From: Kiloniella litopenaei
GTDB taxonomy: Bacteria > Pseudomonadota > Alphaproteobacteria > Kiloniellales > Kiloniellaceae
Direction: 5' to 3'
NCBI RefSeq assembly: GCF_000982415.1
Contig: NZ_LANI01000023.1
Span: 1 to 64,000, forward strand
Length of the DNA stretch: 64,000 nucleotides
This document shows, one piece after another, positions 1 to 64,000 of the stretch. The notes beneath the pieces were generated by a model. It made no database searches. It saw only the letters and a program-made list of their open reading frames with translations, and was not told the DNA's origin. Position numbers and translations under genes: made by a program. Each line of letters opens with the position of its first letter. Position 1 is the first letter of the stretch.

Positions 1-3000
1 CACTGTCAACATCGTCATTTGCTACTGGGACATCATCAACAACAGCAACTGTAACAGGCGCTGTTGCCGTATCACCGTCTGTATCTGTCGCAACAACGTT
101 CACACCACTGATGTCAATCGTGCCACCACCAAGCGCATGTTTAAGCTCATCACTTAGTGTCGCTGTTACGGTTGCGGTACCTGTGTTTCCAGCATCTGCG
201 GTTCCACCGCTTAGCGTCAGAACAATCGCAACACCCTCTGTGTCAGAGCCTGTCCAAGTTAAACCATCACTACTCAGAGACCAGGTTACACTCTCGCCAA
301 TTCCGGCAATACTTGGATTATTGGTACCATCAAACACAACAGTCTGAATATTATCTGAACCAGCCTGGAAGGTAATGGTACCACTGTCTTCCTCAGACGT
401 ATCAGCGCTATCGCCCAAACCAGTCTCGCTAACGCTCAGCGCCAACGGACCACTAGATGGATCTGTCACTTCTGGAACGCCGCCGTCGTTGATCGTAATA
501 ACCAACTCGGCAACGTCCGTATCACCATCGCCATCTGTGATTGTGTAGCTAAAGGTATCGGTAATCGGGTTTTCATTGTCCAGGTTGCCGTTCGCTACAT
601 AAGTGTAGCTACCATCTGCATACAGGGTCAGCGTACCATGGCTACCAACAATCGGCGTACCTACAGAACCTGTTGGTTCGGCACCGTTTTCGTCACCGGT
701 ACGAACACCTGTAATTGCAGGAGAAGCCTGACCATCAACACCAAAGTCATCGTTACTAAGAACACCATTAGCAGAAGTGACTAGCAGTGTCGTTCCTTCG
801 GTAACGGTGCCTGCGTCATCTACAGCCAACAATGTATCATCGTTGACCTGAACAGTGATGATATGTGCTACGGAATCACCATCATTATCTGTAACGGTAA
901 ATTTGAAGCCAAGATCAAGAACATCAATTGGGTTCGCACCATCAAAGTGATCAATAGGCGCAAACTGCTCAAAGATATACTTACCTGTATCCTGATTATA
1001 CGTGAAGCTATAGACAGGTGTCGCACCACCATCAATTGTTCCGTTAATGGTCCAGATGGTTTCACCGTCGACCACAGCGGACGTTGCTGCAGAAGCAACA
1101 ATTGCCTGCCCGCCAGATTCAAGTGCTGTTGTCACACTGTAATCGTTTGCAGCTGTATCAAGTTTTGCACCAACGGCTTCAATAGCAAGAGACTGTAGTC
1201 CGTCAGAACCCGCGTTGAACAACACAGTACCTGTGGCAACTTCTTTAACTGTTACGGTTAGATTTGCATCATCGTAATCGTTATCACCACCGACGTTGAT
1301 ATCTTCCCAGTTCTGGTTTCCAGCAACATCTGTCAAATCGGTAAGGTGTTCTTTGTTGTTCGGGTTCAACGCCTGGTTATCAAACAATGCATCCGCACCA
1401 CCAGAACCTTGCAGTTGAGTACCATTAACAAAAGCAACCCATTCGCCACCAACTTGAGCGAATGTAACATCCTGCCCTTCCTGAATTAGCGCAGCAGGGT
1501 TTTGTCCAAATCCATTCGGGATAAGGAAGAAGCCCATACCGGTCGCCCCTGCAGGAACATCAGTTGCCGTATCAAAGGTAACCGACCCAACCAAATCACC
1601 AACTGGTGTCGTGGATGTAACACTTTCTGCAACGATCGTACCGGTCATCGGTTCGCCAGCTGCATTAAAGAAGTAATATCCAAAGGTATTTTGATATGAA
1701 GCCTGCGTTAGACCTTCATTAACAATATCAACTTTCAGACCATCACCATGATCAACAAAGTTTACAGATGTAACCGGATCAATACTTTCATCAAGAGAGC
1801 TATCTTCCAAAACCGTAAAGGCAGGACCATCGTCCTCAAACTTGATCAGGTTACCAAGCTCCGCATCATCACTATGACTATCGCCATCACCATCCGTAAC
1901 AGTTACCGTTGCCTCGATAAGGCCGGAAGTCATAACAGCTGAAGACACACCATCCTCATCATGATCATCAAAATCATCATGCTCAATCGCACGGGACTGC
2001 TGCACAGTCACAGAACCTGTCACCGGATCAATAGAAACCGTAAAGACCGTTCCACCTGTTGCGGAGCTACCTGTAATAACACCACCTGGTGTCGATTGAG
2101 AAAGCGTAATCGGCTCGTTCGTAACCGCATCAAGCAAGCCACTAGTAACTGGCTGCGCACCATTAAGCGTCAAGCTGTAAACCGTCGCATTGCTTGCTGC
2201 CGCACCGTCAGAACCAAACGCAGAGCTGTTGGTGAACAACGCTGAACCTGCAACAGTCACATCTGCTAGCAGACCATCAACAGCTGTATCATCACCATCA
2301 TTCTCTGTCTCATCCAGACGGATCTCAGCCGCATCTTTCACAGAAAGATTTGCAGATGGACCATCATCCTTGAACGAAATCGCTCCGGAAAGATCAACGA
2401 TCGCATCGTCCGTATCACCGTCTCCATCCGTCAGCGTACCCGTCAGGATAACAGAGCCGGACGCAAGACTGATCTCACTGTCATGATCATTACCATCAGC
2501 TCCGTGATCAACCGCACGAACCTGATCAAGCGTAACTTCACCGTCACTGTTAACACTAACCGTAAAGACCAGATCGCCACCAGTCTCCGTACGACCTTCA
2601 ATAACTCCATTGTTATCTGTCAGAACAACCTTCTGACCTGTTGCTGTATCAACAATACCACTGTCAACAATACCTGTGACTGGATCAACCGCAGGAACAC
2701 TCAATGCATAGGCAATACCTGCAGAACCATCTTCGCCCGCATCTGCTGTAAACAGACCAGAGAAATCAGTCGTGTCATTAACATTCAACGTCGTGTCATC
2801 AACCTGTAGGCTGTCTGCCGCAGCTGCTACGGCCGTCAGAACAGGACCATCATCCTCAAACTTGATGACAGATCCAAGATCCAGAGTATCAACCGACTGA
2901 TCTCCATCTGCATCTGTAACCGTCGCGACCAGGTTAAGAATGCCTGAATTCATAATTTCAGGGCTGGAGGCCTCATCTGGATCATTGCTGTTATCATGCT

Positions 3001-6000
3001 CAATCGCACGGGTTTGTGTAACGGTTACATCACCAGTAGAAGGATTCACCGAAACACGGAAAACTTCGCCACCAGACGCAGATGACCCAACAATATCACC
3101 ACCTGGTTCTTGCGTCAGAATAATCGATTCATCTGTTTGAGCATCGACCAAGCCACTGTTAAGAGGCTGACGACCTTCAATATTTAGTGAGAACTCAGTC
3201 GCCCCAGCGGAGGCAGCGCCATCCGCCCCAAATACCGAACTGTCTGTAAAGAGATTGGACCCCAGAATAGTTACATCGGCAAGAAGACCATCAACCGCAG
3301 TGTCATCATCATCATTCTCTGTTTCGTCCAGACGGATCTCAGCGTCCTGATTAAATTCAATATCAGCAACCGGGTTGTCATCTGCAACCGTTACAGTAAG
3401 GGTTGCCCCATCCTGATCACCATCTGCATCTTCCAGAACATAATCAAATGTCTCGTCTAGTGTATCAGGTGCAGTAGAAACAGAAACAACAGTAAAGTTA
3501 TCACCAACTGCAGTCAGCGTCACAGACGTAATACCATCAAGATCAAGCTCTAATAGTGTATCACCAGGTGACGTCGTACCCGTTACTGTGCCTGAGGCTG
3601 TTTCTGCACTCCAGGCAACAACTTCCCCGGTGGAAGCGTCATCTATTGATCCAAGATTAATCGCAACATAATCACTGGAAACCGTACCGCCAGCATCAGA
3701 GAAAGATATTGTAATACTCTCAGCTACACCGCCATCATCAATCGCCGTTGAATCGCCACTTCCTTGTGGAACATTGGCAATTCCAAGACCGCTAAATTCA
3801 GAGGCAACAATCTTTACATCGACAGGATTACCGCCTTGGGTTCCAGCACCAGTCAAGGTAACGGTTACACCTGTTGCTGGGTTTGTTTGCGTATAGGTTG
3901 CACCATCAAAGCTGCCACCACCAAGCGCGAAATCTTCACCCAGATGCGTTGCAGGGCCTTCGTAACTGTAATCACCCAGATTATCACCAGCCATGTCCAC
4001 AGTCAGGGTCGCGCCAGCTTTAGTCGTGATTGTCAGAACACCGGTCGCAGGATCAAAGCTACCACCGCCGCTGACAGATTGACCATCAGCTGCAAGCTCG
4101 TAAGTTACGCCATCATGGGTAATTTCACGGATTGTCCCCGGTTGGTCAGCACCAGCACTTTCACCAGCCTGCAACAGATTGCCTGTCACAACATTCCCTG
4201 CGGACTCATCAGTTACATTCAGAACATCATCCAATGCAACTGGAACATCGTCCTGTACACGGATCACAAAACCGTCGTCAACAGTTACACTATCGCCATC
4301 ACGGTCTGTGGCAACAATTACAGAAGAAAGATCAAGATCAAGGAAACCCTCTGAATTATCCGCCGCATTGACCGGATGATGATCAAGCTGGTCAAGAAGC
4401 GTGAAGGTATAGCTGCCGTCTGATTCAACTTTTAACGTGAAAACGGATCCAGCCGTTGTTGACGCTGTCAGCGTATCCCCAGAAACAGCATAGGTAACAG
4501 CCAGGCCATTTGAGGTCAGTGTTGGCAGATTGCTCAGATCAGATGCCAAGCTGAACCCGCCACCTGAAGCCGCGCCATCGGAACCAAAGTCAACCAAACC
4601 GGCGACAGAACCGTTAGCAACAGTGCTCCCCGCTCCATCCTCATCATTTCCGTCAACAAGATTGTCTTCTTCAACCGTACCGGAAACTGTTCCTATTGTG
4701 TTAACAGGACCATCGTCTTTGAAATAAAGGGATGTTCCAAGATCAATAGTGCTATCCGCAGTATCACCATCACCATCAGTAACGGTCGCTGTTAAATTGA
4801 TTTTCCCTGCGGGTATACCGACCACATCATCATGATTATCCGCATCCGGGTGACGTACAGCACGGATCTGATCTAGCGTAACAACGCCATTTCCATCGAC
4901 AGTAACCTTAAAGACATCTTCACCAATTATACCACCGACACGTCCGACGACAGTACCAGCACCATCATCATATAACAAAACTGGCTTGCCAGAAATTGTA
5001 TCAACCAACCCGCTATCTATACCACCAATGGCCGTGATAGCGTAAGTTGTCGGAGCTCCTTGTCCATCAGACCCGAAATCAGCTGTAAAGCGACCACTGA
5101 AATCAAGAGAGTCGTTAACACCCAAGTCAGTTTCATCAACAATCAGCGCCTGATTGATGCTGATATTATCAATATAACCACCTAAGCTTTCGCTGTTACC
5201 ATCACCTTCGAATGCCAGGTTGTTCGTTCCAGCCCCTGCCGTAACAGTTACTGTGAACTGCTTCCAACCGCCTGGTGCATCAGTAGAAGTAAGGTCCTCG
5301 ACGACAACACCGTTCCACTTAACAATCACATCATCGGTGTCTGTGCCATTATTAACACGTGGCTTGTAATGGAAGGTCAAGACATAATCTTCACCGGCTG
5401 TCATGCCGGCAATATCTTGCTGAGCAACAGAGTTTTCGTTCGCATCAAGCTCTAGTAGCGCATCGCCATGTTGAGCCGTTCCAGCAATATTACCATGCTG
5501 GATCTCAAACCCGGGCTGTCCTGCCCCGCCATTACTCCACGATCCATCACTAAGATTGTTGAATGTCCCGTAAGTTGCCCCGGAAAGTGTATGACCATCT
5601 TCGAAGCTGCCGTTCAACACGAATTCTTGAGGACCAGTTGACGTAACACTTGGACCATCATCTTCAATGGAAATCGAGCTATTTTCATCGTCAAACAGAA
5701 CAACTGTCGCACTATCTGTTGCAGTATCATCGTCACCATCAGTAACGGTGGTTGTCAGCTTAAGGCCAACTTGAATACCACTATCCGCAGCAGTAAGTAG
5801 GTTAATCGCTTCATCATGCGTACCCCCTGACCCATCACCAGCATCAGGGTGATCAATCGCAACATACTGATTAAAGGTCAGATCTGCATTCGCTAGATCA
5901 TCAATATCATCAATAGAAATACGGAACGCGATACCGTCCAAACCATTCGCACCAGCGGTCGCATCAAAACGACCAACAATCTCTCCACCCTCAAGGAAGA

Positions 6001-9000
6001 GATAAATCGCCGTACCTTCATAATCTAAAGCAGATGTACCCTGCGTAACACTCAGGTTCGTGGCAACACCGTTTACCGCTGTTGGCAACACACCAGAACC
6101 AAGCTCTGTCGTAACACCACCAAGCGTCAGTTCAAACTTGTGTTCAACTGATTTTTCACCATCAGTGCCAGCATCTTTGGTGATATTGAACAAATTACCA
6201 AGTGAACCATTATTAACGCCACTTGTAATACTACCAATAGCATTGCTGCCTGTCGGATCTGATACGGTATTACCTGTGTCGTCAGAAGCTGCATTCGGAT
6301 CACCTGCATCAGCACCCGTGGATTCATCCAAAGTATCAAGTGAAAGTGTCGCAGCTTCAGCGTCTTCGCCCTGACCAACCGTCTTAACAGCAACATCAAC
6401 AACCGGACCATCGTCTTCAATGGAAATTGAGCTATTTTCATCATCGAAGAGAACAACTGTCGCACTATCTGTCGCAGTGTCGTCATCACCATCTGTAACG
6501 GTGGTTGTCAACTTAAGGCCAACGGACGCACCACTATCAGATGTCAGAAGATTGATCGCTTCATCATGATCAGCCGGTGTGCCGTCAGGATGAGAAATCG
6601 CAACATACTGATCAAAGGTAAGATCTGCGTTTGTCAGACTATTAATATCATCAAGGGAAATACGGAACGCGATACCGTCAAGACCAGCCGCCGATGTTGC
6701 ATCAAAACGACCAACGATCTCTCCACCCTCAAGGAACAGATAAATCGCTGTATTAACATAATCAGTGTTCGATGTACCTTGAGTAACATTCAGGTTCGTC
6801 GCAATGCCACCAGAAGAATCCGGTGTTCCCTCAAGCGTCAACTCAAACTTGTACTCAACTGATTTTTCACCATCAGTGCCAGCATCTTTGGTGATATTGA
6901 ACAGATTACCAAGCGCACCGTTATTAACGCCACTTGTAATACTACCAATAGCATTGCTGCCTGTCGGATCTGACACGGTATTACCTGTGTCGTCAGAGGC
7001 CGCATTTGAATCACCGGTATCTGTGCCAATAGATTCATCAAGCGCATTAAGGGAAAGTGTTACTGGCTCAGCATCTTCACCTTCACCGACTGTCTTCACA
7101 GCAACATCAACAACAGGACCATCGTCCTCAAATTTGATCAGATTACCCAACTCAACTGATTCACTATCAGTATCATCATCACCATCAGTTAAGGTGACAG
7201 TTAGCTTGATAGCACCAGCCGCAATTTCCAAAGGATTAGATGCTTCATCATGATCATCTGTGTCACCATGCTTCAACGCACCGAACTGTTCGACAGTTAT
7301 GCCACCTGTGGCTGGATCAACCGTAATCGTAAAGACTGTTTCACCATCAGCAACACCCGCGATCACATTACCTACCTGACTGAGGTAAACTGGATCACCC
7401 GAAGCTGTGGCAAAAAGACCAGAAATACTGCTATCCAGTGTTAATGAGAAGACGCGGGATTTTTCACCGTCTGTACCAGCATCAACAGCGATATCAATCA
7501 GGTCTGTGCCCGCAATTTTTGCGTACCCAATTGCGTAAGCTGAAGCACCGACGGCACTTTCGTCATCAGCATTACCATCAGCCGGATCAAAACCAACAGA
7601 CTCATCAAGTGTTAGCTTGTCAGAAACACCTTCTTTAGTTTTGAAGGTCGTTATGCTTGGGCCATCATCCTCAATGGAAATCGAGCTATTTTGATCGTCG
7701 AAGAGAACAACTGTCGCACTATCTGTCGCAGTGTCGTCATCACCATCTGTAACGGTGGTTGTCAACTTAAGGCCAACGGACGCACCACTATCAGATGTCA
7801 GAAGATTGATCGCTTCATCATGATCAGCCGGTGTGCCGTCAGGATGAGAAATCGCAACATACTGATCAAAAGTAAGATCTGCGTTTGTCAGACTATTAAC
7901 ATCATCAAGGGAAATACGGAACGCAATACCGTCTAGACCATTCGCACCAGTAGTGGCATCAAAACGGCCAACAATTTCTCCACCCTCAAGGAAGAGATAA
8001 ATCGCAGTATCAACATAATCAGTGTTTGATGTACCCTGCGTAACACTCAGGTTCGTCGCAATGCCACCAGAAGAATCCGGTGTGCCCTCAAGCGTCAACT
8101 CAAACTTGTACTCAACTGATTTCTCACCATCAGTGCCAGCATCTTTGGTGATATTAAACAGATTACCAAGCGCACCATTATTAACGCCACTTGTAATACT
8201 ACCAATAGCATCACTGCCTGCCGGATCTGATACGGTATTACCTGTGTCGTCAGAAGCTGCATTCGGATCACCTGCATCAGCACCCGTGGACTCATCTAGA
8301 GAATTAAGAGAAAGCGTCGCAGGTTCTTCAGTTTCCTCATCAAAAGCGACGGAGACGTCAACACTCGGACCATCATCCTCAACCGTGAAAGTTACATTAG
8401 CAGTTGATACATCCCCTTCATCATCAACCACTTGATACGCTAGTTTAAACGAAATCGCTTCATCATGAGTATTATTAGAACCATCACCATCATCAGGATG
8501 ATCAATTGGGCCATACTGCACAAAAGAAACTGTTCCTGAGTTACCCTCATTATGAAGAGTACCATCAATATAAGCTGCAAAAATCACAACACCATCTGCA
8601 ACACCCCATACAACTTCAGGGTTAGCCGGGTCTTGCTGAAGTTCAATAGCAACCCCACCAGAAGTAAGAGGATTCCCATCCGTTTTAAGGATAGCACCGC
8701 TTACAGCCTCAAATCGAATGTCCTCAAGATCATCAAAAGTATTACTACTTTGACTTGGAGCATCAGTATCAGTCGAACCATCAGACCCATCGACTTCATC
8801 GTCAGAGCCGTCGCTTTTGAGATTATAGTTAATATCTACCTGAGCCCAGCCAACTGGAGCTCCCAGTGTTGCAGACGATAGCGTATCAAGAGTAGCAAAG
8901 AGTAATGTAGCTGCATCACTATCAATTACTTTATCATTCGATCCGCTATCCTCGCCTTCGGTTTCATCGTGGTTAAGTGAGACATCACTAACGTCAGGAA

Positions 9001-10618
9001 CATCTTCCGTAATATCAAAGGTAAATGTTTCACTTGCCCTGGCGACATTGTTCTCCAGAGTCAATTCATCAGTGCCGACATCAGTTTCCTGTTCTGTCGC
9101 AATTGCCGTAACAGTTAAGTTGACTGGCTCACCTGTATTAATTTCTCCGTTAGAATCACGCCCAGTGCCGGGGTTAGCTGGATTTTCAGTTGTATAGTCA
9201 TTGGTATTAAAGGCAATAACGCCGTTAATTGATGTCGGCAAAGGATCACCAGCTGTGTAAGTGATCGTATAGGTTACCAGCCCATCAACAACCTCACCTG
9301 CGACAGCAACCCATCCTGATGGCAAATACCCGTCGAGCAGGGTAAAGTCTTCTGGAACACCTGAAATTTCGAGCGAAAGAACTTCAGAGCCATCTACGTC
9401 CCTTAGTGCAGCGTTAAGCGGCACACAAATTGTGCTTTCTTCAGAAATGGCATCATTGCCCGAACGGGACAGCAGAACATGATTATCATTCCCTTCACCA
9501 GACTGATTTTGATCAGAAAAAGAGCTTAGGTCATCTGTGGAAATGACATCGTCACCAATACCGATAAGCGGCACATCAGCAACTGCATCAATAATCGCTT
9601 CACCACTAAATGGAAGCGTCGCACTTTCACCTGAATCCGGATCAGAAATATTTGCCTGACCAGAAACAGGAATGTCCTCATCACTATCATTAGGTGGAAG
9701 AATGAAGACACTATCAAAATCTTCTGGCGTTATTGTTACAGGAAAGCCCCCTGTGTAGAGGTTTGCAGGAGAAAAACCACCTATATACAGCTCAACACCA
9801 GCAGGAAGTGCATTAATCTCGACAGAATCGAGTGTCTCGTTATCCGCAGGCGTAAAATTAAACTGCACCTGCATTGGTGCGGCGTATAGCTCACCGGAAG
9901 TAAAGGGATCATCATCAAAACCAATATCGCCTTGATCTAGATGCTGATTTGGCAAAGCATCTTCAAAACCACCAGCAAAGGTACCTGAAATCCCACCTTC
10001 GGGGCCCTCAACATCAGTAGTGATAAAACTGACAGTAAAAGTTCCCTGCGCCGGATCGGTAATCTCATCCTGCCCTTCGAGCAGTCCAAACTGAAGTTCT
10101 GTCGGATCAATAACGCCTTGTGCATTCAGGAGATCAATCGCATTACCGAGATCATCACTATAAACGCTTCCGCCGCCACCAGCAGGGCCAGCGCCTGCAC
10201 CGGCTGCTGTTTCAAGCGTTTCCCCTTCGGCAAGGGCCTGTGCCTGACCGATCAAAAGACCTGCGGATAATTCAACACCACCAATAACAAGAACAGGCGC
10301 ATCAGCGCCTTGAGATTCTTCAACCAAATTCTGGAACACAATTCGACTGTCGGCTTCCCCATCACCGTTCGTATCGAATGTCAGGACAAAATCATTTCCC
10401 TCAACAATAGGCGTTGCGGCAGTTGCATCAAACGCCAGATTGGCAGTCTGACCTTTGACGAGCGTGACGTTAACGGTTTCGCCCTGGGCTGGCGCCGAAA
10501 CTTCAACTGCCCCCGCAGCTTGTCCGACAAGCGTTTCACGCCCTGTTTCACCAACGACATTCACATCATTTGTATCAACCATTGCATCACCACCGTTACG
10601 ATTAAGATCATCAGTCAT
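1..10618 (-). CDS. Giant repetitive type-I-secreted adhesin, LapA-like (3' end beyond window)
   Basis: The reading frame stays open for 3539 codons from ATG 10618 to the window edge wherever I checked, so the C-terminus and any RTX/secretion signal are unseen. The start has a strong AAGGGGGA ribosome site. Residues 1-160 resemble the retention module of LapA-type adhesins, including TAAG at residues 137-140 followed by a Gly-rich stretch. Next come Ig-like blocks, then a long array of DUF5801/VCBS-type repeats bounded by DDGP motifs (near positions 8366, 7660, 7117, 6404, 5651, 4709, 2845, 2355 and 1830). A jelly-roll lectin-like domain lies at about residues 1660-1818, and a DxDGDxD-rich VCBS/cadherin-like part reaches the edge. 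The protein is very acidic, which suggests calcium binding. Expected role: surface attachment or biofilm. Its T1SS exporter and any LapD/LapG pair are not in the window. The family call is confident; the exact ligand is unknown. Confidence 0.9.
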   Translation of the reverse strand, partial: MTDDLNRNGGDAMVDTNDVNVVGETGRETLVGQAAGAVEVSAPAQGETVNVTLVKGQTANLAFDATAATPIVEGNDFVLTFDTNGDGEADSRIVFQNLVEESQGADAPVLVIGGVELSAGLLIGQAQALAEGETLETAAGAGAGPAGGGGSVYSDDLGNAIDLLNAQGVIDPTELQFGLLEGQDEITDPAQGTFTVSFITTDVEGPEGGISGTFAGGFEDALPNQHLDQGDIGFDDDPFTSGELYAAPMQVQFNFTPADNETLDSVEINALPAGVELYIGGFSPANLYTGGFPVTITPEDFDSVFILPPNDSDEDIPVSGQANISDPDSGESATLPFSGEAIIDAVADVPLIGIGDDVISTDDLSSFSDQNQSGEGNDNHVLLSRSGNDAISEESTICVPLNAALRDVDGSEVLSLEISGVPEDFTLLDGYLPSGWVAVAGEVVDGLVTYTITYTAGDPLPTSINGVIAFNTNDYTTENPANPGTGRDSNGEINTGEPVNLTVTAIATEQETDVGTDELTLENNVARASETFTFDITEDVPDVSDVSLNHDETEGEDSGSNDKVIDSDAATLLFATLDTLSSATLGAPVGWAQVDINYNLKSDGSDDEVDGSDGSTDTDAPSQSSNTFDDLEDIRFEAVSGAILKTDGNPLTSGGVAIELQQDPANPEVVWGVADGVVIFAAYIDGTLHNEGNSGTVSFVQYGPIDHPDDGDGSNNTHDEAISFKLAYQVVDDEGDVSTANVTFTVEDDGPSVDVSVAFDEETEEPATLSLNSLDESTGADAGDPNAASDDTGNTVSDPAGSDAIGSITSGVNNGALGNLFNITKDAGTDGEKSVEYKFELTLEGTPDSSGGIATNLSVTQGTSNTDYVDTAIYLFLEGGEIVGRFDATTGANGLDGIAFRISLDDVNSLTNADLTFDQYVAISHPDGTPADHDEAINLLTSDSGASVGLKLTTTVTDGDDDTATDSATVVLFDDQNSSISIEDDGPSITTFKTKEGVSDKLTLDESVGFDPADGNADDESAVGASAYAIGYAKIAGTDLIDIAVDAGTDGEKSRVFSLTLDSSISGLFATASGDPVYLSQVGNVIAGVADGETVFTITVDPATGGITVEQFGALKHGDTDDHDEASNPLEIAAGAIKLTVTLTDGDDDTDSESVELGNLIKFEDDGPVVDVAVKTVGEGEDAEPVTLSLNALDESIGTDTGDSNAASDDTGNTVSDPTGSNAIGSITSGVNNGALGNLFNITKDAGTDGEKSVEYKFELTLEGTPDSSGGIATNLNVTQGTSNTDYVNTAIYLFLEGGEIVGRFDATSAAGLDGIAFRISLDDINSLTNADLTFDQYVAISHPDGTPADHDEAINLLTSDSGASVGLKLTTTVTDGDDDTATDSATVVLFDDENSSISIEDDGPVVDVAVKTVGQGEDAEAATLSLDTLDESTGADAGDPNAASDDTGNTVSDPTGSNAIGSITSGVNNGSLGNLFNITKDAGTDGEKSVEHKFELTLGGVTTELGSGVLPTAVNGVATNLSVTQGTSALDYEGTAIYLFLEGGEIVGRFDATAGANGLDGIAFRISIDDIDDLANADLTFNQYVAIDHPDAGDGSGGTHDEAINLLTAADSGIQVGLKLTTTVTDGDDDTATDSATVVLFDDENSSISIEDDGPSVTSTGPQEFVLNGSFEDGHTLSGATYGTFNNLSDGSWSNGGAGQPGFEIQHGNIAGTAQHGDALLELDANENSVAQQDIAGMTAGEDYVLTFHYKPRVNNGTDTDDVIVKWNGVVVEDLTSTDAPGGWKQFTVTVTAGAGTNNLAFEGDGNSESLGGYIDNISINQALIVDETDLGVNDSLDFSGRFTADFGSDGQGAPTTYAITAIGGIDSGLVDTISGKPVLLYDDGAGTVVGRVGGIIGEDVFKVTVDGNGVVTLDQIRAVRHPDADNHDDVVGIPAGKINLTATVTDGDGDTADSTIDLGTSLYFKDDGPVNTIGTVSGTVEEDNLVDGNDEDGAGSTVANGSVAGLVDFGSDGAASGGGFSLASDLSNLPTLTSNGLAVTYAVSGDTLTASTTAGSVFTLKVESDGSYTFTLLDQLDHHPVNAADNSEGFLDLDLSSVIVATDRDGDSVTVDDGFVIRVQDDVPVALDDVLNVTDESAGNVVTGNLLQAGESAGADQPGTIREITHDGVTYELAADGQSVSGGGSFDPATGVLTITTKAGATLTVDMAGDNLGDYSYEGPATHLGEDFALGGGSFDGATYTQTNPATGVTVTLTGAGTQGGNPVDVKIVASEFSGLGIANVPQGSGDSTAIDDGGVAESITISFSDAGGTVSSDYVAINLGSIDDASTGEVVAWSAETASGTVTGTTSPGDTLLELDLDGITSVTLTAVGDNFTVVSVSTAPDTLDETFDYVLEDADGDQDGATLTVTVADDNPVADIEFNQDAEIRLDETENDDDDTAVDGLLADVTILGSNLFTDSSVFGADGAASAGATEFSLNIEGRQPLNSGLVDAQTDESIILTQEPGGDIVGSSASGGEVFRVSVNPSTGDVTVTQTRAIEHDNSNDPDEASSPEIMNSGILNLVATVTDADGDQSVDTLDLGSVIKFEDDGPVLTAVAAAADSLQVDDTTLNVNDTTDFSGLFTADAGEDGSAGIAYALSVPAVDPVTGIVDSGIVDTATGQKVVLTDNNGVIEGRTETGGDLVFTVSVNSDGEVTLDQVRAVDHGADGNDHDSEISLASGSVILTGTLTDGDGDTDDAIVDLSGAISFKDDGPSANLSVKDAAEIRLDETENDGDDTAVDGLLADVTVAGSALFTNSSAFGSDGAAASNATVYSLTLNGAQPVTSGLLDAVTNEPITLSQSTPGGVITGSSATGGTVFTVSIDPVTGSVTVQQSRAIEHDDFDDHDEDGVSSAVMTSGLIEATVTVTDGDGDSHSDDAELGNLIKFEDDGPAFTVLEDSSLDESIDPVTSVNFVDHGDGLKVDIVNEGLTQASYQNTFGYYFFNAAGEPMTGTIVAESVTSTTPVGDLVGSVTFDTATDVPAGATGMGFFLIPNGFGQNPAALIQEGQDVTFAQVGGEWVAFVNGTQLQGSGGADALFDNQALNPNNKEHLTDLTDVAGNQNWEDINVGGDNDYDDANLTVTVKEVATGTVLFNAGSDGLQSLAIEAVGAKLDTAANDYSVTTALESGGQAIVASAATSAVVDGETIWTINGTIDGGATPVYSFTYNQDTGKYIFEQFAPIDHFDGANPIDVLDLGFKFTVTDNDGDSVAHIITVQVNDDTLLAVDDAGTVTEGTTLLVTSANGVLSNDDFGVDGQASPAITGVRTGDENGAEPTGSVGTPIVGSHGTLTLYADGSYTYVANGNLDNENPITDTFSYTITDGDGDTDVAELVITINDGGVPEVTDPSSGPLALSVSETGLGDSADTSEEDSGTITFQAGSDNIQTVVFDGTNNPSIAGIGESVTWSLSSDGLTWTGSDTEGVAIVLTLSGGTADAGNTGTATVTATLSDELKHALGGGTIDISGVNVVATDTDGDTATAPVTVAVVDDVPVANDDVDS
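5165..5640 (-). other. Embedded jelly-roll (lectin-like) domain of the adhesin
   Basis: About 155 residues here break the DUF5801 pattern. The segment runs from NGSFEDG through GFEIQHGN, GDALLELDAN, YVLTFHYKPR and VKWNGVVV to GGYIDNISI. That order (NGSFE, W/FEV, ALLELD, YxLxFxYxxR, IDNI) is typical of galactose-binding-like jelly rolls found in T1SS adhesins and DUF642-like proteins. Sugar binding is inferred from fold type only. Confidence 0.6.
5651..8366 (-). repeat. Long near-identical repeat units inside the adhesin gene
   Basis: Two units of about 710 bp (about 6404-7117 and 7660-8366) are almost identical over long runs; for example 6420-6690 against 7676-7946 differs at only a few bases. 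The unit at 5651-6404 is clearly related but more diverged, and a different unit lies at 7117-7660. Each unit starts with DDGP and carries a motif of the form VxLKLTTTVTDGDDDT. The near-identity at DNA level suggests recent duplication or gene conversion, so repeat number could vary between strains. Confidence 0.85.
10199..10210 (-). other. Candidate LapG-type cleavage motif (TAAG) in adhesin N-terminus
   Basis: These four codons encode Thr-Ala-Ala-Gly at residues 137-140 and are followed by a Gly/Ala-rich linker. In LapA of Pseudomonas fluorescens the periplasmic protease LapG cuts within a TAAG motif in a similar N-terminal module. The match here is by motif and position only; cleavage is inferred. 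Confidence 0.6.
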
Positions 10619-10661
10619 TTGGAATCCCCCTTAAGGTTCCGATATCTTGTGCCCCTGTGTT

Positions 10662-10675
10662 GTACAAATTTGTAC
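10662..10675. promoter_or_regulatory. Palindrome GTACAAATTTGTAC upstream of the adhesin
   Basis: A perfect 14-bp palindrome is centred about 50 bp upstream of the adhesin start codon, at the edge of an AT-rich leader. Its position and symmetry suit a dimeric repressor or activator site. I cannot assign the binding protein. Confidence 0.45.
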
Positions 10676-10941
10676 GGCACATATTTTTGTCAGACGTACC
10701 ACGCCCATTAAACTTTGGAGTTATATTACTACGAAGCTTTTTCAACTCAAGTGATTCATTTTCAAAAACTACATTAATATATATGAGTTTATTTTCTTAA
10801 TTTTATTTTAACCATTTTGAACCGCTAACAACACTACGTAATAACACTTACTTACAAATTTATAGGATACTAGAACTAACAAAGCGCTAATGAATCCTTT
10901 CCAGAATCTTACCAACAAAAAATGTCTGGATTATTTAACAA
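10676..10941. other. AT-rich intergenic leader of the adhesin gene
   Basis: Together with the palindrome and terminator on either side, this makes about 390 bp between the adhesin and the ompA-like gene without a credible ORF. It is very AT-rich (runs such as TTAATATATATGAG), consistent with a promoter region for the minus-strand adhesin. I could not place a specific -35/-10 pair with confidence. Confidence 0.5.
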
Positions 10942-10971
10942 AAAAAGCCCTGCCGATTCGGCAGGGCTTTT
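10942..10971 (-). terminator. Rho-independent terminator of the ompA-like gene
   Basis: An inverted repeat GCCCTGCCG / CGGCAGGGC with a three-base loop is flanked by A-runs and T-runs, so it can act on either strand. It lies 40 bp beyond the stop of the minus-strand OmpA-family gene. Confidence 0.9.
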
Positions 10972-11011
10972 AGATGACCCGCAGGTCAAATTTTAATTTG
11001 ATTAGATCAGA

Positions 11012-11935
11012 TTACTGAACCAGATCAATTTCCACAACGCGGTTACCTGGCTCACGAACGCCATCTTCAGTTGGGATCAGAGACTGTGTCTCACCAACAG
11101 CATCCGGAACGATACGTCCCACATCAACACCCGCACGCGCCATTGCTTCCATCACGACGGAAAGACGACGCTGAGAAAGTGCCTGGTTATAATCAACAGC
11201 ACCAGAACGGTCAGCGTGCGCTACCATGCGTACAGTTGATGCATCGTTTGCCTGTGCAGCGGCAAGAGCTTCTTCCAGAGACTGGCGCCCGGCGTCTGTA
11301 GCAACAGTACTATCAAAGTTGAAATAGACCAGGAATGAGCTCGCCAACGGAGCCTCATCAGCAGCAGGAGCTGGAGAGATGTATGGCTGGAAGTCAGTAA
11401 GTTTGAAAGTTGCAAGAGCATCAAGGCCGTTCATTGCAGCATCAAAAGCTTCTTTACATTCAGCACCACGAGTAGATGGCTGATACTGAACAGAACGGCC
11501 AGCTTCAGTTGCTTCAATCCAGCAATCATAATTAACTTGTGCTTTAGCTGCCAACTGTGGCGCTACAACACGACCGCCGCGATCAAACGCCTTACGCATC
11601 CGCAACAACGCATCCGCGAACTCAGGCTTCTGATCATCACGCAACCAACGATCATCTGGTGCATCTGGCAAAACTGAAGATCGACGTGCCGCAGTACGCG
11701 CTTTGTGATTAAAGTGCTCGGCATCAACCAAGTCCCAGTTATCATCACGCTCTTCAGAAAGCGCAAGATACCCGTCGTACAAAGCATTGCTAAACTGAAC
11801 GCCTTCTACTTCAAGTCCTTGAGCAGTATCAGTATCAAATAAACCACCGAACATAGCATCCAGCGGTCCAGCATTTGCCGGTGCAGCAGCGATCACAGCC
11901 GCAACAGCCCCGAACAGAAAACTTTTTGTTTTCAT
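11012..11935 (-). CDS. OmpA-family outer-membrane/peptidoglycan-associated protein
   Basis: The protein has 307 aa. Residues 1-22 form a clear signal peptide ending ANA|G. The C-terminal ~105 residues are an OmpA-like peptidoglycan-binding domain, opening with VYFNFDS and containing the NQALSQRR helix typical of the NxxLSxxR motif. The middle (residues 30-190) is helical and resembles the N-terminal part of alphaproteobacterial OmpA-like lipid-free proteins; no beta-barrel is evident. Expected role: a periplasmic link between the outer envelope and peptidoglycan. The start has a GGGGTGG ribosome site. It is a single-gene unit with its own terminator. Confidence 0.85.
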   Translation of the reverse strand: MKTKSFLFGAVAAVIAAAPANAGPLDAMFGGLFDTDTAQGLEVEGVQFSNALYDGYLALSEERDDNWDLVDAEHFNHKARTAARRSSVLPDAPDDRWLRDDQKPEFADALLRMRKAFDRGGRVVAPQLAAKAQVNYDCWIEATEAGRSVQYQPSTRGAECKEAFDAAMNGLDALATFKLTDFQPYISPAPAADEAPLASSFLVYFNFDSTVATDAGRQSLEEALAAAQANDASTVRMVAHADRSGAVDYNQALSQRRLSVVMEAMARAGVDVGRIVPDAVGETQSLIPTEDGVREPGNRVVEIDLVQ

Positions 11936-12265
11936 TGTCCACCCCTTAATGAGTGCTGCAACCCACAGCAGAAATAAATTCAGAGATATCTATACCGTTT
12001 CAAACGATTAAGAGCAAGCCATTGTATGTATTTTTCTCTACTCTCACGGTTGAATTCACCTAAAACGAGCTATCCGCAAGCCTAGACACCATTCTTATAC
12101 GCAGAATTCAGACACCTATAGAGGGCTGAAATCATTAAGAATCGGTTAAAAAAAGAATCCCAAAATGGTCACACCCTTTTGCCATTGACCTTGATACTTT
12201 CGTTTCCAGCACAGGTCATCACCACAGCTTCACTGATTTTGTAATTATTTTAAAGAGTTCTAATT
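11936..12265. other. Divergent intergenic region (ompA-like / protease-like)
   Basis: This 330-bp region must hold the promoters of both divergent genes. It contains short A/T runs and no ORF, hairpin or operator that I can support. Confidence 0.4.
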
Positions 12266-13096
12266 TTGCTTGCCCTTAAATCCAAGTCTTTCCTATTCGG
12301 AATCTCCTGCCTGTTATTTGCCACGACAGTCTTGTGCAGCTTACCCCAAGCCCAAGCATCATCATTCTATACCAAAGAAGGCACGCCCTCTTCCGGCTAC
12401 AATCAGGTTAACAAAGGTACTGTCGATGCTCAGGTTTATCCGTGGAGTACTATTGGTCGCCTTAACATCGGGGGTAAAGGGCACTGTACTGGCGTCATGA
12501 TCGGGAAAAAACATCTCTTCACCCAGGCAAACTGTCTTTATAACAAAGCTGAGAAGCGATGGTGGAATAACAATGAGCTTCACTATCGTGCCGCGTACCA
12601 ACACGACCAACACATGGCATCGTCTAACGTTGCCCGCATAGAAATCTCTGATAGTTATAACCCGAAATCACCAGATAGCCTTGCCAGCATTGCGGGGGAC
12701 TGGGCTATCGTGACGTTGAAAAAACCCATTGGCCAATACACAGGTTGGCTGGGACTAAAAAGCATGAACAAAGGAATGCGCCACCATCTAAGATCAGGCT
12801 CTGCAAAAATGTTTAACGCCGGATATCACAATGGATGGGAACACGCAGTGCGCCTTTCCAGTGGTTGCTCGCAACAAGTTTCCAAACAAAGATTGCCGAA
12901 TGTTGGCGCTATTCCCTGTCGCGGAACAAATGTCGCGCAAAGATCATTGCCAACGTTCATTTATCAAAATGGCGCCTATCATCTTGTTTCATCAGCAGCC
13001 TTTAGTAAGAACGATGCCCCTAGAAAAAATGACAGCTGGGTTTTTGCCAGCTTGAAAAACGCGCACTATAAATGGGGTAACAGTCGCCGCCCATAA
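12266..13096 (+). CDS. Secreted trypsin-fold protein, probable pseudoprotease
   Basis: The protein has 276 aa and reads from a TTG with AAAGAG nine bases upstream; no upstream ATG fits. Residues 1-31 form a signal peptide (AQAS). The chymotrypsin/V8-like layout is visible: VYPWSTIGRL near residue 58, CTGVMIGKKHLFTQANC at 74-90, and DWAIVTL at 145. The usual TAAHC catalytic His is Asn89 (TQANC). Asp145 is kept, but the G-x-S-G-x-P serine loop is missing: after Cys218 the sequence reads GTNVAQRSLP. Cys pairs 74/90 and 201/218 remain, so the fold is probably intact without protease activity. It may be a binding or inhibitor-like exported protein. The family call is good; inactivity is inferred from residues. 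Confidence 0.7.
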   Translation: MLALKSKSFLFGISCLLFATTVLCSLPQAQASSFYTKEGTPSSGYNQVNKGTVDAQVYPWSTIGRLNIGGKGHCTGVMIGKKHLFTQANCLYNKAEKRWWNNNELHYRAAYQHDQHMASSNVARIEISDSYNPKSPDSLASIAGDWAIVTLKKPIGQYTGWLGLKSMNKGMRHHLRSGSAKMFNAGYHNGWEHAVRLSSGCSQQVSKQRLPNVGAIPCRGTNVAQRSLPTFIYQNGAYHLVSSAAFSKNDAPRKNDSWVFASLKNAHYKWGNSRRP

Positions 13097-13127
13097 TAGT
13101 TACTGTAATACTGTTTCTTCAATCAGT

Positions 13128-15431
13128 TTACGGCAAGATCATTTCTGGTGGGCTATAAACTGTAACGTCAGGAACCGGGCCTTCATACTTTTCAACCTCA
13201 ACCAATGTGGAATGCGCTGTTGGCCCCTGTCCCAGCTCTGACGACCCTTCATCTCTTGTCAGAACATTCGGGTTGCCAGCGATATCAAGACTCCCGACAA
13301 CGCCGGGTTCAATCGGATCATACCATGCCCCAGTAGGCAGTTGAATGACACCGGGCTGTAGAGTTGAGCTGATAATTACCCCTGCAAGGGTCGCACCGCG
13401 ATCATTATAGACCCGGACCACATCACCCGCTTTGAGGTTTCTCTTTTGCGCATCATCAGGATGCATAGTCATTGCCTCTCGACCGGCAACCTTACTTTTT
13501 TGACTGGTTTTACCGTGATCAAGCTGACTATGAAGGCGCGTGGCTGGCTGATTTGATATAAGGTGCAAGGGAAACTTTTGAGTACGCGCAGATCCCAGCC
13601 ACTCTTTAGGTTCAAACCACATCGGATGCCCTTTGCAACTTTCCAATTCGAAAGACGCGACGGTCCTGGAATAAATTTCAATCCGTCCTGATGGCGTTCT
13701 CAACTTATGCGCTTGTGGATTCTTACGAAAATCTTCCAGCAGGATTAAGTCTTTTCCAGCAGGAAGGGAATATTCCCCGGCCTCCCAAAAGCTGTCGAAA
13801 TCGGGCATATCTATGCCGAAGCTGGCGGCGCGTTGACGATTTTTTGCGTGAAACAGCTTGAGCCAATCCATTTCATCACGGCCTTCACTAAAGCGATCCA
13901 AAGCCCCAATAGAACGCGCGATCCCGCAAAAGATATCGTAATCGTTTTTCGCCTCACCAATGGGTTCAACAACCTGCTTTAAGGCAAATATATCATCATC
14001 GCGTTTGGCACAGACGATATCATTACGTTCCGCTGCCATTGTCGCAGGCAGAACGATGTCGGCATGACGAGACAACGCATTCCAAGTCTGTTCGTGGACA
14101 ATAATGCTGTCTGGCTTTTGCCAAGCCTTCAAGAGCCTGTTCAAGTCCTGATGATGATGAAACGGATTACCCCCTGCCCAATACACTATCTTGGTATCTG
14201 GATAGGTATAGTTCTGACCATTATAGGCAAAGGTCCCACCAGGATTTAACAGCAGATCGCTAATTCGTGCCACAGGTATAAAATCACGTACATTGTTGAC
14301 GCCCTGATCAAGCGACGCCCAGGTGAAATTTCTGAACTGATGCCCTACGCCGTTCACACCAGCATAACCGAGCCCAAAGCCGCCGCCCGGCAAGCCAATC
14401 TGCCCCAGCATGGCGGCCAAAACAATTGTCATCCAATAGGTTTGCTCGCCATAATCAGCACGCTGAAGCGACCAGCTGGCCGTGACCATTGTACGTTTAC
14501 TTGCCATCTCCACAGCAAGGTCACGGATGATTGATGCTTCTACTCCTGAAATCTTCTCAGCCCAGTCTGCATCCTTAGCCTGTCCGTCGGTTTCTCCCAA
14601 CAAATAGGGAGTAAACTGGTCAAAGCCAACACAGTATTTACCCAGAAAGTCCTGATCATGAAGGCCTTTTGTATAGAGGTGATAGGCCAAGGCAAGCATG
14701 ATCGCGACATCACTGCCAGGCCGTAGTTGATGGTGAACTGCGTCCAGAGCATCATCAACATCTTCTCGGATCGGGCCAAAGTTAACAAACTTTGTTCCCG
14801 CTTTTTTACAAGCCAGCAAGCCTTCCTTTGCCGAATGCCGCCCGACACCACCAGCGTTAATCTGTCCGTTTTTAAGGGCGACCCCGCCAAACATCACCAT
14901 CAACTGGCAATGCTTTTCCAATACAGGCCAGGATGTATGCTGTGACAACAACCAATCCATAGACCCCACTACATGGGGTAATATGACTTCGGACGCCGCA
15001 TAGCTATAGGTGTTTACAGATTTGGTGTAACCACCAATCGCATTCATAAAGCGATGAATTTGGCTCGGGGCGTGATGAAAGCGCCCAGCACTGGCCCAGC
15101 CATAAGATCCGGCGAAGATAGCCTGATTCCCAAAATCGGTCCGCACACGGTCCAATTCTTTGGCAACCAGATCAAAGGCAGTATCCCATTCAACCTCGAC
15201 AAAGGGTTCTGCACCACGCTTATCGGTTGCCGCGCCCGGACCTTTTTCCAAATAGCTCTTTCGAACAGCTGGACGTTTCACGCGACAGGGGTGTTGTATA
15301 CCATCGACAAAAGATTGACCGATGGCAGATGGATCCGGATCCATCTCATGAGGTTCAACAGCAGTGATCTTGCCCTGATCAACAGAAAGATAATATGTGC
15401 CCCAGTGGGACGCCGTTAATCTCTTTTCCAT
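13128..15431 (-). CDS. BisC/TorA-type molybdopterin oxidoreductase
   Basis: The protein has 767 aa, close to E. coli BisC (biotin sulfoxide reductase). It aligns by eye along the length: GSYGWASAGRFHHA near 108, TYSYAASEVILPHVVG near 141 with Ser143 as likely Mo ligand, WAGGNPFHHHQDLNRLL, HADIVLPAT, and the C-terminal MopB-binding part with RLHSQLDHG and SSELGQG. There is no twin-arginine signal, so it should act in the cytoplasm on an S- or N-oxide such as biotin or methionine sulfoxide; the exact substrate is open. I chose ATG 15431 over GTG 15452 because E. coli BisC homology starts near the TASHWG segment and AAGAG lies upstream. The mogA-like gene at 22.2 kb could help supply its cofactor. 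Confidence 0.85.
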   Translation of the reverse strand: MEKRLTASHWGTYYLSVDQGKITAVEPHEMDPDPSAIGQSFVDGIQHPCRVKRPAVRKSYLEKGPGAATDKRGAEPFVEVEWDTAFDLVAKELDRVRTDFGNQAIFAGSYGWASAGRFHHAPSQIHRFMNAIGGYTKSVNTYSYAASEVILPHVVGSMDWLLSQHTSWPVLEKHCQLMVMFGGVALKNGQINAGGVGRHSAKEGLLACKKAGTKFVNFGPIREDVDDALDAVHHQLRPGSDVAIMLALAYHLYTKGLHDQDFLGKYCVGFDQFTPYLLGETDGQAKDADWAEKISGVEASIIRDLAVEMASKRTMVTASWSLQRADYGEQTYWMTIVLAAMLGQIGLPGGGFGLGYAGVNGVGHQFRNFTWASLDQGVNNVRDFIPVARISDLLLNPGGTFAYNGQNYTYPDTKIVYWAGGNPFHHHQDLNRLLKAWQKPDSIIVHEQTWNALSRHADIVLPATMAAERNDIVCAKRDDDIFALKQVVEPIGEAKNDYDIFCGIARSIGALDRFSEGRDEMDWLKLFHAKNRQRAASFGIDMPDFDSFWEAGEYSLPAGKDLILLEDFRKNPQAHKLRTPSGRIEIYSRTVASFELESCKGHPMWFEPKEWLGSARTQKFPLHLISNQPATRLHSQLDHGKTSQKSKVAGREAMTMHPDDAQKRNLKAGDVVRVYNDRGATLAGVIISSTLQPGVIQLPTGAWYDPIEPGVVGSLDIAGNPNVLTRDEGSSELGQGPTAHSTLVEVEKYEGPVPDVTVYSPPEMILP

Positions 15432-15502
15432 CCTACAACACTCTTGTTTCACCTGTTACGCAGCAAAGATAACGAAGCTCTAAGCCCAACAATCAAACGG
15501 AC

Positions 15503-15859
15503 TTATTTTGGCGCTTGCAATCTGGGATCAGCGATCGCTTGTTCAACCAAGGCTGCATCTGATCTCATCGCTATGTGTCGGTTGGCAATAATATCATCAA
15601 TCAATAGAATAAAAGCATTCCACTGAAATTCCTGCAAAGCCTCACCCTTCAGATTTTCTGCCCCTTTCTTCAGGCCAGCGGAAAACTTTTTGATGGTAGA
15701 TCGCAAAATTGCCTTTCTATGAGAACCCTTGATGGAAATCTGATCTTCGATCTCCTGCTTAATCACAGAAGCTTTTAGCGGAATAACAACCTCACTGCCA
15801 CGAAGAGTAACAGTTGCGTCCCATGAAAACTCTTCATCTTTGGTTTCGTTTTCGCTCAT
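15503..15859 (-). CDS. Hypothetical protein, 118 aa
   Basis: The protein is not recognised. It is soluble and highly charged, with an acidic N-terminus (MSENETKDEEF), a beta-rich opening (WDATVTLRGSEVVIPL) and a helical rest. There is no signal peptide, no Cys and no known motif. It lies on the same strand as, and upstream of, the BisC-like gene with a 70-bp gap, and downstream of the 73-aa gene at 15934, so the three might be co-transcribed. Credibility as a gene rests on the ATG start and codon texture like its neighbours. Confidence 0.6.
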   Translation of the reverse strand: MSENETKDEEFSWDATVTLRGSEVVIPLKASVIKQEIEDQISIKGSHRKAILRSTIKKFSAGLKKGAENLKGEALQEFQWNAFILLIDDIIANRHIAMRSDAALVEQAIADPRLQAPK

Positions 15860-15933
15860 TTTTTTGTTCTTTATCTTATAAATACCACTTGTCTTTTTAG
15901 AGTGATTGATTAAAGCAAAGCCAATCAGTTCAC

Positions 15934-16155
15934 TTATTTCTTTGCCTTGTTCTCACGGCGATAGGCTTTTACATAATCTTCCAGAAGATCAGCAACCAGT
16001 TCCGGATCCCCCAGAGAGTCCCAGATGGAAAGATCAATTTCATCATCATCTGTATAGCGCAGACCAAAAACGATCAGATCTTCCGCACCAAACTCGACCA
16101 GTTCATCTCTCAAGCCGTCAAGTAGTTCATCACTTTCAGTATTTCTTTCGCTCAC
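15934..16155 (-). CDS. Small acidic protein, 73 aa
   Basis: The protein is not recognised. It reads from GTG. It is strongly acidic in the middle (DELLDGLRDELVEFGAEDL) and basic at the end (YRRENKAKK). There is no membrane segment or Cys. Its direction and spacing suggest an operon with the 118-aa gene. Confidence 0.5.
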   Translation of the reverse strand: MSERNTESDELLDGLRDELVEFGAEDLIVFGLRYTDDDEIDLSIWDSLGDPELVADLLEDYVKAYRRENKAKK

Positions 16156-16519
16156 GACAATATCCTCATTTTAATCTGATTGTTAGAAGCAGCAAAAATC
16201 AACCACCTCATTCTTGTCCCCCTTATGTCAGAGCCATCAGGATCATAAAAGAAAATTCGATCACGTTGCGCGTCTAGACATAGCCGTTCAGCATAATTTT
16301 ACTTTTCAAAAGAGCCGATGCCCTTTGAAGAAAACACTTCAATTTAAAATAAACACAACAAAGATGAGAGCCGGAAAAGCAGGAACTTATTGCAAGGGGC
16401 CACACCGAGACCCCAGATAAGCTGAAATACTTGTCAAAAGAGTAATTAGAATGATCCTATTAGCGATAAACTCGCTCGATCGAGAACCAGCCCAACGTAA
16501 AAACTATTTAACGTAAGAA
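16156..16519. other. Intergenic region upstream of the small acidic gene
   Basis: This 364-bp region lies between panB and the 73-aa gene, both on the minus strand. It holds short palindromes (CTCGATCGAG near 16475) and a small tandem near-repeat of AACGTAARAACT close to the panB stop. I see no ORF with a ribosome site and no convincing terminator or RNA. Confidence 0.35.
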
Positions 16520-17290
16520 CTACTTGCTGGGAAAATCGCGATTGCGAACATCGTTTGCATAGTTCTGAACCGCTTTTGTAATGTCTTCGTGGACCTGCGC
16601 ATAGCGTTTCACAAAAGAAGGAACATACCCCGTTCCCTGCCCGATCATGTCTTCAGTGACGAGGATTTGGCCATCGCAATCCGATCCGGCGCCAATTCCA
16701 ATTGTCGGGATTGCAATCTCTTCACTTATTCGTCGTGAAATTTCAGGTTCAGTACACTCGATTACCGTTGCAAAAGCACCTGCATCCGCAACAGCGTGGG
16801 CGTCAGCGAGAATCTTTTCTTCATCACGTTGCGTCAGAAAGCCGCCGACTCTGTTGGCATGCTGCGGCAACAAGCCCACATGAGCCAATACAGGTACCCC
16901 GCGCTCGACTAGAAAGGCAATAGTCTCAGCCATTTCCTGCCCGCCTTCAAGCTTAATACCCGCACAGCCGGTCTCGGACATAATCCGTGCCGCATTTTCA
17001 AAAGCCTGTGCCGGAGATGCTTGGTAACTCCCAAAAGGCATGTCAACAATCACACAGGCTTTCTTGCTACCGCGAACAACCGCGGCACCATGCGCAATCA
17101 TCATCTCAACGGTTACACTCAGGGTATTGGGCATGCCATAAATAACCATCCCCATACTATCCCCAACCAACAGAAAATCGACATGCTCGTCCAACAGGTT
17201 CGCCAGCGATGCTGTGTAAGCGGTCAAGCTCACAATAGGGCGCTGCCCCTTTAGGCGCATAATCTGTGGAATAGTTGTACGTTTAGCCAT
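16520..17290 (-). CDS. panB: 3-methyl-2-oxobutanoate hydroxymethyltransferase
   Basis: PanB makes ketopantoate from 2-oxoisovalerate and methylene-tetrahydrofolate, the first committed step to pantothenate and CoA. The protein has 256 aa from ATG 17290 ([11 protein letters not shown]), which fits the family; a longer 289-aa frame exists but its extra N-terminus is not family-like. Visible motifs are [51 protein letters not shown] and [15 protein letters not shown]. It stands alone; panC is not nearby. Metal and substrate residues look intact. Confidence 0.95.
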
Positions 17291-17445
17291 TTTATCGATC
17301 TCTGTAGTGCCTGAAATAATGCTTGATAATGCTCTTGCCCAAAGACATGTAAAGCGCACTATAACCAGATCAATTGTGCACCGCAACAAAGCCCGTCATA
17401 TAATTATAACACACACGGATTGTCGCGATACAAATCCCCCTGACA

Positions 17446-18768
17446 TCAGGCCAACAATCCACGTTTTTTCGCCGTTTCCCGCAATTCACCCCGAAAATCC
17501 GGATGGGCAATAGCAATTAGAGACTCTGCCCTTTGAGACAGCGATAAGCCTTTCAGATCAACCATACCAAACTCTGTAACAACATGATGTGTATCCATGC
17601 GGGGATCAGTCGCGGGACCATCCAACTGCGATACAATCCGAGAAACACTGCCCGCTTTTGCCGTTGAATGCAGCGCGACAAAAGACTTACCGCCACGAGA
17701 AGCATAGGCCCCGCGAACAAAATCAAGCTGCCCACCCGGGCCACTAAACTCTCGCCCTTTCAAGTACTCGGCATTAATTTGCCCCGTTAAATCAACCTGT
17801 AACGCTGAATTAACCGAAATCATATTTTCATTCTGGGCAATAACGGTCGGATCGTTAATATACGAAGCCGGATATCCCGCAAGCGAGGGGTTGTCATCCA
17901 TAAAGTCATAGAGTTCTTTGTTCCCCAGCGCCAAAGTAAAGAGGTGTTTTAATCTGTGTAACGTTTTACGCTGACCATTAATAACGCCGCTTTTAATCAG
18001 GTCCATAATCCCCGGGGACAACAACTCACTGTGCAATCCCAAATCGTTATGCCTCGCCAGATATCCAGCCACAGCATTCGGAACACCCCCAACACCCATT
18101 TGAATGGTTGCCCCATCGGGAATCATCTCGACAATCTGTTTGGCAATAATCTCGTCCACTTGCTGTGGGGCTGACGGCAATACTTCCTGAAGAGGTATGT
18201 GATTTTCAACGATGGCATCCACTTCTGAGATATGAATCAATGCTTCGCCAAAAACCCGTGGCATTTCTTTATTAACTTCAACGATCAGCTTCCCGCAATT
18301 ACGCGCGACTGTGGTTCCATAATCACTATTTGTCCCAAGGCTGAAATAGCCATGCCGATCCATGGGGGAAACGGTCGCAATAAAGCTATCCGCACCCAAC
18401 GTCTCACTCATGAGGCGGCCAACCTGATGAAAGGTACTCGGGATATATTCGAGCCAGCGTTTCCCCTTCTCCAATCCAAGCTTTTCAATCTGCCGATCAT
18501 GACTACTCATAAAAAGTGAATGCGGTTTGATAACTGACATCACTTCAGGGCTAAGAATTGTTTGACTAGCGTGAGAACTGGCATGCATATAATAGGCATT
18601 TAGGCTACTGAGATCCCCACTAACAGCACGATCAGCAACAGACCGCATCAAAGCAGGAGGCATAGAAACCCCCATAGAAATCATCAGATTACTTTTATCT
18701 TTGATTTTTTTAACTGCTTCAGATGCGGTCATTAGTTTTTTTGAATAAAGCTCCTGGACCATCGGCAT
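17446..18768 (-). CDS. Acetyl-CoA hydrolase/transferase family CoA-transferase (4-hydroxybutyrate type)
   Basis: The protein has about 440 aa from ATG 18768; a TTG at 18798 and an ATG at 18762 are alternatives. The sequence matches the 4-hydroxybutyrate CoA-transferase/Cat1 family along its length: NAYYMHASSHASQTI, VSPMDRHGYFSLGTNSDY, IQMGVGGVPNAV, GLHSELLS with the expected catalytic Glu, FSGPGGQLDFVRGA, VVTEFGMVDLKGLS and IAHPDFR. These enzymes move CoA between a short-chain acid and acetate. The acid used here cannot be told. No partner gene for a butyrate route is adjacent. Confidence 0.85.
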   Translation of the reverse strand: MPMVQELYSKKLMTASEAVKKIKDKSNLMISMGVSMPPALMRSVADRAVSGDLSSLNAYYMHASSHASQTILSPEVMSVIKPHSLFMSSHDRQIEKLGLEKGKRWLEYIPSTFHQVGRLMSETLGADSFIATVSPMDRHGYFSLGTNSDYGTTVARNCGKLIVEVNKEMPRVFGEALIHISEVDAIVENHIPLQEVLPSAPQQVDEIIAKQIVEMIPDGATIQMGVGGVPNAVAGYLARHNDLGLHSELLSPGIMDLIKSGVINGQRKTLHRLKHLFTLALGNKELYDFMDDNPSLAGYPASYINDPTVIAQNENMISVNSALQVDLTGQINAEYLKGREFSGPGGQLDFVRGAYASRGGKSFVALHSTAKAGSVSRIVSQLDGPATDPRMDTHHVVTEFGMVDLKGLSLSQRAESLIAIAHPDFRGELRETAKKRGLLA

Positions 18769-18854
18769 TATTTTTTTCCCAATAAATACTGTCTTCAAAA
18801 TATCAAGTAAGAGTTACCTTGATAAAATTATAATTTGCAGACACTCAAATGAAT

Positions 18855-19310
18855 TTAAAAATAAACAGTTAGTGCAAGGATCATATCCACATCAGTACCA
18901 TTCTCGGCAAGCGGTAACATTATTCGTTCGATCGTCTTGTAATTTGGAATATGATACGAGGCAGAACCTTTACGATAGCTTGGCAATTTTGTCTCAACAA
19001 TATTGATATAGTCTTGATCAAACCCGGAACGGGTAAAGTCAGGAAAAGCTTCGTCTATCCACATCCCCGTACAATCACGATCCATTGCCGCATAGTGAGC
19101 TGTTCCAAACAACCTAAAGCGAAATCTCAATGGATCTTGGACAACATCGACCAACCATATATTTGGTAACAGAGCGGGAATATCCATTGGATCGAGATGT
19201 TGCCGTCCAGGCAGCGTTGTCTTATCCGGATGGATTGATAACCAATACTCGTAAAGAGCTCGGTTTTTTTCTTCCCATACCTGACGCTCTTCTTCCGTGT
19301 ATCGTTTCAA
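18855..19310 (-). CDS. PAS_5-family protein
   Basis: The protein has 151 aa and reads from TTG 19310. It fits the alphaproteobacterial PAS_5 family: LYEYWLSIHPDKTTLPGRQHLDPMDIPALLPNIWLVDV, then RFRFRLFGT, MDRDCTGMWIDEAFP and a C-terminal ERIMLPLAENGTDVDMILALTVYF. It is a lone PAS-like sensor with no output domain. A relative lies at 23335. Function is unknown; the family is linked to cytosolic sensing. Confidence 0.7.
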   Translation of the reverse strand: MKRYTEEERQVWEEKNRALYEYWLSIHPDKTTLPGRQHLDPMDIPALLPNIWLVDVVQDPLRFRFRLFGTAHYAAMDRDCTGMWIDEAFPDFTRSGFDQDYINIVETKLPSYRKGSASYHIPNYKTIERIMLPLAENGTDVDMILALTVYF

Positions 19311-19409
19311 GCCTATAACCTGCGAAGCTAAAATGGCGAAATAATCTTCCCCAGAGAAAAAAGAGCATACACGATAGTTTCTACACTTAAAATCCGTTAG
19401 ATCACTTCT

Positions 19410-20324
19410 CTACTCAACCAATCGATTGCCCTCTACCCCGTGATAAAAACCGTTAGAAAAAGGCGCAAAGTCCACAAATTCTGACAACATCTCCTGGGCG
19501 GCGGCGTCTTCTAGTTGACCATCCAACCGTTCTCTGAAAACTTTACTTACCTTCACCATATCCAAGTTCTGCGGCCACAATCGGAAATGTGTTGCCCCTA
19601 ATTGTTTAAGATTATTCAGCTCATCTACCAGGTTTGTGATGGTATACGACATTGTCTGTGTTCCATTGACAGCAAGGAACGGCTCTCCATCCAAAGTCTC
19701 AACATTCATGCCGTTGGGATCTTGTTCACATACATACAAACATCCGTCCTTGCTTAAGCCATGAGATCTGGCGTGATAACAACGTGCAGACAAGGCCAGC
19801 GGAACACGCCCGAAAGCCTGTATTTCAATCTCTCTGTTTTGGTTGGATGCCAAAAGTCGCGCGATAGCTTTGCCCGACAACTCACATGGCAAAACAACTC
19901 GCTGTGCACCATCATGATAAAAATAGTTCAGCGTATCTTCATTATAGACGTTTACAAAAGGGCCAACGATATGCCCCCGCCCCTTGAGCAATCCAATGGC
20001 AGAAAGGTCGTTTGCTTCCAATAGCCAAGGGCTATCCTGGACGAGTTCATGCTGTTCCTTTCTCTCTCTTTTCGACATCACAAGGGATAGGGTTGAAATA
20101 ACCACTTCTTTACCGGCCTGTTCCAGACGGTCACAAATTTCTGGAATAAAAGGCGTCAAGAACGGCGCTCTTTTAGAACAGGTGACTTCGCCAATATAGA
20201 CAACATCAACGGGGGCTTCGTCAGCGATCTGAAAGTAAAAATCCCGTCTCTGTTCAGCTGGCCAGTTATAAAGAACGGGACCAAGTGTAAGTTTTGCGCT
20301 TGAATTCATTTCCTGTGAACTCAT
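19410..20324 (-). CDS. ubiV: Anaerobic ubiquinone hydroxylation protein UbiV (U32 family)
   Basis: The protein has 304 aa. UbiV and UbiU form a 4Fe-4S heterodimer that hydroxylates ubiquinone precursors without O2. The cluster cysteines expected for UbiV are visible: C49 (EVTCSKR), and C182, C195 and C199 in the RCYHARSHGLSKDGCLYVC segment. The N-terminus LTLGPVLYNWP is family-typical. It is the last gene of ubiT-ubiU-ubiV, six bases downstream of ubiU. It should be made under low oxygen, given the FNR-type box ahead of ubiT. Confidence 0.95.
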   Translation of the reverse strand: MSSQEMNSSAKLTLGPVLYNWPAEQRRDFYFQIADEAPVDVVYIGEVTCSKRAPFLTPFIPEICDRLEQAGKEVVISTLSLVMSKRERKEQHELVQDSPWLLEANDLSAIGLLKGRGHIVGPFVNVYNEDTLNYFYHDGAQRVVLPCELSGKAIARLLASNQNREIEIQAFGRVPLALSARCYHARSHGLSKDGCLYVCEQDPNGMNVETLDGEPFLAVNGTQTMSYTITNLVDELNNLKQLGATHFRLWPQNLDMVKVSKVFRERLDGQLEDAAAQEMLSEFVDFAPFSNGFYHGVEGNRLVE

Positions 20325-20330
20325 GAAATG

Positions 20331-21311
20331 TTATCTCCAGTTCTTTTCATAGGCACCTGCCGTTGAGCGCGTTCCTTCGGTGATATTTCCCATATCCACA
20401 AACGGAACCGGATCTCCTTTCATTGCGGCGTCAATTGCCTTTCGATAACCAGACACCACCTGATGAACGTACGCCTTCCCCCTCTGACGCCCTTCTATTT
20501 TCAGTGCTTTCACACCAGCCTGAATGAGTTCCGGCAACATCATCATGACATTCAGCGATGTCGGTTCTTCAAAAAGATACGAGGGATTGCCCGTATGCCC
20601 GACAAAGCGACCTTTGCATAACGTTGGGTAGCCCGCCGCTTCTTCATTGGGAAAGGAATTGATCGTAAATTCCCCAAGCCGGGAAACAAGTTTCCCCCGA
20701 CGCTGTTCATATTCAACATGGCTGGCAGGTGAACACACCCCGTTCATGTTCGGGGACTTTCCCGTTGCATAGGAAGAAAGGGAGCATCGCCCCTCTGCCA
20801 TCACGCACATGCCACCAAAGGCGAAAACCTCTGTCTCGACATCAATTTCCCCAATCAGTTCCGCAATCTCACGAACAGTTAGAACTCGTGGCAAGACAAC
20901 ACGTTGCACATCAAATGCAGAGCGATAAAAATTGATTGCCTCAGGATTGGATGCAGAAGCCTGTACCGACAGATGTCGCCTTAATTCAGGATGCTGACGC
21001 TTGGCATAGTCGAGTAAGCCAATATCGGCTAAAATAACCGCATCAACCCCAATCTTGGCTGCGGTATCAACGGCTTTATACCAGGGTTCCAGATTACCCG
21101 CCTGTGGATAGGTATTGATCGCAACATAAACCTGCCGCCCCATGTCATGGGCTTTTTTCAGACTTTCCGTCAACTCTTCCGGGCTAAAATTCAAGCCGGG
21201 GAAATTACGTGCATTGGTTTCATCCCTGAACCCCACATAAACCACATCGGCCCCGGCATCCAAAGCAGCCCGTAACGAAGCTGGTGTTCCAGCCGGACAA
21301 ACAAGTTCCAT
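20331..21311 (-). CDS. ubiU: Anaerobic ubiquinone hydroxylation protein UbiU (U32 family)
   Basis: The protein has 326 aa and starts MELVCPAGTPASLRAALDAGADVVY, as expected for U32 peptidase-family UbiU. Four cluster cysteines are present at C169, C176 (MCVMAEGRC), C193 (NGVCSP) and C232 (TLCKGRF). It is the partner of UbiV in O2-independent ubiquinone hydroxylation. Its ATG overlaps the ubiT stop (TAATG), so translation is probably coupled. Confidence 0.95.
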   Translation of the reverse strand: MELVCPAGTPASLRAALDAGADVVYVGFRDETNARNFPGLNFSPEELTESLKKAHDMGRQVYVAINTYPQAGNLEPWYKAVDTAAKIGVDAVILADIGLLDYAKRQHPELRRHLSVQASASNPEAINFYRSAFDVQRVVLPRVLTVREIAELIGEIDVETEVFAFGGMCVMAEGRCSLSSYATGKSPNMNGVCSPASHVEYEQRRGKLVSRLGEFTINSFPNEEAAGYPTLCKGRFVGHTGNPSYLFEEPTSLNVMMMLPELIQAGVKALKIEGRQRGKAYVHQVVSGYRKAIDAAMKGDPVPFVDMGNITEGTRSTAGAYEKNWR

Positions 21312-22018
21312 TAACGCACCCTTTCCGATGACTGCAGTGTTTTTTTCAAGGATGCTTTTATCCTGACAAACTCCTTATCCACTTTCCCTAAACGATCTTC
21401 TGACCTGTCCAACTCTTTACCCACTTCATCCATCTGCCGCGTAAGCGGAAGTAAAATAGAACGCTGGACAGTGCCAAAATCCTTCTCAAAACATCCTAAA
21501 AGAGAGCCTGCCTTTGAAAGCAGTTTGTCAAACCCCGGCTTTATAAAAGGAACTCCGCCAGCCAACACATCACCAAGAGACACATCCGCACTATCGACCG
21601 CATTCCGCAGTGTCAAAACAGCCTCGGTATCCCCCTCGACGTTCAATGTTCTGGAAAAGAAAAGAGCATCACCATCGACCCGACCTTCCAAAAGCTTGAT
21701 CAAATCCAGCATCGGGCCAGAAATAGCGGCCTGACACTCGTGACCCTGCGTATTATTATCTCCAACGTCAATCTGCACTTCGCCTTCTCTAACAGACAAA
21801 TAGAAGCGGTAATGCAAATCGGTCGGGCCAATGAGGAAACTAATGTTGTCCAGGATCGCCAGCCGGGAAAAAATTTCCGGATACAGCTTTTTCATTCTCG
21901 CCAAAACATGTTTGACGACTGGTTTGAAAGTGACTGCCGGGATCGGGCGCATAAAAAATCCGGCAAACAACATTGGCGTGAAAGGCGGCACCCTAGTCGG
22001 TGCATTTTTGTCATGCAT
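21311..22018 (-). CDS. ubiT: Anaerobic ubiquinone accessory lipid carrier UbiT (SCP2 domain)
   Basis: UbiT binds ubiquinone intermediates for the anaerobic UbiU/UbiV step. The SCP2 lipid-binding domain spans about residues 30-160 (FLIGPTDLHYRFYLSV, CQAAISGPMLDLIKLLEGRVDGDALFFSR, LNVEGDTEAVLTLRNAVD), followed by a coiled C-terminal tail. I chose ATG 22018 (235 aa) over a TTG at 22066. It has AGAG nine bases upstream, and an FNR box at 22086-22099 in class II position would start transcription near 22051, inside the longer frame. It is the first gene of the ubiTUV operon. Confidence 0.85.
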   Translation of the reverse strand: MHDKNAPTRVPPFTPMLFAGFFMRPIPAVTFKPVVKHVLARMKKLYPEIFSRLAILDNISFLIGPTDLHYRFYLSVREGEVQIDVGDNNTQGHECQAAISGPMLDLIKLLEGRVDGDALFFSRTLNVEGDTEAVLTLRNAVDSADVSLGDVLAGGVPFIKPGFDKLLSKAGSLLGCFEKDFGTVQRSILLPLTRQMDEVGKELDRSEDRLGKVDKEFVRIKASLKKTLQSSERVR

Positions 22019-22085
22019 CAAAAGAAGCTCTGAAATGAAATCTAGAATTATGTTGGGATAGTGCAAAGCCTTTGCTTAGAGCACC

Positions 22086-22099
22086 TTGATCTTCATCAA
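22086..22099. promoter_or_regulatory. FNR/Anr-type box TTGAT-CTTC-ATCAA
   Basis: This is an exact match to the FNR consensus TTGAT-N4-ATCAA, in the intergenic space between divergent ubiT and the mogA-like gene. A class II promoter (box at about -41.5) reading toward ubiT would begin near 22051, with a weak CACTAT -10. It is about 130 bp from the mogA-like start, so control of that gene is less certain. Confidence 0.85.
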
Positions 22100-22228
22100 G
22101 TACGTCACATCTTTAATTCATTATATAAAATGACAAAGCTGATGTTCCCTCGCCGATGCTAAACGACTGGGCCAAACGTAAGAGGGAAAATCAAGTATTC
22201 AAACAGGTTACCAGATGCAGGAATTTTT

Positions 22229-22777
22229 ATGACCACAGATCAATCAACTTTTGCAAAAATTGGAATTGTTACAGTGTCTGATCGCGCCAGCCGCGGTGAA
22301 TATGAAGATCTCGGTGGCCCCGCAATTCACAAAGAATTATCGCAAATTCTAATATCACCCTGGGAACCTGTGACACGGGTTATTGCCGATGATCAGGAAC
22401 TTATAGAACAGACGTTAATAGAACTTGCCGATACAGAAAATTGCTGCCTTATTGTCACAACAGGCGGCACCGGGCCAGCCACCAGAGATGTCACCCCCGA
22501 AGCTACGGAAGCCGTTAGCGAAAAACTCATGCCCGGTTTTGGCGAATTGATGCGACAGGTAAGTCTGAAATTTGTGCCAACGGCTATTCTATCCAGACAG
22601 ACCGCAGGTATTCGAGGAAAGAGCCTGATGGTCAACTTGCCCGGCAAACCATCGGCAATCAAAGACTGTCTGGATGCTGTCTTCCCTGCCATTCCCTATT
22701 GCATTGACCTTATCGACGGACCATTTTTGGAAACAAACAGCAATTATTGTAAAGCTTTTCGTCCAAAGAACAAATAA
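22229..22777 (+). CDS. mogA: Molybdopterin adenylyltransferase, MogA-like
   Basis: The protein has 182 aa. MogA adenylylates molybdopterin before molybdate insertion. Motifs: IGIVTVSDRASRGEYEDLGGPAI at the N-terminus, VTTGGTGPATRDVTPEAT (the MPT-binding loop) near residue 85, SRQTAGIRGKSLMVNLPGKP near 128. The start ATG has CAGGAA upstream. It is divergent from ubiTUV across the FNR box. It could serve the BisC-like molybdoenzyme at 13-15 kb. Confidence 0.92.
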   Translation: MTTDQSTFAKIGIVTVSDRASRGEYEDLGGPAIHKELSQILISPWEPVTRVIADDQELIEQTLIELADTENCCLIVTTGGTGPATRDVTPEATEAVSEKLMPGFGELMRQVSLKFVPTAILSRQTAGIRGKSLMVNLPGKPSAIKDCLDAVFPAIPYCIDLIDGPFLETNSNYCKAFRPKNK

Positions 22778-22804
22778 CTGTCAGCAGTGGTAATCAGGGC
22801 TCGT

Positions 22805-23224
22805 CTATTCCCCTAACAGATGAGCAACAACCTGACGGTCATGTGCCATGGCACGATGTTCAAATAGATAAATCCCTTGCCAGGTTCCAAGTGCCAGCGA
22901 ACCATGAACCATCGGAATACTTAACTGTACATCGGTTAATGCAGAGCGGATGTGCGCTGGCATATCATCCGGCCCTTCACAGGTATGGCGGTAAAGAGAA
23001 GGATTTTCTTCAACGACTCGGCGAAAAAAATTATTTAAATCATATTGTACATCCGGATCAGCATTCTCTTGAATCGTTAATGAAGCAGAAGTGTGCCGGA
23101 TAAACAATGTTAGCAACCCACGAACAATGGCTTGTTGCCCTGCCCAAAAAGTAACTTCACGCGTGAATTCATAAAGGCCTTGCCCTTTTGTATGAATATC
23201 AAATATCGTCTGCGCCTGTTTCAT
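22805..23224 (-). CDS. YjbQ family protein (UPF0047)
   Basis: The protein has 139 aa. The family signature is clear: TLFIRHTSASLTIQENADPDVQYDLNNFF, then YRHTCEGPDDMPAHIRSALTDVQLSIPMVHGSLALGTWQGIYLFEHR. YjbQ proteins have a weak thiamine-phosphate-synthase-like activity in vitro; the true role is unsettled. The gene is convergent with the mogA-like gene and divergent from the PAS_5 gene. Confidence 0.93.
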   Translation of the reverse strand: MKQAQTIFDIHTKGQGLYEFTREVTFWAGQQAIVRGLLTLFIRHTSASLTIQENADPDVQYDLNNFFRRVVEENPSLYRHTCEGPDDMPAHIRSALTDVQLSIPMVHGSLALGTWQGIYLFEHRAMAHDRQVVAHLLGE

Positions 23225-23273
23225 TTTGTACCTCGGCAGTTACAGTCCCAACAAGCTTTCAAAAATGTAAAAG

Positions 23274-23287
23274 CTGTCATTTGACAG
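23274..23287. promoter_or_regulatory. Palindrome CTGTCA-TT-TGACAG between yjbQ and a PAS_5 gene
   Basis: A perfect 6-2-6 inverted repeat is located in the divergent promoter region, about 50 bp from each start. It may be an operator for either gene. The regulator is unknown. Confidence 0.4.
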
Positions 23288-23334
23288 ATAATTACCACAT
23301 TTTTGTCGGATATTAACCCATGTTCGAATGAAAC

Positions 23335-23889
23335 ATGTTAAATACGGTGACCTTGCCGCAATCGCGTCTTATTCAAAGTGTATTCAGCAGTACTGTAACC
23401 ATGGCAAAAACGTTTGATATAGTTAAAGTTATGGAAGTGACCGAACAGAATTTGAAGTCTGTCGCTCAAACCAATCTCTATCGCTATTGGCTGGACCTAA
23501 AAGCAGATAAAGAATTACCGCGCTGGTCTGATTTCAACCCTGGTACTGTACGCGAGGCTCTACCGAATATAATGCTTTTTGATGCATTGAAAGAAGCCAA
23601 CTTTTTTGTATCGATAACGGGTGATCATTGCCGAGAAAACCTTGGTATAAAAGCAAGCCGATCCCCCATAGAAGAAACACTACCGGAAAATGCTGTCGCA
23701 GATGCCAAATCCCGTTTGACCCATGTGTATAACACCAGAAAACCACACCTGGTAACCAAACAGATGAAATGGGAAACTGCAGAAAAGCGAGAGCTTCAAC
23801 AACAATCCTATACCGTGTTGTTTCTTCCCTTTGATATTGACCATGATAAAATCAAATTAAAAATCTTGAATTCCCTGTATTTCGGGTAA
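23335..23889 (+). CDS. PAS_5-family protein
   Basis: The protein has 184 aa from ATG 23335, or 162 aa from ATG 23401; neither has a strong ribosome site. From about residue 45 it follows the same plan as the protein at 18855: NLYRYWLDLKADKELPRWSDFNPGTVREALPNIMLFDA, a PAS-like sheet, and a C-terminal YTVLFLPFD. There is no output domain or membrane segment. It is probably a cytoplasmic sensor; its partner is unknown. Confidence 0.7.
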   Translation: MLNTVTLPQSRLIQSVFSSTVTMAKTFDIVKVMEVTEQNLKSVAQTNLYRYWLDLKADKELPRWSDFNPGTVREALPNIMLFDALKEANFFVSITGDHCRENLGIKASRSPIEETLPENAVADAKSRLTHVYNTRKPHLVTKQMKWETAEKRELQQQSYTVLFLPFDIDHDKIKLKILNSLYFG

Positions 23890-24056
23890 GTATCTATATC
23901 TGTTATCTCTGTCTTCACACGCAGGTTCTGCGAACTTTTTCAAATTCCATCCATTCCAATAATATATTTCTTCCTCTTCCCAAAAGGCTCTCTTGTACCT
24001 GTAGTGAAAAAGAAGATACCTTCCTTCTTTTCCAAAACACCAAAGGAACCTGAAAT

Positions 24057-24473
24057 ATGAAAACACGCGTAAAATGGATCGAGAACGTTGCCTTTATGGC
24101 TGAGAGTGGCTCGGGGCATGCTGTTGTTATGGATGGTGCCGTTGAAGGTGGCGGAAGAAACCTGGGTCCCCGTCCCATGGAAATGCTTTTAATGGGAATG
24201 GGGGGCTGTTCAGCCTATGATGTTGTTTACATCCTTAAGCGTGGACGGGAGAACGTCGAAGATGTCGATGTGGATGTCGAAGCAGAACGAGCGGATAAAG
24301 ACCCAAAAGTTTTCACCAAAATTCATATGCATTTTCGGGTTAAAGGCGAGGGTCTGAACGAGAAAAAAGTCGAACGCGCCGTTGAACTTTCAGCGGACAA
24401 ATATTGCTCTGCTTCGATTATGCTTGGAAAGGCTGCAGAGGTTACGCACAGCTTTGAATTGGTTAAAGAATAG
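24057..24473 (+). CDS. OsmC-family peroxiredoxin-like protein (YhfA type)
   Basis: The protein has 138 aa. OsmC-fold proteins reduce organic peroxides with two cysteines. Here Cys51 (MGMGGCSAYDVV) and Cys117 (ADKYCSASIMLGKA) are both present at the usual positions. The LGPRPMEMLLMGMGGC stretch is typical of the YhfA branch. It lies 43 bases ahead of dtd, so the two are probably co-transcribed. Confidence 0.9.
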   Translation: MKTRVKWIENVAFMAESGSGHAVVMDGAVEGGGRNLGPRPMEMLLMGMGGCSAYDVVYILKRGRENVEDVDVDVEAERADKDPKVFTKIHMHFRVKGEGLNEKKVERAVELSADKYCSASIMLGKAAEVTHSFELVKE

Positions 24474-24515
24474 AAGCTAGAAATAAAGTTTCAGCATTAC
24501 GGAAAGAGTAAGTTA

Positions 24516-24965
24516 ATGAGAGCAGTTCTACAGCGCGTAAGTGAAGCTTCTGTCACTGTCGATGACACCATCACCGGGGCAATCAAACAGGGACTGCTCG
24601 TTCTCTTTTGCGCAGAACATGGTGACCACGATGATGAAGCCGCCTATTTCGCCAGAAAAATCAGCAAAATGCGCATTTTTACCGACGATGATGGGAAAAT
24701 GAACCGCTCTGTTCTTGATATAGGTGGTTCTGTATTGGCTGTCAGTCAATTTACCCTTGCAGCCAACTGGAAAAAGGGAAACCGCCCCGGTTTCTCAGGT
24801 GCAGCCGCCCCTGTGGAAGGAGAACGGCTTTACGAGTTTTTCTGCAATGCCTTAAAGAGCGAAGGGCTCACAGTCGAAAAAGGCGTTTTTGGTGCACATA
24901 TGGATGTCCGGTTACTTAATGACGGCCCTGTAACAATTGTGATGGACTCAAAAGACAGCGCCTGA
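24516..24965 (+). CDS. dtd: D-aminoacyl-tRNA deacylase
   Basis: The protein has 149 aa. Dtd removes D-amino acids (and Gly) from mischarged tRNAs. Both active-site motifs are present: SQFTL near residue 76 and the cross-subunit GPVT near 137. MRAVLQRVSEASVTV is the standard N-terminus. It follows the OsmC gene on the same strand and is convergent with the racemase-family gene. Confidence 0.96.
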   Translation: MRAVLQRVSEASVTVDDTITGAIKQGLLVLFCAEHGDHDDEAAYFARKISKMRIFTDDDGKMNRSVLDIGGSVLAVSQFTLAANWKKGNRPGFSGAAAPVEGERLYEFFCNALKSEGLTVEKGVFGAHMDVRLLNDGPVTIVMDSKDSA

Positions 24966-24979
24966 ACCAGACAAGTTCA

Positions 24980-25741
24980 TCACGAAGATATGGGAAGAGC
25001 CTGCGTAAATAGTTTACCGGGGGCCGTGCCCCGCCCCTCAACCCCGGCCAATCTCAACATATGCCAAATCAGCGCTAGATTACTCGAAATCACTGGCTTG
25101 CCAAGAATTTGCTCGGCTTCTTGCAATACCCCCAGTGTTCGCAAATTTGAGCAGGAAACAAAAACCCCTTCGCATTCAGATTTTTCCCCAACCTTAACAA
25201 TCGCCTCCAGCGTCGAGACTTCGGCGATTCTGGAAACAATCTTTTCCTGATCCTGTTCAAAAGACCCAAAACTTGCAATCTCAAGGTCATTGTCTTCCAA
25301 CAGACTTCGCATCGCGTTCGAGACCTCTGGAACATAGGGGGTCAAAAAACCCAATCTTTTTATCTCTAAAGCCCGGCAAGCAGCCATCACTGCCGTGATA
25401 GGATCAGTTACAGGGACACCCGGGTGTTGCGTGTGTATTTTTGCAGCAACTTCTGATGGGCCGATAACGGTTGCCCCTGATGTACAAGCATAGGCCATTG
25501 CATCAAACCTTGTGCTTTTGGGAAGTAATCCTGCAGCGGTTGGTAAATCTTCGGCCATTTGCGCTAAAGTTTCTTTGGTTACAGCGGGATGACTGGGGAT
25601 GCGCAAATGCAAGAGAGAGACATTGAAATCCCGAATAACCCGTCTGAATTCATCTTCCAACGTTTCATCGGCCTGTAAAACGATCAGACCAAGGCAAGCT
25701 TTGGTTTGGTTTTCTTTATCGAGTGAAAAATCCAGCTTCAT
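24980..25741 (-). CDS. Asp/Glu racemase-superfamily protein, EutA/arylmalonate-decarboxylase-like
   Basis: The protein has 253 aa. The two catalytic Cys positions of the family are visible: YACTSGATVIG (near residue 87) and VSCSNLRTLGVL (near 196). TDPITAVMAACRAL and PVISSNLALIWHMLRLAGV are characteristic of the EutA/maleate isomerase branch, where such enzymes accompany ectoine use. It lies 66 bases downstream of an M24 peptidase on the same strand. EutD (DoeA) ectoine hydrolase is also M24, so the pair may act on ectoine or a similar amide. EutB, EutC and EutE are not nearby, so the substrate remains open. Confidence 0.7.
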   Translation of the reverse strand: MKLDFSLDKENQTKACLGLIVLQADETLEDEFRRVIRDFNVSLLHLRIPSHPAVTKETLAQMAEDLPTAAGLLPKSTRFDAMAYACTSGATVIGPSEVAAKIHTQHPGVPVTDPITAVMAACRALEIKRLGFLTPYVPEVSNAMRSLLEDNDLEIASFGSFEQDQEKIVSRIAEVSTLEAIVKVGEKSECEGVFVSCSNLRTLGVLQEAEQILGKPVISSNLALIWHMLRLAGVEGRGTAPGKLFTQALPISS

Positions 25742-25807
25742 TTTTTAATCCTGTAACTCTTCTTCCAAAGAGCTCTGTCCAAAACCGGGAAGAACAAACC
25801 ATTATCG

Positions 25808-26938
25808 TTATTGGATAATTGGCAACTCAGGAGCAGCCCGTTTGGTTAACAATACGGGTGCATCTTCTGTAATGAGGATATTTTCTTCATGGACCATTAT
25901 TTTCCCTGCCGAAATTTCAAGGCTTGGTTCCAATGTCATCACCATTCCGGATTTCAGGACCGTATGGTCATGGGCATAGATAGATGGCCATTCTGTCAAT
26001 TGCATTCCAAGTCCATGGCCATAGCGCCCGACATCCGAGGAACCGCCCCCTATAGCTTCGTGCATAGCATTGAAAAGATCGGAACAACGTGTACCGGAAC
26101 GAGCATGGTTCATCCCGACTTCTGTTGCCTGCCACAGCTTCTCATAACCGCGTTTCGCCGCATCATCTGCATGGGAAATTGCAAAGTTACGGTCAAAATC
26201 GCAGAAGTATCCCTTCAAGGTTGCCCCCGTATCCAACATCAAGACATCACCTTCACGCAAAGGCGTTTCTGTCGGTGGAGAGATCACATCACCATAACCT
26301 CCTTGCCCGGCTGCACCAACAAGATAGGGCACGTCCTCGGCACCTTCTTGCAGAAGAGCTATTTTGAACTGACGGAAAACATCATCCAGCGCCTGTCCTG
26401 GAGAGAAGAGCTCCCCCGCTCTGACAAAGGCAGAACTGCCAATGTTACAGATGTTCTTGATGATTTTCAGTTTGGCCTCTGATTTCACCATTCTCAGGGC
26501 TTTGAGAAGGTCGGTGCAATCGACAAAGTCTGCTCCACAGGATAAACGCAATTCATCAAAATCACGAACAGGCATGCGCAAACTCGTCTCTGGCCCCATT
26601 GGCCAGCCAATACGCGAATAGTTTTTCAAGGCTTTCGTCAGAAGACCAATACCGTCATCGGTTGGATGCGGTGATGGCCATGTTCGAATATCCTTCACCC
26701 AGGTCTTCTGCATCAAATCTGCACCAATTGCCGGAATAACAGCTATTGGCTCCCCCTTTTGAGGGAGAATAAGAAACCAGGGACGTGTTGGACTCTGCCA
26801 AAAAAGTGTTCGAAACCCGGAAAAGTATCTGACCTCTGCTTCGGTAGAGAAAACCAGCGCATCAAGGTTGTTTTCACACATTGCCTTTTGCGCAAGTGAC
26901 AGACGTGTCTGGTATTCTACTAAATCAAAATCACTCAT
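25808..26938 (-). CDS. M24-family metallopeptidase/amidohydrolase
   Basis: The protein has 376 aa: a creatinase-like N-terminal domain (to about residue 150) and a pita-bread C-terminal domain. The five metal ligands of the M24 fold are visible: LDTGATLKGYFCDFDR (two Asp), GHGLGMQLTE (His), TLEPSLEI (Glu) and HEENILIT (Glu). It is probably active as an Xaa-Pro peptidase or an amide/ectoine-type hydrolase. It is upstream of the EutA-like gene. Its N-terminal half does not look like textbook DoeA. Confidence 0.8.
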   Translation of the reverse strand: MSDFDLVEYQTRLSLAQKAMCENNLDALVFSTEAEVRYFSGFRTLFWQSPTRPWFLILPQKGEPIAVIPAIGADLMQKTWVKDIRTWPSPHPTDDGIGLLTKALKNYSRIGWPMGPETSLRMPVRDFDELRLSCGADFVDCTDLLKALRMVKSEAKLKIIKNICNIGSSAFVRAGELFSPGQALDDVFRQFKIALLQEGAEDVPYLVGAAGQGGYGDVISPPTETPLREGDVLMLDTGATLKGYFCDFDRNFAISHADDAAKRGYEKLWQATEVGMNHARSGTRCSDLFNAMHEAIGGGSSDVGRYGHGLGMQLTEWPSIYAHDHTVLKSGMVMTLEPSLEISAGKIMVHEENILITEDAPVLLTKRAAPELPIIQ

Positions 26939-27287
26939 GTATATTTCCTGAAACGAAAGGTCTTTTGAATTCGCCTCTCAGCCAAGAAACGATTCAGAAA
27001 TCACAGTTTAGTAACTGTCTGGATACGAATTTCCTCATTTTCGAATACGGATATGAAAAATATAATACTATTTACCACGTCGATGCTTGAATTTAATCAA
27101 CAATCAATTTCAAACTCAGTCACTTAACCTCGATACACAGATCAAGCGGTGTTTGGTAATCCCAAAAGACCCTAGTCGTTATGTATGCGACATTCCGGCT
27201 CTTTGACTTACTGTTGCTATAGGACTACAGCTTAATTGATAATAATTCCTATTCACAAATTATTCTTTTCAAAGATTCTAGAATATC
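26939..27287. other. Divergent intergenic region (M24 gene / multicopper oxidase)
   Basis: This 349-bp region lies between divergent genes. It contains an inverted repeat ACAGTT-TAGT-AACTGT at 27003-27018, about 65 bp ahead of the M24 start, which may be an operator. The rest is AT-rich without a credible ORF. Confidence 0.4.
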
Positions 27288-28673
27288 ATGCTGAACAGAA
27301 GACATTTTTTAAAAACCGGGTTGGCCACAGGCTCCGCAGTTCTTGGTGGAGGAACATTTGGATTACTAGCATCACAGGCAAGTGCAACACCGGACCTCGT
27401 TCTCAAACCAAGAATAATCGATCAAAACATTCTTGGGCATAATCCAACCAAAAATGTATTTTCGTACAATGCATCCGGTCCCGCCCCCATCCTTCGGGCG
27501 AAACAGGGCGAACTTTTTCATGTACGTTTGGAAAACAAGTTACCTGAGCCGACAACAATTCACTGGCATGGCTTGCGTTTATCCAATGCGATGGATGGCG
27601 TTCCTTTTGTAACCCAGCCCTATATCTATGAAAACGAGACCTTCGATTATATCTTCACGCCCCCCGATGCTGGCACCTATTGGTATCACCCCCATTGTAA
27701 TACACTGGAACAGATGAGTTACGGGCTTACAGGCGTATTGATTGTTGATGAAAAGGAAGCTCCTGATTTCGACGCCGATGTTACCCTAAACTTGCGGGAC
27801 TGGCGCTTGGGATCAGATGGTCAGTTCATTAACCTCTACAAGGCCAGAAAAAGTGCACGCGCAGGTACCTTCGGAACCGTAAAGACCACAAACTGGGAAG
27901 AAAACCCTGTTTATGACGTCCCCAGCGGCGGTATCATCCGCCTGCGCGCCGTGGTCAGTGATGTCACCCGGATTTTCAAACTTAAAACAGAGGGGGCCGA
28001 CGCAACTGTCATAGCCCTTGATGGTTACCCCGTACCAAAACACTTTCCGCTGAATCATCAAGCGGTTGGTCCAGGTCAGCGCATTGATATCGCGCTTAGA
28101 ATGCCAGACGAAGAAGGTAAAGAGGTCAAGCTTATCAACGCATCGTCCTCAAAAGCTTGGACGGTTGCGACGTTACGCTCACAGGGGGCATCCTTGAAAC
28201 GTGACATACGCGATCTCAGACCTCTGCCACGTAACCCTGTACCCGTTCCCGACCTCAAAAATGCCGAGCACATTCCTTTTGAATTTACGGCAACTGCAGA
28301 ATCAGCCCCGAAAAACGGATTTTGCGGTACAATCGGTTTTTCCTTCTGGGCTATCAATCGCAAGGCATGGCTGGGTGTTTCCCCAGATCCAATGGCACCA
28401 CTCGCCGAACTAAAGCTGGGCAAGAGCTACGTCTTCAGCTTTAGAAACAGAACGCCCCATACACATCCGATTCACCTGCATGGACTTTCCTTCACTCTGC
28501 TTAATTCCAATAAACGACAGATTGATCCCTTTGTCACCGATACCGCCCTTGTCTTGCCTGATGAACGAATGGATGTCGCCTTTGTCGCTGACAATCCGGG
28601 TGACTGGCTTCTTCACTGCCACATTATCGAACACCAAAAGACCGGCATGAGCAGCTTTATCCGAATAACTTAG
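27288..28673 (+). CDS. Tat-exported multicopper oxidase
   Basis: The protein has 461 aa. The signal RRHFLKTG at residues 4-11 is a twin-arginine type, so it folds before export to the periplasm. Three cupredoxin domains are present, with all four copper motifs: HWHG (92-95), WYHPH (134, 136), HPIHLHGLSF near 400 and HCHIIEHQKTGM near the C-terminus (type 1 and trinuclear sites, with the axial Met). There is no Met-rich CueO insert. Likely roles are cuprous oxidation, metal tolerance or oxidation of a small phenol. It overlaps the 3' end of the convergent LysR gene by 17 bp. Confidence 0.92.
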   Translation: MLNRRHFLKTGLATGSAVLGGGTFGLLASQASATPDLVLKPRIIDQNILGHNPTKNVFSYNASGPAPILRAKQGELFHVRLENKLPEPTTIHWHGLRLSNAMDGVPFVTQPYIYENETFDYIFTPPDAGTYWYHPHCNTLEQMSYGLTGVLIVDEKEAPDFDADVTLNLRDWRLGSDGQFINLYKARKSARAGTFGTVKTTNWEENPVYDVPSGGIIRLRAVVSDVTRIFKLKTEGADATVIALDGYPVPKHFPLNHQAVGPGQRIDIALRMPDEEGKEVKLINASSSKAWTVATLRSQGASLKRDIRDLRPLPRNPVPVPDLKNAEHIPFEFTATAESAPKNGFCGTIGFSFWAINRKAWLGVSPDPMAPLAELKLGKSYVFSFRNRTPHTHPIHLHGLSFTLLNSNKRQIDPFVTDTALVLPDERMDVAFVADNPGDWLLHCHIIEHQKTGMSSFIRIT

Positions 28674-29544
28674 AGTTCAGGGGAACCGCATGTGAAATCA
28701 GGCGACAGACTTCTTCAATATCCGCCCGCATCTGCCCTGCTTCCTTTCTGACAAGCCAGTTTCCACTGGGCATCGCGAGTTCTATGGGCGACAGACGAAC
28801 CACATCGCCACGGGACAAAGCTCCCTCACTTAAGGGGAGTGAGGCCAGCAACACACCGACACCTGCCTTTGCTGCGTCCAATGCCGTAATAAAACTATCA
28901 AAACGAATGGCCGTTTTCCGAGGGGGAGAGATCTTTGCTTCGATCGCCCATTCTGACCAGCCACTCCGGCGTCCGGCCAAACGAATACATGGCAAATTTT
29001 GCCACATATTCTTATCAATACCTTGCAACAGGTGCGGCGCACAGATCGGGGACAACACCTCAGAGAAAAGGTGTGTTGCAATCTTTCCTTCCCAGTTTCC
29101 TGTGCCAAACCTGATCTCAATATCCGCATTTATTGCTTCATAATCCGCAGGGCGATGAATAGATGCAATGGAAAGGGTAACATTGGGACGCGCTTCTCTG
29201 ATCCAGGATAACCGAGGCACCAGCCACAAAGACGCAATGGATGCAGGACACGCGATCGTTATAACTTTCGCCCCCTTCTTGCCGAACAGATCTTCTGTCG
29301 ATCTTGCCAGCGCATGAAGCGAGGATCGAACGGATGGCAGATAGGCATCCCCCTCTGCCGTTAATTCAACGCCACGTGCCAGACGATGAAACAGGGTTAC
29401 ACCAAGATGGGCTTCAAGCTTTCTGATCTGTTGGCTTACCGCAGCCTGAGTCAGACCGAGTTCCAACCCCGCTTCTGTGAAGTTTTCATGACGGGCCGAC
29501 GTTTCAAAAGTTCGTAACCAGTCCAAAGGAGGTAATGATGCCAA
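28657..29544 (-). CDS. LysR-family transcriptional regulator (GcvA-like)
   Basis: The protein has 295 aa from TTG 29544 with GGAG at nine bases; the frame has no earlier start. The N-terminal winged helix (LDWLRTFETSARHENFTEAGLELGLTQAAVSQQIRKLE) is followed by a substrate-binding domain of the GcvA/amino-acid type. It is divergent from the tmpA-like gene across 120 bp, the usual layout for a LysR regulator of its neighbour. The effector may be a phosphonate or amine; that is inference. Confidence 0.9.
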   Translation of the reverse strand: MASLPPLDWLRTFETSARHENFTEAGLELGLTQAAVSQQIRKLEAHLGVTLFHRLARGVELTAEGDAYLPSVRSSLHALARSTEDLFGKKGAKVITIACPASIASLWLVPRLSWIREARPNVTLSIASIHRPADYEAINADIEIRFGTGNWEGKIATHLFSEVLSPICAPHLLQGIDKNMWQNLPCIRLAGRRSGWSEWAIEAKISPPRKTAIRFDSFITALDAAKAGVGVLLASLPLSEGALSRGDVVRLSPIELAMPSGNWLVRKEAGQMRADIEEVCRLISHAVPLNSKLFG

Positions 29545-29554
29545 TAGGTTACTC

Positions 29555-29587
29555 CATAGCCATAAAAATAGTTAGGTCATAGCCATA
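29555..29587. promoter_or_regulatory. Paired CATAGCCATA direct repeats in the LysR/tmpA promoter region
   Basis: The 10-mer CATAGCCATA occurs at 29555-29564 and again at 29578-29587, 23 bp apart (about two helical turns), just outside the LysR start. This may be the LysR-type regulatory site. Confidence 0.4.
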
Positions 29588-29598
29588 TATTATATTGA

Positions 29599-31421
<1,823 letters not shown>

Positions 31422-31450
31422 TGGCGAGATATCAAACAGAGTAAGAAAAT

Positions 31451-32278
31451 ATGTCAAATAAAGTAATTCTCGTCATCATGGACGGTGTTGGTTATGACAC
31501 CGCGCTCTCTCAATGTGGCTATCTGGAAGGAATGGTTGAATTGGGCCGTGCCCATCGCTGGAAAATGCGCACAGCGTTACCAACCATTTCAGCCGCAATG
31601 TATGAAACCATCCACACCGGCTTGTCACCTCTTGATCATGGTGTCAGTGGCAACGAAGCGCTGAGACGCTCAAACGTTCCAAATATCTTTGATCAACTAC
31701 ACCAGGCCGGACATAGCACCGCAGCTGTCGCCCATTCCTACTTCCACACCCTCTATAACGGGCCTTATGATCCTGTTGAGCATGTGGAAGTCGAAGATGA
31801 AACAAAGGCCATCCAGTACGGACGCTTTTATTCCATGGAAGGTTATTCAGCGGCAAACATCTGTGCCCCTGCGGAAATTGATCTCTGCGCACAGGCGACA
31901 CGCCTCATCCGTCGCCACACACCGGATTATGTTCTGTTGCACAGTTCATCAGTTGACAGCCTTGGTCACAAATACACTGCGGACTCTGCACAATATCGTA
32001 TTCAGACCTGGCACATAGACAATGCACTGGCTCGGACGATACCAATCTGGCGAGAGGCCGGATACGATGTTTTCGTTACGGCCGACCATGGCATGAATGC
32101 AGATGGTCATCACGGTGGTAACGAGGAAATCATGCGCAATGTTCCCTTTTACTACTTTGGCGCAGCAGAAGTTCCAGCAAAAGATCAGGTACTGGATCAA
32201 CTTGCAATAGCCCCGACTGTCCTCTCGCGACTTGACGTTGAAATTCCCGATAGCATGAAACAGAAACCTCTGCTTTAG
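31451..32278 (+). CDS. Alkaline-phosphatase-superfamily hydrolase (type I phosphodiesterase-like)
   Basis: The protein has 275 aa. Two-metal motifs of the alkaline phosphatase/NPP superfamily are present: MDGVGYDT, the nucleophile loop LPTISAAMYETIHTG, HSSSVDSLGHKYT (Asp and His) and VTADHGMNADGHHGG (Asp, His, His). It is the third gene of the tmpAB-like operon, 29 bases downstream. It could remove a phosphonate ester group or release phosphate. It is shorter than PhnA phosphonoacetate hydrolase, so I do not give a symbol. Confidence 0.75.
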   Translation: MSNKVILVIMDGVGYDTALSQCGYLEGMVELGRAHRWKMRTALPTISAAMYETIHTGLSPLDHGVSGNEALRRSNVPNIFDQLHQAGHSTAAVAHSYFHTLYNGPYDPVEHVEVEDETKAIQYGRFYSMEGYSAANICAPAEIDLCAQATRLIRRHTPDYVLLHSSSVDSLGHKYTADSAQYRIQTWHIDNALARTIPIWREAGYDVFVTADHGMNADGHHGGNEEIMRNVPFYYFGAAEVPAKDQVLDQLAIAPTVLSRLDVEIPDSMKQKPLL

Positions 32279-32354
32279 GGGTAACCATCGTTAGTAACAA
32301 TCGTTACAAAGAAGATGCCTATTCAGGATTAATGATCTGAATTAATAGCCTAGG

Positions 32355-34664
32355 TCAATGGATGCTCAAGCCGTAAGGGCCACCATCCAGATACCCAAGA
32401 TAGGCATCTTCTTCGTACCAATATTCCTGATCCAGTTCCTGTCCGTCTCTGTTGATATAAACACCTGTGTAAAACGGCAAATCGTAATACCAGTATTTAA
32501 CTTGCTCTGATTTTGGATACTTCAGAGCCAGTGTCTCAAACCAGCTATGAAATTGCTTCTTGGGGATATCTTTCCAACGCAAACAATAACTGACGTTATT
32601 TGCGCCCTTGGCACAGAACAGCATAATCCGCAGCAGCCGGGCTCGTGCAGCGGTTGTTCCCTCATTATTTCCATAAAGCTCCAGAGCCTCTTCAAACATC
32701 TCAATTGGCGCTCGTGGTTGATCTTCCGCTGTATTTTCAGCCCAGACATCTTCTGCGGTTAAATGTATATAATGCCGTTTACAACCATCCAGATAACTCT
32801 CTACCAATCTGGTACGGGCATAACTACAACGCGGCGCGATATGATTTTCATAAAGAAAATACGCGACATCTGACAGTGCCTTGGCGCGGATCTCTTCTGT
32901 GGCTTTCCCAGAAGCAAGTGATGTTAAGCTGTTTTGAAGTTCGACATAGAGCTCTATCTCTTCACGTAATTTGCTTGATTTCTGCAATGCACTTGCCTGT
33001 AAAACCTTTTGCCAGTTCAGTTCTTGGGACAGCAATACTGCCCCGCGCCAGTCTTCCTGAATCATTGCTTCATCCAGATGTGGACGGATCAGCGCAAACT
33101 TTAACAAGGGACTATCTGTTCCCGAAAAAGCAGAAATAAAATCATTAGTACTTAAAAAATATCGAGATACCTGTTCATAAAGAACAGTATCTAAAATTCT
33201 GAGTTCAGAAAAATGCCCGTTTTCAGTAGAAGCATCAGTGATGCTATCTTCTAAAATAAAAGCGAGCGCCGCATTATTCTTTAGCCGCGCTTCAAGCTGT
33301 TTGGTTCGCAAAGCAAAAATATCCTCAAGCGAGGTGACGTTCTCAGCAAGAAGACTGCTAACGAGCATAGACGTCTTGTTAAACTCTCCTTGCTCCAGAT
33401 TAACCATAGCTTCAAACGCCAAAGCGTGGCTATACAACGGCGTGCCTTTATATTTATCCCCCGCAGGTTTCTCTCCCTCGAGCAAATATTCACAAACCAT
33501 TACACTATATCGAGAAACTTCTTCATACTTTGCCGAAACAACATCTGTCGTTTGCAAACAGAGGCTTTCCACGTCTTCGGGCTTAGACAAAATAGCCGCC
33601 AACAGAGTAATCCCGTCACGATGTTTAAGGGGGCGGGTGGCAATATCACCAATATTGGCCAGCAAGGCATTTATCGCTAAACGATCAAGCTGATCCACAG
33701 AATCAATATCGCTTGTCACCAACTCGTCTAACGAAACGCTTCTTAAAAGCTCAGTGTAATAACGATCACGATCTCCGTAATGCAGCCAAATTCCAGTCTC
33801 CATATCCATCACGTGACGTCGATATTCTGATTGGGGATAATCCATCAAGAAGGCTTCGGTAAAACTATTGAAAATAGCTGGCAAGAAAACCTCTTCCTGT
33901 CCTTCTCTACCATTGTGAAACAACGCTAATATTTCCATATAACGCGCAGTTTCAATCAACCAGCCCTTCTTCCTGCCCTGTGTTTCTTCGGCCAATGCAA
34001 TCACAGAAAAACGATCGGCAGCCTCAGGAAAAAAACCATCGTGATACAAAGCTGCAGCTTCGATATACTGGAACCAGTTCTTGTAGGCACTTTGTTCTTT
34101 ATCCATGAGTTCCTTAACCATCACGGATGATTTCATATAGTCATCTAGATTAAAAAGGCAGTTTTGTACAAGAGCAAGACGTAGCATGGCCAGATAGCGA
34201 ACTTTATCTGGTTCAAGGTTGCTCATTTTCAAACCATCATAATAGCTATTAAGATTTGAAAAATCCCCGCTGCCATAACAATGAGTCTGGGTAAGGTACT
34301 CTCCCTTTCGAAAAATTTCCTCGTGCTCATTTCGAACAAAAGTGCCTAGCTCTTGTTCTACTAAATCACCGATCTCATAAGTTTGATGGAAATCTTTCAC
34401 CTGATCAATTATCACAGGGGCCACTTCAAATGGATCAAAGTAATCAAGTAGTTCGGGTTGATAAGCACGAATTAACTGTTCCAAAAAGACCTTTGCACGA
34501 CCTTCCTGGGGAACAAGCATATCAAGCTGGGTTGATGAACAATACCGCGATGCTATGGGCTGCTGGCAAGGGGGACCGCCCCCCGCTTCAAGATCACGAG
34601 GGAGCAGGCTCGCGATTAACATGACACTCAGCAGTAATGAATATTGCCATGCGAAACGTCCCAT
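32355..34664 (-). CDS. Exported helical-repeat protein of unknown function, 769 aa
   Basis: The protein is not recognised as a named family. Residues 1-27 form a signal peptide (MLIASLLPRDLEAG). The rest looks like alpha-helical TPR/SEL1-type hairpins (for example YIEAAALYHDGFFPEAADRFSVIAL) with scattered Cys. The C-terminus has a Trp/Tyr-rich segment (YWYEEDAYLGYLDGG). Its ATG with AGGAGC lies inside the upstream gene, a 71-bp overlap, so the two proteins are probably made together and work together in the periplasm. Confidence 0.65.
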   Translation of the reverse strand: MGRFAWQYSLLLSVMLIASLLPRDLEAGGGPPCQQPIASRYCSSTQLDMLVPQEGRAKVFLEQLIRAYQPELLDYFDPFEVAPVIIDQVKDFHQTYEIGDLVEQELGTFVRNEHEEIFRKGEYLTQTHCYGSGDFSNLNSYYDGLKMSNLEPDKVRYLAMLRLALVQNCLFNLDDYMKSSVMVKELMDKEQSAYKNWFQYIEAAALYHDGFFPEAADRFSVIALAEETQGRKKGWLIETARYMEILALFHNGREGQEEVFLPAIFNSFTEAFLMDYPQSEYRRHVMDMETGIWLHYGDRDRYYTELLRSVSLDELVTSDIDSVDQLDRLAINALLANIGDIATRPLKHRDGITLLAAILSKPEDVESLCLQTTDVVSAKYEEVSRYSVMVCEYLLEGEKPAGDKYKGTPLYSHALAFEAMVNLEQGEFNKTSMLVSSLLAENVTSLEDIFALRTKQLEARLKNNAALAFILEDSITDASTENGHFSELRILDTVLYEQVSRYFLSTNDFISAFSGTDSPLLKFALIRPHLDEAMIQEDWRGAVLLSQELNWQKVLQASALQKSSKLREEIELYVELQNSLTSLASGKATEEIRAKALSDVAYFLYENHIAPRCSYARTRLVESYLDGCKRHYIHLTAEDVWAENTAEDQPRAPIEMFEEALELYGNNEGTTAARARLLRIMLFCAKGANNVSYCLRWKDIPKKQFHSWFETLALKYPKSEQVKYWYYDLPFYTGVYINRDGQELDQEYWYEEDAYLGYLDGGPYGLSIH

Positions 34665-35382
34665 ACTTTTTTTGCTCCTTTAAAAGACGATGCCATCTAT
34701 CATCGTTACAGAGAAATCCATATCTGATGTTATTTACTTTTTTTATGGCATCAAGAAGATGATCTGTAATCGGCGTCTGTTTTTGTCGATAAAACATCAA
34801 GGAAACTTCCGACACAACCGCCGCCAACTTCTTGGCATCGCTTCGGTTATCTTCAAACCAGGTTGGTAACCCTGTTATTCGAACTGATATATCCGCGGGA
34901 ATTTTCTTTTTTAGGTCAATTAACCAAGCTCGGTAAACGTCGAGTTTGGAACTGGGGCTGTCATAATCTATTTCTATCCCAATAATGTGCCGGCCTGCCC
35001 GCTTCCAAATATTAATATCGCGGTTGATAAAAGCTGATATTTCTCTGACATTAATTCGATTTTCCATACGATATGTCAAAATCAGTTTCTCGGTATCCTG
35101 AAAATATCGAGGGCTTTGATGGGGGATCGACTTATGGCTTGTTTGATGCCCCCAGGATCGCACAAGAACTCTGACTTCCCCCGCACGACAAGTTATCTTG
35201 AATATTTGACAGTTCTCTAGGAACTTTTGTTCTTGGTGATTTTTATCATCCAGTGTTTGGCCAGCCCAAACCCAATGATCAATAATCAGATCTTGCGTAT
35301 TAGCAAAAGAAGGGAACAAAAAAACACAAAGGAATATACCAGACAAAATACTCTTTAACTTGCCTGAAACAATTCGACTCAT
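34594..35382 (-). CDS. Exported TIM-barrel-like protein, possibly DUF3142
   Basis: The protein has 262 aa. The signal peptide covers about residues 1-29 (FLFPSFANTQD). The pattern DHWVWAGQTL, then VLVRSWGH, IIGIEIDYDSPSSKLDVYRAWLIDLKKKI, VRITGLPTWFED and VSEVSLMFY looks like a beta/alpha barrel of the DUF3142 kind, which resembles glycoside hydrolases. The acidic IEIDYD strand end could be a catalytic or binding site. It is upstream of and overlaps the 769-aa protein. The reaction is unknown. Confidence 0.6.
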   Translation of the reverse strand: MSRIVSGKLKSILSGIFLCVFLFPSFANTQDLIIDHWVWAGQTLDDKNHQEQKFLENCQIFKITCRAGEVRVLVRSWGHQTSHKSIPHQSPRYFQDTEKLILTYRMENRINVREISAFINRDINIWKRAGRHIIGIEIDYDSPSSKLDVYRAWLIDLKKKIPADISVRITGLPTWFEDNRSDAKKLAAVVSEVSLMFYRQKQTPITDHLLDAIKKVNNIRYGFLCNDDRWHRLLKEQKKYGTFRMAIFITAECHVNREPAPS

Positions 35383-35564
35383 AAATCTGTTCGCCTATCA
35401 CTTTCTTAGCTCGTATCAGGCAGATTAACACAAAATGCAATGAATAAGACAAGCCTATGAATGCCCAATAGCGTCTGCTTCACAAAGAAAACACACGGCA
35501 AAATCACCAACAGGATAATCCCCTTAAAAAAACTCTAGTTGAGTGAATTTGTGCGCCAAATTTA

Positions 35565-35930
35565 TCAAGGAGCTTTTGGAAGATCCAGTTCAAGGTCGTC
35601 TTTGTCACTGGTGATTTCAGCATGCATCAGAATCTTTGATGTAAAAGCCATCGAGGTATCAATGACCCATCGCACCTGCTTTTCACCGGCCTCATTTTGT
35701 GCGGCGACAACTTCCGGCAAGATTTGCTTTTGAAGAAACCCGGCAACACCGGCCAAAGCGCGAGAGCCCAACCGCAGATCCTGTGCCTTTAGTTTAAAAG
35801 CCGACTTTGTCTCAATTTGGTTCGCGATATCCTCCAGAATATCCATCATTCTGGAGACCTCTTCATTCACCCGTCCGGTCCGATTGGCAATAAATCTTAA
35901 ATGACCAACGTAAAAAGTATAATCAGACAT
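35565..35930 (-). CDS. Hypothetical protein, 121 aa
   Basis: The protein is not recognised. It is soluble and mostly helical. It begins MSDYTFYVGHLRFIANRTGRVNEEVSRMMDILEDIANQIE, contains AGVAGFLQKQILPEVVAAQNEAG and ends with an acidic tail (DKDDLELDLPKAP). There is no Cys and no signal. It stands alone between the exported pair and the ABC importer. Confidence 0.55.
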   Translation of the reverse strand: MSDYTFYVGHLRFIANRTGRVNEEVSRMMDILEDIANQIETKSAFKLKAQDLRLGSRALAGVAGFLQKQILPEVVAAQNEAGEKQVRWVIDTSMAFTSKILMHAEITSDKDDLELDLPKAP

Positions 35931-36251
35931 TCATCTAATCCCAATAAGTTGCCAATCCGTCTTCCCTGAACTCAAAAGACAGCAATTCTGCAGTAACCCC
36001 GAGCTGATCTATGACAGCAAAACCCGAGTTTCAACACTCAATACCCATTCACTCTAAAGCAGGCAACAGGATTATCGGTCTTCAACCTAACTTTGACCTG
36101 ATCTATCTCATTGCCAATACCAGGCTTGGAGATAAATTATATTATGCAGCTCATGAATGCCGAAGAAATACACTTGGACAATATAGCACGTTGCATTCTT
36201 AAAACTGCTGGCATAGCTTAGCGACAATTACAGGATCAAGGGTTTAAAGTT
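35931..36251. other. Intergenic region upstream of the DUF2946-like gene
   Basis: This 321-bp region probably contains the promoter of the ABC importer operon. A 63-codon frame at 36011-36202 has no ribosome site and is not convincing. I see no clear Fur, Zur or NikR-type operator. Confidence 0.35.
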
Positions 36252-36626
36252 GTGAGATTGATTTCGGCAAAAAGAGGGTTGTTTGCGCTATACTTCGCGC
36301 TGCTGCAGCTTTTTGTGCCGCCTGGTCTCATGACCGCCAACGGTTCAGATGGTATTGAAATTGTCATCTGTACCGCACAAGGCATGAAAACCATTGTGGT
36401 TGATGAAAACGGTCAACCAATCAAACCGGACCCAAAACAACAGCAAAATTCAGTCTGTAGCTTTGCAATTAGTGCAATAAAAGCAACAGCATACCACACG
36501 ACGGATTTACCCGTTCCATCACAGGAACTTAAGGTACGTCTGTTGCCTCAAGATGATATTTGTCATCGTTGTTCTCCTCTTCTGACATCCTACCGCCCCC
36601 GGGATCCTCCTTCTATTTTGAGTTAA
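36252..36626 (+). CDS. DUF2946-like small exported protein
   Basis: The protein has 124 aa and starts at GTG 36252 with AAGGG upstream. Residues 8-30 form a membrane/signal segment (LFALYFALLQLFVPPGLMTA). The pattern LxQLFVPPGLM, IVICTAQG, a central Cys (NSVCSF) and a C-terminal R-x-x-PP is that of DUF2946 proteins, which often sit beside metal uptake genes. It lies 36 bases upstream of the importer's binding-protein gene, so it is probably part of that operon and may touch the metal. Confidence 0.65.
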   Translation: MRLISAKRGLFALYFALLQLFVPPGLMTANGSDGIEIVICTAQGMKTIVVDENGQPIKPDPKQQQNSVCSFAISAIKATAYHTTDLPVPSQELKVRLLPQDDICHRCSPLLTSYRPRDPPSILS

Positions 36627-36661
36627 CACCGCACTATTTCTCAAAATTCAAGGACAAGATC

Positions 36662-38209
36662 ATGTCAGCATTTACCCACACGTTACGTGCAGGGAGTATC
36701 GCAATTGCCTGTTGCTTATTGCCACTCTCACCTTCAGCAATCGCAGAAGAATCAACACATCTTCGTATCGCCGTCAAAAAAGACCGTTACAGCGTTGATG
36801 CCAAAAAGTTCTCTTTCACAACCCGCCGCCCCTCTGCACAAATTGTAGAGACTGCGGTCAAGCCGGACGCAAACTTCAAACCTCAGGGTGTTCTTTTTAA
36901 AGACTGGGATTACAAAAACGGGGTTTATTCAATCAATGTCCGTGAAGGCATCAAGTTCCACGATGGATCAGACTTTAATGCCGAAGCCGCAATTGCGGCG
37001 TTAAAGCTCTATGATCAGGGAAAATCCGATTTCCTTCAGATTGACCAGACAAGCTTTGAGCAGACAGGCCCCTATAGCTTTACATTCAAATCTGAAATCG
37101 GTTCCGCACTGGTCATCGAAAATATGACCCACCGCGGCGCCTCGCTCTTCTCAACTACCGGGGATCGCAGTAAAAATCCCATTGGCACAGGCCCATACCT
37201 GTTGGAAGATTACCAACCGAAGCAATCCATCACGTTAAAACGAAATGATGATTACTGGGGTGAAAAGCCAGCAATTGAGAAAATTTCCTATCGCTTTATC
37301 GCTGATGATCAGGTGCGTCTTCTCGCCCTAAAAAACAATGAGGTCGATGTCATTGCCGAAGTTACCCCGCAGATGATGTTGGCCCTGCCTAAAGACGGTT
37401 CAATTGTTGTTCATCAATCTCGACCTATCCGTTACGTTGCCCTGCTCGCAAACATGCACGGCAAAGCCCCTTTTGACACGATGCAGGACAAGCGGGTCAG
37501 AGAAGCAATTGCCTATGCGATTAACCGTCCGCAATTGGCAGAGATCCTGTTCGATGGTCGCGGTGAAGTTGCCAAGGGCATATTGCCAAACTGGATGTTT
37601 GATCTGGGAGATGATCACGTTGACGGCTTTGCGTACGATCCCGACAAAGCAGGTGCTCTTCTGGATGAAGCTGGCTGGGTCTTGGGTGAAAATGGTATGC
37701 GCGCAAAAGATGGCCGCCCACTTAAACTCAGACTGGTTGCGGCCTATCCAAATGTCTCTTCCGTTCGCCCGATGCCAGAATTGCTGGAACAGATGTTCCG
37801 TTCCATCGGCATCGATATTGATCTGGTACAGGTGGATGATTCCGGCGTGTATGACGATACCTATCTCGCAACTGGTGAAGCTGACCTCTATATGGAATTT
37901 GCGTCCAACAACAATACAGACCCAACCTATCTGCTCTACAACCTGTTCCATTCAAAAACACCTTGGGGGTATCAATATACCGCCCCAGGAAAAACAGTAG
38001 ATGCTTTGTTGGAAAAAGCCCGGGCGGCGCAAAGTCGTGAAGAAATCATCGACTATGTTCGCCAAGCACACAGATCGATTGTCCAAGATGAGCTGGCCGC
38101 TATTCCAATTCTCATGGTGCCTAATTTCAACCTGTCACGTCCCGGCATGGAAATTCCCATGTTTGAGCACGCTGACTGGATTGATTATGGTCGCGTAACA
38201 GTCAAATAG
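36662..38209 (+). CDS. ABC importer solute-binding protein, nickel/peptide family (SBP_bac_5)
   Basis: The protein has 515 aa from ATG 36662 with AAGGAC upstream. The signal peptide ends near SAIAEES. The DppA/NikA family core is clear: FKDWDYKNGVYSINVREGIKFHDGSDFNAE, NPIGTGPYLLEDY, ALKNNEVDVI, DKRVREAIAYAINRPQLAEIL and YDPDKAGALLDEAGW. There is no lipobox, so it is soluble in the periplasm. The DUF2946-like neighbour favours a metal chelate over peptides, but the ligand is not fixed by sequence. Confidence 0.9.
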   Translation: MSAFTHTLRAGSIAIACCLLPLSPSAIAEESTHLRIAVKKDRYSVDAKKFSFTTRRPSAQIVETAVKPDANFKPQGVLFKDWDYKNGVYSINVREGIKFHDGSDFNAEAAIAALKLYDQGKSDFLQIDQTSFEQTGPYSFTFKSEIGSALVIENMTHRGASLFSTTGDRSKNPIGTGPYLLEDYQPKQSITLKRNDDYWGEKPAIEKISYRFIADDQVRLLALKNNEVDVIAEVTPQMMLALPKDGSIVVHQSRPIRYVALLANMHGKAPFDTMQDKRVREAIAYAINRPQLAEILFDGRGEVAKGILPNWMFDLGDDHVDGFAYDPDKAGALLDEAGWVLGENGMRAKDGRPLKLRLVAAYPNVSSVRPMPELLEQMFRSIGIDIDLVQVDDSGVYDDTYLATGEADLYMEFASNNNTDPTYLLYNLFHSKTPWGYQYTAPGKTVDALLEKARAAQSREEIIDYVRQAHRSIVQDELAAIPILMVPNFNLSRPGMEIPMFEHADWIDYGRVTVK

Positions 38210-38299
38210 TTTGGCTTGTGAGTTCCGCAGGCTGATGTGTTGGCCTGCGGATCACAGCTTGAGATTACGCAAAAATCTTGAGCGAGAGGAGTACGCCAC

Positions 38300-39253
38300 T
38301 TGAGAAGCTTCATTCTAAAACGTATGGCCACGGCAATTCCAACTCTGCTTGGTATGTCCATGTTGGGTTTCTTCATGGTCGCCTTGACCCCCGGCGATCC
38401 TGTCGAGATGGAATTGCGACGTCTTGGCGTTATTTTCACGCCGGATCAAGTGGCTGCCCTGCGTCAGGAATACGGCTTGGATCAGCCGATTTTCAAACGT
38501 TATCTCGACTGGTTAATACGGCTTCTTCATCTGGATATGGGACAGTCTATTGCTTCCGGGCGCTCCGTAATCGAAGAGTTTAAAACACACCTTCCCCTGA
38601 CCCTCACACTGGCAGCTTTATCCCTCGCGCTGTCGATTTTACTCTCGGCCTTGTTCGGGATTACTGCCGCGTTAACCCGGTCAAAAGTTCTGGGAAGTTT
38701 CGTTCAGCTCTTTTCCATATTTATGGTTTCCATTCCCTCCTTTTGGCTCGCTCTCCTCCTGTTATTTATTTTCGCCCTGAGCCTTGAATGGATTTCCCTT
38801 TTGGGATCAGGGGCATGGTATGACTTGATCTTGCCTATTTTAACACTTTCTCTCGGCAGTGCAGCAACAATGGGACGCTTGATGAGAGATAGAATTTTAG
38901 CTGTTATGAGCGAAGATTATATCCGTTTGGCAATCGCCAAGGGTCTTAATCCTGCCCTTATCCTGCACCGTCACATTATGAAATCTATCCTGCCACCTTT
39001 GGTGACCAACTGGGCTGTAACCTTTGGCGCATTGCTGGGCGGATCCGTTATTGTTGAAAATATTTTCAACTTGCCCGGGCTTGGGCAAATGGCTCTACAG
39101 GCTGTCTTCGAACGCGATTTTGCTGTTTTACAGGCTTATTTGCTTTTCATGGGCTTGATTTTTTTTACCAGTAATTTCATTGCCGATCTCCTGAACTATT
39201 GGCTGACCCCACATTTCAGGGAACAGAGCAGTCCTCAGGGGGCTATCGAATGA
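38300..39253 (+). CDS. ABC importer permease (DppB/NikB family)
   Basis: The protein has 317 aa from TTG 38300, supported by a strong GAGAGGAG nine bases upstream. It has six membrane segments. DppB-type marks are RMATAIPTLLGMSMLGFFMVALTPGDP at the N-terminus, RLMRDRILAVMSEDYIRLAIAKGL (the EAA loop contacting the ATPases) and VIVENIFNLPGLGQM. It is the first permease; its TGA overlaps the next gene's ATG. Confidence 0.92.
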   Translation: MRSFILKRMATAIPTLLGMSMLGFFMVALTPGDPVEMELRRLGVIFTPDQVAALRQEYGLDQPIFKRYLDWLIRLLHLDMGQSIASGRSVIEEFKTHLPLTLTLAALSLALSILLSALFGITAALTRSKVLGSFVQLFSIFMVSIPSFWLALLLLFIFALSLEWISLLGSGAWYDLILPILTLSLGSAATMGRLMRDRILAVMSEDYIRLAIAKGLNPALILHRHIMKSILPPLVTNWAVTFGALLGGSVIVENIFNLPGLGQMALQAVFERDFAVLQAYLLFMGLIFFTSNFIADLLNYWLTPHFREQSSPQGAIE

Positions 39254-40083
39254 AACTCTTGTCATTGCGTGCCACCCCTCTTGGCTTAAATACGGGTATT
39301 ATCCTGATTGGATGTTTGCTACTGGTCGCCTTCTTCGGGGAAAATCTGGCCCCGCATGATCCCAACAAAATGGATCTTGTCCGTCGGCTCGAGGGGATGA
39401 GCTGGACCTATCCCTTAGGCACTGATCATCTCGGTCGCGACGTGCTCTCGCGTTTGATGTCCGGGACACTGCTTTCCCTTGGGGCCGCAGTAATGACCGC
39501 CGTAAGTATCCTTCTTATCGCTTTACCAATCGGGCTTATATCCGCGATGTTCGGCGGCTGGGTGAACCACCTGCTCATGAGAATAACCGATATTTTCCTC
39601 GCCTTTCCCATGATCATTTTTTCATTGGTCATTATCGGATTTTTGGGGGCATCGCTTAACTCAGCCATCATCGGCGTCGCGCTGGCCTGGTGGCCCAGCC
39701 TTGCCCGTCTGGTTCACACCCTGACAACAGATGCTCTATCGAAAGATTTTGTACTGGCATCGCGTCAATGTGGCATAGGTCCGGTTAAGCTGGTCACAAG
39801 ACATATTCTCCCTCAAATATTACCTCCTTTGTTTGTTGTGATGAGTTTGGAAATGGCATCGATCCTGCTCGTGCTTTCATCTCTCAGTTTTTTGGGAATT
39901 GGAGCACAACCGCCCGAAGCTGAATGGGGGGCGATGTTAAACGAAGCACGCCCCTTTTTCACTGAGCGTCCGGGTCTGCTGCTTGCCCCCGGCCTGTTAA
40001 TAAGTCTCGCCGTGATGGGATTTAACCTGCTCGGTGAAGGAATAAGGCACAAGCTTGATAACAGGAGCCCTTTCCGATGGTAA
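39250..40083 (+). CDS. ABC importer permease (DppC/NikC family)
   Basis: The protein has 277 aa from ATG 39250 (ATGA overlap with the upstream permease). DppC features are LAPHDPNKMDLVRRLEGMSWTYPLGTDHLGRDVLSRLMSGT, ITDIFLAFPMIIFSLVI, the EAA-type loop TDALSKDFVLASRQCGIGPVKLVTRHILPQ and SFLGIGAQPPEAEWGAML. It is the second permease of the importer. Confidence 0.92.
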   Translation: MKLLSLRATPLGLNTGIILIGCLLLVAFFGENLAPHDPNKMDLVRRLEGMSWTYPLGTDHLGRDVLSRLMSGTLLSLGAAVMTAVSILLIALPIGLISAMFGGWVNHLLMRITDIFLAFPMIIFSLVIIGFLGASLNSAIIGVALAWWPSLARLVHTLTTDALSKDFVLASRQCGIGPVKLVTRHILPQILPPLFVVMSLEMASILLVLSSLSFLGIGAQPPEAEWGAMLNEARPFFTERPGLLLAPGLLISLAVMGFNLLGEGIRHKLDNRSPFRW

Positions 40084-40856
40084 AGACACCTCTTTTCAAG
40101 CTGGAGCATTTAACAATCTGTCAACAGGGAACAGATCGCAAGCCGATTATTGATGATGTCAGTTTTTCTCTGGCACAAGGACAACACCTTGGTCTTATCG
40201 GACGGTCTGGCTGTGGAAAGTCAGTTACAAGTCACGCTATCATGGACATACTGCGTCCACCACTTTTCAGGAAACAAGGGCGAGCTATTCTACAAGGACA
40301 GGATATCTATACTCTTTCCGGGACAGAAAAACGTCGCGTCCGGGGCCAAGGCATTTTCTGTATTTTTCAAAGCCCGGGAAGCGCACTTCATCCTGCCCTG
40401 ACCATCAAGCAACAGATGATGGAGATATCAACGGTTATCGATCAGGATCAAGCCGCGACGTCAGATGTTATTGAATACGCCTTTGACCGTATGCAATTGC
40501 CGATACGATGTCTGGAACAGTATCCGCACCACCTCAGTGGTGGCATGAAACAGCGTGTTTTAATGGCGATGGCTCTTTTATTGAAACCACGATTTTTGAT
40601 CGCTGACGAACCCACAACGGGGTTGGATGTTTTAACGGAACGGGACGTTCTTGATGCAATGGAAATCATGCTGGAAGAAACCCAATCCGCCTGCCTGTTC
40701 ATCAGTCATGACATCAGAATTGTCAAACGTGTCTGTCCTGATCTTTTGGTCATGCAAAATGGCAAGATCGTTGATCGTTGTACAAGGGACGAGCTCACCT
40801 ATCGCGACCGCGCTGAAACCACCCGGGAAATTATTGATGCCATGGGGGTCGCCTAA
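40077..40856 (+). CDS. ABC importer ATP-binding protein (DppD/NikD family)
   Basis: The protein has 259 aa. Walker A is GRSGCGKS, the signature LSGGMKQR, Walker B FLIADEPTTGLD, with the switch His in FISHD. It lacks the extended C-terminal oligopeptide domain of longer DppD proteins, as seen for NikD. It overlaps the upstream permease and ends directly against the second ATPase. Confidence 0.92.
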   Translation: MVKTPLFKLEHLTICQQGTDRKPIIDDVSFSLAQGQHLGLIGRSGCGKSVTSHAIMDILRPPLFRKQGRAILQGQDIYTLSGTEKRRVRGQGIFCIFQSPGSALHPALTIKQQMMEISTVIDQDQAATSDVIEYAFDRMQLPIRCLEQYPHHLSGGMKQRVLMAMALLLKPRFLIADEPTTGLDVLTERDVLDAMEIMLEETQSACLFISHDIRIVKRVCPDLLVMQNGKIVDRCTRDELTYRDRAETTREIIDAMGVA

Positions 40857-41594
40857 ATGAGTTTTCAGGTCGATAATCTGTCCCTGTCACTTGGCAGCGA
40901 TAAAATCTTGCACGATATCTCGTTCACACTGGAACGTGGTCAGGTAACAGGATTATTGGGCCGATCCGGTTGCGGAAAATCCACCCTGGCCAAGGCAATG
41001 GTTGGCATCCATCAAGTTAACCAGCCCTGCCTGAAAATAGATGGCACGATATTTCAGCCCAGGTTCGGTAAAACCGGGCACAAGATCCAATATATGTGGC
41101 AAGATCCCCATATGGCGCTTAGTCCGTTTTTATCCGCTGTTCGCTCTGTCGAAGAAGCCATGGAAACACAAAAAGGAACGACAAAAACACTACGGTATGA
41201 AAAAGCGCAAGACCTGCTACATAAGGTTGGTCTCACCCCTTCTCTTATGCAAAAGCGGCCTCACGCCTTGTCCGGCGGTCAATGTCAACGCATCGCCCTG
41301 GCACGGGCTATCGCTGCCCAACCCGAATTTCTGATTTTGGATGAACCTTTTTCCGCACTGGATCTTGTGACACAAAAAAACATTATATCGCTATTGAGCA
41401 ACCTGCAGCAGCTTTATAATTTCGGCTTGATGATCATTTCCCATGATCTTCGAACACTCTGGCGATTGGCGGATAAGCTCATATTGATTGATCAGGGACG
41501 CATTATCGAAGACAGACCAACGTCTGATTTCATCCATACCCCTCGTCACGCCTTAACGAAAACATTTGCCAGCTTCGCTCTGTCTGAAACTTAG
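40857..41594 (+). CDS. ABC importer ATP-binding protein (DppF/NikE family)
   Basis: The protein has 245 aa. Walker A is GRSGCGKS, Q-loop IQYMWQDPHMAL, signature LSGGQCQR, Walker B FLILDEPFSALD, and IISHD. It is the second nucleotide-binding subunit and the last gene of the five-gene importer. The short length again fits NikE-type more than DppF. Confidence 0.92.
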   Translation: MSFQVDNLSLSLGSDKILHDISFTLERGQVTGLLGRSGCGKSTLAKAMVGIHQVNQPCLKIDGTIFQPRFGKTGHKIQYMWQDPHMALSPFLSAVRSVEEAMETQKGTTKTLRYEKAQDLLHKVGLTPSLMQKRPHALSGGQCQRIALARAIAAQPEFLILDEPFSALDLVTQKNIISLLSNLQQLYNFGLMIISHDLRTLWRLADKLILIDQGRIIEDRPTSDFIHTPRHALTKTFASFALSET

Positions 41595-41695
41595 GTTAAT
41601 TTTTACCCAAGGCGTGAAGAGAGAAGTGTCAAAACTTACACGACGAACGATCAAACAAGGTATTAGAAAGCGTTAAGCCAAGTGACTTTTCTTGC

Positions 41696-42661
41696 TTAGA
41701 AGTCACCGGACAGAATTGCTTCAACCTTTTCCTGCACAGACAAGGCATCGGCAAAACTTGCAATTGAACAGTCTTTGCCCTCGTACCAAGCGATAAGATT
41801 ATCCAGCCCGCGCATGTAACCATGTTGCCGCGCATCTTCGATCTCGGACAGTTCCCGCACCCAGGTGTCACCTGTCGTTGAATAGAGCTGATCCCACATG
41901 GTCAGGCGATAGGACTTTTTCTCTCCCCAAACCGTAAACTCAACAACATCGGGACCAACACCGCCCGCGCTAGCGTGAAAAGAAACAGGGATATTATCGC
42001 AAGCAAGCTGGGCCTGTACATTTGTCTCGCAGGAAACATCATCTTCCGGATAAATCGCGCAGGTATTCAAAAGCTCGGCAGTACCCAAAAGACGTTCGGT
42101 CAGGTAAATGAAATGTGATCCCACTTCGCGCACAAAACCGCCTTCTGCGCGCTGTGACAACCAGGTCGCATCCTGTTGCCAGTCCCGAGGCCAAGGGGCA
42201 AAATGAAGACGAATATCGACAGAGTTGATCTTGCCCAGCTTACCAGCATCAATCTCAACTTTCATCAGGTCAGCGGCCTGAGAATTGGCAAGCGGATAAT
42301 TAACGGCATTTAAAACAGCTTTTTCCTTAAAGGCCGCAACCATTTCCTGTGATTGCTCAACGTCGATTCCCAATGGTTTCTCACAAAAGACTGCTTTTTC
42401 TGCCGCCGCAGCAGCCAAGGCATACTCACGGTGGGACGCTGGAGGGCTGGCAATATATACCACATCAACATGCGGGTGCTTGATGACTTCTTCGACAGTT
42501 CCAACGACTTCCAAAGCCGGATAGTTTATCCGAGCATCGGACCGCGCAACATCACTGGGGTCCCAGGCAGCAGCCAAATTAAATTCACCATGCACAGACA
42601 TATTAGTCAGCATACGGTTCCCCATAATGCCCAAACCAATAAAACCAATCCCCAACGCCAT
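41696..42661 (-). CDS. Gfo/Idh/MocA-family oxidoreductase
   Basis: The protein has 321 aa from ATG 42661 (MALGIGFIGLGIMGNRM), with GAGAA upstream; a longer frame to 42712 lacks family support. The Rossmann fingerprint is GFIGLGIMGNRM, followed by VYIASPPASHREYALAA and CEKPLG, with a C-terminal GFO/IDH domain (EVGSHFIYLTERLLG). It is an NAD(P)-dependent sugar, inositol or amino-acid-derivative dehydrogenase; the substrate is unknown. Upstream lies a TTGGTTTGACCA operator-like site in the 65-bp repeat. Confidence 0.88.
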   Translation of the reverse strand: MALGIGFIGLGIMGNRMLTNMSVHGEFNLAAAWDPSDVARSDARINYPALEVVGTVEEVIKHPHVDVVYIASPPASHREYALAAAAAEKAVFCEKPLGIDVEQSQEMVAAFKEKAVLNAVNYPLANSQAADLMKVEIDAGKLGKINSVDIRLHFAPWPRDWQQDATWLSQRAEGGFVREVGSHFIYLTERLLGTAELLNTCAIYPEDDVSCETNVQAQLACDNIPVSFHASAGGVGPDVVEFTVWGEKKSYRLTMWDQLYSTTGDTWVRELSEIEDARQHGYMRGLDNLIAWYEGKDCSIASFADALSVQEKVEAILSGDF

Positions 42662-42717
42662 TTCTCTATCCCGCCTGTATTTTCGAACCCAAAGAGTTAA
42701 TTCGCCCCCCAAGAGTC

Positions 42718-42783
42718 CATTTTGAAAGAAGACAGATAATGCGTTACAAAAATTGGTTTGACCAGTTTTAAGTTTGTTAAATT
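42718..42783 (+). repeat. 65-bp direct repeat, copy 1
   Basis: This nearly matches 49309-49375, with only a few changes. It includes CAGATAATGCGT and the operator-like core TTGGTTTGACCA. It lies just upstream of the Gfo/Idh gene and downstream of the amine-module terminator. Confidence 0.85.
42753..42767. promoter_or_regulatory. FadR/UxuR-like operator TTGGTTTGACCAG upstream of the Gfo/Idh gene
   Basis: The half-sites TGGT/ACCA around a three-base centre follow the TNGTNNNACNA rule of FadR-type GntR regulators. It lies about 95 bp ahead of the Gfo/Idh ATG. A near-identical core occurs at 49351 and at 61050. Confidence 0.5.
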
Positions 42784-42843
42784 ATTCGTGACAGGAAAAA
42801 CTGCAGTTTTATTGCTTTCACAAAATGGTTCTTTCAAGGAGGC

Positions 42844-42878
42844 AAAAAAAAAGGGGATGGCGCAAATACGCCCTCCCC
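42844..42878 (-). terminator. Terminator of the amine-module operon
   Basis: On the minus strand the hairpin GGGGAGGGCG / CGCCATCCCC (one mismatch) is followed by a T-run of nine. It lies 54 bp past the aldehyde dehydrogenase stop and closes the GS-like to ALDH operon. Confidence 0.8.
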
Positions 42879-42931
42879 AAGGTTTCCCATCCCTGAGGGG
42901 GTCCTCAAGGGGGGGGGACAAAGGACCGGCC

Positions 42932-44305
42932 CTAATTAATTGAGTAGGATTTTGGGCGTGTCACTTGATGAAACCCCAGCTCGGACAAAGAACAGCCCCG
43001 ACCAGAATTCTTTACACCAACCCAGGCCAATGCAGGATCCAGATAATCACAACGGTTAACAAACACCGTTCCGGCTTGCACAGCCCGAGCCAGCTCAGCT
43101 GATACCGTTTTGTCCGTTGACCAAATTGAAGCAGACAGGCCAAACTGGCTGTCATTCATAGCACGCACGGCTTCTTCGTCGCTATCCACTGGCATAATGC
43201 CGACAACAGGGCCAAAAGTTTCCTCTGTCATCACCGGCATATGGTGATTCACAGTTATCAATGTCGTTGCTGGTAGGTAGAGCGAAGAGTTATCTGGTTC
43301 ATTTATCCCTGTAACAATTTCTGCGCCTGCAGAAATCGCTTCTGCAATTTGCTTGCGAATACCATCTGCTGCCGACGCTGAAACAACAGGTCCCAGTGTA
43401 GTTTCACTCTTGAACGGGTTCCCCAGAATTTGTGTTTTGCGTGTCTCATCCTTAAATCTGGTGACAAATTTATCAAACAGACTTCGCGCAACATAGATCC
43501 GTTCAATTGAACAACAACTTTGGCCACTATTAAAGAATGCACCATCAACCAAAGAAGCAACGGTATGGTCCAGATCGGCATCTGCTCTTACATACGCCGG
43601 ATCTTTCCCCCCCAGCTCCAGTGTGACTGGCAAAAATTTTCCTGCCGCTGTCGTTTCAATAGCCTTGCCCCCCCTTACTGACCCAGTGAACGCAATAAAA
43701 TTGACCGACATTTGCGTGATCCATTGAGCCACTTGATGATGAGTAGCCAAAACCGACTGAAAAACGCCTTCTGGCAATCCGGCCGCCCGCAAGGCCTGGT
43801 GAATGCGCTCACCACAAAGCGCGGTTTGACCCGCAGGTTTTAAAATTACAGTATTCCCCGCCAAAAGTGCCGGTACAATTGTATTTATCGCGGTAAGGAA
43901 TGGATAGTTCCAGGGAGCTATAACCAGACACACGCCGTGTGGAACCCGATCAATATAACGGGTTGAATTCTCACTCTCGATCTCAAGAGGATGCAATCCC
44001 TTTTGCGCCTTAGACACCATATAACGAGCGCGTTCCTCTAGCCCCAGCAATTCTTTTCCTGAGAAAGAAACCGGCCGCCCCATTTGCCAAGTAAGTTCTG
44101 ATGCAATTTCATCCGACTTACGAAGCAGTTCATCAATAAACCGTTCACAGATGATTACCCTGTCCCGTAACGGTGTTGCCTGCCATGCCCCTTGTACCGA
44201 TTGCGCTTTTATTATCGTTTCTGCCGCATCTTCATCGGTCAAATATGCAATGCACTTGAACTCAGAACCATCGACAGGAGAAATAAGCTTAAAATCAGTA
44301 TTCAT
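42932..44305 (-). CDS. NAD(P)-dependent aldehyde dehydrogenase
   Basis: The protein has 457 aa. The ALDH core is visible: VIAPWNYPFLTAINTIVPALLAGNTVILKPA, FTGSVRGGKAIE, the catalytic Glu in LELGGKDPAYV and the catalytic Cys in FFNSGQSCCSIERIYV, then EETFGPVVGI. It is the last gene of the operon, coupled to the decarboxylase by ATGA. In a gamma-glutamyl amine route it would oxidise the aldehyde formed from the amine; the exact aldehyde is inferred only. Confidence 0.93.
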   Translation of the reverse strand: MNTDFKLISPVDGSEFKCIAYLTDEDAAETIIKAQSVQGAWQATPLRDRVIICERFIDELLRKSDEIASELTWQMGRPVSFSGKELLGLEERARYMVSKAQKGLHPLEIESENSTRYIDRVPHGVCLVIAPWNYPFLTAINTIVPALLAGNTVILKPAGQTALCGERIHQALRAAGLPEGVFQSVLATHHQVAQWITQMSVNFIAFTGSVRGGKAIETTAAGKFLPVTLELGGKDPAYVRADADLDHTVASLVDGAFFNSGQSCCSIERIYVARSLFDKFVTRFKDETRKTQILGNPFKSETTLGPVVSASAADGIRKQIAEAISAGAEIVTGINEPDNSSLYLPATTLITVNHHMPVMTEETFGPVVGIMPVDSDEEAVRAMNDSQFGLSASIWSTDKTVSAELARAVQAGTVFVNRCDYLDPALAWVGVKNSGRGCSLSELGFHQVTRPKSYSIN

Positions 44306-45639
44306 GATGCCGCCTCTTCAAGAGAGACTGCAAAATCTGAAACATGTTTCTCATTCAATTTGGGGGATAAAAGTACAGTTCGAAGATACATCTGGTCACG
44401 CCATTGCGAAACGCTTGTCCAAAGACCACCCTCTCGCGTCAGGTTTTTCTGAATCTCAATTGCATCCAGCTTGCCACCCGGACGAATGACCTGAAGATTA
44501 AGGTCAGGAACATGCGCCGGAGCTACTGTCTTACAATCCAGCAAGCACTTGTAAAAATTCTGCGTCAGAGCGATGGATGCATCAATCTGTTGGCCAATGA
44601 CATCTGTTCCCAGCGCTTGTAACAAAGTCCACAAAACCACGGCATCAGCCGGCCTGCTACCTTGAAGCCCCCAGAAACCTCTGTGGGTCTCACCTGAAAT
44701 CGAATAGGGCATGCTCACACCCAGCTTCCTGTCGAAATCATCTTTTCCGGAAATAAGTACGGCGGCAGAAACCCGTGGGACATACATCCATTTTTGTGGA
44801 CCGACAACAACCGAATTGGCCCCGCTAAGACCAGCCAAAAGTTTCCGATGTGATTTAGAAAACATCAGCGCCCCACCATAAATGGCATCAACATGATGCC
44901 ATGCACCGTACTTCTGACAAAGGCTGGAAATCCCAGAAATATCATCCACAGACCCGTGGATAGTTGTCCCCAACACACTCGTAACAACACAGTGTGCAGA
45001 ACCGGCTTTACCACTTAGCGATTGATCAAGGGCATCAATATCAATTGCCCCGGCATCATTGCATTTGATCAAAGATATCTGGCTTTTTGGAATTCCTAAA
45101 ATTGCAGCCGCTTTCTTTAGCGAGGCATGTCCGGACTCAGGTAACAGCATATGTACATTGGTTCGTTCAACACCCCCATCATAACCTCCAACAGCGCAAA
45201 AGAGAGCTGTTAGATTGGCGATAGATCCGCCACTTGCCCATGTCCCCCCCCAATCGCTCCCCAGATTAAGTCGATCAAGGAACAATTCGATCAGGCTTTC
45301 TTCAATATTACTTGCGAAGGGCGAAAGCTCTCGGAACAACATGTTCTGATTAAGAGCCGAAACAATCGTTTGTGTCAAAACTGCATAAGGATGAGGCGCC
45401 GTATCCATGTGCCCTGACATCAGTGGAGAATCCAGCCTTGTGGCATTTTCAAGAATAAGGTGCCAAAGCTTTGGCAAAGCCCCGGCACCTTCTCCAACGG
45501 ATGGCACAAGAGGGAGTAGATCCACCCCGCCGGGCATCGGGCGAACTGCATGAAACAAGCTTTGCAGGATGCCACCAACCTCCTCGGCCAGATCACGCAG
45601 CTCAATATTCGACGGAAGGAAACTTGTGTCATTCGTCAT
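44302..45639 (-). CDS. Group II PLP-dependent amino acid decarboxylase
   Basis: The protein has 445 aa from ATG 45639; a TTG at 45660 overlaps the upstream stop. The fold is that of GAD/DDC decarboxylases: GTWASGGSIANLTAL, HASLKKAAAILGI, WHHVDAIYGG (cofactor Asp) and VVGPQKWMYVPR (Schiff-base Lys). The usual DPHK has become GPQK: the His before Lys is Gln and the Asp is Gly. The substrate could be an aromatic or acidic amino acid, making the amine passed to the GS-like ligase. Some such proteins act as amine oxidases or aldehyde synthases, so this is open. Confidence 0.8.
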   Translation of the reverse strand: MTNDTSFLPSNIELRDLAEEVGGILQSLFHAVRPMPGGVDLLPLVPSVGEGAGALPKLWHLILENATRLDSPLMSGHMDTAPHPYAVLTQTIVSALNQNMLFRELSPFASNIEESLIELFLDRLNLGSDWGGTWASGGSIANLTALFCAVGGYDGGVERTNVHMLLPESGHASLKKAAAILGIPKSQISLIKCNDAGAIDIDALDQSLSGKAGSAHCVVTSVLGTTIHGSVDDISGISSLCQKYGAWHHVDAIYGGALMFSKSHRKLLAGLSGANSVVVGPQKWMYVPRVSAAVLISGKDDFDRKLGVSMPYSISGETHRGFWGLQGSRPADAVVLWTLLQALGTDVIGQQIDASIALTQNFYKCLLDCKTVAPAHVPDLNLQVIRPGGKLDAIEIQKNLTREGGLWTSVSQWRDQMYLRTVLLSPKLNEKHVSDFAVSLEEAAS

Positions 45640-45656
45640 CTTATAAATTCCGTTGT

Positions 45657-46079
45657 TCAAGCAGTGCTAAACTGCGTTTCATCGACGTCATCACCTGCAT
45701 TCCAGCTGGATTGCCAGGCGTGTTGTTCACAGACCAGACCTTCGCGAAAATAGAAATACTCTATCCCACGTTCGAAAACAGTTTTCCCGGTATCGGGGTC
45801 GGTGTATTTGCTGTCCCAGGTTGTAACAATGCAATCGTTCGTATGAGCAATGTACTTTTTGTCTATCTGTAAATCAGTCGCGAACGAAAACCACTTCCCT
45901 GGTCTTTCCCGTAAAGCGTCACCAGACTGCACCTGATTCGCCCCCCAATGAAGTACAGCATCATCTGTATATCCCTTTGAAGCCGCGTCCCCATCATGTG
46001 CTTTCCATATGGCTTCCAAATCTTTAACCCACTGTTTGGGGTCTTTGGGCAAATGGGATTGTTCTGTCACATTTGACAC
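45657..46079 (-). CDS. SnoaL/NTF2-like protein
   Basis: The protein has 140 aa from GTG 46079 with AAGGAG. The NTF2-like pattern WVKDLEAIWKAHDGDAASKGYTDDAVLHWG, WFSFATDLQIDKKYIAHTNDCIVTTWDSKY, then GIEYFYFREGLVCEQHAWQSSW gives a small cone-shaped alpha+beta barrel. It may be an enzyme or a binding subunit; small NTF2-like proteins also serve in ring-hydroxylating oxygenases, but no partner is here. It is the second gene of the operon. Confidence 0.7.
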   Translation of the reverse strand: MSNVTEQSHLPKDPKQWVKDLEAIWKAHDGDAASKGYTDDAVLHWGANQVQSGDALRERPGKWFSFATDLQIDKKYIAHTNDCIVTTWDSKYTDPDTGKTVFERGIEYFYFREGLVCEQHAWQSSWNAGDDVDETQFSTA

Positions 46080-46103
46080 GATATTTCTCCTTGTTGTTAT
46101 TGG

Positions 46104-47456
46104 CTAGATATCAAGTAACAGCATACGCCGTTCGTAATCTGTCACAGCTGTACGTGCCGCCAGAACAGTCTGGCGCCCATAATTGGCATAGTGTTGCTGA
46201 AATGTTTCTCCAAACATTTTCCTGACAAAAGACGAGTTCGTGAATGCTTCCACCGCCTCGTCCAGTGTTTGTGGTAAGCGGGGAGCATCCGCCCCTTCGT
46301 AAGCATTACCAACAACAGGATCCCCAAGTGGCTCCAGCCTGTCTTCAATCCCCTTGATGCCCGCCGCGAGCATTGCTGAATAAGCGAGGTAGGGATTAAC
46401 ATCGGCACCCGGGATACGGTTTTCGATCCGTCTGGCATTGCCGCTGCCAACCAAACGAAAAGCGACCGTTCGATTATCTTCCCCCCAAGTGACGGTATCT
46501 GGTGCAAAGGTTCCTGGACGCAACCTTTTGTATGAATTTGTGTTCGGCGCAAAAAACAGGAACACATCACGTACAAAATGTGTCATCCCAGCTAAAAAAT
46601 GTCGCATGATATCAGACGATTCACTACCGTCCGAACCCGATGAAAATGCCGATTTCCCGGCCTCATCTTCCAGTGACATATGTATATGACAGGAACTGCC
46701 CCCAAGCGTGTGATCAAGTTTGGCCATAAACGACGCAACAAGCCCCTGTTGCAGTGCGATTTCTTTTGCAGCATATTTAAGAAGCATATGGTCATCTGCT
46801 GCCTTGATAGCCTCTGCGTATTTTAATATGACTTCAACCTGACTGGCTGAATATTCTGCCTTGAACATCTCGACAGCAACACCCGCGGCTTCAAGGTGAG
46901 TCCTCAAGGGGCCAAGGTAATGCTCGTCTTCCGACGTACGCATTAATGTCTCTGGATGTAATGTCTGATGTTTTCCCTTAAGGTTTACGAACCCTTTTTC
47001 AAAGACGCTGTCCGGCGTTTCTTTCAGAATGTAAAACTCCAGTTCAGAAACGAAATTTGCCTTTAGGCCCAATCCATGAAGACGTTCATTCATACTCTTG
47101 AGCAATGTTCGTGGTCCAACATTGACCTCTGTACCATCTGCATCAATAACATCCCCCATGACAAATGCTGTTTTTTCAAACCACGGGTAAAGTGTAAGGG
47201 TCGACATATCCGGGCGCACCAGCATATTCGGATATCCGTTCTCCCAACTAGAGAGTTCATACCCTTCATCCAGCGAATGGTCGTGCCCCCAGGTCAGAAC
47301 AACTGAACAAGTTCCGACACCGTTCTTCCCTGCCTCGATAAAATGCCGAGCGGTCATACGTTTCGCGACAAGGCGGCCTTGCATATCAGGTGTTGCAACG
47401 ATCACAGTTTCTATTTCATTGGCCTTAACCAGACCTTCCAGTTCCTCGAGTTGCAT
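46104..47456 (-). CDS. Glutamine-synthetase-family gamma-glutamyl-amine ligase (PuuA-like)
   Basis: The protein has 450 aa from ATG 47456 with a strong GGAGGG. GS catalytic marks: VSELEFYILKE, GGSSCHIHMSL, NSYKRLRPGTFAPDTVTWGEDNRTVAFRLVG and RIENRIPGADVNPYLAYSAMLAAG. Length and motifs fit the PuuA/GlnT branch that joins glutamate to an amine with ATP, rather than GlnA. It leads the operon GS-like, SnoaL-like, decarboxylase, ALDH, and is divergent from the FadR-type regulator. The amine is not known. Confidence 0.85.
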   Translation of the reverse strand: MQLEELEGLVKANEIETVIVATPDMQGRLVAKRMTARHFIEAGKNGVGTCSVVLTWGHDHSLDEGYELSSWENGYPNMLVRPDMSTLTLYPWFEKTAFVMGDVIDADGTEVNVGPRTLLKSMNERLHGLGLKANFVSELEFYILKETPDSVFEKGFVNLKGKHQTLHPETLMRTSEDEHYLGPLRTHLEAAGVAVEMFKAEYSASQVEVILKYAEAIKAADDHMLLKYAAKEIALQQGLVASFMAKLDHTLGGSSCHIHMSLEDEAGKSAFSSGSDGSESSDIMRHFLAGMTHFVRDVFLFFAPNTNSYKRLRPGTFAPDTVTWGEDNRTVAFRLVGSGNARRIENRIPGADVNPYLAYSAMLAAGIKGIEDRLEPLGDPVVGNAYEGADAPRLPQTLDEAVEAFTNSSFVRKMFGETFQQHYANYGRQTVLAARTAVTDYERRMLLLDI

Positions 47457-47509
47457 TTGCCCTCCTCGCGAAATATTATAAGGTTTACGAATGTTATATG
47501 GTCTACTAA

Positions 47510-47529
47510 AAGGTATAAAAACATACCTT
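47510..47529. promoter_or_regulatory. Operator AAGGTAT-N6-ATACCTT, copy 1
   Basis: A perfect 7-6-7 inverted repeat lies between the divergent GS-like operon and the FadR-type regulator gene. A second copy with core GGTAT-N6-ATACC is at 48362. The likely binder is the regulator encoded at 47571. Confidence 0.75.
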
Positions 47530-47570
47530 AAATAACCCGTCAAGCTGAAATGTGCGTCAGGAGTTCATAG

Positions 47571-48332
47571 ATGAATAAACACAAACCTGAGGAAGCCAGC
47601 CGAAAGGAATCTTTCGCACAGACCATACTCGTCAAACGAACGCCCGGGGCAGCAAATCTCTTTGAAGAAACTGTAGGGCGACTTGGAAAGTCGATAAAAC
47701 TCGGTCTGGTGTCCCCTGGTGAACAACTCCCTCCTGAACGAGAGCTTTCAGAAATGATGGGCATAAGCCGTACCACGGTCAGATCCGCTATTCAGGTACT
47801 TGTAGAGGGCGGTTTTCTAACAGTGAAACGCGGACGCGGCGGGGGAACATTCGTTGCAGAAAAACCACCCCAGTGGTCATTAGAAACTTCTCTGGATTCG
47901 CCAGAGTGGGATGAAGTACAGGTTAAACACTTTCTGGATAAGCGTTTTATTATAGAAACAGGCGTCTGCGAGCTCGTTTGCACACGCATTGATGACACTG
48001 GCATTCGTGCTCTTCGTGAAAAGGTAGGAGAGATGACCGAACTCGTTGGTGACTTCACCGCTTTTCGCGCCAGTGACATCCAGTTCCACATTCTTTTGGG
48101 GGAATTAACCGGAAATTCCGAACTTGTTCAAATGTGCATCGACACACAATCAGAACTAGATGAACTCCTGAATCTCCTCCCCCCCAGCAAGGAAGCGCTT
48201 TTGAATTCCAACCAGCAACATGCCGATATTGTCGCAAGAATTGCAAAGGGCGACGCCGTTGGCGCACGACAGGCTATGGGACTACATGTCTCTGGTACCA
48301 CCTCATTCCTCGGCGGTCTCCTCCCCCGATAA
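47571..48332 (+). CDS. FadR-type GntR transcriptional regulator
   Basis: The protein has 253 aa. The winged helix at about residues 25-105 contains GEQLPPERELSEMMGISRTTVRSAIQVLVEGGFLTVKRGRGGGTFVAE. An FCD ligand domain follows, with the pattern ETGVCELVCTRI, FHILLGELTGN and HADIVARIAKGDAVGARQAMGLH (metal-binding His). It probably controls its own promoter, the GS-like operon and the amidotransferase, because inverted repeats of one sequence sit at each. The inducer may be the amine or its gamma-glutamyl form. Confidence 0.9.
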   Translation: MNKHKPEEASRKESFAQTILVKRTPGAANLFEETVGRLGKSIKLGLVSPGEQLPPERELSEMMGISRTTVRSAIQVLVEGGFLTVKRGRGGGTFVAEKPPQWSLETSLDSPEWDEVQVKHFLDKRFIIETGVCELVCTRIDDTGIRALREKVGEMTELVGDFTAFRASDIQFHILLGELTGNSELVQMCIDTQSELDELLNLLPPSKEALLNSNQQHADIVARIAKGDAVGARQAMGLHVSGTTSFLGGLLPR

Positions 48333-48361
48333 AATACTAAAGGTTGCCACTTCCAATAAAA

Positions 48362-48377
48362 GGTATTATATCATACC
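48362..48377. promoter_or_regulatory. Operator GGTAT-N6-ATACC, copy 2
   Basis: An inverted repeat with the same half-sites and spacer length as the site at 47510, located about 20 bp ahead of the amidotransferase ATG and directly before its AAGGAGAT ribosome site. Confidence 0.7.
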
Positions 48378-48395
48378 ATAAAAGGAGATAATGGT

Positions 48396-49121
48396 ATGAA
48401 ATCTGTACTCGTAATTAGACATGTATCTTATGAGGACCTTGATGGCTTCGATATAGAGTTCCGCAATGCAGGTTATAAAGTCGCTTACCATGATGCTTGG
48501 TATGACAAAGATCCAATAGATGCACTGGAACCAGATATTTTAGTGGTACTCGGTGCCCCTTGCGGTGTTTATGAAACAGAAAACTTCCCCTTCATACAAG
48601 AAGAGCTGAAAGCCGTCGCAGAGCGCGTAGAGGCTGGCAAACCTGTGCTTGGAATCTGCTTTGGTGCGCAGTTGCTAGCTCAGGCTCTTGGGTCAACGGT
48701 CTATGTAGGAGATTCGTTTGAATTCGGTTGGTCCCCACTGACACTGACACAAGCTGGTCGACATTCACCTATCAATCACTATGCGACCCAAAACCGCGAA
48801 GTTTTTCATTGTCATGGCGATACTTTCAAGCTTCCTGAAGGAGCAACGCTATTGGCATCAACCCCCTCTTACAAGGTTCAGGCTTTCTCGTATGGTCCGC
48901 ATCTGGCGATGCAGTTTCACGGGGAAGTAACTGAAAGGGGCCTGCGTCGATGGTTCATTGGCCATATTGGCCGGATCCATTCGATGTGTGGTTTACCCCA
49001 TCTTGTTAAAGAGACAGCCCGTGTAAGTCCCACATTGGAAGCTCTTCACCGCAGCGTTTTACAAGATTGGCTTGCTCAACATGAGAACCCCGAAATCCAG
49101 CAGTTTGTGGAAACCGCGTAA
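48396..49121 (+). CDS. Class I glutamine amidotransferase-like hydrolase
   Basis: The protein has 241 aa. The GATase fold carries Cys88 in GICFGAQLLAQALG and a His-x-Glu in MQFHGEVT near 177, so the triad is present. It resembles GuaA-like stand-alone amidotransferases. In the aniline pathway a similar enzyme (AtdA2) hydrolyses gamma-glutamylanilide; in the putrescine pathway PuuD removes the glutamyl group. Here it may release product from a gamma-glutamyl intermediate. It has its own operator and AAGGAGAT. Confidence 0.8.
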   Translation: MKSVLVIRHVSYEDLDGFDIEFRNAGYKVAYHDAWYDKDPIDALEPDILVVLGAPCGVYETENFPFIQEELKAVAERVEAGKPVLGICFGAQLLAQALGSTVYVGDSFEFGWSPLTLTQAGRHSPINHYATQNREVFHCHGDTFKLPEGATLLASTPSYKVQAFSYGPHLAMQFHGEVTERGLRRWFIGHIGRIHSMCGLPHLVKETARVSPTLEALHRSVLQDWLAQHENPEIQQFVETA

Positions 49122-49240
49122 ACGCTGAACAAGAAAGAAGATGCCGCCTCTGCCCACATCTACTGGATGTCACACCTAATGGACAATGCCACAATCCAAG
49201 TACCAGAGGTTTTTTTAGGGGATGATTTCAAGGAATCAAC
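49122..49240. other. Intergenic stretch after the amidotransferase gene
   Basis: No ORF is visible. The stretch ends with TACCAGAGGTTTTTTT, which resembles the right half of a decayed terminator like the one at 49391-49412. Confidence 0.35.
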
Positions 49241-49286
49241 GGTATCGGAGGAGGGACTTGCCCCCGACACGCGGATTATGATTCCG
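49241..49286 (-). pseudogene. Remnant of tRNA-Met 3' half
   Basis: These 46 bases match the 3' half of the intact tRNA-Met at 49422 (CCA end, T arm, variable loop, anticodon CAT) almost perfectly, but two bases of the T-loop are lost and the D-arm side is degraded. It cannot fold as a tRNA. It suggests a partial duplication or an attachment-site scar. Confidence 0.8.
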
Positions 49287-49308
49287 ATGCAATCTGAAAC
49301 CAAAGGTA

Positions 49309-49375
49309 CATTTTGAAAGAAGACAGATAATGCGTCACAAAAACTGGTTTAACCAGTTTTAAGTTTTTAAAATTT
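49309..49375 (+). repeat. 65-bp direct repeat, copy 2
   Basis: A near copy of 42718-42783 in the same orientation. It includes the palindrome AAAACTGG-TTTAA-CCAGTTTT. It stands between the tRNA remnant and the tRNA-Met terminator, with no gene in reach for it to serve as promoter. Confidence 0.85.
49346..49366. promoter_or_regulatory. Orphan FadR/UxuR-like operator in repeat copy 2
   Basis: AAAACTGGTTTAACCAGTTTT is a perfect 8-5-8 inverted repeat with the TGGT/ACCA half-sites seen at 42753 and 61050. No gene lies downstream in a fitting direction. Confidence 0.45.
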
Positions 49376-49385
49376 GAGTAAAAAC

Positions 49386-49417
49386 AAAAAAGCCCTGGTG
49401 TTTACCAGGGCTTTTTT
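49386..49417 (-). terminator. Terminator of tRNA-Met
   Basis: AGCCCTGGT / ACCAGGGCT stem with a GTTT loop, flanked by A and T runs, five bases from the tRNA 3' end. It can work in both directions. Confidence 0.9.
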
Positions 49418-49421
49418 GAAT

Positions 49422-49498
49422 TGGTAGCGGAGGAGGGACTTGAACCCCCGACACGCGGATTATGATTCCGCTGCTCTAACCAGCTGAGCTACTCCGCC
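49422..49498 (-). tRNA. tRNA-Met (anticodon CAT)
   Basis: This 77-nt gene has an encoded CCA. Acceptor GGCGGAG/CTCCGCT, D arm GCTC...GAGC, anticodon stem GCGGA/TCCGC around loop ATCATAA, T loop TTCAAGT. The pattern is the elongator type (it lacks the three G-C pairs of the initiator anticodon stem). Confidence 0.95.
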
Positions 49499-49776
49499 AT
49501 AAGGCTTTGACAGTGCCGTTTTGATTAACTGATTCGTCAACCATCCGCGCTGTAAGAGGGGTGATAATGCCATGACACAAAACTGTCAATAGCGGAGTGA
49601 TGCGCTTTTTATTTTTTTTGAAAATTCACCCCTCTGCCCTAACCTACAATCTATACAAAGTCCCACAGACAACGAATGTAAAGAGCTGTAATATTAGCTT
49701 GTATCAGTCTTTCCAGATTACTAACCTCTTCCACACACCTTCTTGGGCGAAAGAAAAATCGTAGCAAAGTGATATC

Positions 49777-50280
49777 ATGCGAAACATCTTCAAAATGTCG
49801 CAAAATACCTGGGAACACCATTCCAATCCTTGGTCTGGCTGGACCCGTGTAACCACAGGATGGCTCATATTTCCGGCAATATGGTCTCACGCAGCATGGG
49901 GCTGGACTGTCGCGGGTTTTCTTTTATGCCTCTTTGCCTTCTGGATGTATCTCAACCCTCGCATTTTCCCCAAACCCCGTCACACTGACTTCTGGGCTTC
50001 GCAGGTCACCTTTGGTGAACGCATCTGGCTCAAGGAAATTCCCTTCGACGGGCTGGATGAACTTCTTGATATGCACAGATCCCAAACACGCGCCTTGGGC
50101 ATCCTGGCCGGGTTTGGATTTTTTGGCGGCATTATCACGGCCTACCTGAACCTGTTCTGGCCAACCATGTTTTTTGGTTTTGCCATGATCATCGGAAAGA
50201 TGTGGTTTTGTGACCGTATGGTCTGGCTTTTTAACGACGCCATTGAAATAAACCCGAAGCTTGCCGAGTGGATTTATTAA
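49777..50280 (+). CDS. Small multi-pass membrane protein
   Basis: The protein has 167 aa. A conserved-looking N-terminus EHHSNPWSGWTRVTTGWLIFPAIW leads into about four membrane segments (GWTVAGFLLCLFAFWMYL; GILAGFGFFGGIITAYLNLFWPTMFFGFAMIIG). It resembles the DUF6653 group (HxNPWSxWTR), but I hold that weakly. There is no catalytic motif. It stands alone, divergent from tRNA-Met and convergent with the YcaQ-like gene. Confidence 0.6.
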   Translation: MRNIFKMSQNTWEHHSNPWSGWTRVTTGWLIFPAIWSHAAWGWTVAGFLLCLFAFWMYLNPRIFPKPRHTDFWASQVTFGERIWLKEIPFDGLDELLDMHRSQTRALGILAGFGFFGGIITAYLNLFWPTMFFGFAMIIGKMWFCDRMVWLFNDAIEINPKLAEWIY

Positions 50281-50317
50281 GGCCTTTTTCCTCTAAGCTA
50301 GAAGTAAGATGATAGAG

Positions 50318-51538
50318 TTAACCTGACTTCAGATAATCATCTGCAAAGGTCAGACTTTCACAGCCAACAAAACGCCTGATCCGATCCAGTTCGGATGTTA
50401 GGGCACTCAAGCGTCCTTTGCTGGCCCGCACTTTGGGCTCAAACCACAAACCTTTGACAAACAGCTCTGTTCCCTGTCGTTTCATATCAATCCGGCCAAT
50501 AAGATTTTCCCCTTCAAGCAAAGGGAAGACATAGTATCCATACTGTCGCTTTGCTTCTGGGACAAAGACCTCAATACGGTAGTAAAAATCAAAGAGACGT
50601 TCGGTCCGCTTTCTATCCCGGATCAAGGGATCAAAAGGGCTAAGCACCCGGACACGCTTCGGGGCAGTCGGCAAGCTATCCAACTGACTTGTAATGCCCT
50701 CAAAAGCATAGACTTTACGGGGCTTGCTGCCATCAGCAGATAACACTTCAACCTCGGCAAGCTCCTTGTCTAGTCTGTCTTCGCACCAGATCTTGGCTTC
50801 GGCAGGTTTAATGCCATCCCAAAAAGCAGCGAGTTCCCCCGGCGTCGCAAAACCGAGTTTCTCCATCGCGGACCGGCACGACCAGTCGATAAAGCTCTCA
50901 TGGTCGATATCTTGGGAAAGGACTTCTGATGGAATAATTCTGTCCGTTACGTCATAAACCTTCTGAAAGCCGTCGCGCCGATCAACAGACAAAGCCCCGG
51001 TACGCCACAAAAATTCCAACGCAGTCTTGGAAGGATGCCAATCCCACCAGCCCTGATTTTTCTTTTTTGTATCCCCCGTATTTGGCCCTTTATCAGGTTT
51101 TGTCATATCCCGGGAACGGGTGGGGCCATTCACACGAATATGGTCCAGAACGGCCCGAAAACTTTCTTCAAAGCCTTCCCGACGCCACTTGCGCCACCGT
51201 TCCAGCAAATAAGCTTCTGTGCGTCCAAAACGGTATTTCCAATAGGGGTAAAAGAGCGTCGGGATAACCGATGCATCATGCGTCCAGTTTTCAAACAGCG
51301 AACGGTCTTTTTCCAAAAGCTGGTCAAAATGCTTTTTCTGATAGGTCTGGTTTCGGGAAAAGAGGATCATGTGATGCGCGCGCTCGACAGTATTGATACT
51401 GTCGATCTGCACAAAACCCATGCGTTCTATCAAGTCCAGCAATGCGGATTTACTCTGTTTCGAAGCAGGGTTATCGCATAAACCCTGTCGCTCCATAAAC
51501 AGTCTTCGGGCTTGGGAATTGCTTATCTGAGAGACCAT
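50318..51538 (-). CDS. YcaQ/AlkZ-like DNA glycosylase (winged-helix, HTH_42)
   Basis: The protein has 406 aa. YcaQ proteins unhook DNA crosslinks and excise alkylated bases. The catalytic Q-x-D motif is present as Gln44 and Asp46 (FVQIDSINTV), followed by ERAHHMILFSRN. Winged-helix repeats and the C-terminal VRVLSPFDPLIRDRKRTERLFDFYYRIEVFVP region fit the family. It stands alone; no SOS box is seen. Confidence 0.85.
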   Translation of the reverse strand: MVSQISNSQARRLFMERQGLCDNPASKQSKSALLDLIERMGFVQIDSINTVERAHHMILFSRNQTYQKKHFDQLLEKDRSLFENWTHDASVIPTLFYPYWKYRFGRTEAYLLERWRKWRREGFEESFRAVLDHIRVNGPTRSRDMTKPDKGPNTGDTKKKNQGWWDWHPSKTALEFLWRTGALSVDRRDGFQKVYDVTDRIIPSEVLSQDIDHESFIDWSCRSAMEKLGFATPGELAAFWDGIKPAEAKIWCEDRLDKELAEVEVLSADGSKPRKVYAFEGITSQLDSLPTAPKRVRVLSPFDPLIRDRKRTERLFDFYYRIEVFVPEAKRQYGYYVFPLLEGENLIGRIDMKRQGTELFVKGLWFEPKVRASKGRLSALTSELDRIRRFVGCESLTFADDYLKSG

Positions 51539-51638
51539 GCGCTGCTATTTCTGTGAAATGAAGAAAGAAACACTCCACAGAACGTAACAGGAACAAAATT
51601 GGATTTCCAGAAAGAAATGAGCCTATTGGCTCAACAAT

Positions 51639-52793
51639 CTAAGCGGCACCCTGTGCTTCTTCATTCAAGGCTTGCTTTTCCGTAGAGACAATCCAGCCGC
51701 CGCCCAACACACGGTCGCCATCATAAAAAACAGCGGCCTGCCCCGGTGAAATACCATACAGCGGATCATGCAAGACGACACGGGCACCACCCATGCCCAA
51801 TCCCTGCCCTTCGGGGTACACTGTGGCCGGGGTTGGTTTCGATGCAGACCGAAGCTTAACAGTGACTTCGCGACCACGATCATTCAAAGGCTCTGCCAAC
51901 CAGTTTAGCTCATTCACAAGAACAACATCACGGGAAAGCGCTTCTTTCGGGCCGACAATAACCTGCTTTTTCTCTGCATCGAGGCGAATAACATAGATAG
52001 GATCACTGGTTCCACCAACGCCGATGCCACGACGCTGCCCAACCGTATAGTTAATAATACCGTCATGCTGACCCAGAACTGTGCCATCAAGGTGCACAAT
52101 ATCACCCTTGTCCAAGGCACCAGGACGCAGACGTTCGACCACACGAGCATAGGACCCGTCCGGCACAAAGCAGATATCCTGACTATCCGGCTTATCGGCA
52201 ACGGATAGCCCCATTCGTTCAGCAATCTTGCGGGTTTCCGTTTTTGGCAAACCGCCGAGGGGGAACCGGAGGAAATCAAGTTGATCTTCGGTTGTTGTGA
52301 ACAGGAAATAGGTCTGGTCTTTTGTATCGTCAAAAGCCCGGTGCAGTTCCGGACCATTTGGACCATCAATGCGCTGTACATAATGGCCTGTTGCCATCAC
52401 ATCTGCGCCAAGGTCCTTGGCCATCGCCAGCATGTCTTTGAATTTGACTTTCTGGTTACAACGCACACAGGGAATCGGGGTTTCACCGCGCATATAGCTA
52501 TCAGCGAAATCTTCCATCACGTCCTGTTTAAAGCGTGATTCATAATCCAGAATATAGTGCGGGAACCCATAACGATCCGCCACTGTACGGGCATCATAAA
52601 TATCCTGCCCGGCACAGCAAGCACCGCTTTTCTCCAAAGCAATTCCATGGTCATAGAGTTGAAGGGTAACGCCAATAACGTCATAACCTTCTTCTTTCAG
52701 CATACACGCGACAACAGAGCTATCGACACCACCGGACATGGCAACAACAACGCGTGTATCTTTAGGTTCTTTATCTATACCAAGAGAATTCAT
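51639..52793 (-). CDS. mnmA: tRNA-specific 2-thiouridylase
   Basis: The protein has 384 aa from ATG 52793 ([26 protein letters not shown]), the usual alphaproteobacterial start; a longer frame to 52871 is not family-like. MnmA puts sulfur on U34 of Lys, Glu and Gln tRNAs. Motifs: the PP-loop [19 protein letters not shown] with the first active Cys, [27 protein letters not shown] with the second active Cys, and GQRRGIG. Confidence 0.96.
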
Positions 52794-53077
52794 GAGTTCG
52801 CTTATCTCGTATAACTTGCGATGACGCCAACCGCCAAAGCCTGTCTGATGGCTATGTAAGGCCATCCCCAAGGGTAATCAAGTCTGAATTGATCAGTACC
52901 TATCGACTGTTCTCACCTTAAGCAGGATTTCGACAGTACTTCAAACATTCAACTTTTCTAAAAATTTCGGGCAACATAACAGATAACGATGATCTTGTTA
53001 ATGCCCGGCCTCACAGATCACCTGTGCCATAATTGCATGCGTTATAACAACAATCATTGAGTTGATTAATCCGTTAG

Positions 53078-54466
53078 CTACGACGTCACCTCACACAATC
53101 GTCTTAAAACAATCGGATCGCGAACAAGATCAATTAACAGTGAAAAATGTCCCTTGCCACTTCTGAGAAACCTATTTTCCGGGGGAACCCGCCAACGGTT
53201 TGCAAGATCAAGCCCGCCTTTATAGGGCGTTAGCTTGTCTGCCTGCCCTAGCATAAAAATAACCTTTTCCGGTGGAACAACAGAATGCCCCGTTGGCTGT
53301 ACAAAGGGCAGACACTTAAGATAATCAGCCTCGCGCCAACCCAATTCATAAAGTTTTTGAGGGATCCCAAGAGCTTGGGTCAAACATCCTTTTAGCAATA
53401 CGTCCAATACATTTCCACTCGTACCAATTAAAAGAAGCGAGTCCGGTTTCAAATCATTACGCCAATTCCAGGCAACAGACGCATAAAGTTGAGCTGTTAA
53501 TGCCCCTAAACTCACCCCACCTAAAACAACAGGACCACCCCGTTGTTGGCGCACCCAGTTCATCAACACGGAAATATCTGAGATCCACTGCCTGTAGAGC
53601 CTGATCAGCCCCATGGGGCCTTCGCTGAAGACCTGTTCCCCGGCATAAAAACCCGGTGTCTTTCGAAAACCATGACCGGGTTGTTGTATACGCAAAACGC
53701 GAAAACCAGATTCAGTCAGCGCACAAACGGGATCTTCCCTATCCTGAAAACAGTCCTGTTCAACTCCCAGACCTTGAAGGAAAATTATTGTCGGAGCTGA
53801 CGGATTCAACCCTGTAAGTGGTTCATAACACCGTACCCAGTTTTCAGCACCAAATTCAGAATCATAATGCAACCAATATTCACGGCCATATACACCGTGA
53901 ATTGAGTGTGACGAGCGAACTGCTGGCAGCTTTTTGGGGGGATGATAGAAACTTTCTACATCATCCAGATAATCGCCAAAAATTCCAAAGAACTCCTTTG
54001 GGGTTGGCAGTTGCCATCGAACAGGTGAAACTTCTTTGCGAATTTCCTTAAAAAGTAGAGAAGCTTCCAACAACCTTTGTTGTGTTTCCTGTCGACGCCT
54101 TTCAGCAAAAACACGCCCGGCAATACTCAGACCATCGCCAAACATGACGATTTTCCATCTCTCAAAAGCTGACATTGCAACGTGATGACGGATACAAACT
54201 TCGGTCAAGGCCTTGTCACAACTATCGGGCGATACCCGTTTCAGGCCAAGATCACTGATCAGTCTGCTGGCATCCCCTTCACTTGTAATCGCCGTCTGTA
54301 AAACGCGGGTCAAAGGGAATAAATATTTAACGATTAACCGAAGAGCCAAAGCATCGAACCAAGGACGAGCAAGGTATCGACCAACTGTTCCTCTGATCAT
54401 TGGGTAGGTTTGGGGTGGAGGCAAACACTGAGCAGAACTATGGATACGTTCTCTGTTTACTTGCAC
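53078..54466 (-). CDS. Alpha/beta hydrolase, unusual family
   Basis: The protein has 462 aa from GTG 54466 with GAGAGGA upstream; ATG 54400 has no ribosome site. The hydrolase core is in the C-terminal half: FLQGLGVEQ (oxyanion region), GGVSLGALTA with nucleophile Ser, LGQADKLTP with Asp and GKGHFSLLID with His, so the triad is complete. The N-terminal ~180 residues are helical and not known to me; it may be like the ABHD18 type. There is no signal peptide. The substrate is unknown. Confidence 0.75.
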   Translation of the reverse strand: MQVNRERIHSSAQCLPPPQTYPMIRGTVGRYLARPWFDALALRLIVKYLFPLTRVLQTAITSEGDASRLISDLGLKRVSPDSCDKALTEVCIRHHVAMSAFERWKIVMFGDGLSIAGRVFAERRRQETQQRLLEASLLFKEIRKEVSPVRWQLPTPKEFFGIFGDYLDDVESFYHPPKKLPAVRSSHSIHGVYGREYWLHYDSEFGAENWVRCYEPLTGLNPSAPTIIFLQGLGVEQDCFQDREDPVCALTESGFRVLRIQQPGHGFRKTPGFYAGEQVFSEGPMGLIRLYRQWISDISVLMNWVRQQRGGPVVLGGVSLGALTAQLYASVAWNWRNDLKPDSLLLIGTSGNVLDVLLKGCLTQALGIPQKLYELGWREADYLKCLPFVQPTGHSVVPPEKVIFMLGQADKLTPYKGGLDLANRWRVPPENRFLRSGKGHFSLLIDLVRDPIVLRRLCEVTS

Positions 54467-54581
54467 TTAGAACATTCCTCTCTAGCCTGTGGCCTTGATT
54501 AAGCACACCCCCCAGAAATATAATAACAGAAACATAATAACACAGTTTTTATTTTCTAATCAGAACTTAAAGCGCTCTCAC

Positions 54582-55946
54582 TTAGTATTGATCAATAAGA
54601 TGGATATAAGATCCCATCACAGATCCACGTACACACCCCACCTGTCCTTTTTCCTGGCCCGCGGCATCCCTGACATCAAACAATGGGTTGTCACTCTCAT
54701 CCCCGACAACGGTTGAGTAGTGGAATTCATGCGCTTTAAAAGTTGACCCTTTTCGACCGAGGAAACTGTGATTGAGTGTTGTAACATCGCGGTATCCCAA
54801 AGATCGTTGTCGAACAGCAAAAGACGTCTCAACGGGTAGTAATCCAGAAAGCTCATGATGGTTCCCACGGGTATCAACGAGACCCTTTCCCAAAACCATG
54901 TATCCGCCACACTCTCCATAAATCGTTTTGTTATTCTGCGCAGCCTGACGCAGGCCACCTAAAAAGGCCAGATTACGCCCCAACTTCCCCACGTGCAGTT
55001 CGGGGTATCCGCCGGGCAAATAAATCGCATCAGCCTGGGCACAGGGTTTTTCATCTGCAAGGGGAGAAAAAAAACTCAGCTCTGCCCCAGCGTTCTTCCA
55101 GCCTTCTAAGAGCGCGGGATATACAAAAGAAAATGCAACATCTTGGGCAATCGCAATTCTTTGCCCTATCGGCGGCACAAAACTGTGCATGTCATTGTGC
55201 GAAAGAACAGACAATCGCGCCTGTTTCAAAAGATCTTCACAATGAACATCACGTCCAACCTGCTCTGCCACCTTGTCGAGATAAACATCAAGTTCGCTAT
55301 GTTCAATTGCCTGCACCAAACCAAGATGCCTGTTGGGCAAAACCAGATCATCCTGCCTTTTCAGGTATCCGAGAACCGGGATCCCAAGGGGAGTACAGGC
55401 TTCTTTGAGTAACTCTGCATGTCGCGGAGATCCAACCCTGTTGAAGATAACACCGCCAATGGTCACTTTTGGATCAAAAGAGGCAAAGCCATGTAAAATA
55501 GCCGCCGCCGAAGCTGACATCCCCTTAACGTCAATAACGAGGATAACCGGCCACCCGGTTTTTTTTGCCAGTTCAGCGGTTGACCCGGCACCACCGGCCG
55601 CGCCATCAAAAAGCCCCATCACGCCTTCGGTCAGGATCACATCAACATCTTGTCCGCTATGGGTAATGATCGAGGACAGACTTTCATCTCTCATCGCCCA
55701 AGGGTCTAGGTTAAAACAAGGACGCCCGGCAGCGGCAGCGTGATAGGCCGGGTCAATATAATCCGGGCCAACCTTGGCCGGGCTAACACGAAGGTTGTTG
55801 TTTTTGAAATAACGCAACAGCGCCAAAGTCAGCGTGGTCTTGCCACTGCCCGAAGAAGGTGCCGCAATAATCAGTCCTTTAGGGGGCTCTGCTTTTACAG
55901 AAGCGTCCTGCTGTTTGATACTTTGGGCACAATCTTGGGAAATCAA
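54582..55946 (-). CDS. cobB: Cobyrinic acid a,c-diamide synthase
   Basis: The protein has 454 aa from TTG 55946, which overlaps the cobA stop; no in-frame ATG precedes the core. The N-terminal ATPase has the P-loop SSGSGKTT and VSPAKVGPDYIDPAYHAAAAGRPCFNLDPW; the C-terminal amidotransferase has the active Cys in IYGECGGYMVLG and the His in AHEFHYST. It amidates the a and c side chains of the corrin ring. Length fits the CobB/CbiA family. Confidence 0.93.
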   Translation of the reverse strand: MISQDCAQSIKQQDASVKAEPPKGLIIAAPSSGSGKTTLTLALLRYFKNNNLRVSPAKVGPDYIDPAYHAAAAGRPCFNLDPWAMRDESLSSIITHSGQDVDVILTEGVMGLFDGAAGGAGSTAELAKKTGWPVILVIDVKGMSASAAAILHGFASFDPKVTIGGVIFNRVGSPRHAELLKEACTPLGIPVLGYLKRQDDLVLPNRHLGLVQAIEHSELDVYLDKVAEQVGRDVHCEDLLKQARLSVLSHNDMHSFVPPIGQRIAIAQDVAFSFVYPALLEGWKNAGAELSFFSPLADEKPCAQADAIYLPGGYPELHVGKLGRNLAFLGGLRQAAQNNKTIYGECGGYMVLGKGLVDTRGNHHELSGLLPVETSFAVRQRSLGYRDVTTLNHSFLGRKGSTFKAHEFHYSTVVGDESDNPLFDVRDAAGQEKGQVGCVRGSVMGSYIHLIDQY

Positions 55947-56791
55947 GCGTTCGCAACCTTATCAACATTTTTTGATAAATTAAGCGGGTCAGATGTCAGA
56001 ACGCGACCGTTCATCGCCCCCATCCAGTCAAGCCCGGAACGCAAGCGCACAACCTCGCCAATCACCACAAGCGCAGGCGGCTCAATACCACTTTTGGCAA
56101 CATCATCCACACAGCATCCCAGACTTGTTTCCAGTACTTCCTGCGAGGGTGTTGATGCACGGCTAACAATGCCAACAGGCTCATCCGCAGAACGGCCATG
56201 GGTCATTAATTTTTGCGCAATATCCCCCAGATGTTTAATCGCCATATAGATCACAATAACGGGCGAACCCTGTGCAAGCCCTTCCCAGTTAATGTTATCC
56301 GGCACAATACCACTGGCATTATGCCCGGTCAGAAAGGTCACCGCCGAATTGCAATCCCGGTGGGTGACAGGAATCCCGGCATACGCCAGACCACCAATAC
56401 CACTGGAAATACCCGGAACCACTCGGAAAGGCACATTGGCTTCCACCAGTGCCAAAGCTTCCTCGCCGCCTCTACCGAATACAAAAGGGTCACCGCCTTT
56501 CAGGCGAAGAACTCTTTTTCCCTCTTTTGCCAACTGAATAAGGCGTTGAGAAATATCAGCCTGTTTTGAAGAGGGCTTTCCACCCCGCTTACCTGCGTAT
56601 TCAAGAACACAGTCTTCACGGGCCATTTTCAGGACATCTTCGCCAACCAGCGCATCATAGACCAGAACATCAGCTGATCGCAGCGCATGCAAACCATAAA
56701 GTGTCAAAAGGCCAGCATCACCCGGTCCGCCACCAACAAGCCAAACCCAGCCGGGTTCAAAATTTGGAAGGTCTAGAGGCAGTTTATCCAT
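55943..56791 (-). CDS. cobA: Uroporphyrinogen-III C-methyltransferase
   Basis: The protein has 282 aa. CobA methylates uroporphyrinogen III at C2 and C7 to precorrin-2, the entry to B12. Motifs: VWLVGGGPGDAGLLTLYGLHALRSADVLVYDALV, AGKRGGKPSSKQADIS, RLKGGDPFVFGRGGEE and VVPGISSGIGGLAYAGIPVTHRD. It lacks the CysG siroheme-oxidase half. It is coupled to cobB and divergent from cbiD. Confidence 0.93.
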   Translation of the reverse strand: MDKLPLDLPNFEPGWVWLVGGGPGDAGLLTLYGLHALRSADVLVYDALVGEDVLKMAREDCVLEYAGKRGGKPSSKQADISQRLIQLAKEGKRVLRLKGGDPFVFGRGGEEALALVEANVPFRVVPGISSGIGGLAYAGIPVTHRDCNSAVTFLTGHNASGIVPDNINWEGLAQGSPVIVIYMAIKHLGDIAQKLMTHGRSADEPVGIVSRASTPSQEVLETSLGCCVDDVAKSGIEPPALVVIGEVVRLRSGLDWMGAMNGRVLTSDPLNLSKNVDKVANA

Positions 56792-56953
56792 TTATCACAC
56801 TGTCCTTCTCGTGTAGCTTCAGTTAGAAGATATCTCTCTTTGGGAAGATAACCCAAACTATTAAGATACTTTGTTAACTGATGTTACTTTCTGTTTCTCT
56901 TTCAGAAGCAAAGCCGAACGATCTATAGAATAACGATTTAGTATTATACTGTC

Positions 56954-58072
56954 ATGGCACGAAAACCCGAAGGAAAATTGAAAAGAGGCTGGACCACCGG
57001 TGCCTGTGCCACTGCGGCAACCAAAGCGGCCTATACAGCTCTTTTGACGAATCAATTTCCTGATCCTGTTACTATAACTCTCCCCAAAGGAGAGCAACCT
57101 GCTTTTGCCCTTAGCAGAGAAGAAAAAGACGATTGCTCTGCCATGGCAGCAATTATAAAGGATGCGGGCGACGACCCGGATGTCACCCATCGTGCCACGA
57201 TAATCTCTCGGGTTCGACATGGCGTGCCTGGAAGCGGCATAGTCTTTCACGCTGGCGAAGGGGTTGGCATGGTGACCAAGCCGGGCCTGCCCATTCCGGC
57301 GGGAGAACCTGCGATCAATCCGGTTCCCAGAAAAATGATGATCGAAGTCATCACAGAAATTGCCCAAAAACATAATCTGCCCGGTGATGTGGAAATTGAA
57401 ATATCTATTCCCGACGGCCAGGAGTTGGCTCAAAAAACATGGAATCCGCGATTGGGCATTCTTGGCGGCCTGTCCATTCTGGGGACCACTGGCGTGGTTA
57501 TTCCCTTTTCCTGCTCATCCTGGATTCATTCCATACACCGCGGCATTGACGTTGCCATAGCCACCAATCGCCCCCACGTTGCCGGCTGTACAGGTTCAAC
57601 ATCGGAAAAAGCTGTTATGGACCTCTACGGTCTTGAAGATACAGATATGCTTGATATGGGCGATTTTGCCGGCGGGATGCTCAAGTACCTGCGCGATCAC
57701 CCTGTCCCCAAACTGACCATTGGCGGTGGTTTTGGCAAGCTGACGAAACTTGCCATGGGACATATGGATCTTCATTCCGGACGCAGTCAGGTCGATATGT
57801 CGTGGCTCGCCGATAGATTACGTGAAATAGGCGCCCCCGAAGATATCATTCAAGAAGCACAAACCGCCAATACCGCCAACCAAATCCTTGTTCGCTGCCT
57901 TGGCGAAGGAATTCCGCTGGCGGAAAAAATTGCTCAACTTGCCCAAACCGAAGCCCTGAAGATTCTGCGCGGAAGCTCTGAAAAAAATAGTACCAGGAAT
58001 CAAACAGAAGTAGAGATCATTATCATTGATCGCCCCGGAACCATTGTGGCCAAAACCGGATTTGCGACATGA
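56954..58072 (+). CDS. cbiD: Cobalt-precorrin-5B C1-methyltransferase
   Basis: The protein has 372 aa. CbiD is the C1-methyltransferase of the oxygen-independent B12 route, replacing CobF. Motifs: LKRGWTTGACATAATKAAY, VGMVTKPGLPIPAGEPAINPVPRKM, STEKAVMDLYG-like SEKAVMDLYGLEDTDMLDMGDFAGGMLKYL and GGGFGKLTKLAMGHMDLHS. Its presence indicates a CbiD-type or hybrid pathway. Its stop overlaps the cobK start. Confidence 0.95.
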   Translation: MARKPEGKLKRGWTTGACATAATKAAYTALLTNQFPDPVTITLPKGEQPAFALSREEKDDCSAMAAIIKDAGDDPDVTHRATIISRVRHGVPGSGIVFHAGEGVGMVTKPGLPIPAGEPAINPVPRKMMIEVITEIAQKHNLPGDVEIEISIPDGQELAQKTWNPRLGILGGLSILGTTGVVIPFSCSSWIHSIHRGIDVAIATNRPHVAGCTGSTSEKAVMDLYGLEDTDMLDMGDFAGGMLKYLRDHPVPKLTIGGGFGKLTKLAMGHMDLHSGRSQVDMSWLADRLREIGAPEDIIQEAQTANTANQILVRCLGEGIPLAEKIAQLAQTEALKILRGSSEKNSTRNQTEVEIIIIDRPGTIVAKTGFAT

Positions 58073-58869
58073 CCTCAACACTCACCCGAAAAACGACAAA
58101 GCAACCAAGCCATAACAAGGCTCAGAGACACATTTTAATTCTGGGCGGCACGACCGAAGCCAACCAACTTGCAGATCGCCTCGCTCTAAATCCCGCCTAT
58201 CATGTGACGACATCACGCGCTGGCGTCACCACAGACCGTCAGAAAGTATCCGGCAACGAAAGGCTTGGTGGTTTCGGCGGCATAGAAGGTCTTATAGAAT
58301 ACCTAAAGACAAACACCATCGACATCGTTATAGATGCGACCCACCCCTTTGCCGCGACCATCACCGAGCATGCCTGGGCAGCATGTCAAAAAGTTAAAAT
58401 CCCTCACCTTATTTTGCAACGCCCGGCCTGGGAAAAAGAAGAGAGCGACAGATGGATTGATGTTCCTGATATGCAGTCCGCACAGGATTATTTGCGATCT
58501 CTGGAGAATTCTTTGACTGTATTTTTAACAACAGGTCAAAAAGAGCTCAACGGTTTTACCGTACTAAAAAAGCATACCTTCGTGGCAAGAATGATCGAAC
58601 CGCCTGCGACAGAGACAAAAGCATTTAACCTGAAAATCATTTTGCAACGTGGCCCCTTTTCAATTCACGACGAAACCCAGCTTATAAAAGAAAACAAAAT
58701 TGATTTGATTGTCAGCAAAAACTCTGGTGGTTCCGCAACCAGTGCAAAGATTATCGCGGCCCGAAAGCTCAACATTCCTGTCTTGATGATCGCGCGGCCC
58801 TCCTTACCCCCTGTACAGGTAAAAACGACAATAGAAGATTGCCTGGAATGGCTCGGCACTCTCTCTTGA
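58069..58869 (+). CDS. cobK: Precorrin-6A reductase (CobK/CbiJ)
   Basis: The protein has 266 aa. It reduces a corrin double bond with NADPH. Motifs: ILILGGTTEANQLADRL at the N-terminus, DIVIDATHPFAATITEHAWAACQ, VFLTTGQKEL, FVARMIEPP and LIVSKNSGGSATSAKIIAARKLNIPVLMIARP. It is coupled to cbiD by ATGA. Confidence 0.93.
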   Translation: MTSTLTRKTTKQPSHNKAQRHILILGGTTEANQLADRLALNPAYHVTTSRAGVTTDRQKVSGNERLGGFGGIEGLIEYLKTNTIDIVIDATHPFAATITEHAWAACQKVKIPHLILQRPAWEKEESDRWIDVPDMQSAQDYLRSLENSLTVFLTTGQKELNGFTVLKKHTFVARMIEPPATETKAFNLKIILQRGPFSIHDETQLIKENKIDLIVSKNSGGSATSAKIIAARKLNIPVLMIARPSLPPVQVKTTIEDCLEWLGTLS

Positions 58870-58912
58870 ACTCAGCTTTAAATCCGTTCAAAAAAAAGAA
58901 AGTATTGAGATC

Positions 58913-59146
58913 ATGCGCATCAAACTTGAAAAAGAACGAAGAGCCGACATTATCCAGGCCCTGATCAACTTCCACTACTCGGAATTTGACGAAGATATCA
59001 GTGAATTTCGCGCTGCAGAGATCGTCGATTTCCTGTTACAGAAAATTGGTCCATCACAATACAATCAAGGCATCGCAGATGCGCGAAAATATTTTTCCGA
59101 AAAACTTGATGATTTGGATACAGAGTTTTACGAGCCGGAAGAATAA
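58913..59146 (+). CDS. DUF2164-family small protein
   Basis: The protein has 77 aa. IKLEKERRADIIQALINFHYSEFDEDISEFRAAEIVDFLLQKIGPSQYNQGIADARKYFSEKLDDLD is the DUF2164 pattern; the function of the family is unknown. It lies 43 bases past cobK and may ride on that transcript. Confidence 0.8.
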   Translation: MRIKLEKERRADIIQALINFHYSEFDEDISEFRAAEIVDFLLQKIGPSQYNQGIADARKYFSEKLDDLDTEFYEPEE

Positions 59147-59184
59147 CTTGAGTTAAGATCACTCAATACAAATTCCGTTTTCTA

Positions 59185-60954
59185 TTAATCTCGACCACGT
59201 ACTGCCGGTAAAGAGAAATAAAAATCTGATCCATTGCCCAAGCTACTCTCTACCCATATCTGTCCTTTGTTACGATTGAGCAGGTCCTTACATAAAGGCA
59301 AACCTAATCCAGTCCCGTGTTCTCCGCCGGTACCAATTGTCGATGTCTTTTCATCCAAAGCAAAGATCCTCATCACTTGCTCTTCAGACATACCAACACC
59401 ACGATCAGAGACCTTAACCTCAATCATATCGGCAACTTTTTGTGCAGAAACAGAAATACTATCCCCTTTCACTGAGAACTTCAGAGCATTGGCGAGCAAG
59501 TTCCGCAACACAGTCAAAACCATATTGCGATCACAAAAAACCTCGATGTTCTCTACTTCATTTATAAGGGCGATCCCTTTTTCCTCTGCAATAGGATTGA
59601 GAACTTCCAGACTTTCCTGTGTAACTTGTCTAAGATCTACGGCTTGCTTTTCCAGAGTGTTTTCCATCATTTGAAGGCGGGACCAGTCCAACAGATTTTG
59701 CAGAAGATCAAAGACCCGATTACCCGTCTCATTGACATCACGCGCATAGTCAACCAGCTTCTCTTTACTCACCTTATCCGCCATCTGAGACATCATCTGG
59801 GTCATACCCAAAAGCGACGTAAAAGGACTTCTTAAATCGTGAGCAATAATGGAAAAGAACTTATTTTTAATTCCGACCTCATATTTAAGCTGCTCATTCA
59901 AAACAGCTTCTTGTTCAGCCAACGTTGCGAGTTCACTTGATTGCACTTCTTGTTGCCGTCTGGCCATCTTGGCCTCAATCAGCATCATTTCCAGACGAGA
60001 GTGGAAAGCATTAGTTGCATAGAAAACAATAATCAGAGTCAGCGTAATAACCGCTACACCAATCAGTGAATTGGTCAAAAGGCCATCCTTTATAGCGCTT
60101 AAAGCCAGAGCCTCTTCCTGTTCCACAATAACATGCCATCCCAACTGTGGAATGAAGCGCGTATTTAACAACATAGCTTCTCCAGCGTTTTCATACTCAA
60201 AGAACCCGCTATCAGCCGCCATGATATCCTTGGCAACGACAGATATCCCATCAGCAAAATATATATTATCTTCTTCGATTGTTGCCCCTTCAGATCTGAC
60301 CAGGATCTTCCCCGCATCATCGACAAAATATACATGCCGGCCATAAACTTTTTCGTAATACCCCACGACTTCAGCCACAGTATCCAGCTTGAGCCCTACG
60401 CCAACGGCTGCAAGAAAATTATTATCATAATCAAAAATTTTATGATTAATAAAAATGGTTGTCGTATTATTCTGAGCTTCGTTCAAATCAACATTTAGTT
60501 CGTATTCTGACACCCCATCTTTTATTCGAAAAAACCAAGTATCATTCTGATCATCTTCAGAGACTGACTGCGTTAACCCCTTGAAATGATAATAATTACG
60601 AGTTTTCTCAGAAACCAAGAAACTTGTAAAAAGATCGTATTTCGTTCTGATTTCATCCAGATATCGGGCAATTTTATCAACGTCTTTCTCTCCCTCAATC
60701 AACCAATCTTTAACAAAGATATCATTCGCCATAAGAGAGGCCACAAAGACAGGCTGTAACAAATCCTGCTGGATTTCTGAATATATATTGTTACTCGTCA
60801 GAGGGAGTTCATTATTAATCAGAGCTTCACGTAAGCTGTTTCTTGAAATTTGATAGCTGAGGAAATTTGTAATCAAAAAACCTACCATCAATACGAAACC
60901 GATCGTCAGGATAAGCGGGGCTCGAACTGAGTGAGGGTTATTCCACCAGCGCAT
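59185..60954 (-). CDS. Membrane sensor histidine kinase with a cache-type sensor
   Basis: The protein has 589 aa. TM1 is at about 15-33 and TM2 at about 290-310, enclosing a periplasmic dCache-like domain (VYFVDDAGKILVRSEG, GWHVIVEQEE). A coiled segment follows, then HisKA with the phospho-His in FFSIIAHDLRSPFTSLLG and HATPase_c with N box LRNLLANALKFSV, G1 VSDRGVGMSEEQV and G2 GGEHGTGLGLPLC. No response regulator is next to it, so its partner is elsewhere. The ligand is unknown. Confidence 0.9.
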   Translation of the reverse strand: MRWWNNPHSVRAPLILTIGFVLMVGFLITNFLSYQISRNSLREALINNELPLTSNNIYSEIQQDLLQPVFVASLMANDIFVKDWLIEGEKDVDKIARYLDEIRTKYDLFTSFLVSEKTRNYYHFKGLTQSVSEDDQNDTWFFRIKDGVSEYELNVDLNEAQNNTTTIFINHKIFDYDNNFLAAVGVGLKLDTVAEVVGYYEKVYGRHVYFVDDAGKILVRSEGATIEEDNIYFADGISVVAKDIMAADSGFFEYENAGEAMLLNTRFIPQLGWHVIVEQEEALALSAIKDGLLTNSLIGVAVITLTLIIVFYATNAFHSRLEMMLIEAKMARRQQEVQSSELATLAEQEAVLNEQLKYEVGIKNKFFSIIAHDLRSPFTSLLGMTQMMSQMADKVSKEKLVDYARDVNETGNRVFDLLQNLLDWSRLQMMENTLEKQAVDLRQVTQESLEVLNPIAEEKGIALINEVENIEVFCDRNMVLTVLRNLLANALKFSVKGDSISVSAQKVADMIEVKVSDRGVGMSEEQVMRIFALDEKTSTIGTGGEHGTGLGLPLCKDLLNRNKGQIWVESSLGNGSDFYFSLPAVRGRD

Positions 60955-61048
60955 ATTGAAGTGATCCCTTTAGAAAAAGCTATATTGGGAGTTTTTTTTA
61001 AGAGTTGTTTTTTGAGCTTTTACCCCCTTATATCTAGCAAAACAAGAT

Positions 61049-61063
61049 TGGTTTGACCAAAAG
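61049..61063. promoter_or_regulatory. FadR/UxuR-like operator ATTGGTTTGACCAAA
   Basis: TTGGT-TTG-ACCAA lies about 90 bp ahead of the Gfo/Idh ATG at 61151, with the same core as 42753 (upstream of the other Gfo/Idh gene). Confidence 0.5.
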
Positions 61064-61150
61064 CTCAATTAACCCTATTTCATTTATACTTGCTTGTTTT
61101 CCAGAAAACGTCATCCTTATGGTAGATCACAACTAAATCAGAGACTTACT

Positions 61151-62149
61151 ATGCTTCGCTGGGGAATTCTTTCAACTGCCAAAATTGCTGTAGAACACGT
61201 TATTCCGGCAATTTTAAATGCTGACAATACTGTGATCACCGCCATCGCCAGCCGAGATAAATCAAAGGCAGGTACCCTTGCGGAACGCTTTGCTATTCCC
61301 CATGCGTTTGGATCATATGAAGAACTCTTGGCAAGCGATCTTGTAGACGCGATCTACATCCCCCTTCCGACTTCACATCATGTAGAATGGTCGATCAAAG
61401 CAGCGAATGCCGGGAAACATGTTCTCTGTGAAAAGCCAATTTCATTAAAGGCATCTCAAATAGAAGACATCATTCAGGCCCGCGATAAAAACGGTGTTCT
61501 GGTTTCAGAAGCTTTTATGATCATTTACCATCCTCAATGGCATAAAGTTCGTGATCTAATCCAAGATGGTTCAATCGGCTCTCTTTCACATATACAGGCG
61601 ACCTTTACCTACTTTAACAAGGATGACAGTAACATGCGAAACATCCCCGAACTCGGGGGTGGCGCATTGCCCGATATTGGCGTTTATCCAATCGTTGCAA
61701 CAAGGTTTGCAACAGGAATGGAACCTGTCACCCTTTCTTCAAGAGTCAAGTACGACAAGGATTTTGCTACAGACATTTATGCTTCCTGCTGCGCAGACTT
61801 TGGCACTTTTGAAATGACGATGTATGTGGCAACACAGCTTGCCCACAGGCAGGAAATCACATTTCATGGGGACAAGGGATGGATTCAAGTATCTGCCCCC
61901 TTCAACGCTGGTCTTTATGACGCAGATACAGTGACGCTATACAACGCAAATCACACCCATAACGAAAAATTCCGTTTTCCCGGTGTAAATCAATACAAGT
62001 TGCAGATCGAAGCCTTCTCACAGGCCGCTTTAAGTGGTGATCCCTCTGATATAAAAAAAATATTTTCCCTAGAAAACTCATACAAAAACCAACGAATAAT
62101 CGATGCAATCTATCTAGCCGGTCAAACAAAGCTTTGGGAAGATATTTAG
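61151..62149 (+). CDS. Gfo/Idh/MocA-family oxidoreductase
   Basis: The protein has 332 aa from ATG 61151 (MLRWGILSTAKIA) with AGAGA upstream; a TTG at 61094 gives an unlikely extension. Rossmann start WGILSTAKIA, AIYIPLPTSHHVEWSIKAANAGKHVLCEKPISL, then a GFO/IDH C-domain (ELGGGALPDIGVYPIVATRFATG). It is similar to sugar or dihydrodiol dehydrogenases. It differs from the 41.7-kb Gfo/Idh protein but shares its operator-like site. Confidence 0.9.
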   Translation: MLRWGILSTAKIAVEHVIPAILNADNTVITAIASRDKSKAGTLAERFAIPHAFGSYEELLASDLVDAIYIPLPTSHHVEWSIKAANAGKHVLCEKPISLKASQIEDIIQARDKNGVLVSEAFMIIYHPQWHKVRDLIQDGSIGSLSHIQATFTYFNKDDSNMRNIPELGGGALPDIGVYPIVATRFATGMEPVTLSSRVKYDKDFATDIYASCCADFGTFEMTMYVATQLAHRQEITFHGDKGWIQVSAPFNAGLYDADTVTLYNANHTHNEKFRFPGVNQYKLQIEAFSQAALSGDPSDIKKIFSLENSYKNQRIIDAIYLAGQTKLWEDI

Positions 62150-62335
62150 GACCTGGTTCCATCAACAATTATGCAAACAATCAATCCACTAAAGTCAAAG
62201 CCTTGCTTTTTAGTATTTACACTTTATGGTTTTTATTCTTTCAAGCTGAATATGAGTAAATGTTTATAAAATATTCATAACCCAGTTTATAGAATTCCCG
62301 CCTATCTCGAATACTCGTCAATCCTGAGTACCAAA

Positions 62336-62617
62336 ATGACAATTAAAGCTGTTCTTCAAAACGGAGACGAAATACAGGTCAATGGCCCTTTGATACTGAT
62401 GGCCGAAGACGGACATATTGCCGTAAGTCCAGAATTGTTTTCCTGTGCCCAGAACGGTGAATTTATCAAGGTTCATATTGATAAACTCAGAAATGCAGAT
62501 TTCTCTGAAGAAAGCCTTGATAAGGTTAAAGAAATCATGTCGTCAGAACTACCCAGCGTCAAAGCGATCTGGCAAGAGCTCCACAATCATCTGACAGAAA
62601 GCAAACATAGCTTTTAG
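62336..62617 (+). CDS. Hypothetical protein, 93 aa
   Basis: The protein is not recognised. It is soluble, with a beta-rich first third (MTIKAVLQNGDEIQVNGPLILMAEDGHIAV) and a helical rest. Two Cys are absent except one at about residue 42 (FSCAQNG). It stands alone between the Gfo/Idh gene and the solute-binding gene. Confidence 0.55.
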   Translation: MTIKAVLQNGDEIQVNGPLILMAEDGHIAVSPELFSCAQNGEFIKVHIDKLRNADFSEESLDKVKEIMSSELPSVKAIWQELHNHLTESKHSF

Positions 62618-62751
62618 TTTATCACTCTATCCAATGTATCACGTTCCCGGAAAGCAGTTCTAAAGACGCCCTCAGCACACCCTAAGATAGAAAAATTATG
62701 CCACGCCAAAACTATGTGATATAGTTATATAATATTTGATCACATACACAG

Positions 62752-63555
62752 GTGATTGCTATGCATCAAACCCTTGATGGGGTATCGCGCGCGGCTCTTT
62801 GTCGGTATGTTTTCTTAATTTTTTATGTGCTCAGTTTTATTTTACCTTTTAAAACGACTGCCGCTGCCGAGTACAATATTTATAGTTATCACAATACTCC
62901 GCCCTTTATCATTAGGGACGGAGAAGGACTTAGCTATGACCTCGTGCGCTATCTAAACAAATATGGCGATAACAGGTTTCAATTTAAGTTAAGCGTTCTT
63001 CCAAGGAAGCGCCTAGACATCCTGTTAAAGGCAAATAGGGATATGATTGTTCCGTGGGTCTCTCCCGAATGGTTTGGCATGGGATCCAGGTCACGTTATC
63101 TCTGGACCCCCTCCTTATTATCAGATGCCAATATCTATTTTTCGCGCAAAAGTGATTCTATCGATATTAAAAAGATGAAAGATTTGGAAACACTAATTTT
63201 AGGTGGTGTATTAGGTCATCAATATTCAGATATAGATCGAGAAATTGAGAAAGGCCGCTTAACACGAACAAACGCACCGCGCGAACGCAACCTTATAAAA
63301 ATGCTTATTGGAAAACGAATTGATATAGCAATTATGGAAGAAAGTTCAGCCCGTTATCTTGTTAGGGCTGAAAAACTTGAGCAAGATATATATTTCAGTC
63401 CTCATAAGCACAGTCGATTTCAACGACATCTGCTCATTAACGGCTATCTGCCTGACGTCCATCAATTTTTGAATGAAACAATACTGCAAATGGCCGCTGA
63501 CCCTGAATGGATTGCAATTAAATCACGGTATGAACTCTCCGTTGAGATCAATTAA
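62752..63555 (+). CDS. Family-3 periplasmic solute-binding protein
   Basis: The protein has 267 aa from GTG 62752; ATG 62761 would also serve. A signal peptide or anchor lies at residues 18-41 (VFLIFYVLSFILPFKTTAAA). The SBP_bac_3 fold follows: NIYSYHNTPPFIIRDGEGLSYDLVRYLNKYG, IVPWVSPEWFG, LILGGVLGHQYSDID, RIDIAIMEESSARYLV. No transporter gene is adjacent, so it may be a stand-alone sensor-like protein. The ligand is unknown. Confidence 0.8.
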   Translation: MIAMHQTLDGVSRAALCRYVFLIFYVLSFILPFKTTAAAEYNIYSYHNTPPFIIRDGEGLSYDLVRYLNKYGDNRFQFKLSVLPRKRLDILLKANRDMIVPWVSPEWFGMGSRSRYLWTPSLLSDANIYFSRKSDSIDIKKMKDLETLILGGVLGHQYSDIDREIEKGRLTRTNAPRERNLIKMLIGKRIDIAIMEESSARYLVRAEKLEQDIYFSPHKHSRFQRHLLINGYLPDVHQFLNETILQMAADPEWIAIKSRYELSVEIN

Positions 63556-63643
63556 CTACCTTTATTATCAAAATACGCCCCCAAAGTTGCCATCACTTTG
63601 GCATAAAGATTGAATGTAATTAAACATAGGAAGGATAGTTCCC

Positions 63644-63817
63644 ATGTTTAAAATTACATTTTTCCTCGTATCGTTGATAAACGGGCAACAGGAAATGACT
63701 ATTGGGGGATCAGAAACCTACGCAACCTACGAAAGCTGCAAGGCCTCTGCCGAATTTGTTGCCCAGAACTCACCACAAGGTTACCGAACGATCTGGGAAT
63801 GCACGAAAGCGGGATGA
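63644..63817 (+). CDS. Small exported protein, 57 aa
   Basis: This short frame is supported by a strong AGGAAGGA eight to nine bases ahead of ATG 63644. It begins with a hydrophobic MFKITFFLVSLINGQQ, which could be a short signal or start of a beta protein, and has two Cys (YESCKAS, IWECTKAG) that may pair. It is not recognised as a named family. Confidence 0.6.
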   Translation: MFKITFFLVSLINGQQEMTIGGSETYATYESCKASAEFVAQNSPQGYRTIWECTKAG

Positions 63818-63856
63818 TGCAGCTGAAAGAAGCCTTTTCTGGCTTTGTATTTCATA

Positions 63857-63890
63857 CAAAAAAACAGAGAGAAGCAAAAGCCTCTCTCTG
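63857..63890 (-). terminator. Terminator of the gene entering from the right edge
   Basis: On the minus strand CAGAGAGAGGC / GCTTCTCTCTG with a TTTT loop is followed by a T-run of seven. It lies 25 bp past the stop of the partial gene at 63915. Confidence 0.8.
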
Positions 63891-63914
63891 CAATATATCA
63901 GTCAACTTATGCCA

Positions 63915-64000
63915 TTAGTTAGGCGGTGTATTGACCTTTAACTTCATAACCGGTTTGGGATCTGGTTCCGGTTCGACCGGGATCGCTTTGATTTTGTCAA
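63915..64000 (-). CDS. Unknown protein, C-terminal end only
   Basis: Twenty-eight codons ending in TAA at 63915-63917 encode a Pro/Glu/Lys-rich tail (AIPVEPEPDPKPVMKLKVN). The rest is beyond the window. A terminator follows directly, which supports a real gene end. The protein family cannot be told. Confidence 0.5.
   Translation of the reverse strand, partial: DKIKAIPVEPEPDPKPVMKLKVNTPPN

Follow-up and report, generated by a model that had tools for sequence, protein, structure and literature searches.

Puu-type gamma-glutamyl amine catabolism relies on a glutamine synthetase (GS)-like ligase, a class I glutamine amidotransferase (GATase)-like protein and an aldehyde dehydrogenase (ALDH). 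The six-gene cluster described here, located in a 64,000-nucleotide stretch of Kiloniella litopenaei DNA (contig NZ_LANI01000023.1, positions 1 to 64,000; hereafter the window), likewise unites a GS-like ligase, a class I GATase-like protein and an ALDH with a regulator of its own. Unlike the Puu-type pathway, however, it has no amine oxidase gene and codes instead for a PLP-dependent decarboxylase and a SnoaL-like protein. As to the way in which the cluster was acquired, the closest described events are those of PMC3240628, where homology-facilitated illegitimate recombination (HFIR) was seen in S. pneumoniae, A. baylyi and P. stutzeri and E. coli was the subject of conjugation work. According to that source, HFIR joints mostly carry 3-10 bp of microhomology, single crossovers left duplicated flanks, and 56 of 60 E. 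coli clones were the duplication product and not HFIR. The arrangement in the window would resemble these events in having homology on one side and a short-match joint on the other, or alternatively a duplicated homologous flank, and no recombinase gene is needed. It differs from HFIR as described there in the size of the insert (~6.4 kb versus an average of ~1 kb) and in being reconstructed from genome comparison alone. For the T6SS effector-immunity arrays of Vibrio cholerae, the authors of PMC5361080 proposed an HFIR-like mechanism; there as here, new cargo sits beside a conserved anchor, and a displaced leftover of the earlier arrangement lies farther out. In contrast to those arrays, the relics in the window derive from the 3' end of a tRNA and from a gene upstream region rather than from immunity genes, and there is one insertion per genome.

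The gene content between the two repeats was as originally predicted, namely an amine module, its regulator and an amidotransferase (Table 1). From the protein families involved, the cluster probably degrades an amine. We propose that the ligase would cap the amine with glutamate and that the GATase-like protein would cleave the amide; the decarboxylase would supply an amine or an aldehyde, and oxidation of the aldehyde would fall to the ALDH. The ligase scored 202.8 bits against the gamma-glutamylputrescine synthetase model NF045547, whose cut-off is 650 bits, and thus does not qualify as PuuA-type. Among the models listed (25 of 45 for the ALDH), no NCBIfam cut-off was reached by the ligase, the decarboxylase or the ALDH, and the amidotransferase-like protein exceeded that of NF005458 only just. 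A literature search at the level of titles and the beginnings of abstracts returned no publication that we recognised as describing this six-gene set.

The G+C content of the cluster was 47.9%, against 46.6% for the window. At third positions, the six cluster genes ranged from 41.3 to 46.1% and five genes to their left from 46.2 to 51.6%; since the cluster values fall inside the range of all 18 measured genes (39.7-58.9%), composition is not decisive, and a foreign base composition was set aside as an argument. The ligase was matched by 36 plasmid records (E <= 1e-80), with the best listed match at 42% identity; as all of these matches stayed below 60%, that collection gives no sign of recent plasmid carriage. 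A comEC-type gene is present in the genome, and carries little weight for natural uptake given that such a gene also turned up in 10 of the 14 controls, E. coli among them.

Table 1 Features of the cluster and its borders (positions in the window)
Feature	Position	Strand	Remarks
Gfo/Idh/MocA family oxidoreductase, native left neighbour	41696..42661	-	Pfam PF01408, PF02894
Left repeat copy	42709..42783	+	Native Gfo/Idh upstream region, 16-nt core AAATTGGTTTGACCAG
Stem-loop and T run, probable terminator of four-gene operon	42844..42878	-	Fold; not listed by consensus scan
Aldehyde dehydrogenase (ALDH)	42932..44305	-	PF00171
PLP-dependent decarboxylase	44302..45639	-	PF00282
SnoaL-like small protein	45657..46079	-	PF12680
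Glutamine-synthetase-like ligase, probable gamma-glutamyl amide ligase	46104..47456	-	PF00120
Candidate operator AAAGGTATAAAAACATACCTT between ligase and gntR genes	47509..47530	.	
GntR/FCD-family regulator	47571..48332	+	PF00392, PF07729
Second candidate operator AAAGGTATTATATCATACCAT before amidotransferase gene	48359..48380	.	
Class I glutamine amidotransferase-like protein	48396..49121	+	PF00117; NF005458, 253.5 vs cut-off of 250 bits
Decayed tRNA-Met 3' part, ~50 nt	49241..49290	-	Fused at ~49291 to Gfo/Idh leader fragment
Right repeat copy	49291..49374	+	Includes ~9 nt extra Gfo/Idh leader; two changes in palindrome
tRNA-Met intrinsic terminator, 15-pair stem	49385..49418	-	Fold and terminator scan
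tRNA-Met (CAT), intact	49422..49498	-	

All eight congeners were examined at the corresponding position. In five of them (G003, G004, G006, G007 and G008) the Gfo/Idh gene borders on one copy of the repeat, with the terminator and tRNA-Met coming immediately after; this is the single-repeat empty site that the original prediction had anticipated in relatives. It had also held that the outer sequences would be contiguous without the module and one repeat copy; when the outer flanks of the cluster were joined on one copy, the product indeed aligned in one piece, spanning the joint, to G008 (84%), G007 (82%), G003 (79%) and G006 (70%). Against G004 the joined flanks aligned in several pieces of unchanged order, and against G005 in two, owing to a different insert in that genome. 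The repeat match of G004 was weak in the genus search (E 0.0016) and rests on position; as the assembly is only 77% complete, absence of the cluster from G004 is weak evidence. In G005 an insert of ~1.78 kb, which codes for a SIS-domain protein and a regulator of the GntR/UTRA type, separates the single repeat from the terminator and the tRNA; the SIS protein was found in one of the nine genomes of the genus (E <= 1e-20). Neither the Gfo/Idh gene (E <= 1e-60) nor the repeat (best E 4.7) was found in G001 and G002. The ligase (E <= 1e-100) and the decarboxylase (E <= 1e-50) were not found in any of the eight congeners. At E <= 1e-100 the decarboxylase was detected in G035 and G047, two of the 60 further genomes from the order, and in none of the other 14 family genomes, where the family member G012 has a relative of 34% identity at 1.8e-52. 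Given the empty site, the failure to find ligase and decarboxylase in the congeners and the rarity of the latter in the order, gain in this lineage is the simple reading. Horizontal gain of the cluster between Gfo/Idh and tRNA-Met is well supported by these genome comparisons, and it was not a recent event.

The flanking repeat had been described as one identical 65-bp sequence in the same orientation on either side. It is real, but extends over 75 nt rather than 65 (42709-42783 and 49300-49374), with copies that are 89% identical rather than exact. When all 85 contigs of the genome (4.31 Mb) were searched at E <= 1e-3, two places only came up, with E values of 3.6e-47 for the self-match and 3.4e-22 for the second copy. 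The repeat is therefore neither a chance likeness nor an interspersed element, and the dispersed element that had been named as a danger to the original prediction was ruled out. In the six congeners with a Gfo/Idh gene, a single copy of the repeat lies directly upstream of that gene. The 16-nt core is identical in the left copy and in all six; the right copy alone is altered. A longer, 21-nt form of the core, judged by eye, is kept in four of the six and absent from G004 and G007. Since these congeners have the repeat as a native part of the region upstream of Gfo/Idh, we consider it a duplicated flank, and an attachment site was ruled out. On sequence grounds, the left copy is the Gfo/Idh upstream region and the right copy its duplicate, with no gene of the same orientation adjoining. 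The borders of the cluster are thus duplicated native DNA and not the ends of a mobile element. Over a 67-nt core the two copies match each other at 61 positions, exactly as either of them matches the single copy of G008 (61/67), so that the duplication is not recent. The repeat contains a TGGT-N3-ACCA palindrome, which resembles the sites of FCD-type GntR regulators. A role of the repeat core as an operator with many genomic sites was unsupported: a genome scan at up to three mismatches gave 12 matches versus six for a reversed control; the repeat copies account for three of the 12, and outside them a single site lay at two mismatches, so that no wider set of sites was evident.

The 3' tRNA-Met remnant that had been proposed at the right inner edge was located between the cluster and the right copy; it shares the orientation of tRNA-Met, is 92% identical to it and has a 2-nt deletion. 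Read leftward, the parts follow each other as intact tRNA, terminator, right copy, ~9 nt of leader, remnant, cluster, left copy and Gfo/Idh. Specifically, the intact tRNA retains its own terminator and the adjoining Gfo/Idh upstream DNA, and the remnant lies beyond them, towards the cluster. Homology of the right copy continues with leader sequence of Gfo/Idh (AATCTGAAACC, matching G008), and the alignment places a CCG-CTG-like stretch in both presumed parents at the joint between leader and remnant. An insertion point inside the terminator, marked by terminator halves at the two inner edges, was also considered and rejected, as these relics were unconvincing in a shuffle test (at best 30 of 1000 mononucleotide shuffles, with seven comparisons per edge). 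Of the cassette originally proposed to have been inserted by recombination at a tRNA site, the insertion is borne out by the empty site; the tRNA as integration target is not, in view of the order of parts and the native repeat.

We propose, with a probability of roughly 0.58, that a horizontally acquired pair of catabolic operons entered the Gfo/Idh-tRNA-Met interval by one-sided homologous recombination, in the form of either HFIR or a single crossover. The donor was probably a relative in which the cluster was already in place, flanked by that relative's Gfo/Idh upstream region and tRNA-Met. On one side, donor DNA would pair through the shared Gfo/Idh and upstream sequence; on the other, the broken donor end inside tRNA-Met would join the recipient Gfo/Idh leader at a few matching bases, as in HFIR. 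In a close alternative, the fragment would first circularise at that same joint and then be taken up by a single crossover. Either event would yield Gfo/Idh, copy 1, the cluster, the tRNA remnant, leader with copy 2, the terminator and the intact tRNA, in that order, with copy 1 still in front of Gfo/Idh and copy 2 drifting; the border of the cluster would thereby be largely explained. The predominance of the duplication product among the E. coli clones, as given in PMC3240628, favours the single-crossover form, which does not require a foreign Gfo/Idh.

The ancestry of Gfo/Idh was compared with that of neighbouring DNA by placing eight blocks on trees, with p-AU values uncorrected for the number of tests. 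The genome of the window (G000) grouped with G005 in block 38000-41590 (support 100/100, four rows only), in block 49777-51538 (100/99) and, weakly, in block 51639-52871 (78/85). Gfo/Idh with its leader rejected this grouping (uncorrected p-AU 0.023; 0.0018 and 0.0008 for its halves), as did block 53078-55946 (uncorrected p-AU 0.039); in block 55943-56400 it was neither recovered nor rejected (0.448). With G005 left out, Gfo/Idh did not reject a grouping of G000 with G008 (p-AU 0.112). Identity to G005 in 150-bp windows was 91-97% at 41100-41550 and 71-87% from 41550 to 42750, and the stretch at 49600-49750, to the right of the tRNA, was unusually G008-like (84.7%, versus 66.0% to G005). In 29 of 54 1-kb windows of the contig G005 was nearer to G008 than to G000, by more than three points in eight of the 54; the one starting at 42001 had the third-largest excess of G005-G008 over G000-G005 identity. 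The discordant Gfo/Idh tree fits co-import with the cluster. Overall this ancestry evidence is moderate, because mosaicism is frequent along the contig, G000 with G008 is not rejected once G005 is left out, and the stretch at 49600 is G008-like; the last of these makes crossovers on both sides, or a structure made in another lineage, possible.

The Gfo/Idh discordance also bears on a possible but rather unlikely course of two illegitimate events, in which a tandem duplication of ~184 bp, comprising leader, upstream region, terminator and tRNA 3' part, would have been followed by insertion of the cluster into the terminator region of the left copy. This course leaves the discordance unexplained, although such discordance is not unique on the contig. 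The spacing between remnant and tRNA is that of a short tandem duplicate (offsets of 182 and 184), and the decay of the remnant is of similar size to the divergence of the copies, such that an older duplication could account for 9-11%. Two events would nevertheless be needed, with the insert landing between the duplicate parts, and the duplication on its own was found in none of the eight congeners.

A genomic island that an integrase placed at tRNA-Met and that later lost the integrase gene, as the original prediction implied, is improbable. It would accord with the position next to a tRNA, the 3' remnant, the other cargo that G005 carries at this position and the empty site in five of eight congeners, which is expected of tRNA islands. 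In such an island, however, the remnant should lie at the far end beside the original terminator and upstream region; here no displaced 3' end adjoins the original downstream DNA. Since terminator and upstream region adjoin the intact tRNA instead, a simple integrase insertion is disfavoured, and a repeat made of native upstream DNA argues in the same direction. A search confined to tyrosine recombinases (PF00589) gave five matches in the genome and none on the contig of the window (C16), and thus none in or beside the insert, in keeping with the earlier remark that no integrase is present. Far-fetched by comparison is an ancestral cluster that was deleted from the congeners by recombination between the repeats. 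Such a deletion would restore the congener order, but would presumably take several separate losses; moreover, the distribution of ligase and decarboxylase given above speaks against it, and alignment revealed no trace of the remnant in the single copies of the congeners.

If entry was by one-sided homologous recombination, no site-specific mobile element is needed to produce the features commonly read as an island, namely direct repeats, a tRNA, a tRNA relic and an acquired operon. Where the repeats lie and how far they have diverged then helps to tell duplicated native flanks apart from attachment sites. It may be, although we consider this unlikely, that the Gfo/Idh-tRNA-Met interval acts in the genus as an integrase-free cassette port, where species swap operons that each come with a GntR-type regulator, the upstream region and the tRNA serve as homology anchors, and entry can leave behind a duplicated anchor and a tRNA relic.

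Relatives of the cluster were found at four further loci. All six genes are present in conserved order in Nitratireductor soli (L066), at 53-66% identity per protein. In G035 (L063), from the same taxonomic order as K. litopenaei, identities are 43-55% and the genes are rearranged, with the amidotransferase gene beyond the ALDH gene. Two Actinomycetota MAGs (L067 and L068) have the regulator, ligase and SnoaL genes at 52-66% and a distant decarboxylase at ~24%, whereas their loci, 14.7 and 7.3 kb long, gave no ALDH or amidotransferase match at 1e-5. All four loci proved to lack a recognisable tRNA, and no genome other than that of the window was found to have the cluster next to this tRNA-Met. 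Being conserved, self-regulated, common to unrelated bacteria and equipped with a candidate operator, the amine-type cluster is open to assay. The candidate operator, AAGGTAT-N6-ATACC, precedes the ligase/gntR and amidotransferase genes in the window and recurs at matching places in L066 (amidotransferase side) and in L067 and L068 (ligase side); it is absent from L063. It was matched in eight of 90 loci, five of which are copies of the window's own stretch. At up to two mismatches, a similar pattern gave four matches in the window, corresponding to the two sites on both strands, where 0.21 were expected.

The candidate operator AAGGTAT-N6-ATACC, which lies around the gntR gene of the six-gene cluster, was also identified at corresponding positions in the related clusters of Nitratireductor soli and of two Actinomycetota MAGs. 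In N. soli, the cluster adjoins ORFs which were named by eye as resembling a polyamine-type ABC transporter, together with a second amidotransferase-like gene (43%), and this neighbourhood gives a hint of an amine substrate.

The interval between the Gfo/Idh gene and tRNA-Met was found to be occupied by a different insert in the close congener G005. The SIS-domain protein encoded there returned no match in any other of the 9 genus genomes (E <= 1e-20). On the right of the tRNA in the window, an intergenic stretch showed 84.7% identity to congener G008 and about 66-69% identity to congeners G005, G003 and G007. The G008-like character of this stretch points to local interspecies recombination.

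A second tRNA-Met gene is present in the congener G006, approximately 9 kb from the first. It lies in a segment of 2.4 kb that matches nothing in the window and in which an ORF was named by eye as a Sel1-like repeat protein. In the congener G001, which has no Gfo/Idh gene, the region neighbouring tRNA-Met holds ORFs resembling FMN-dependent lactate dehydrogenase, RtcB and RtcR (likewise named by eye).

Coordinates of the features discussed, in the window and in loci of other genomes
Feature	Location	Remark
Candidate operator AAGGTAT-N6-ATACC	window 47509-47530 and 48359-48380	flanks gntR gene
Polyamine-type ABC transporter-like ORFs and second amidotransferase-like gene	L066 (N. soli) 752-4819 and 12200-12937	
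G005 insert	L053 4826-6602	GntR/UTRA regulator and SIS-domain protein
G008-like intergenic stretch	window 49600-49750	
Second tRNA-Met gene of G006	L057 16390-16466	
G001 region neighbouring tRNA-Met	L060 2444-6950
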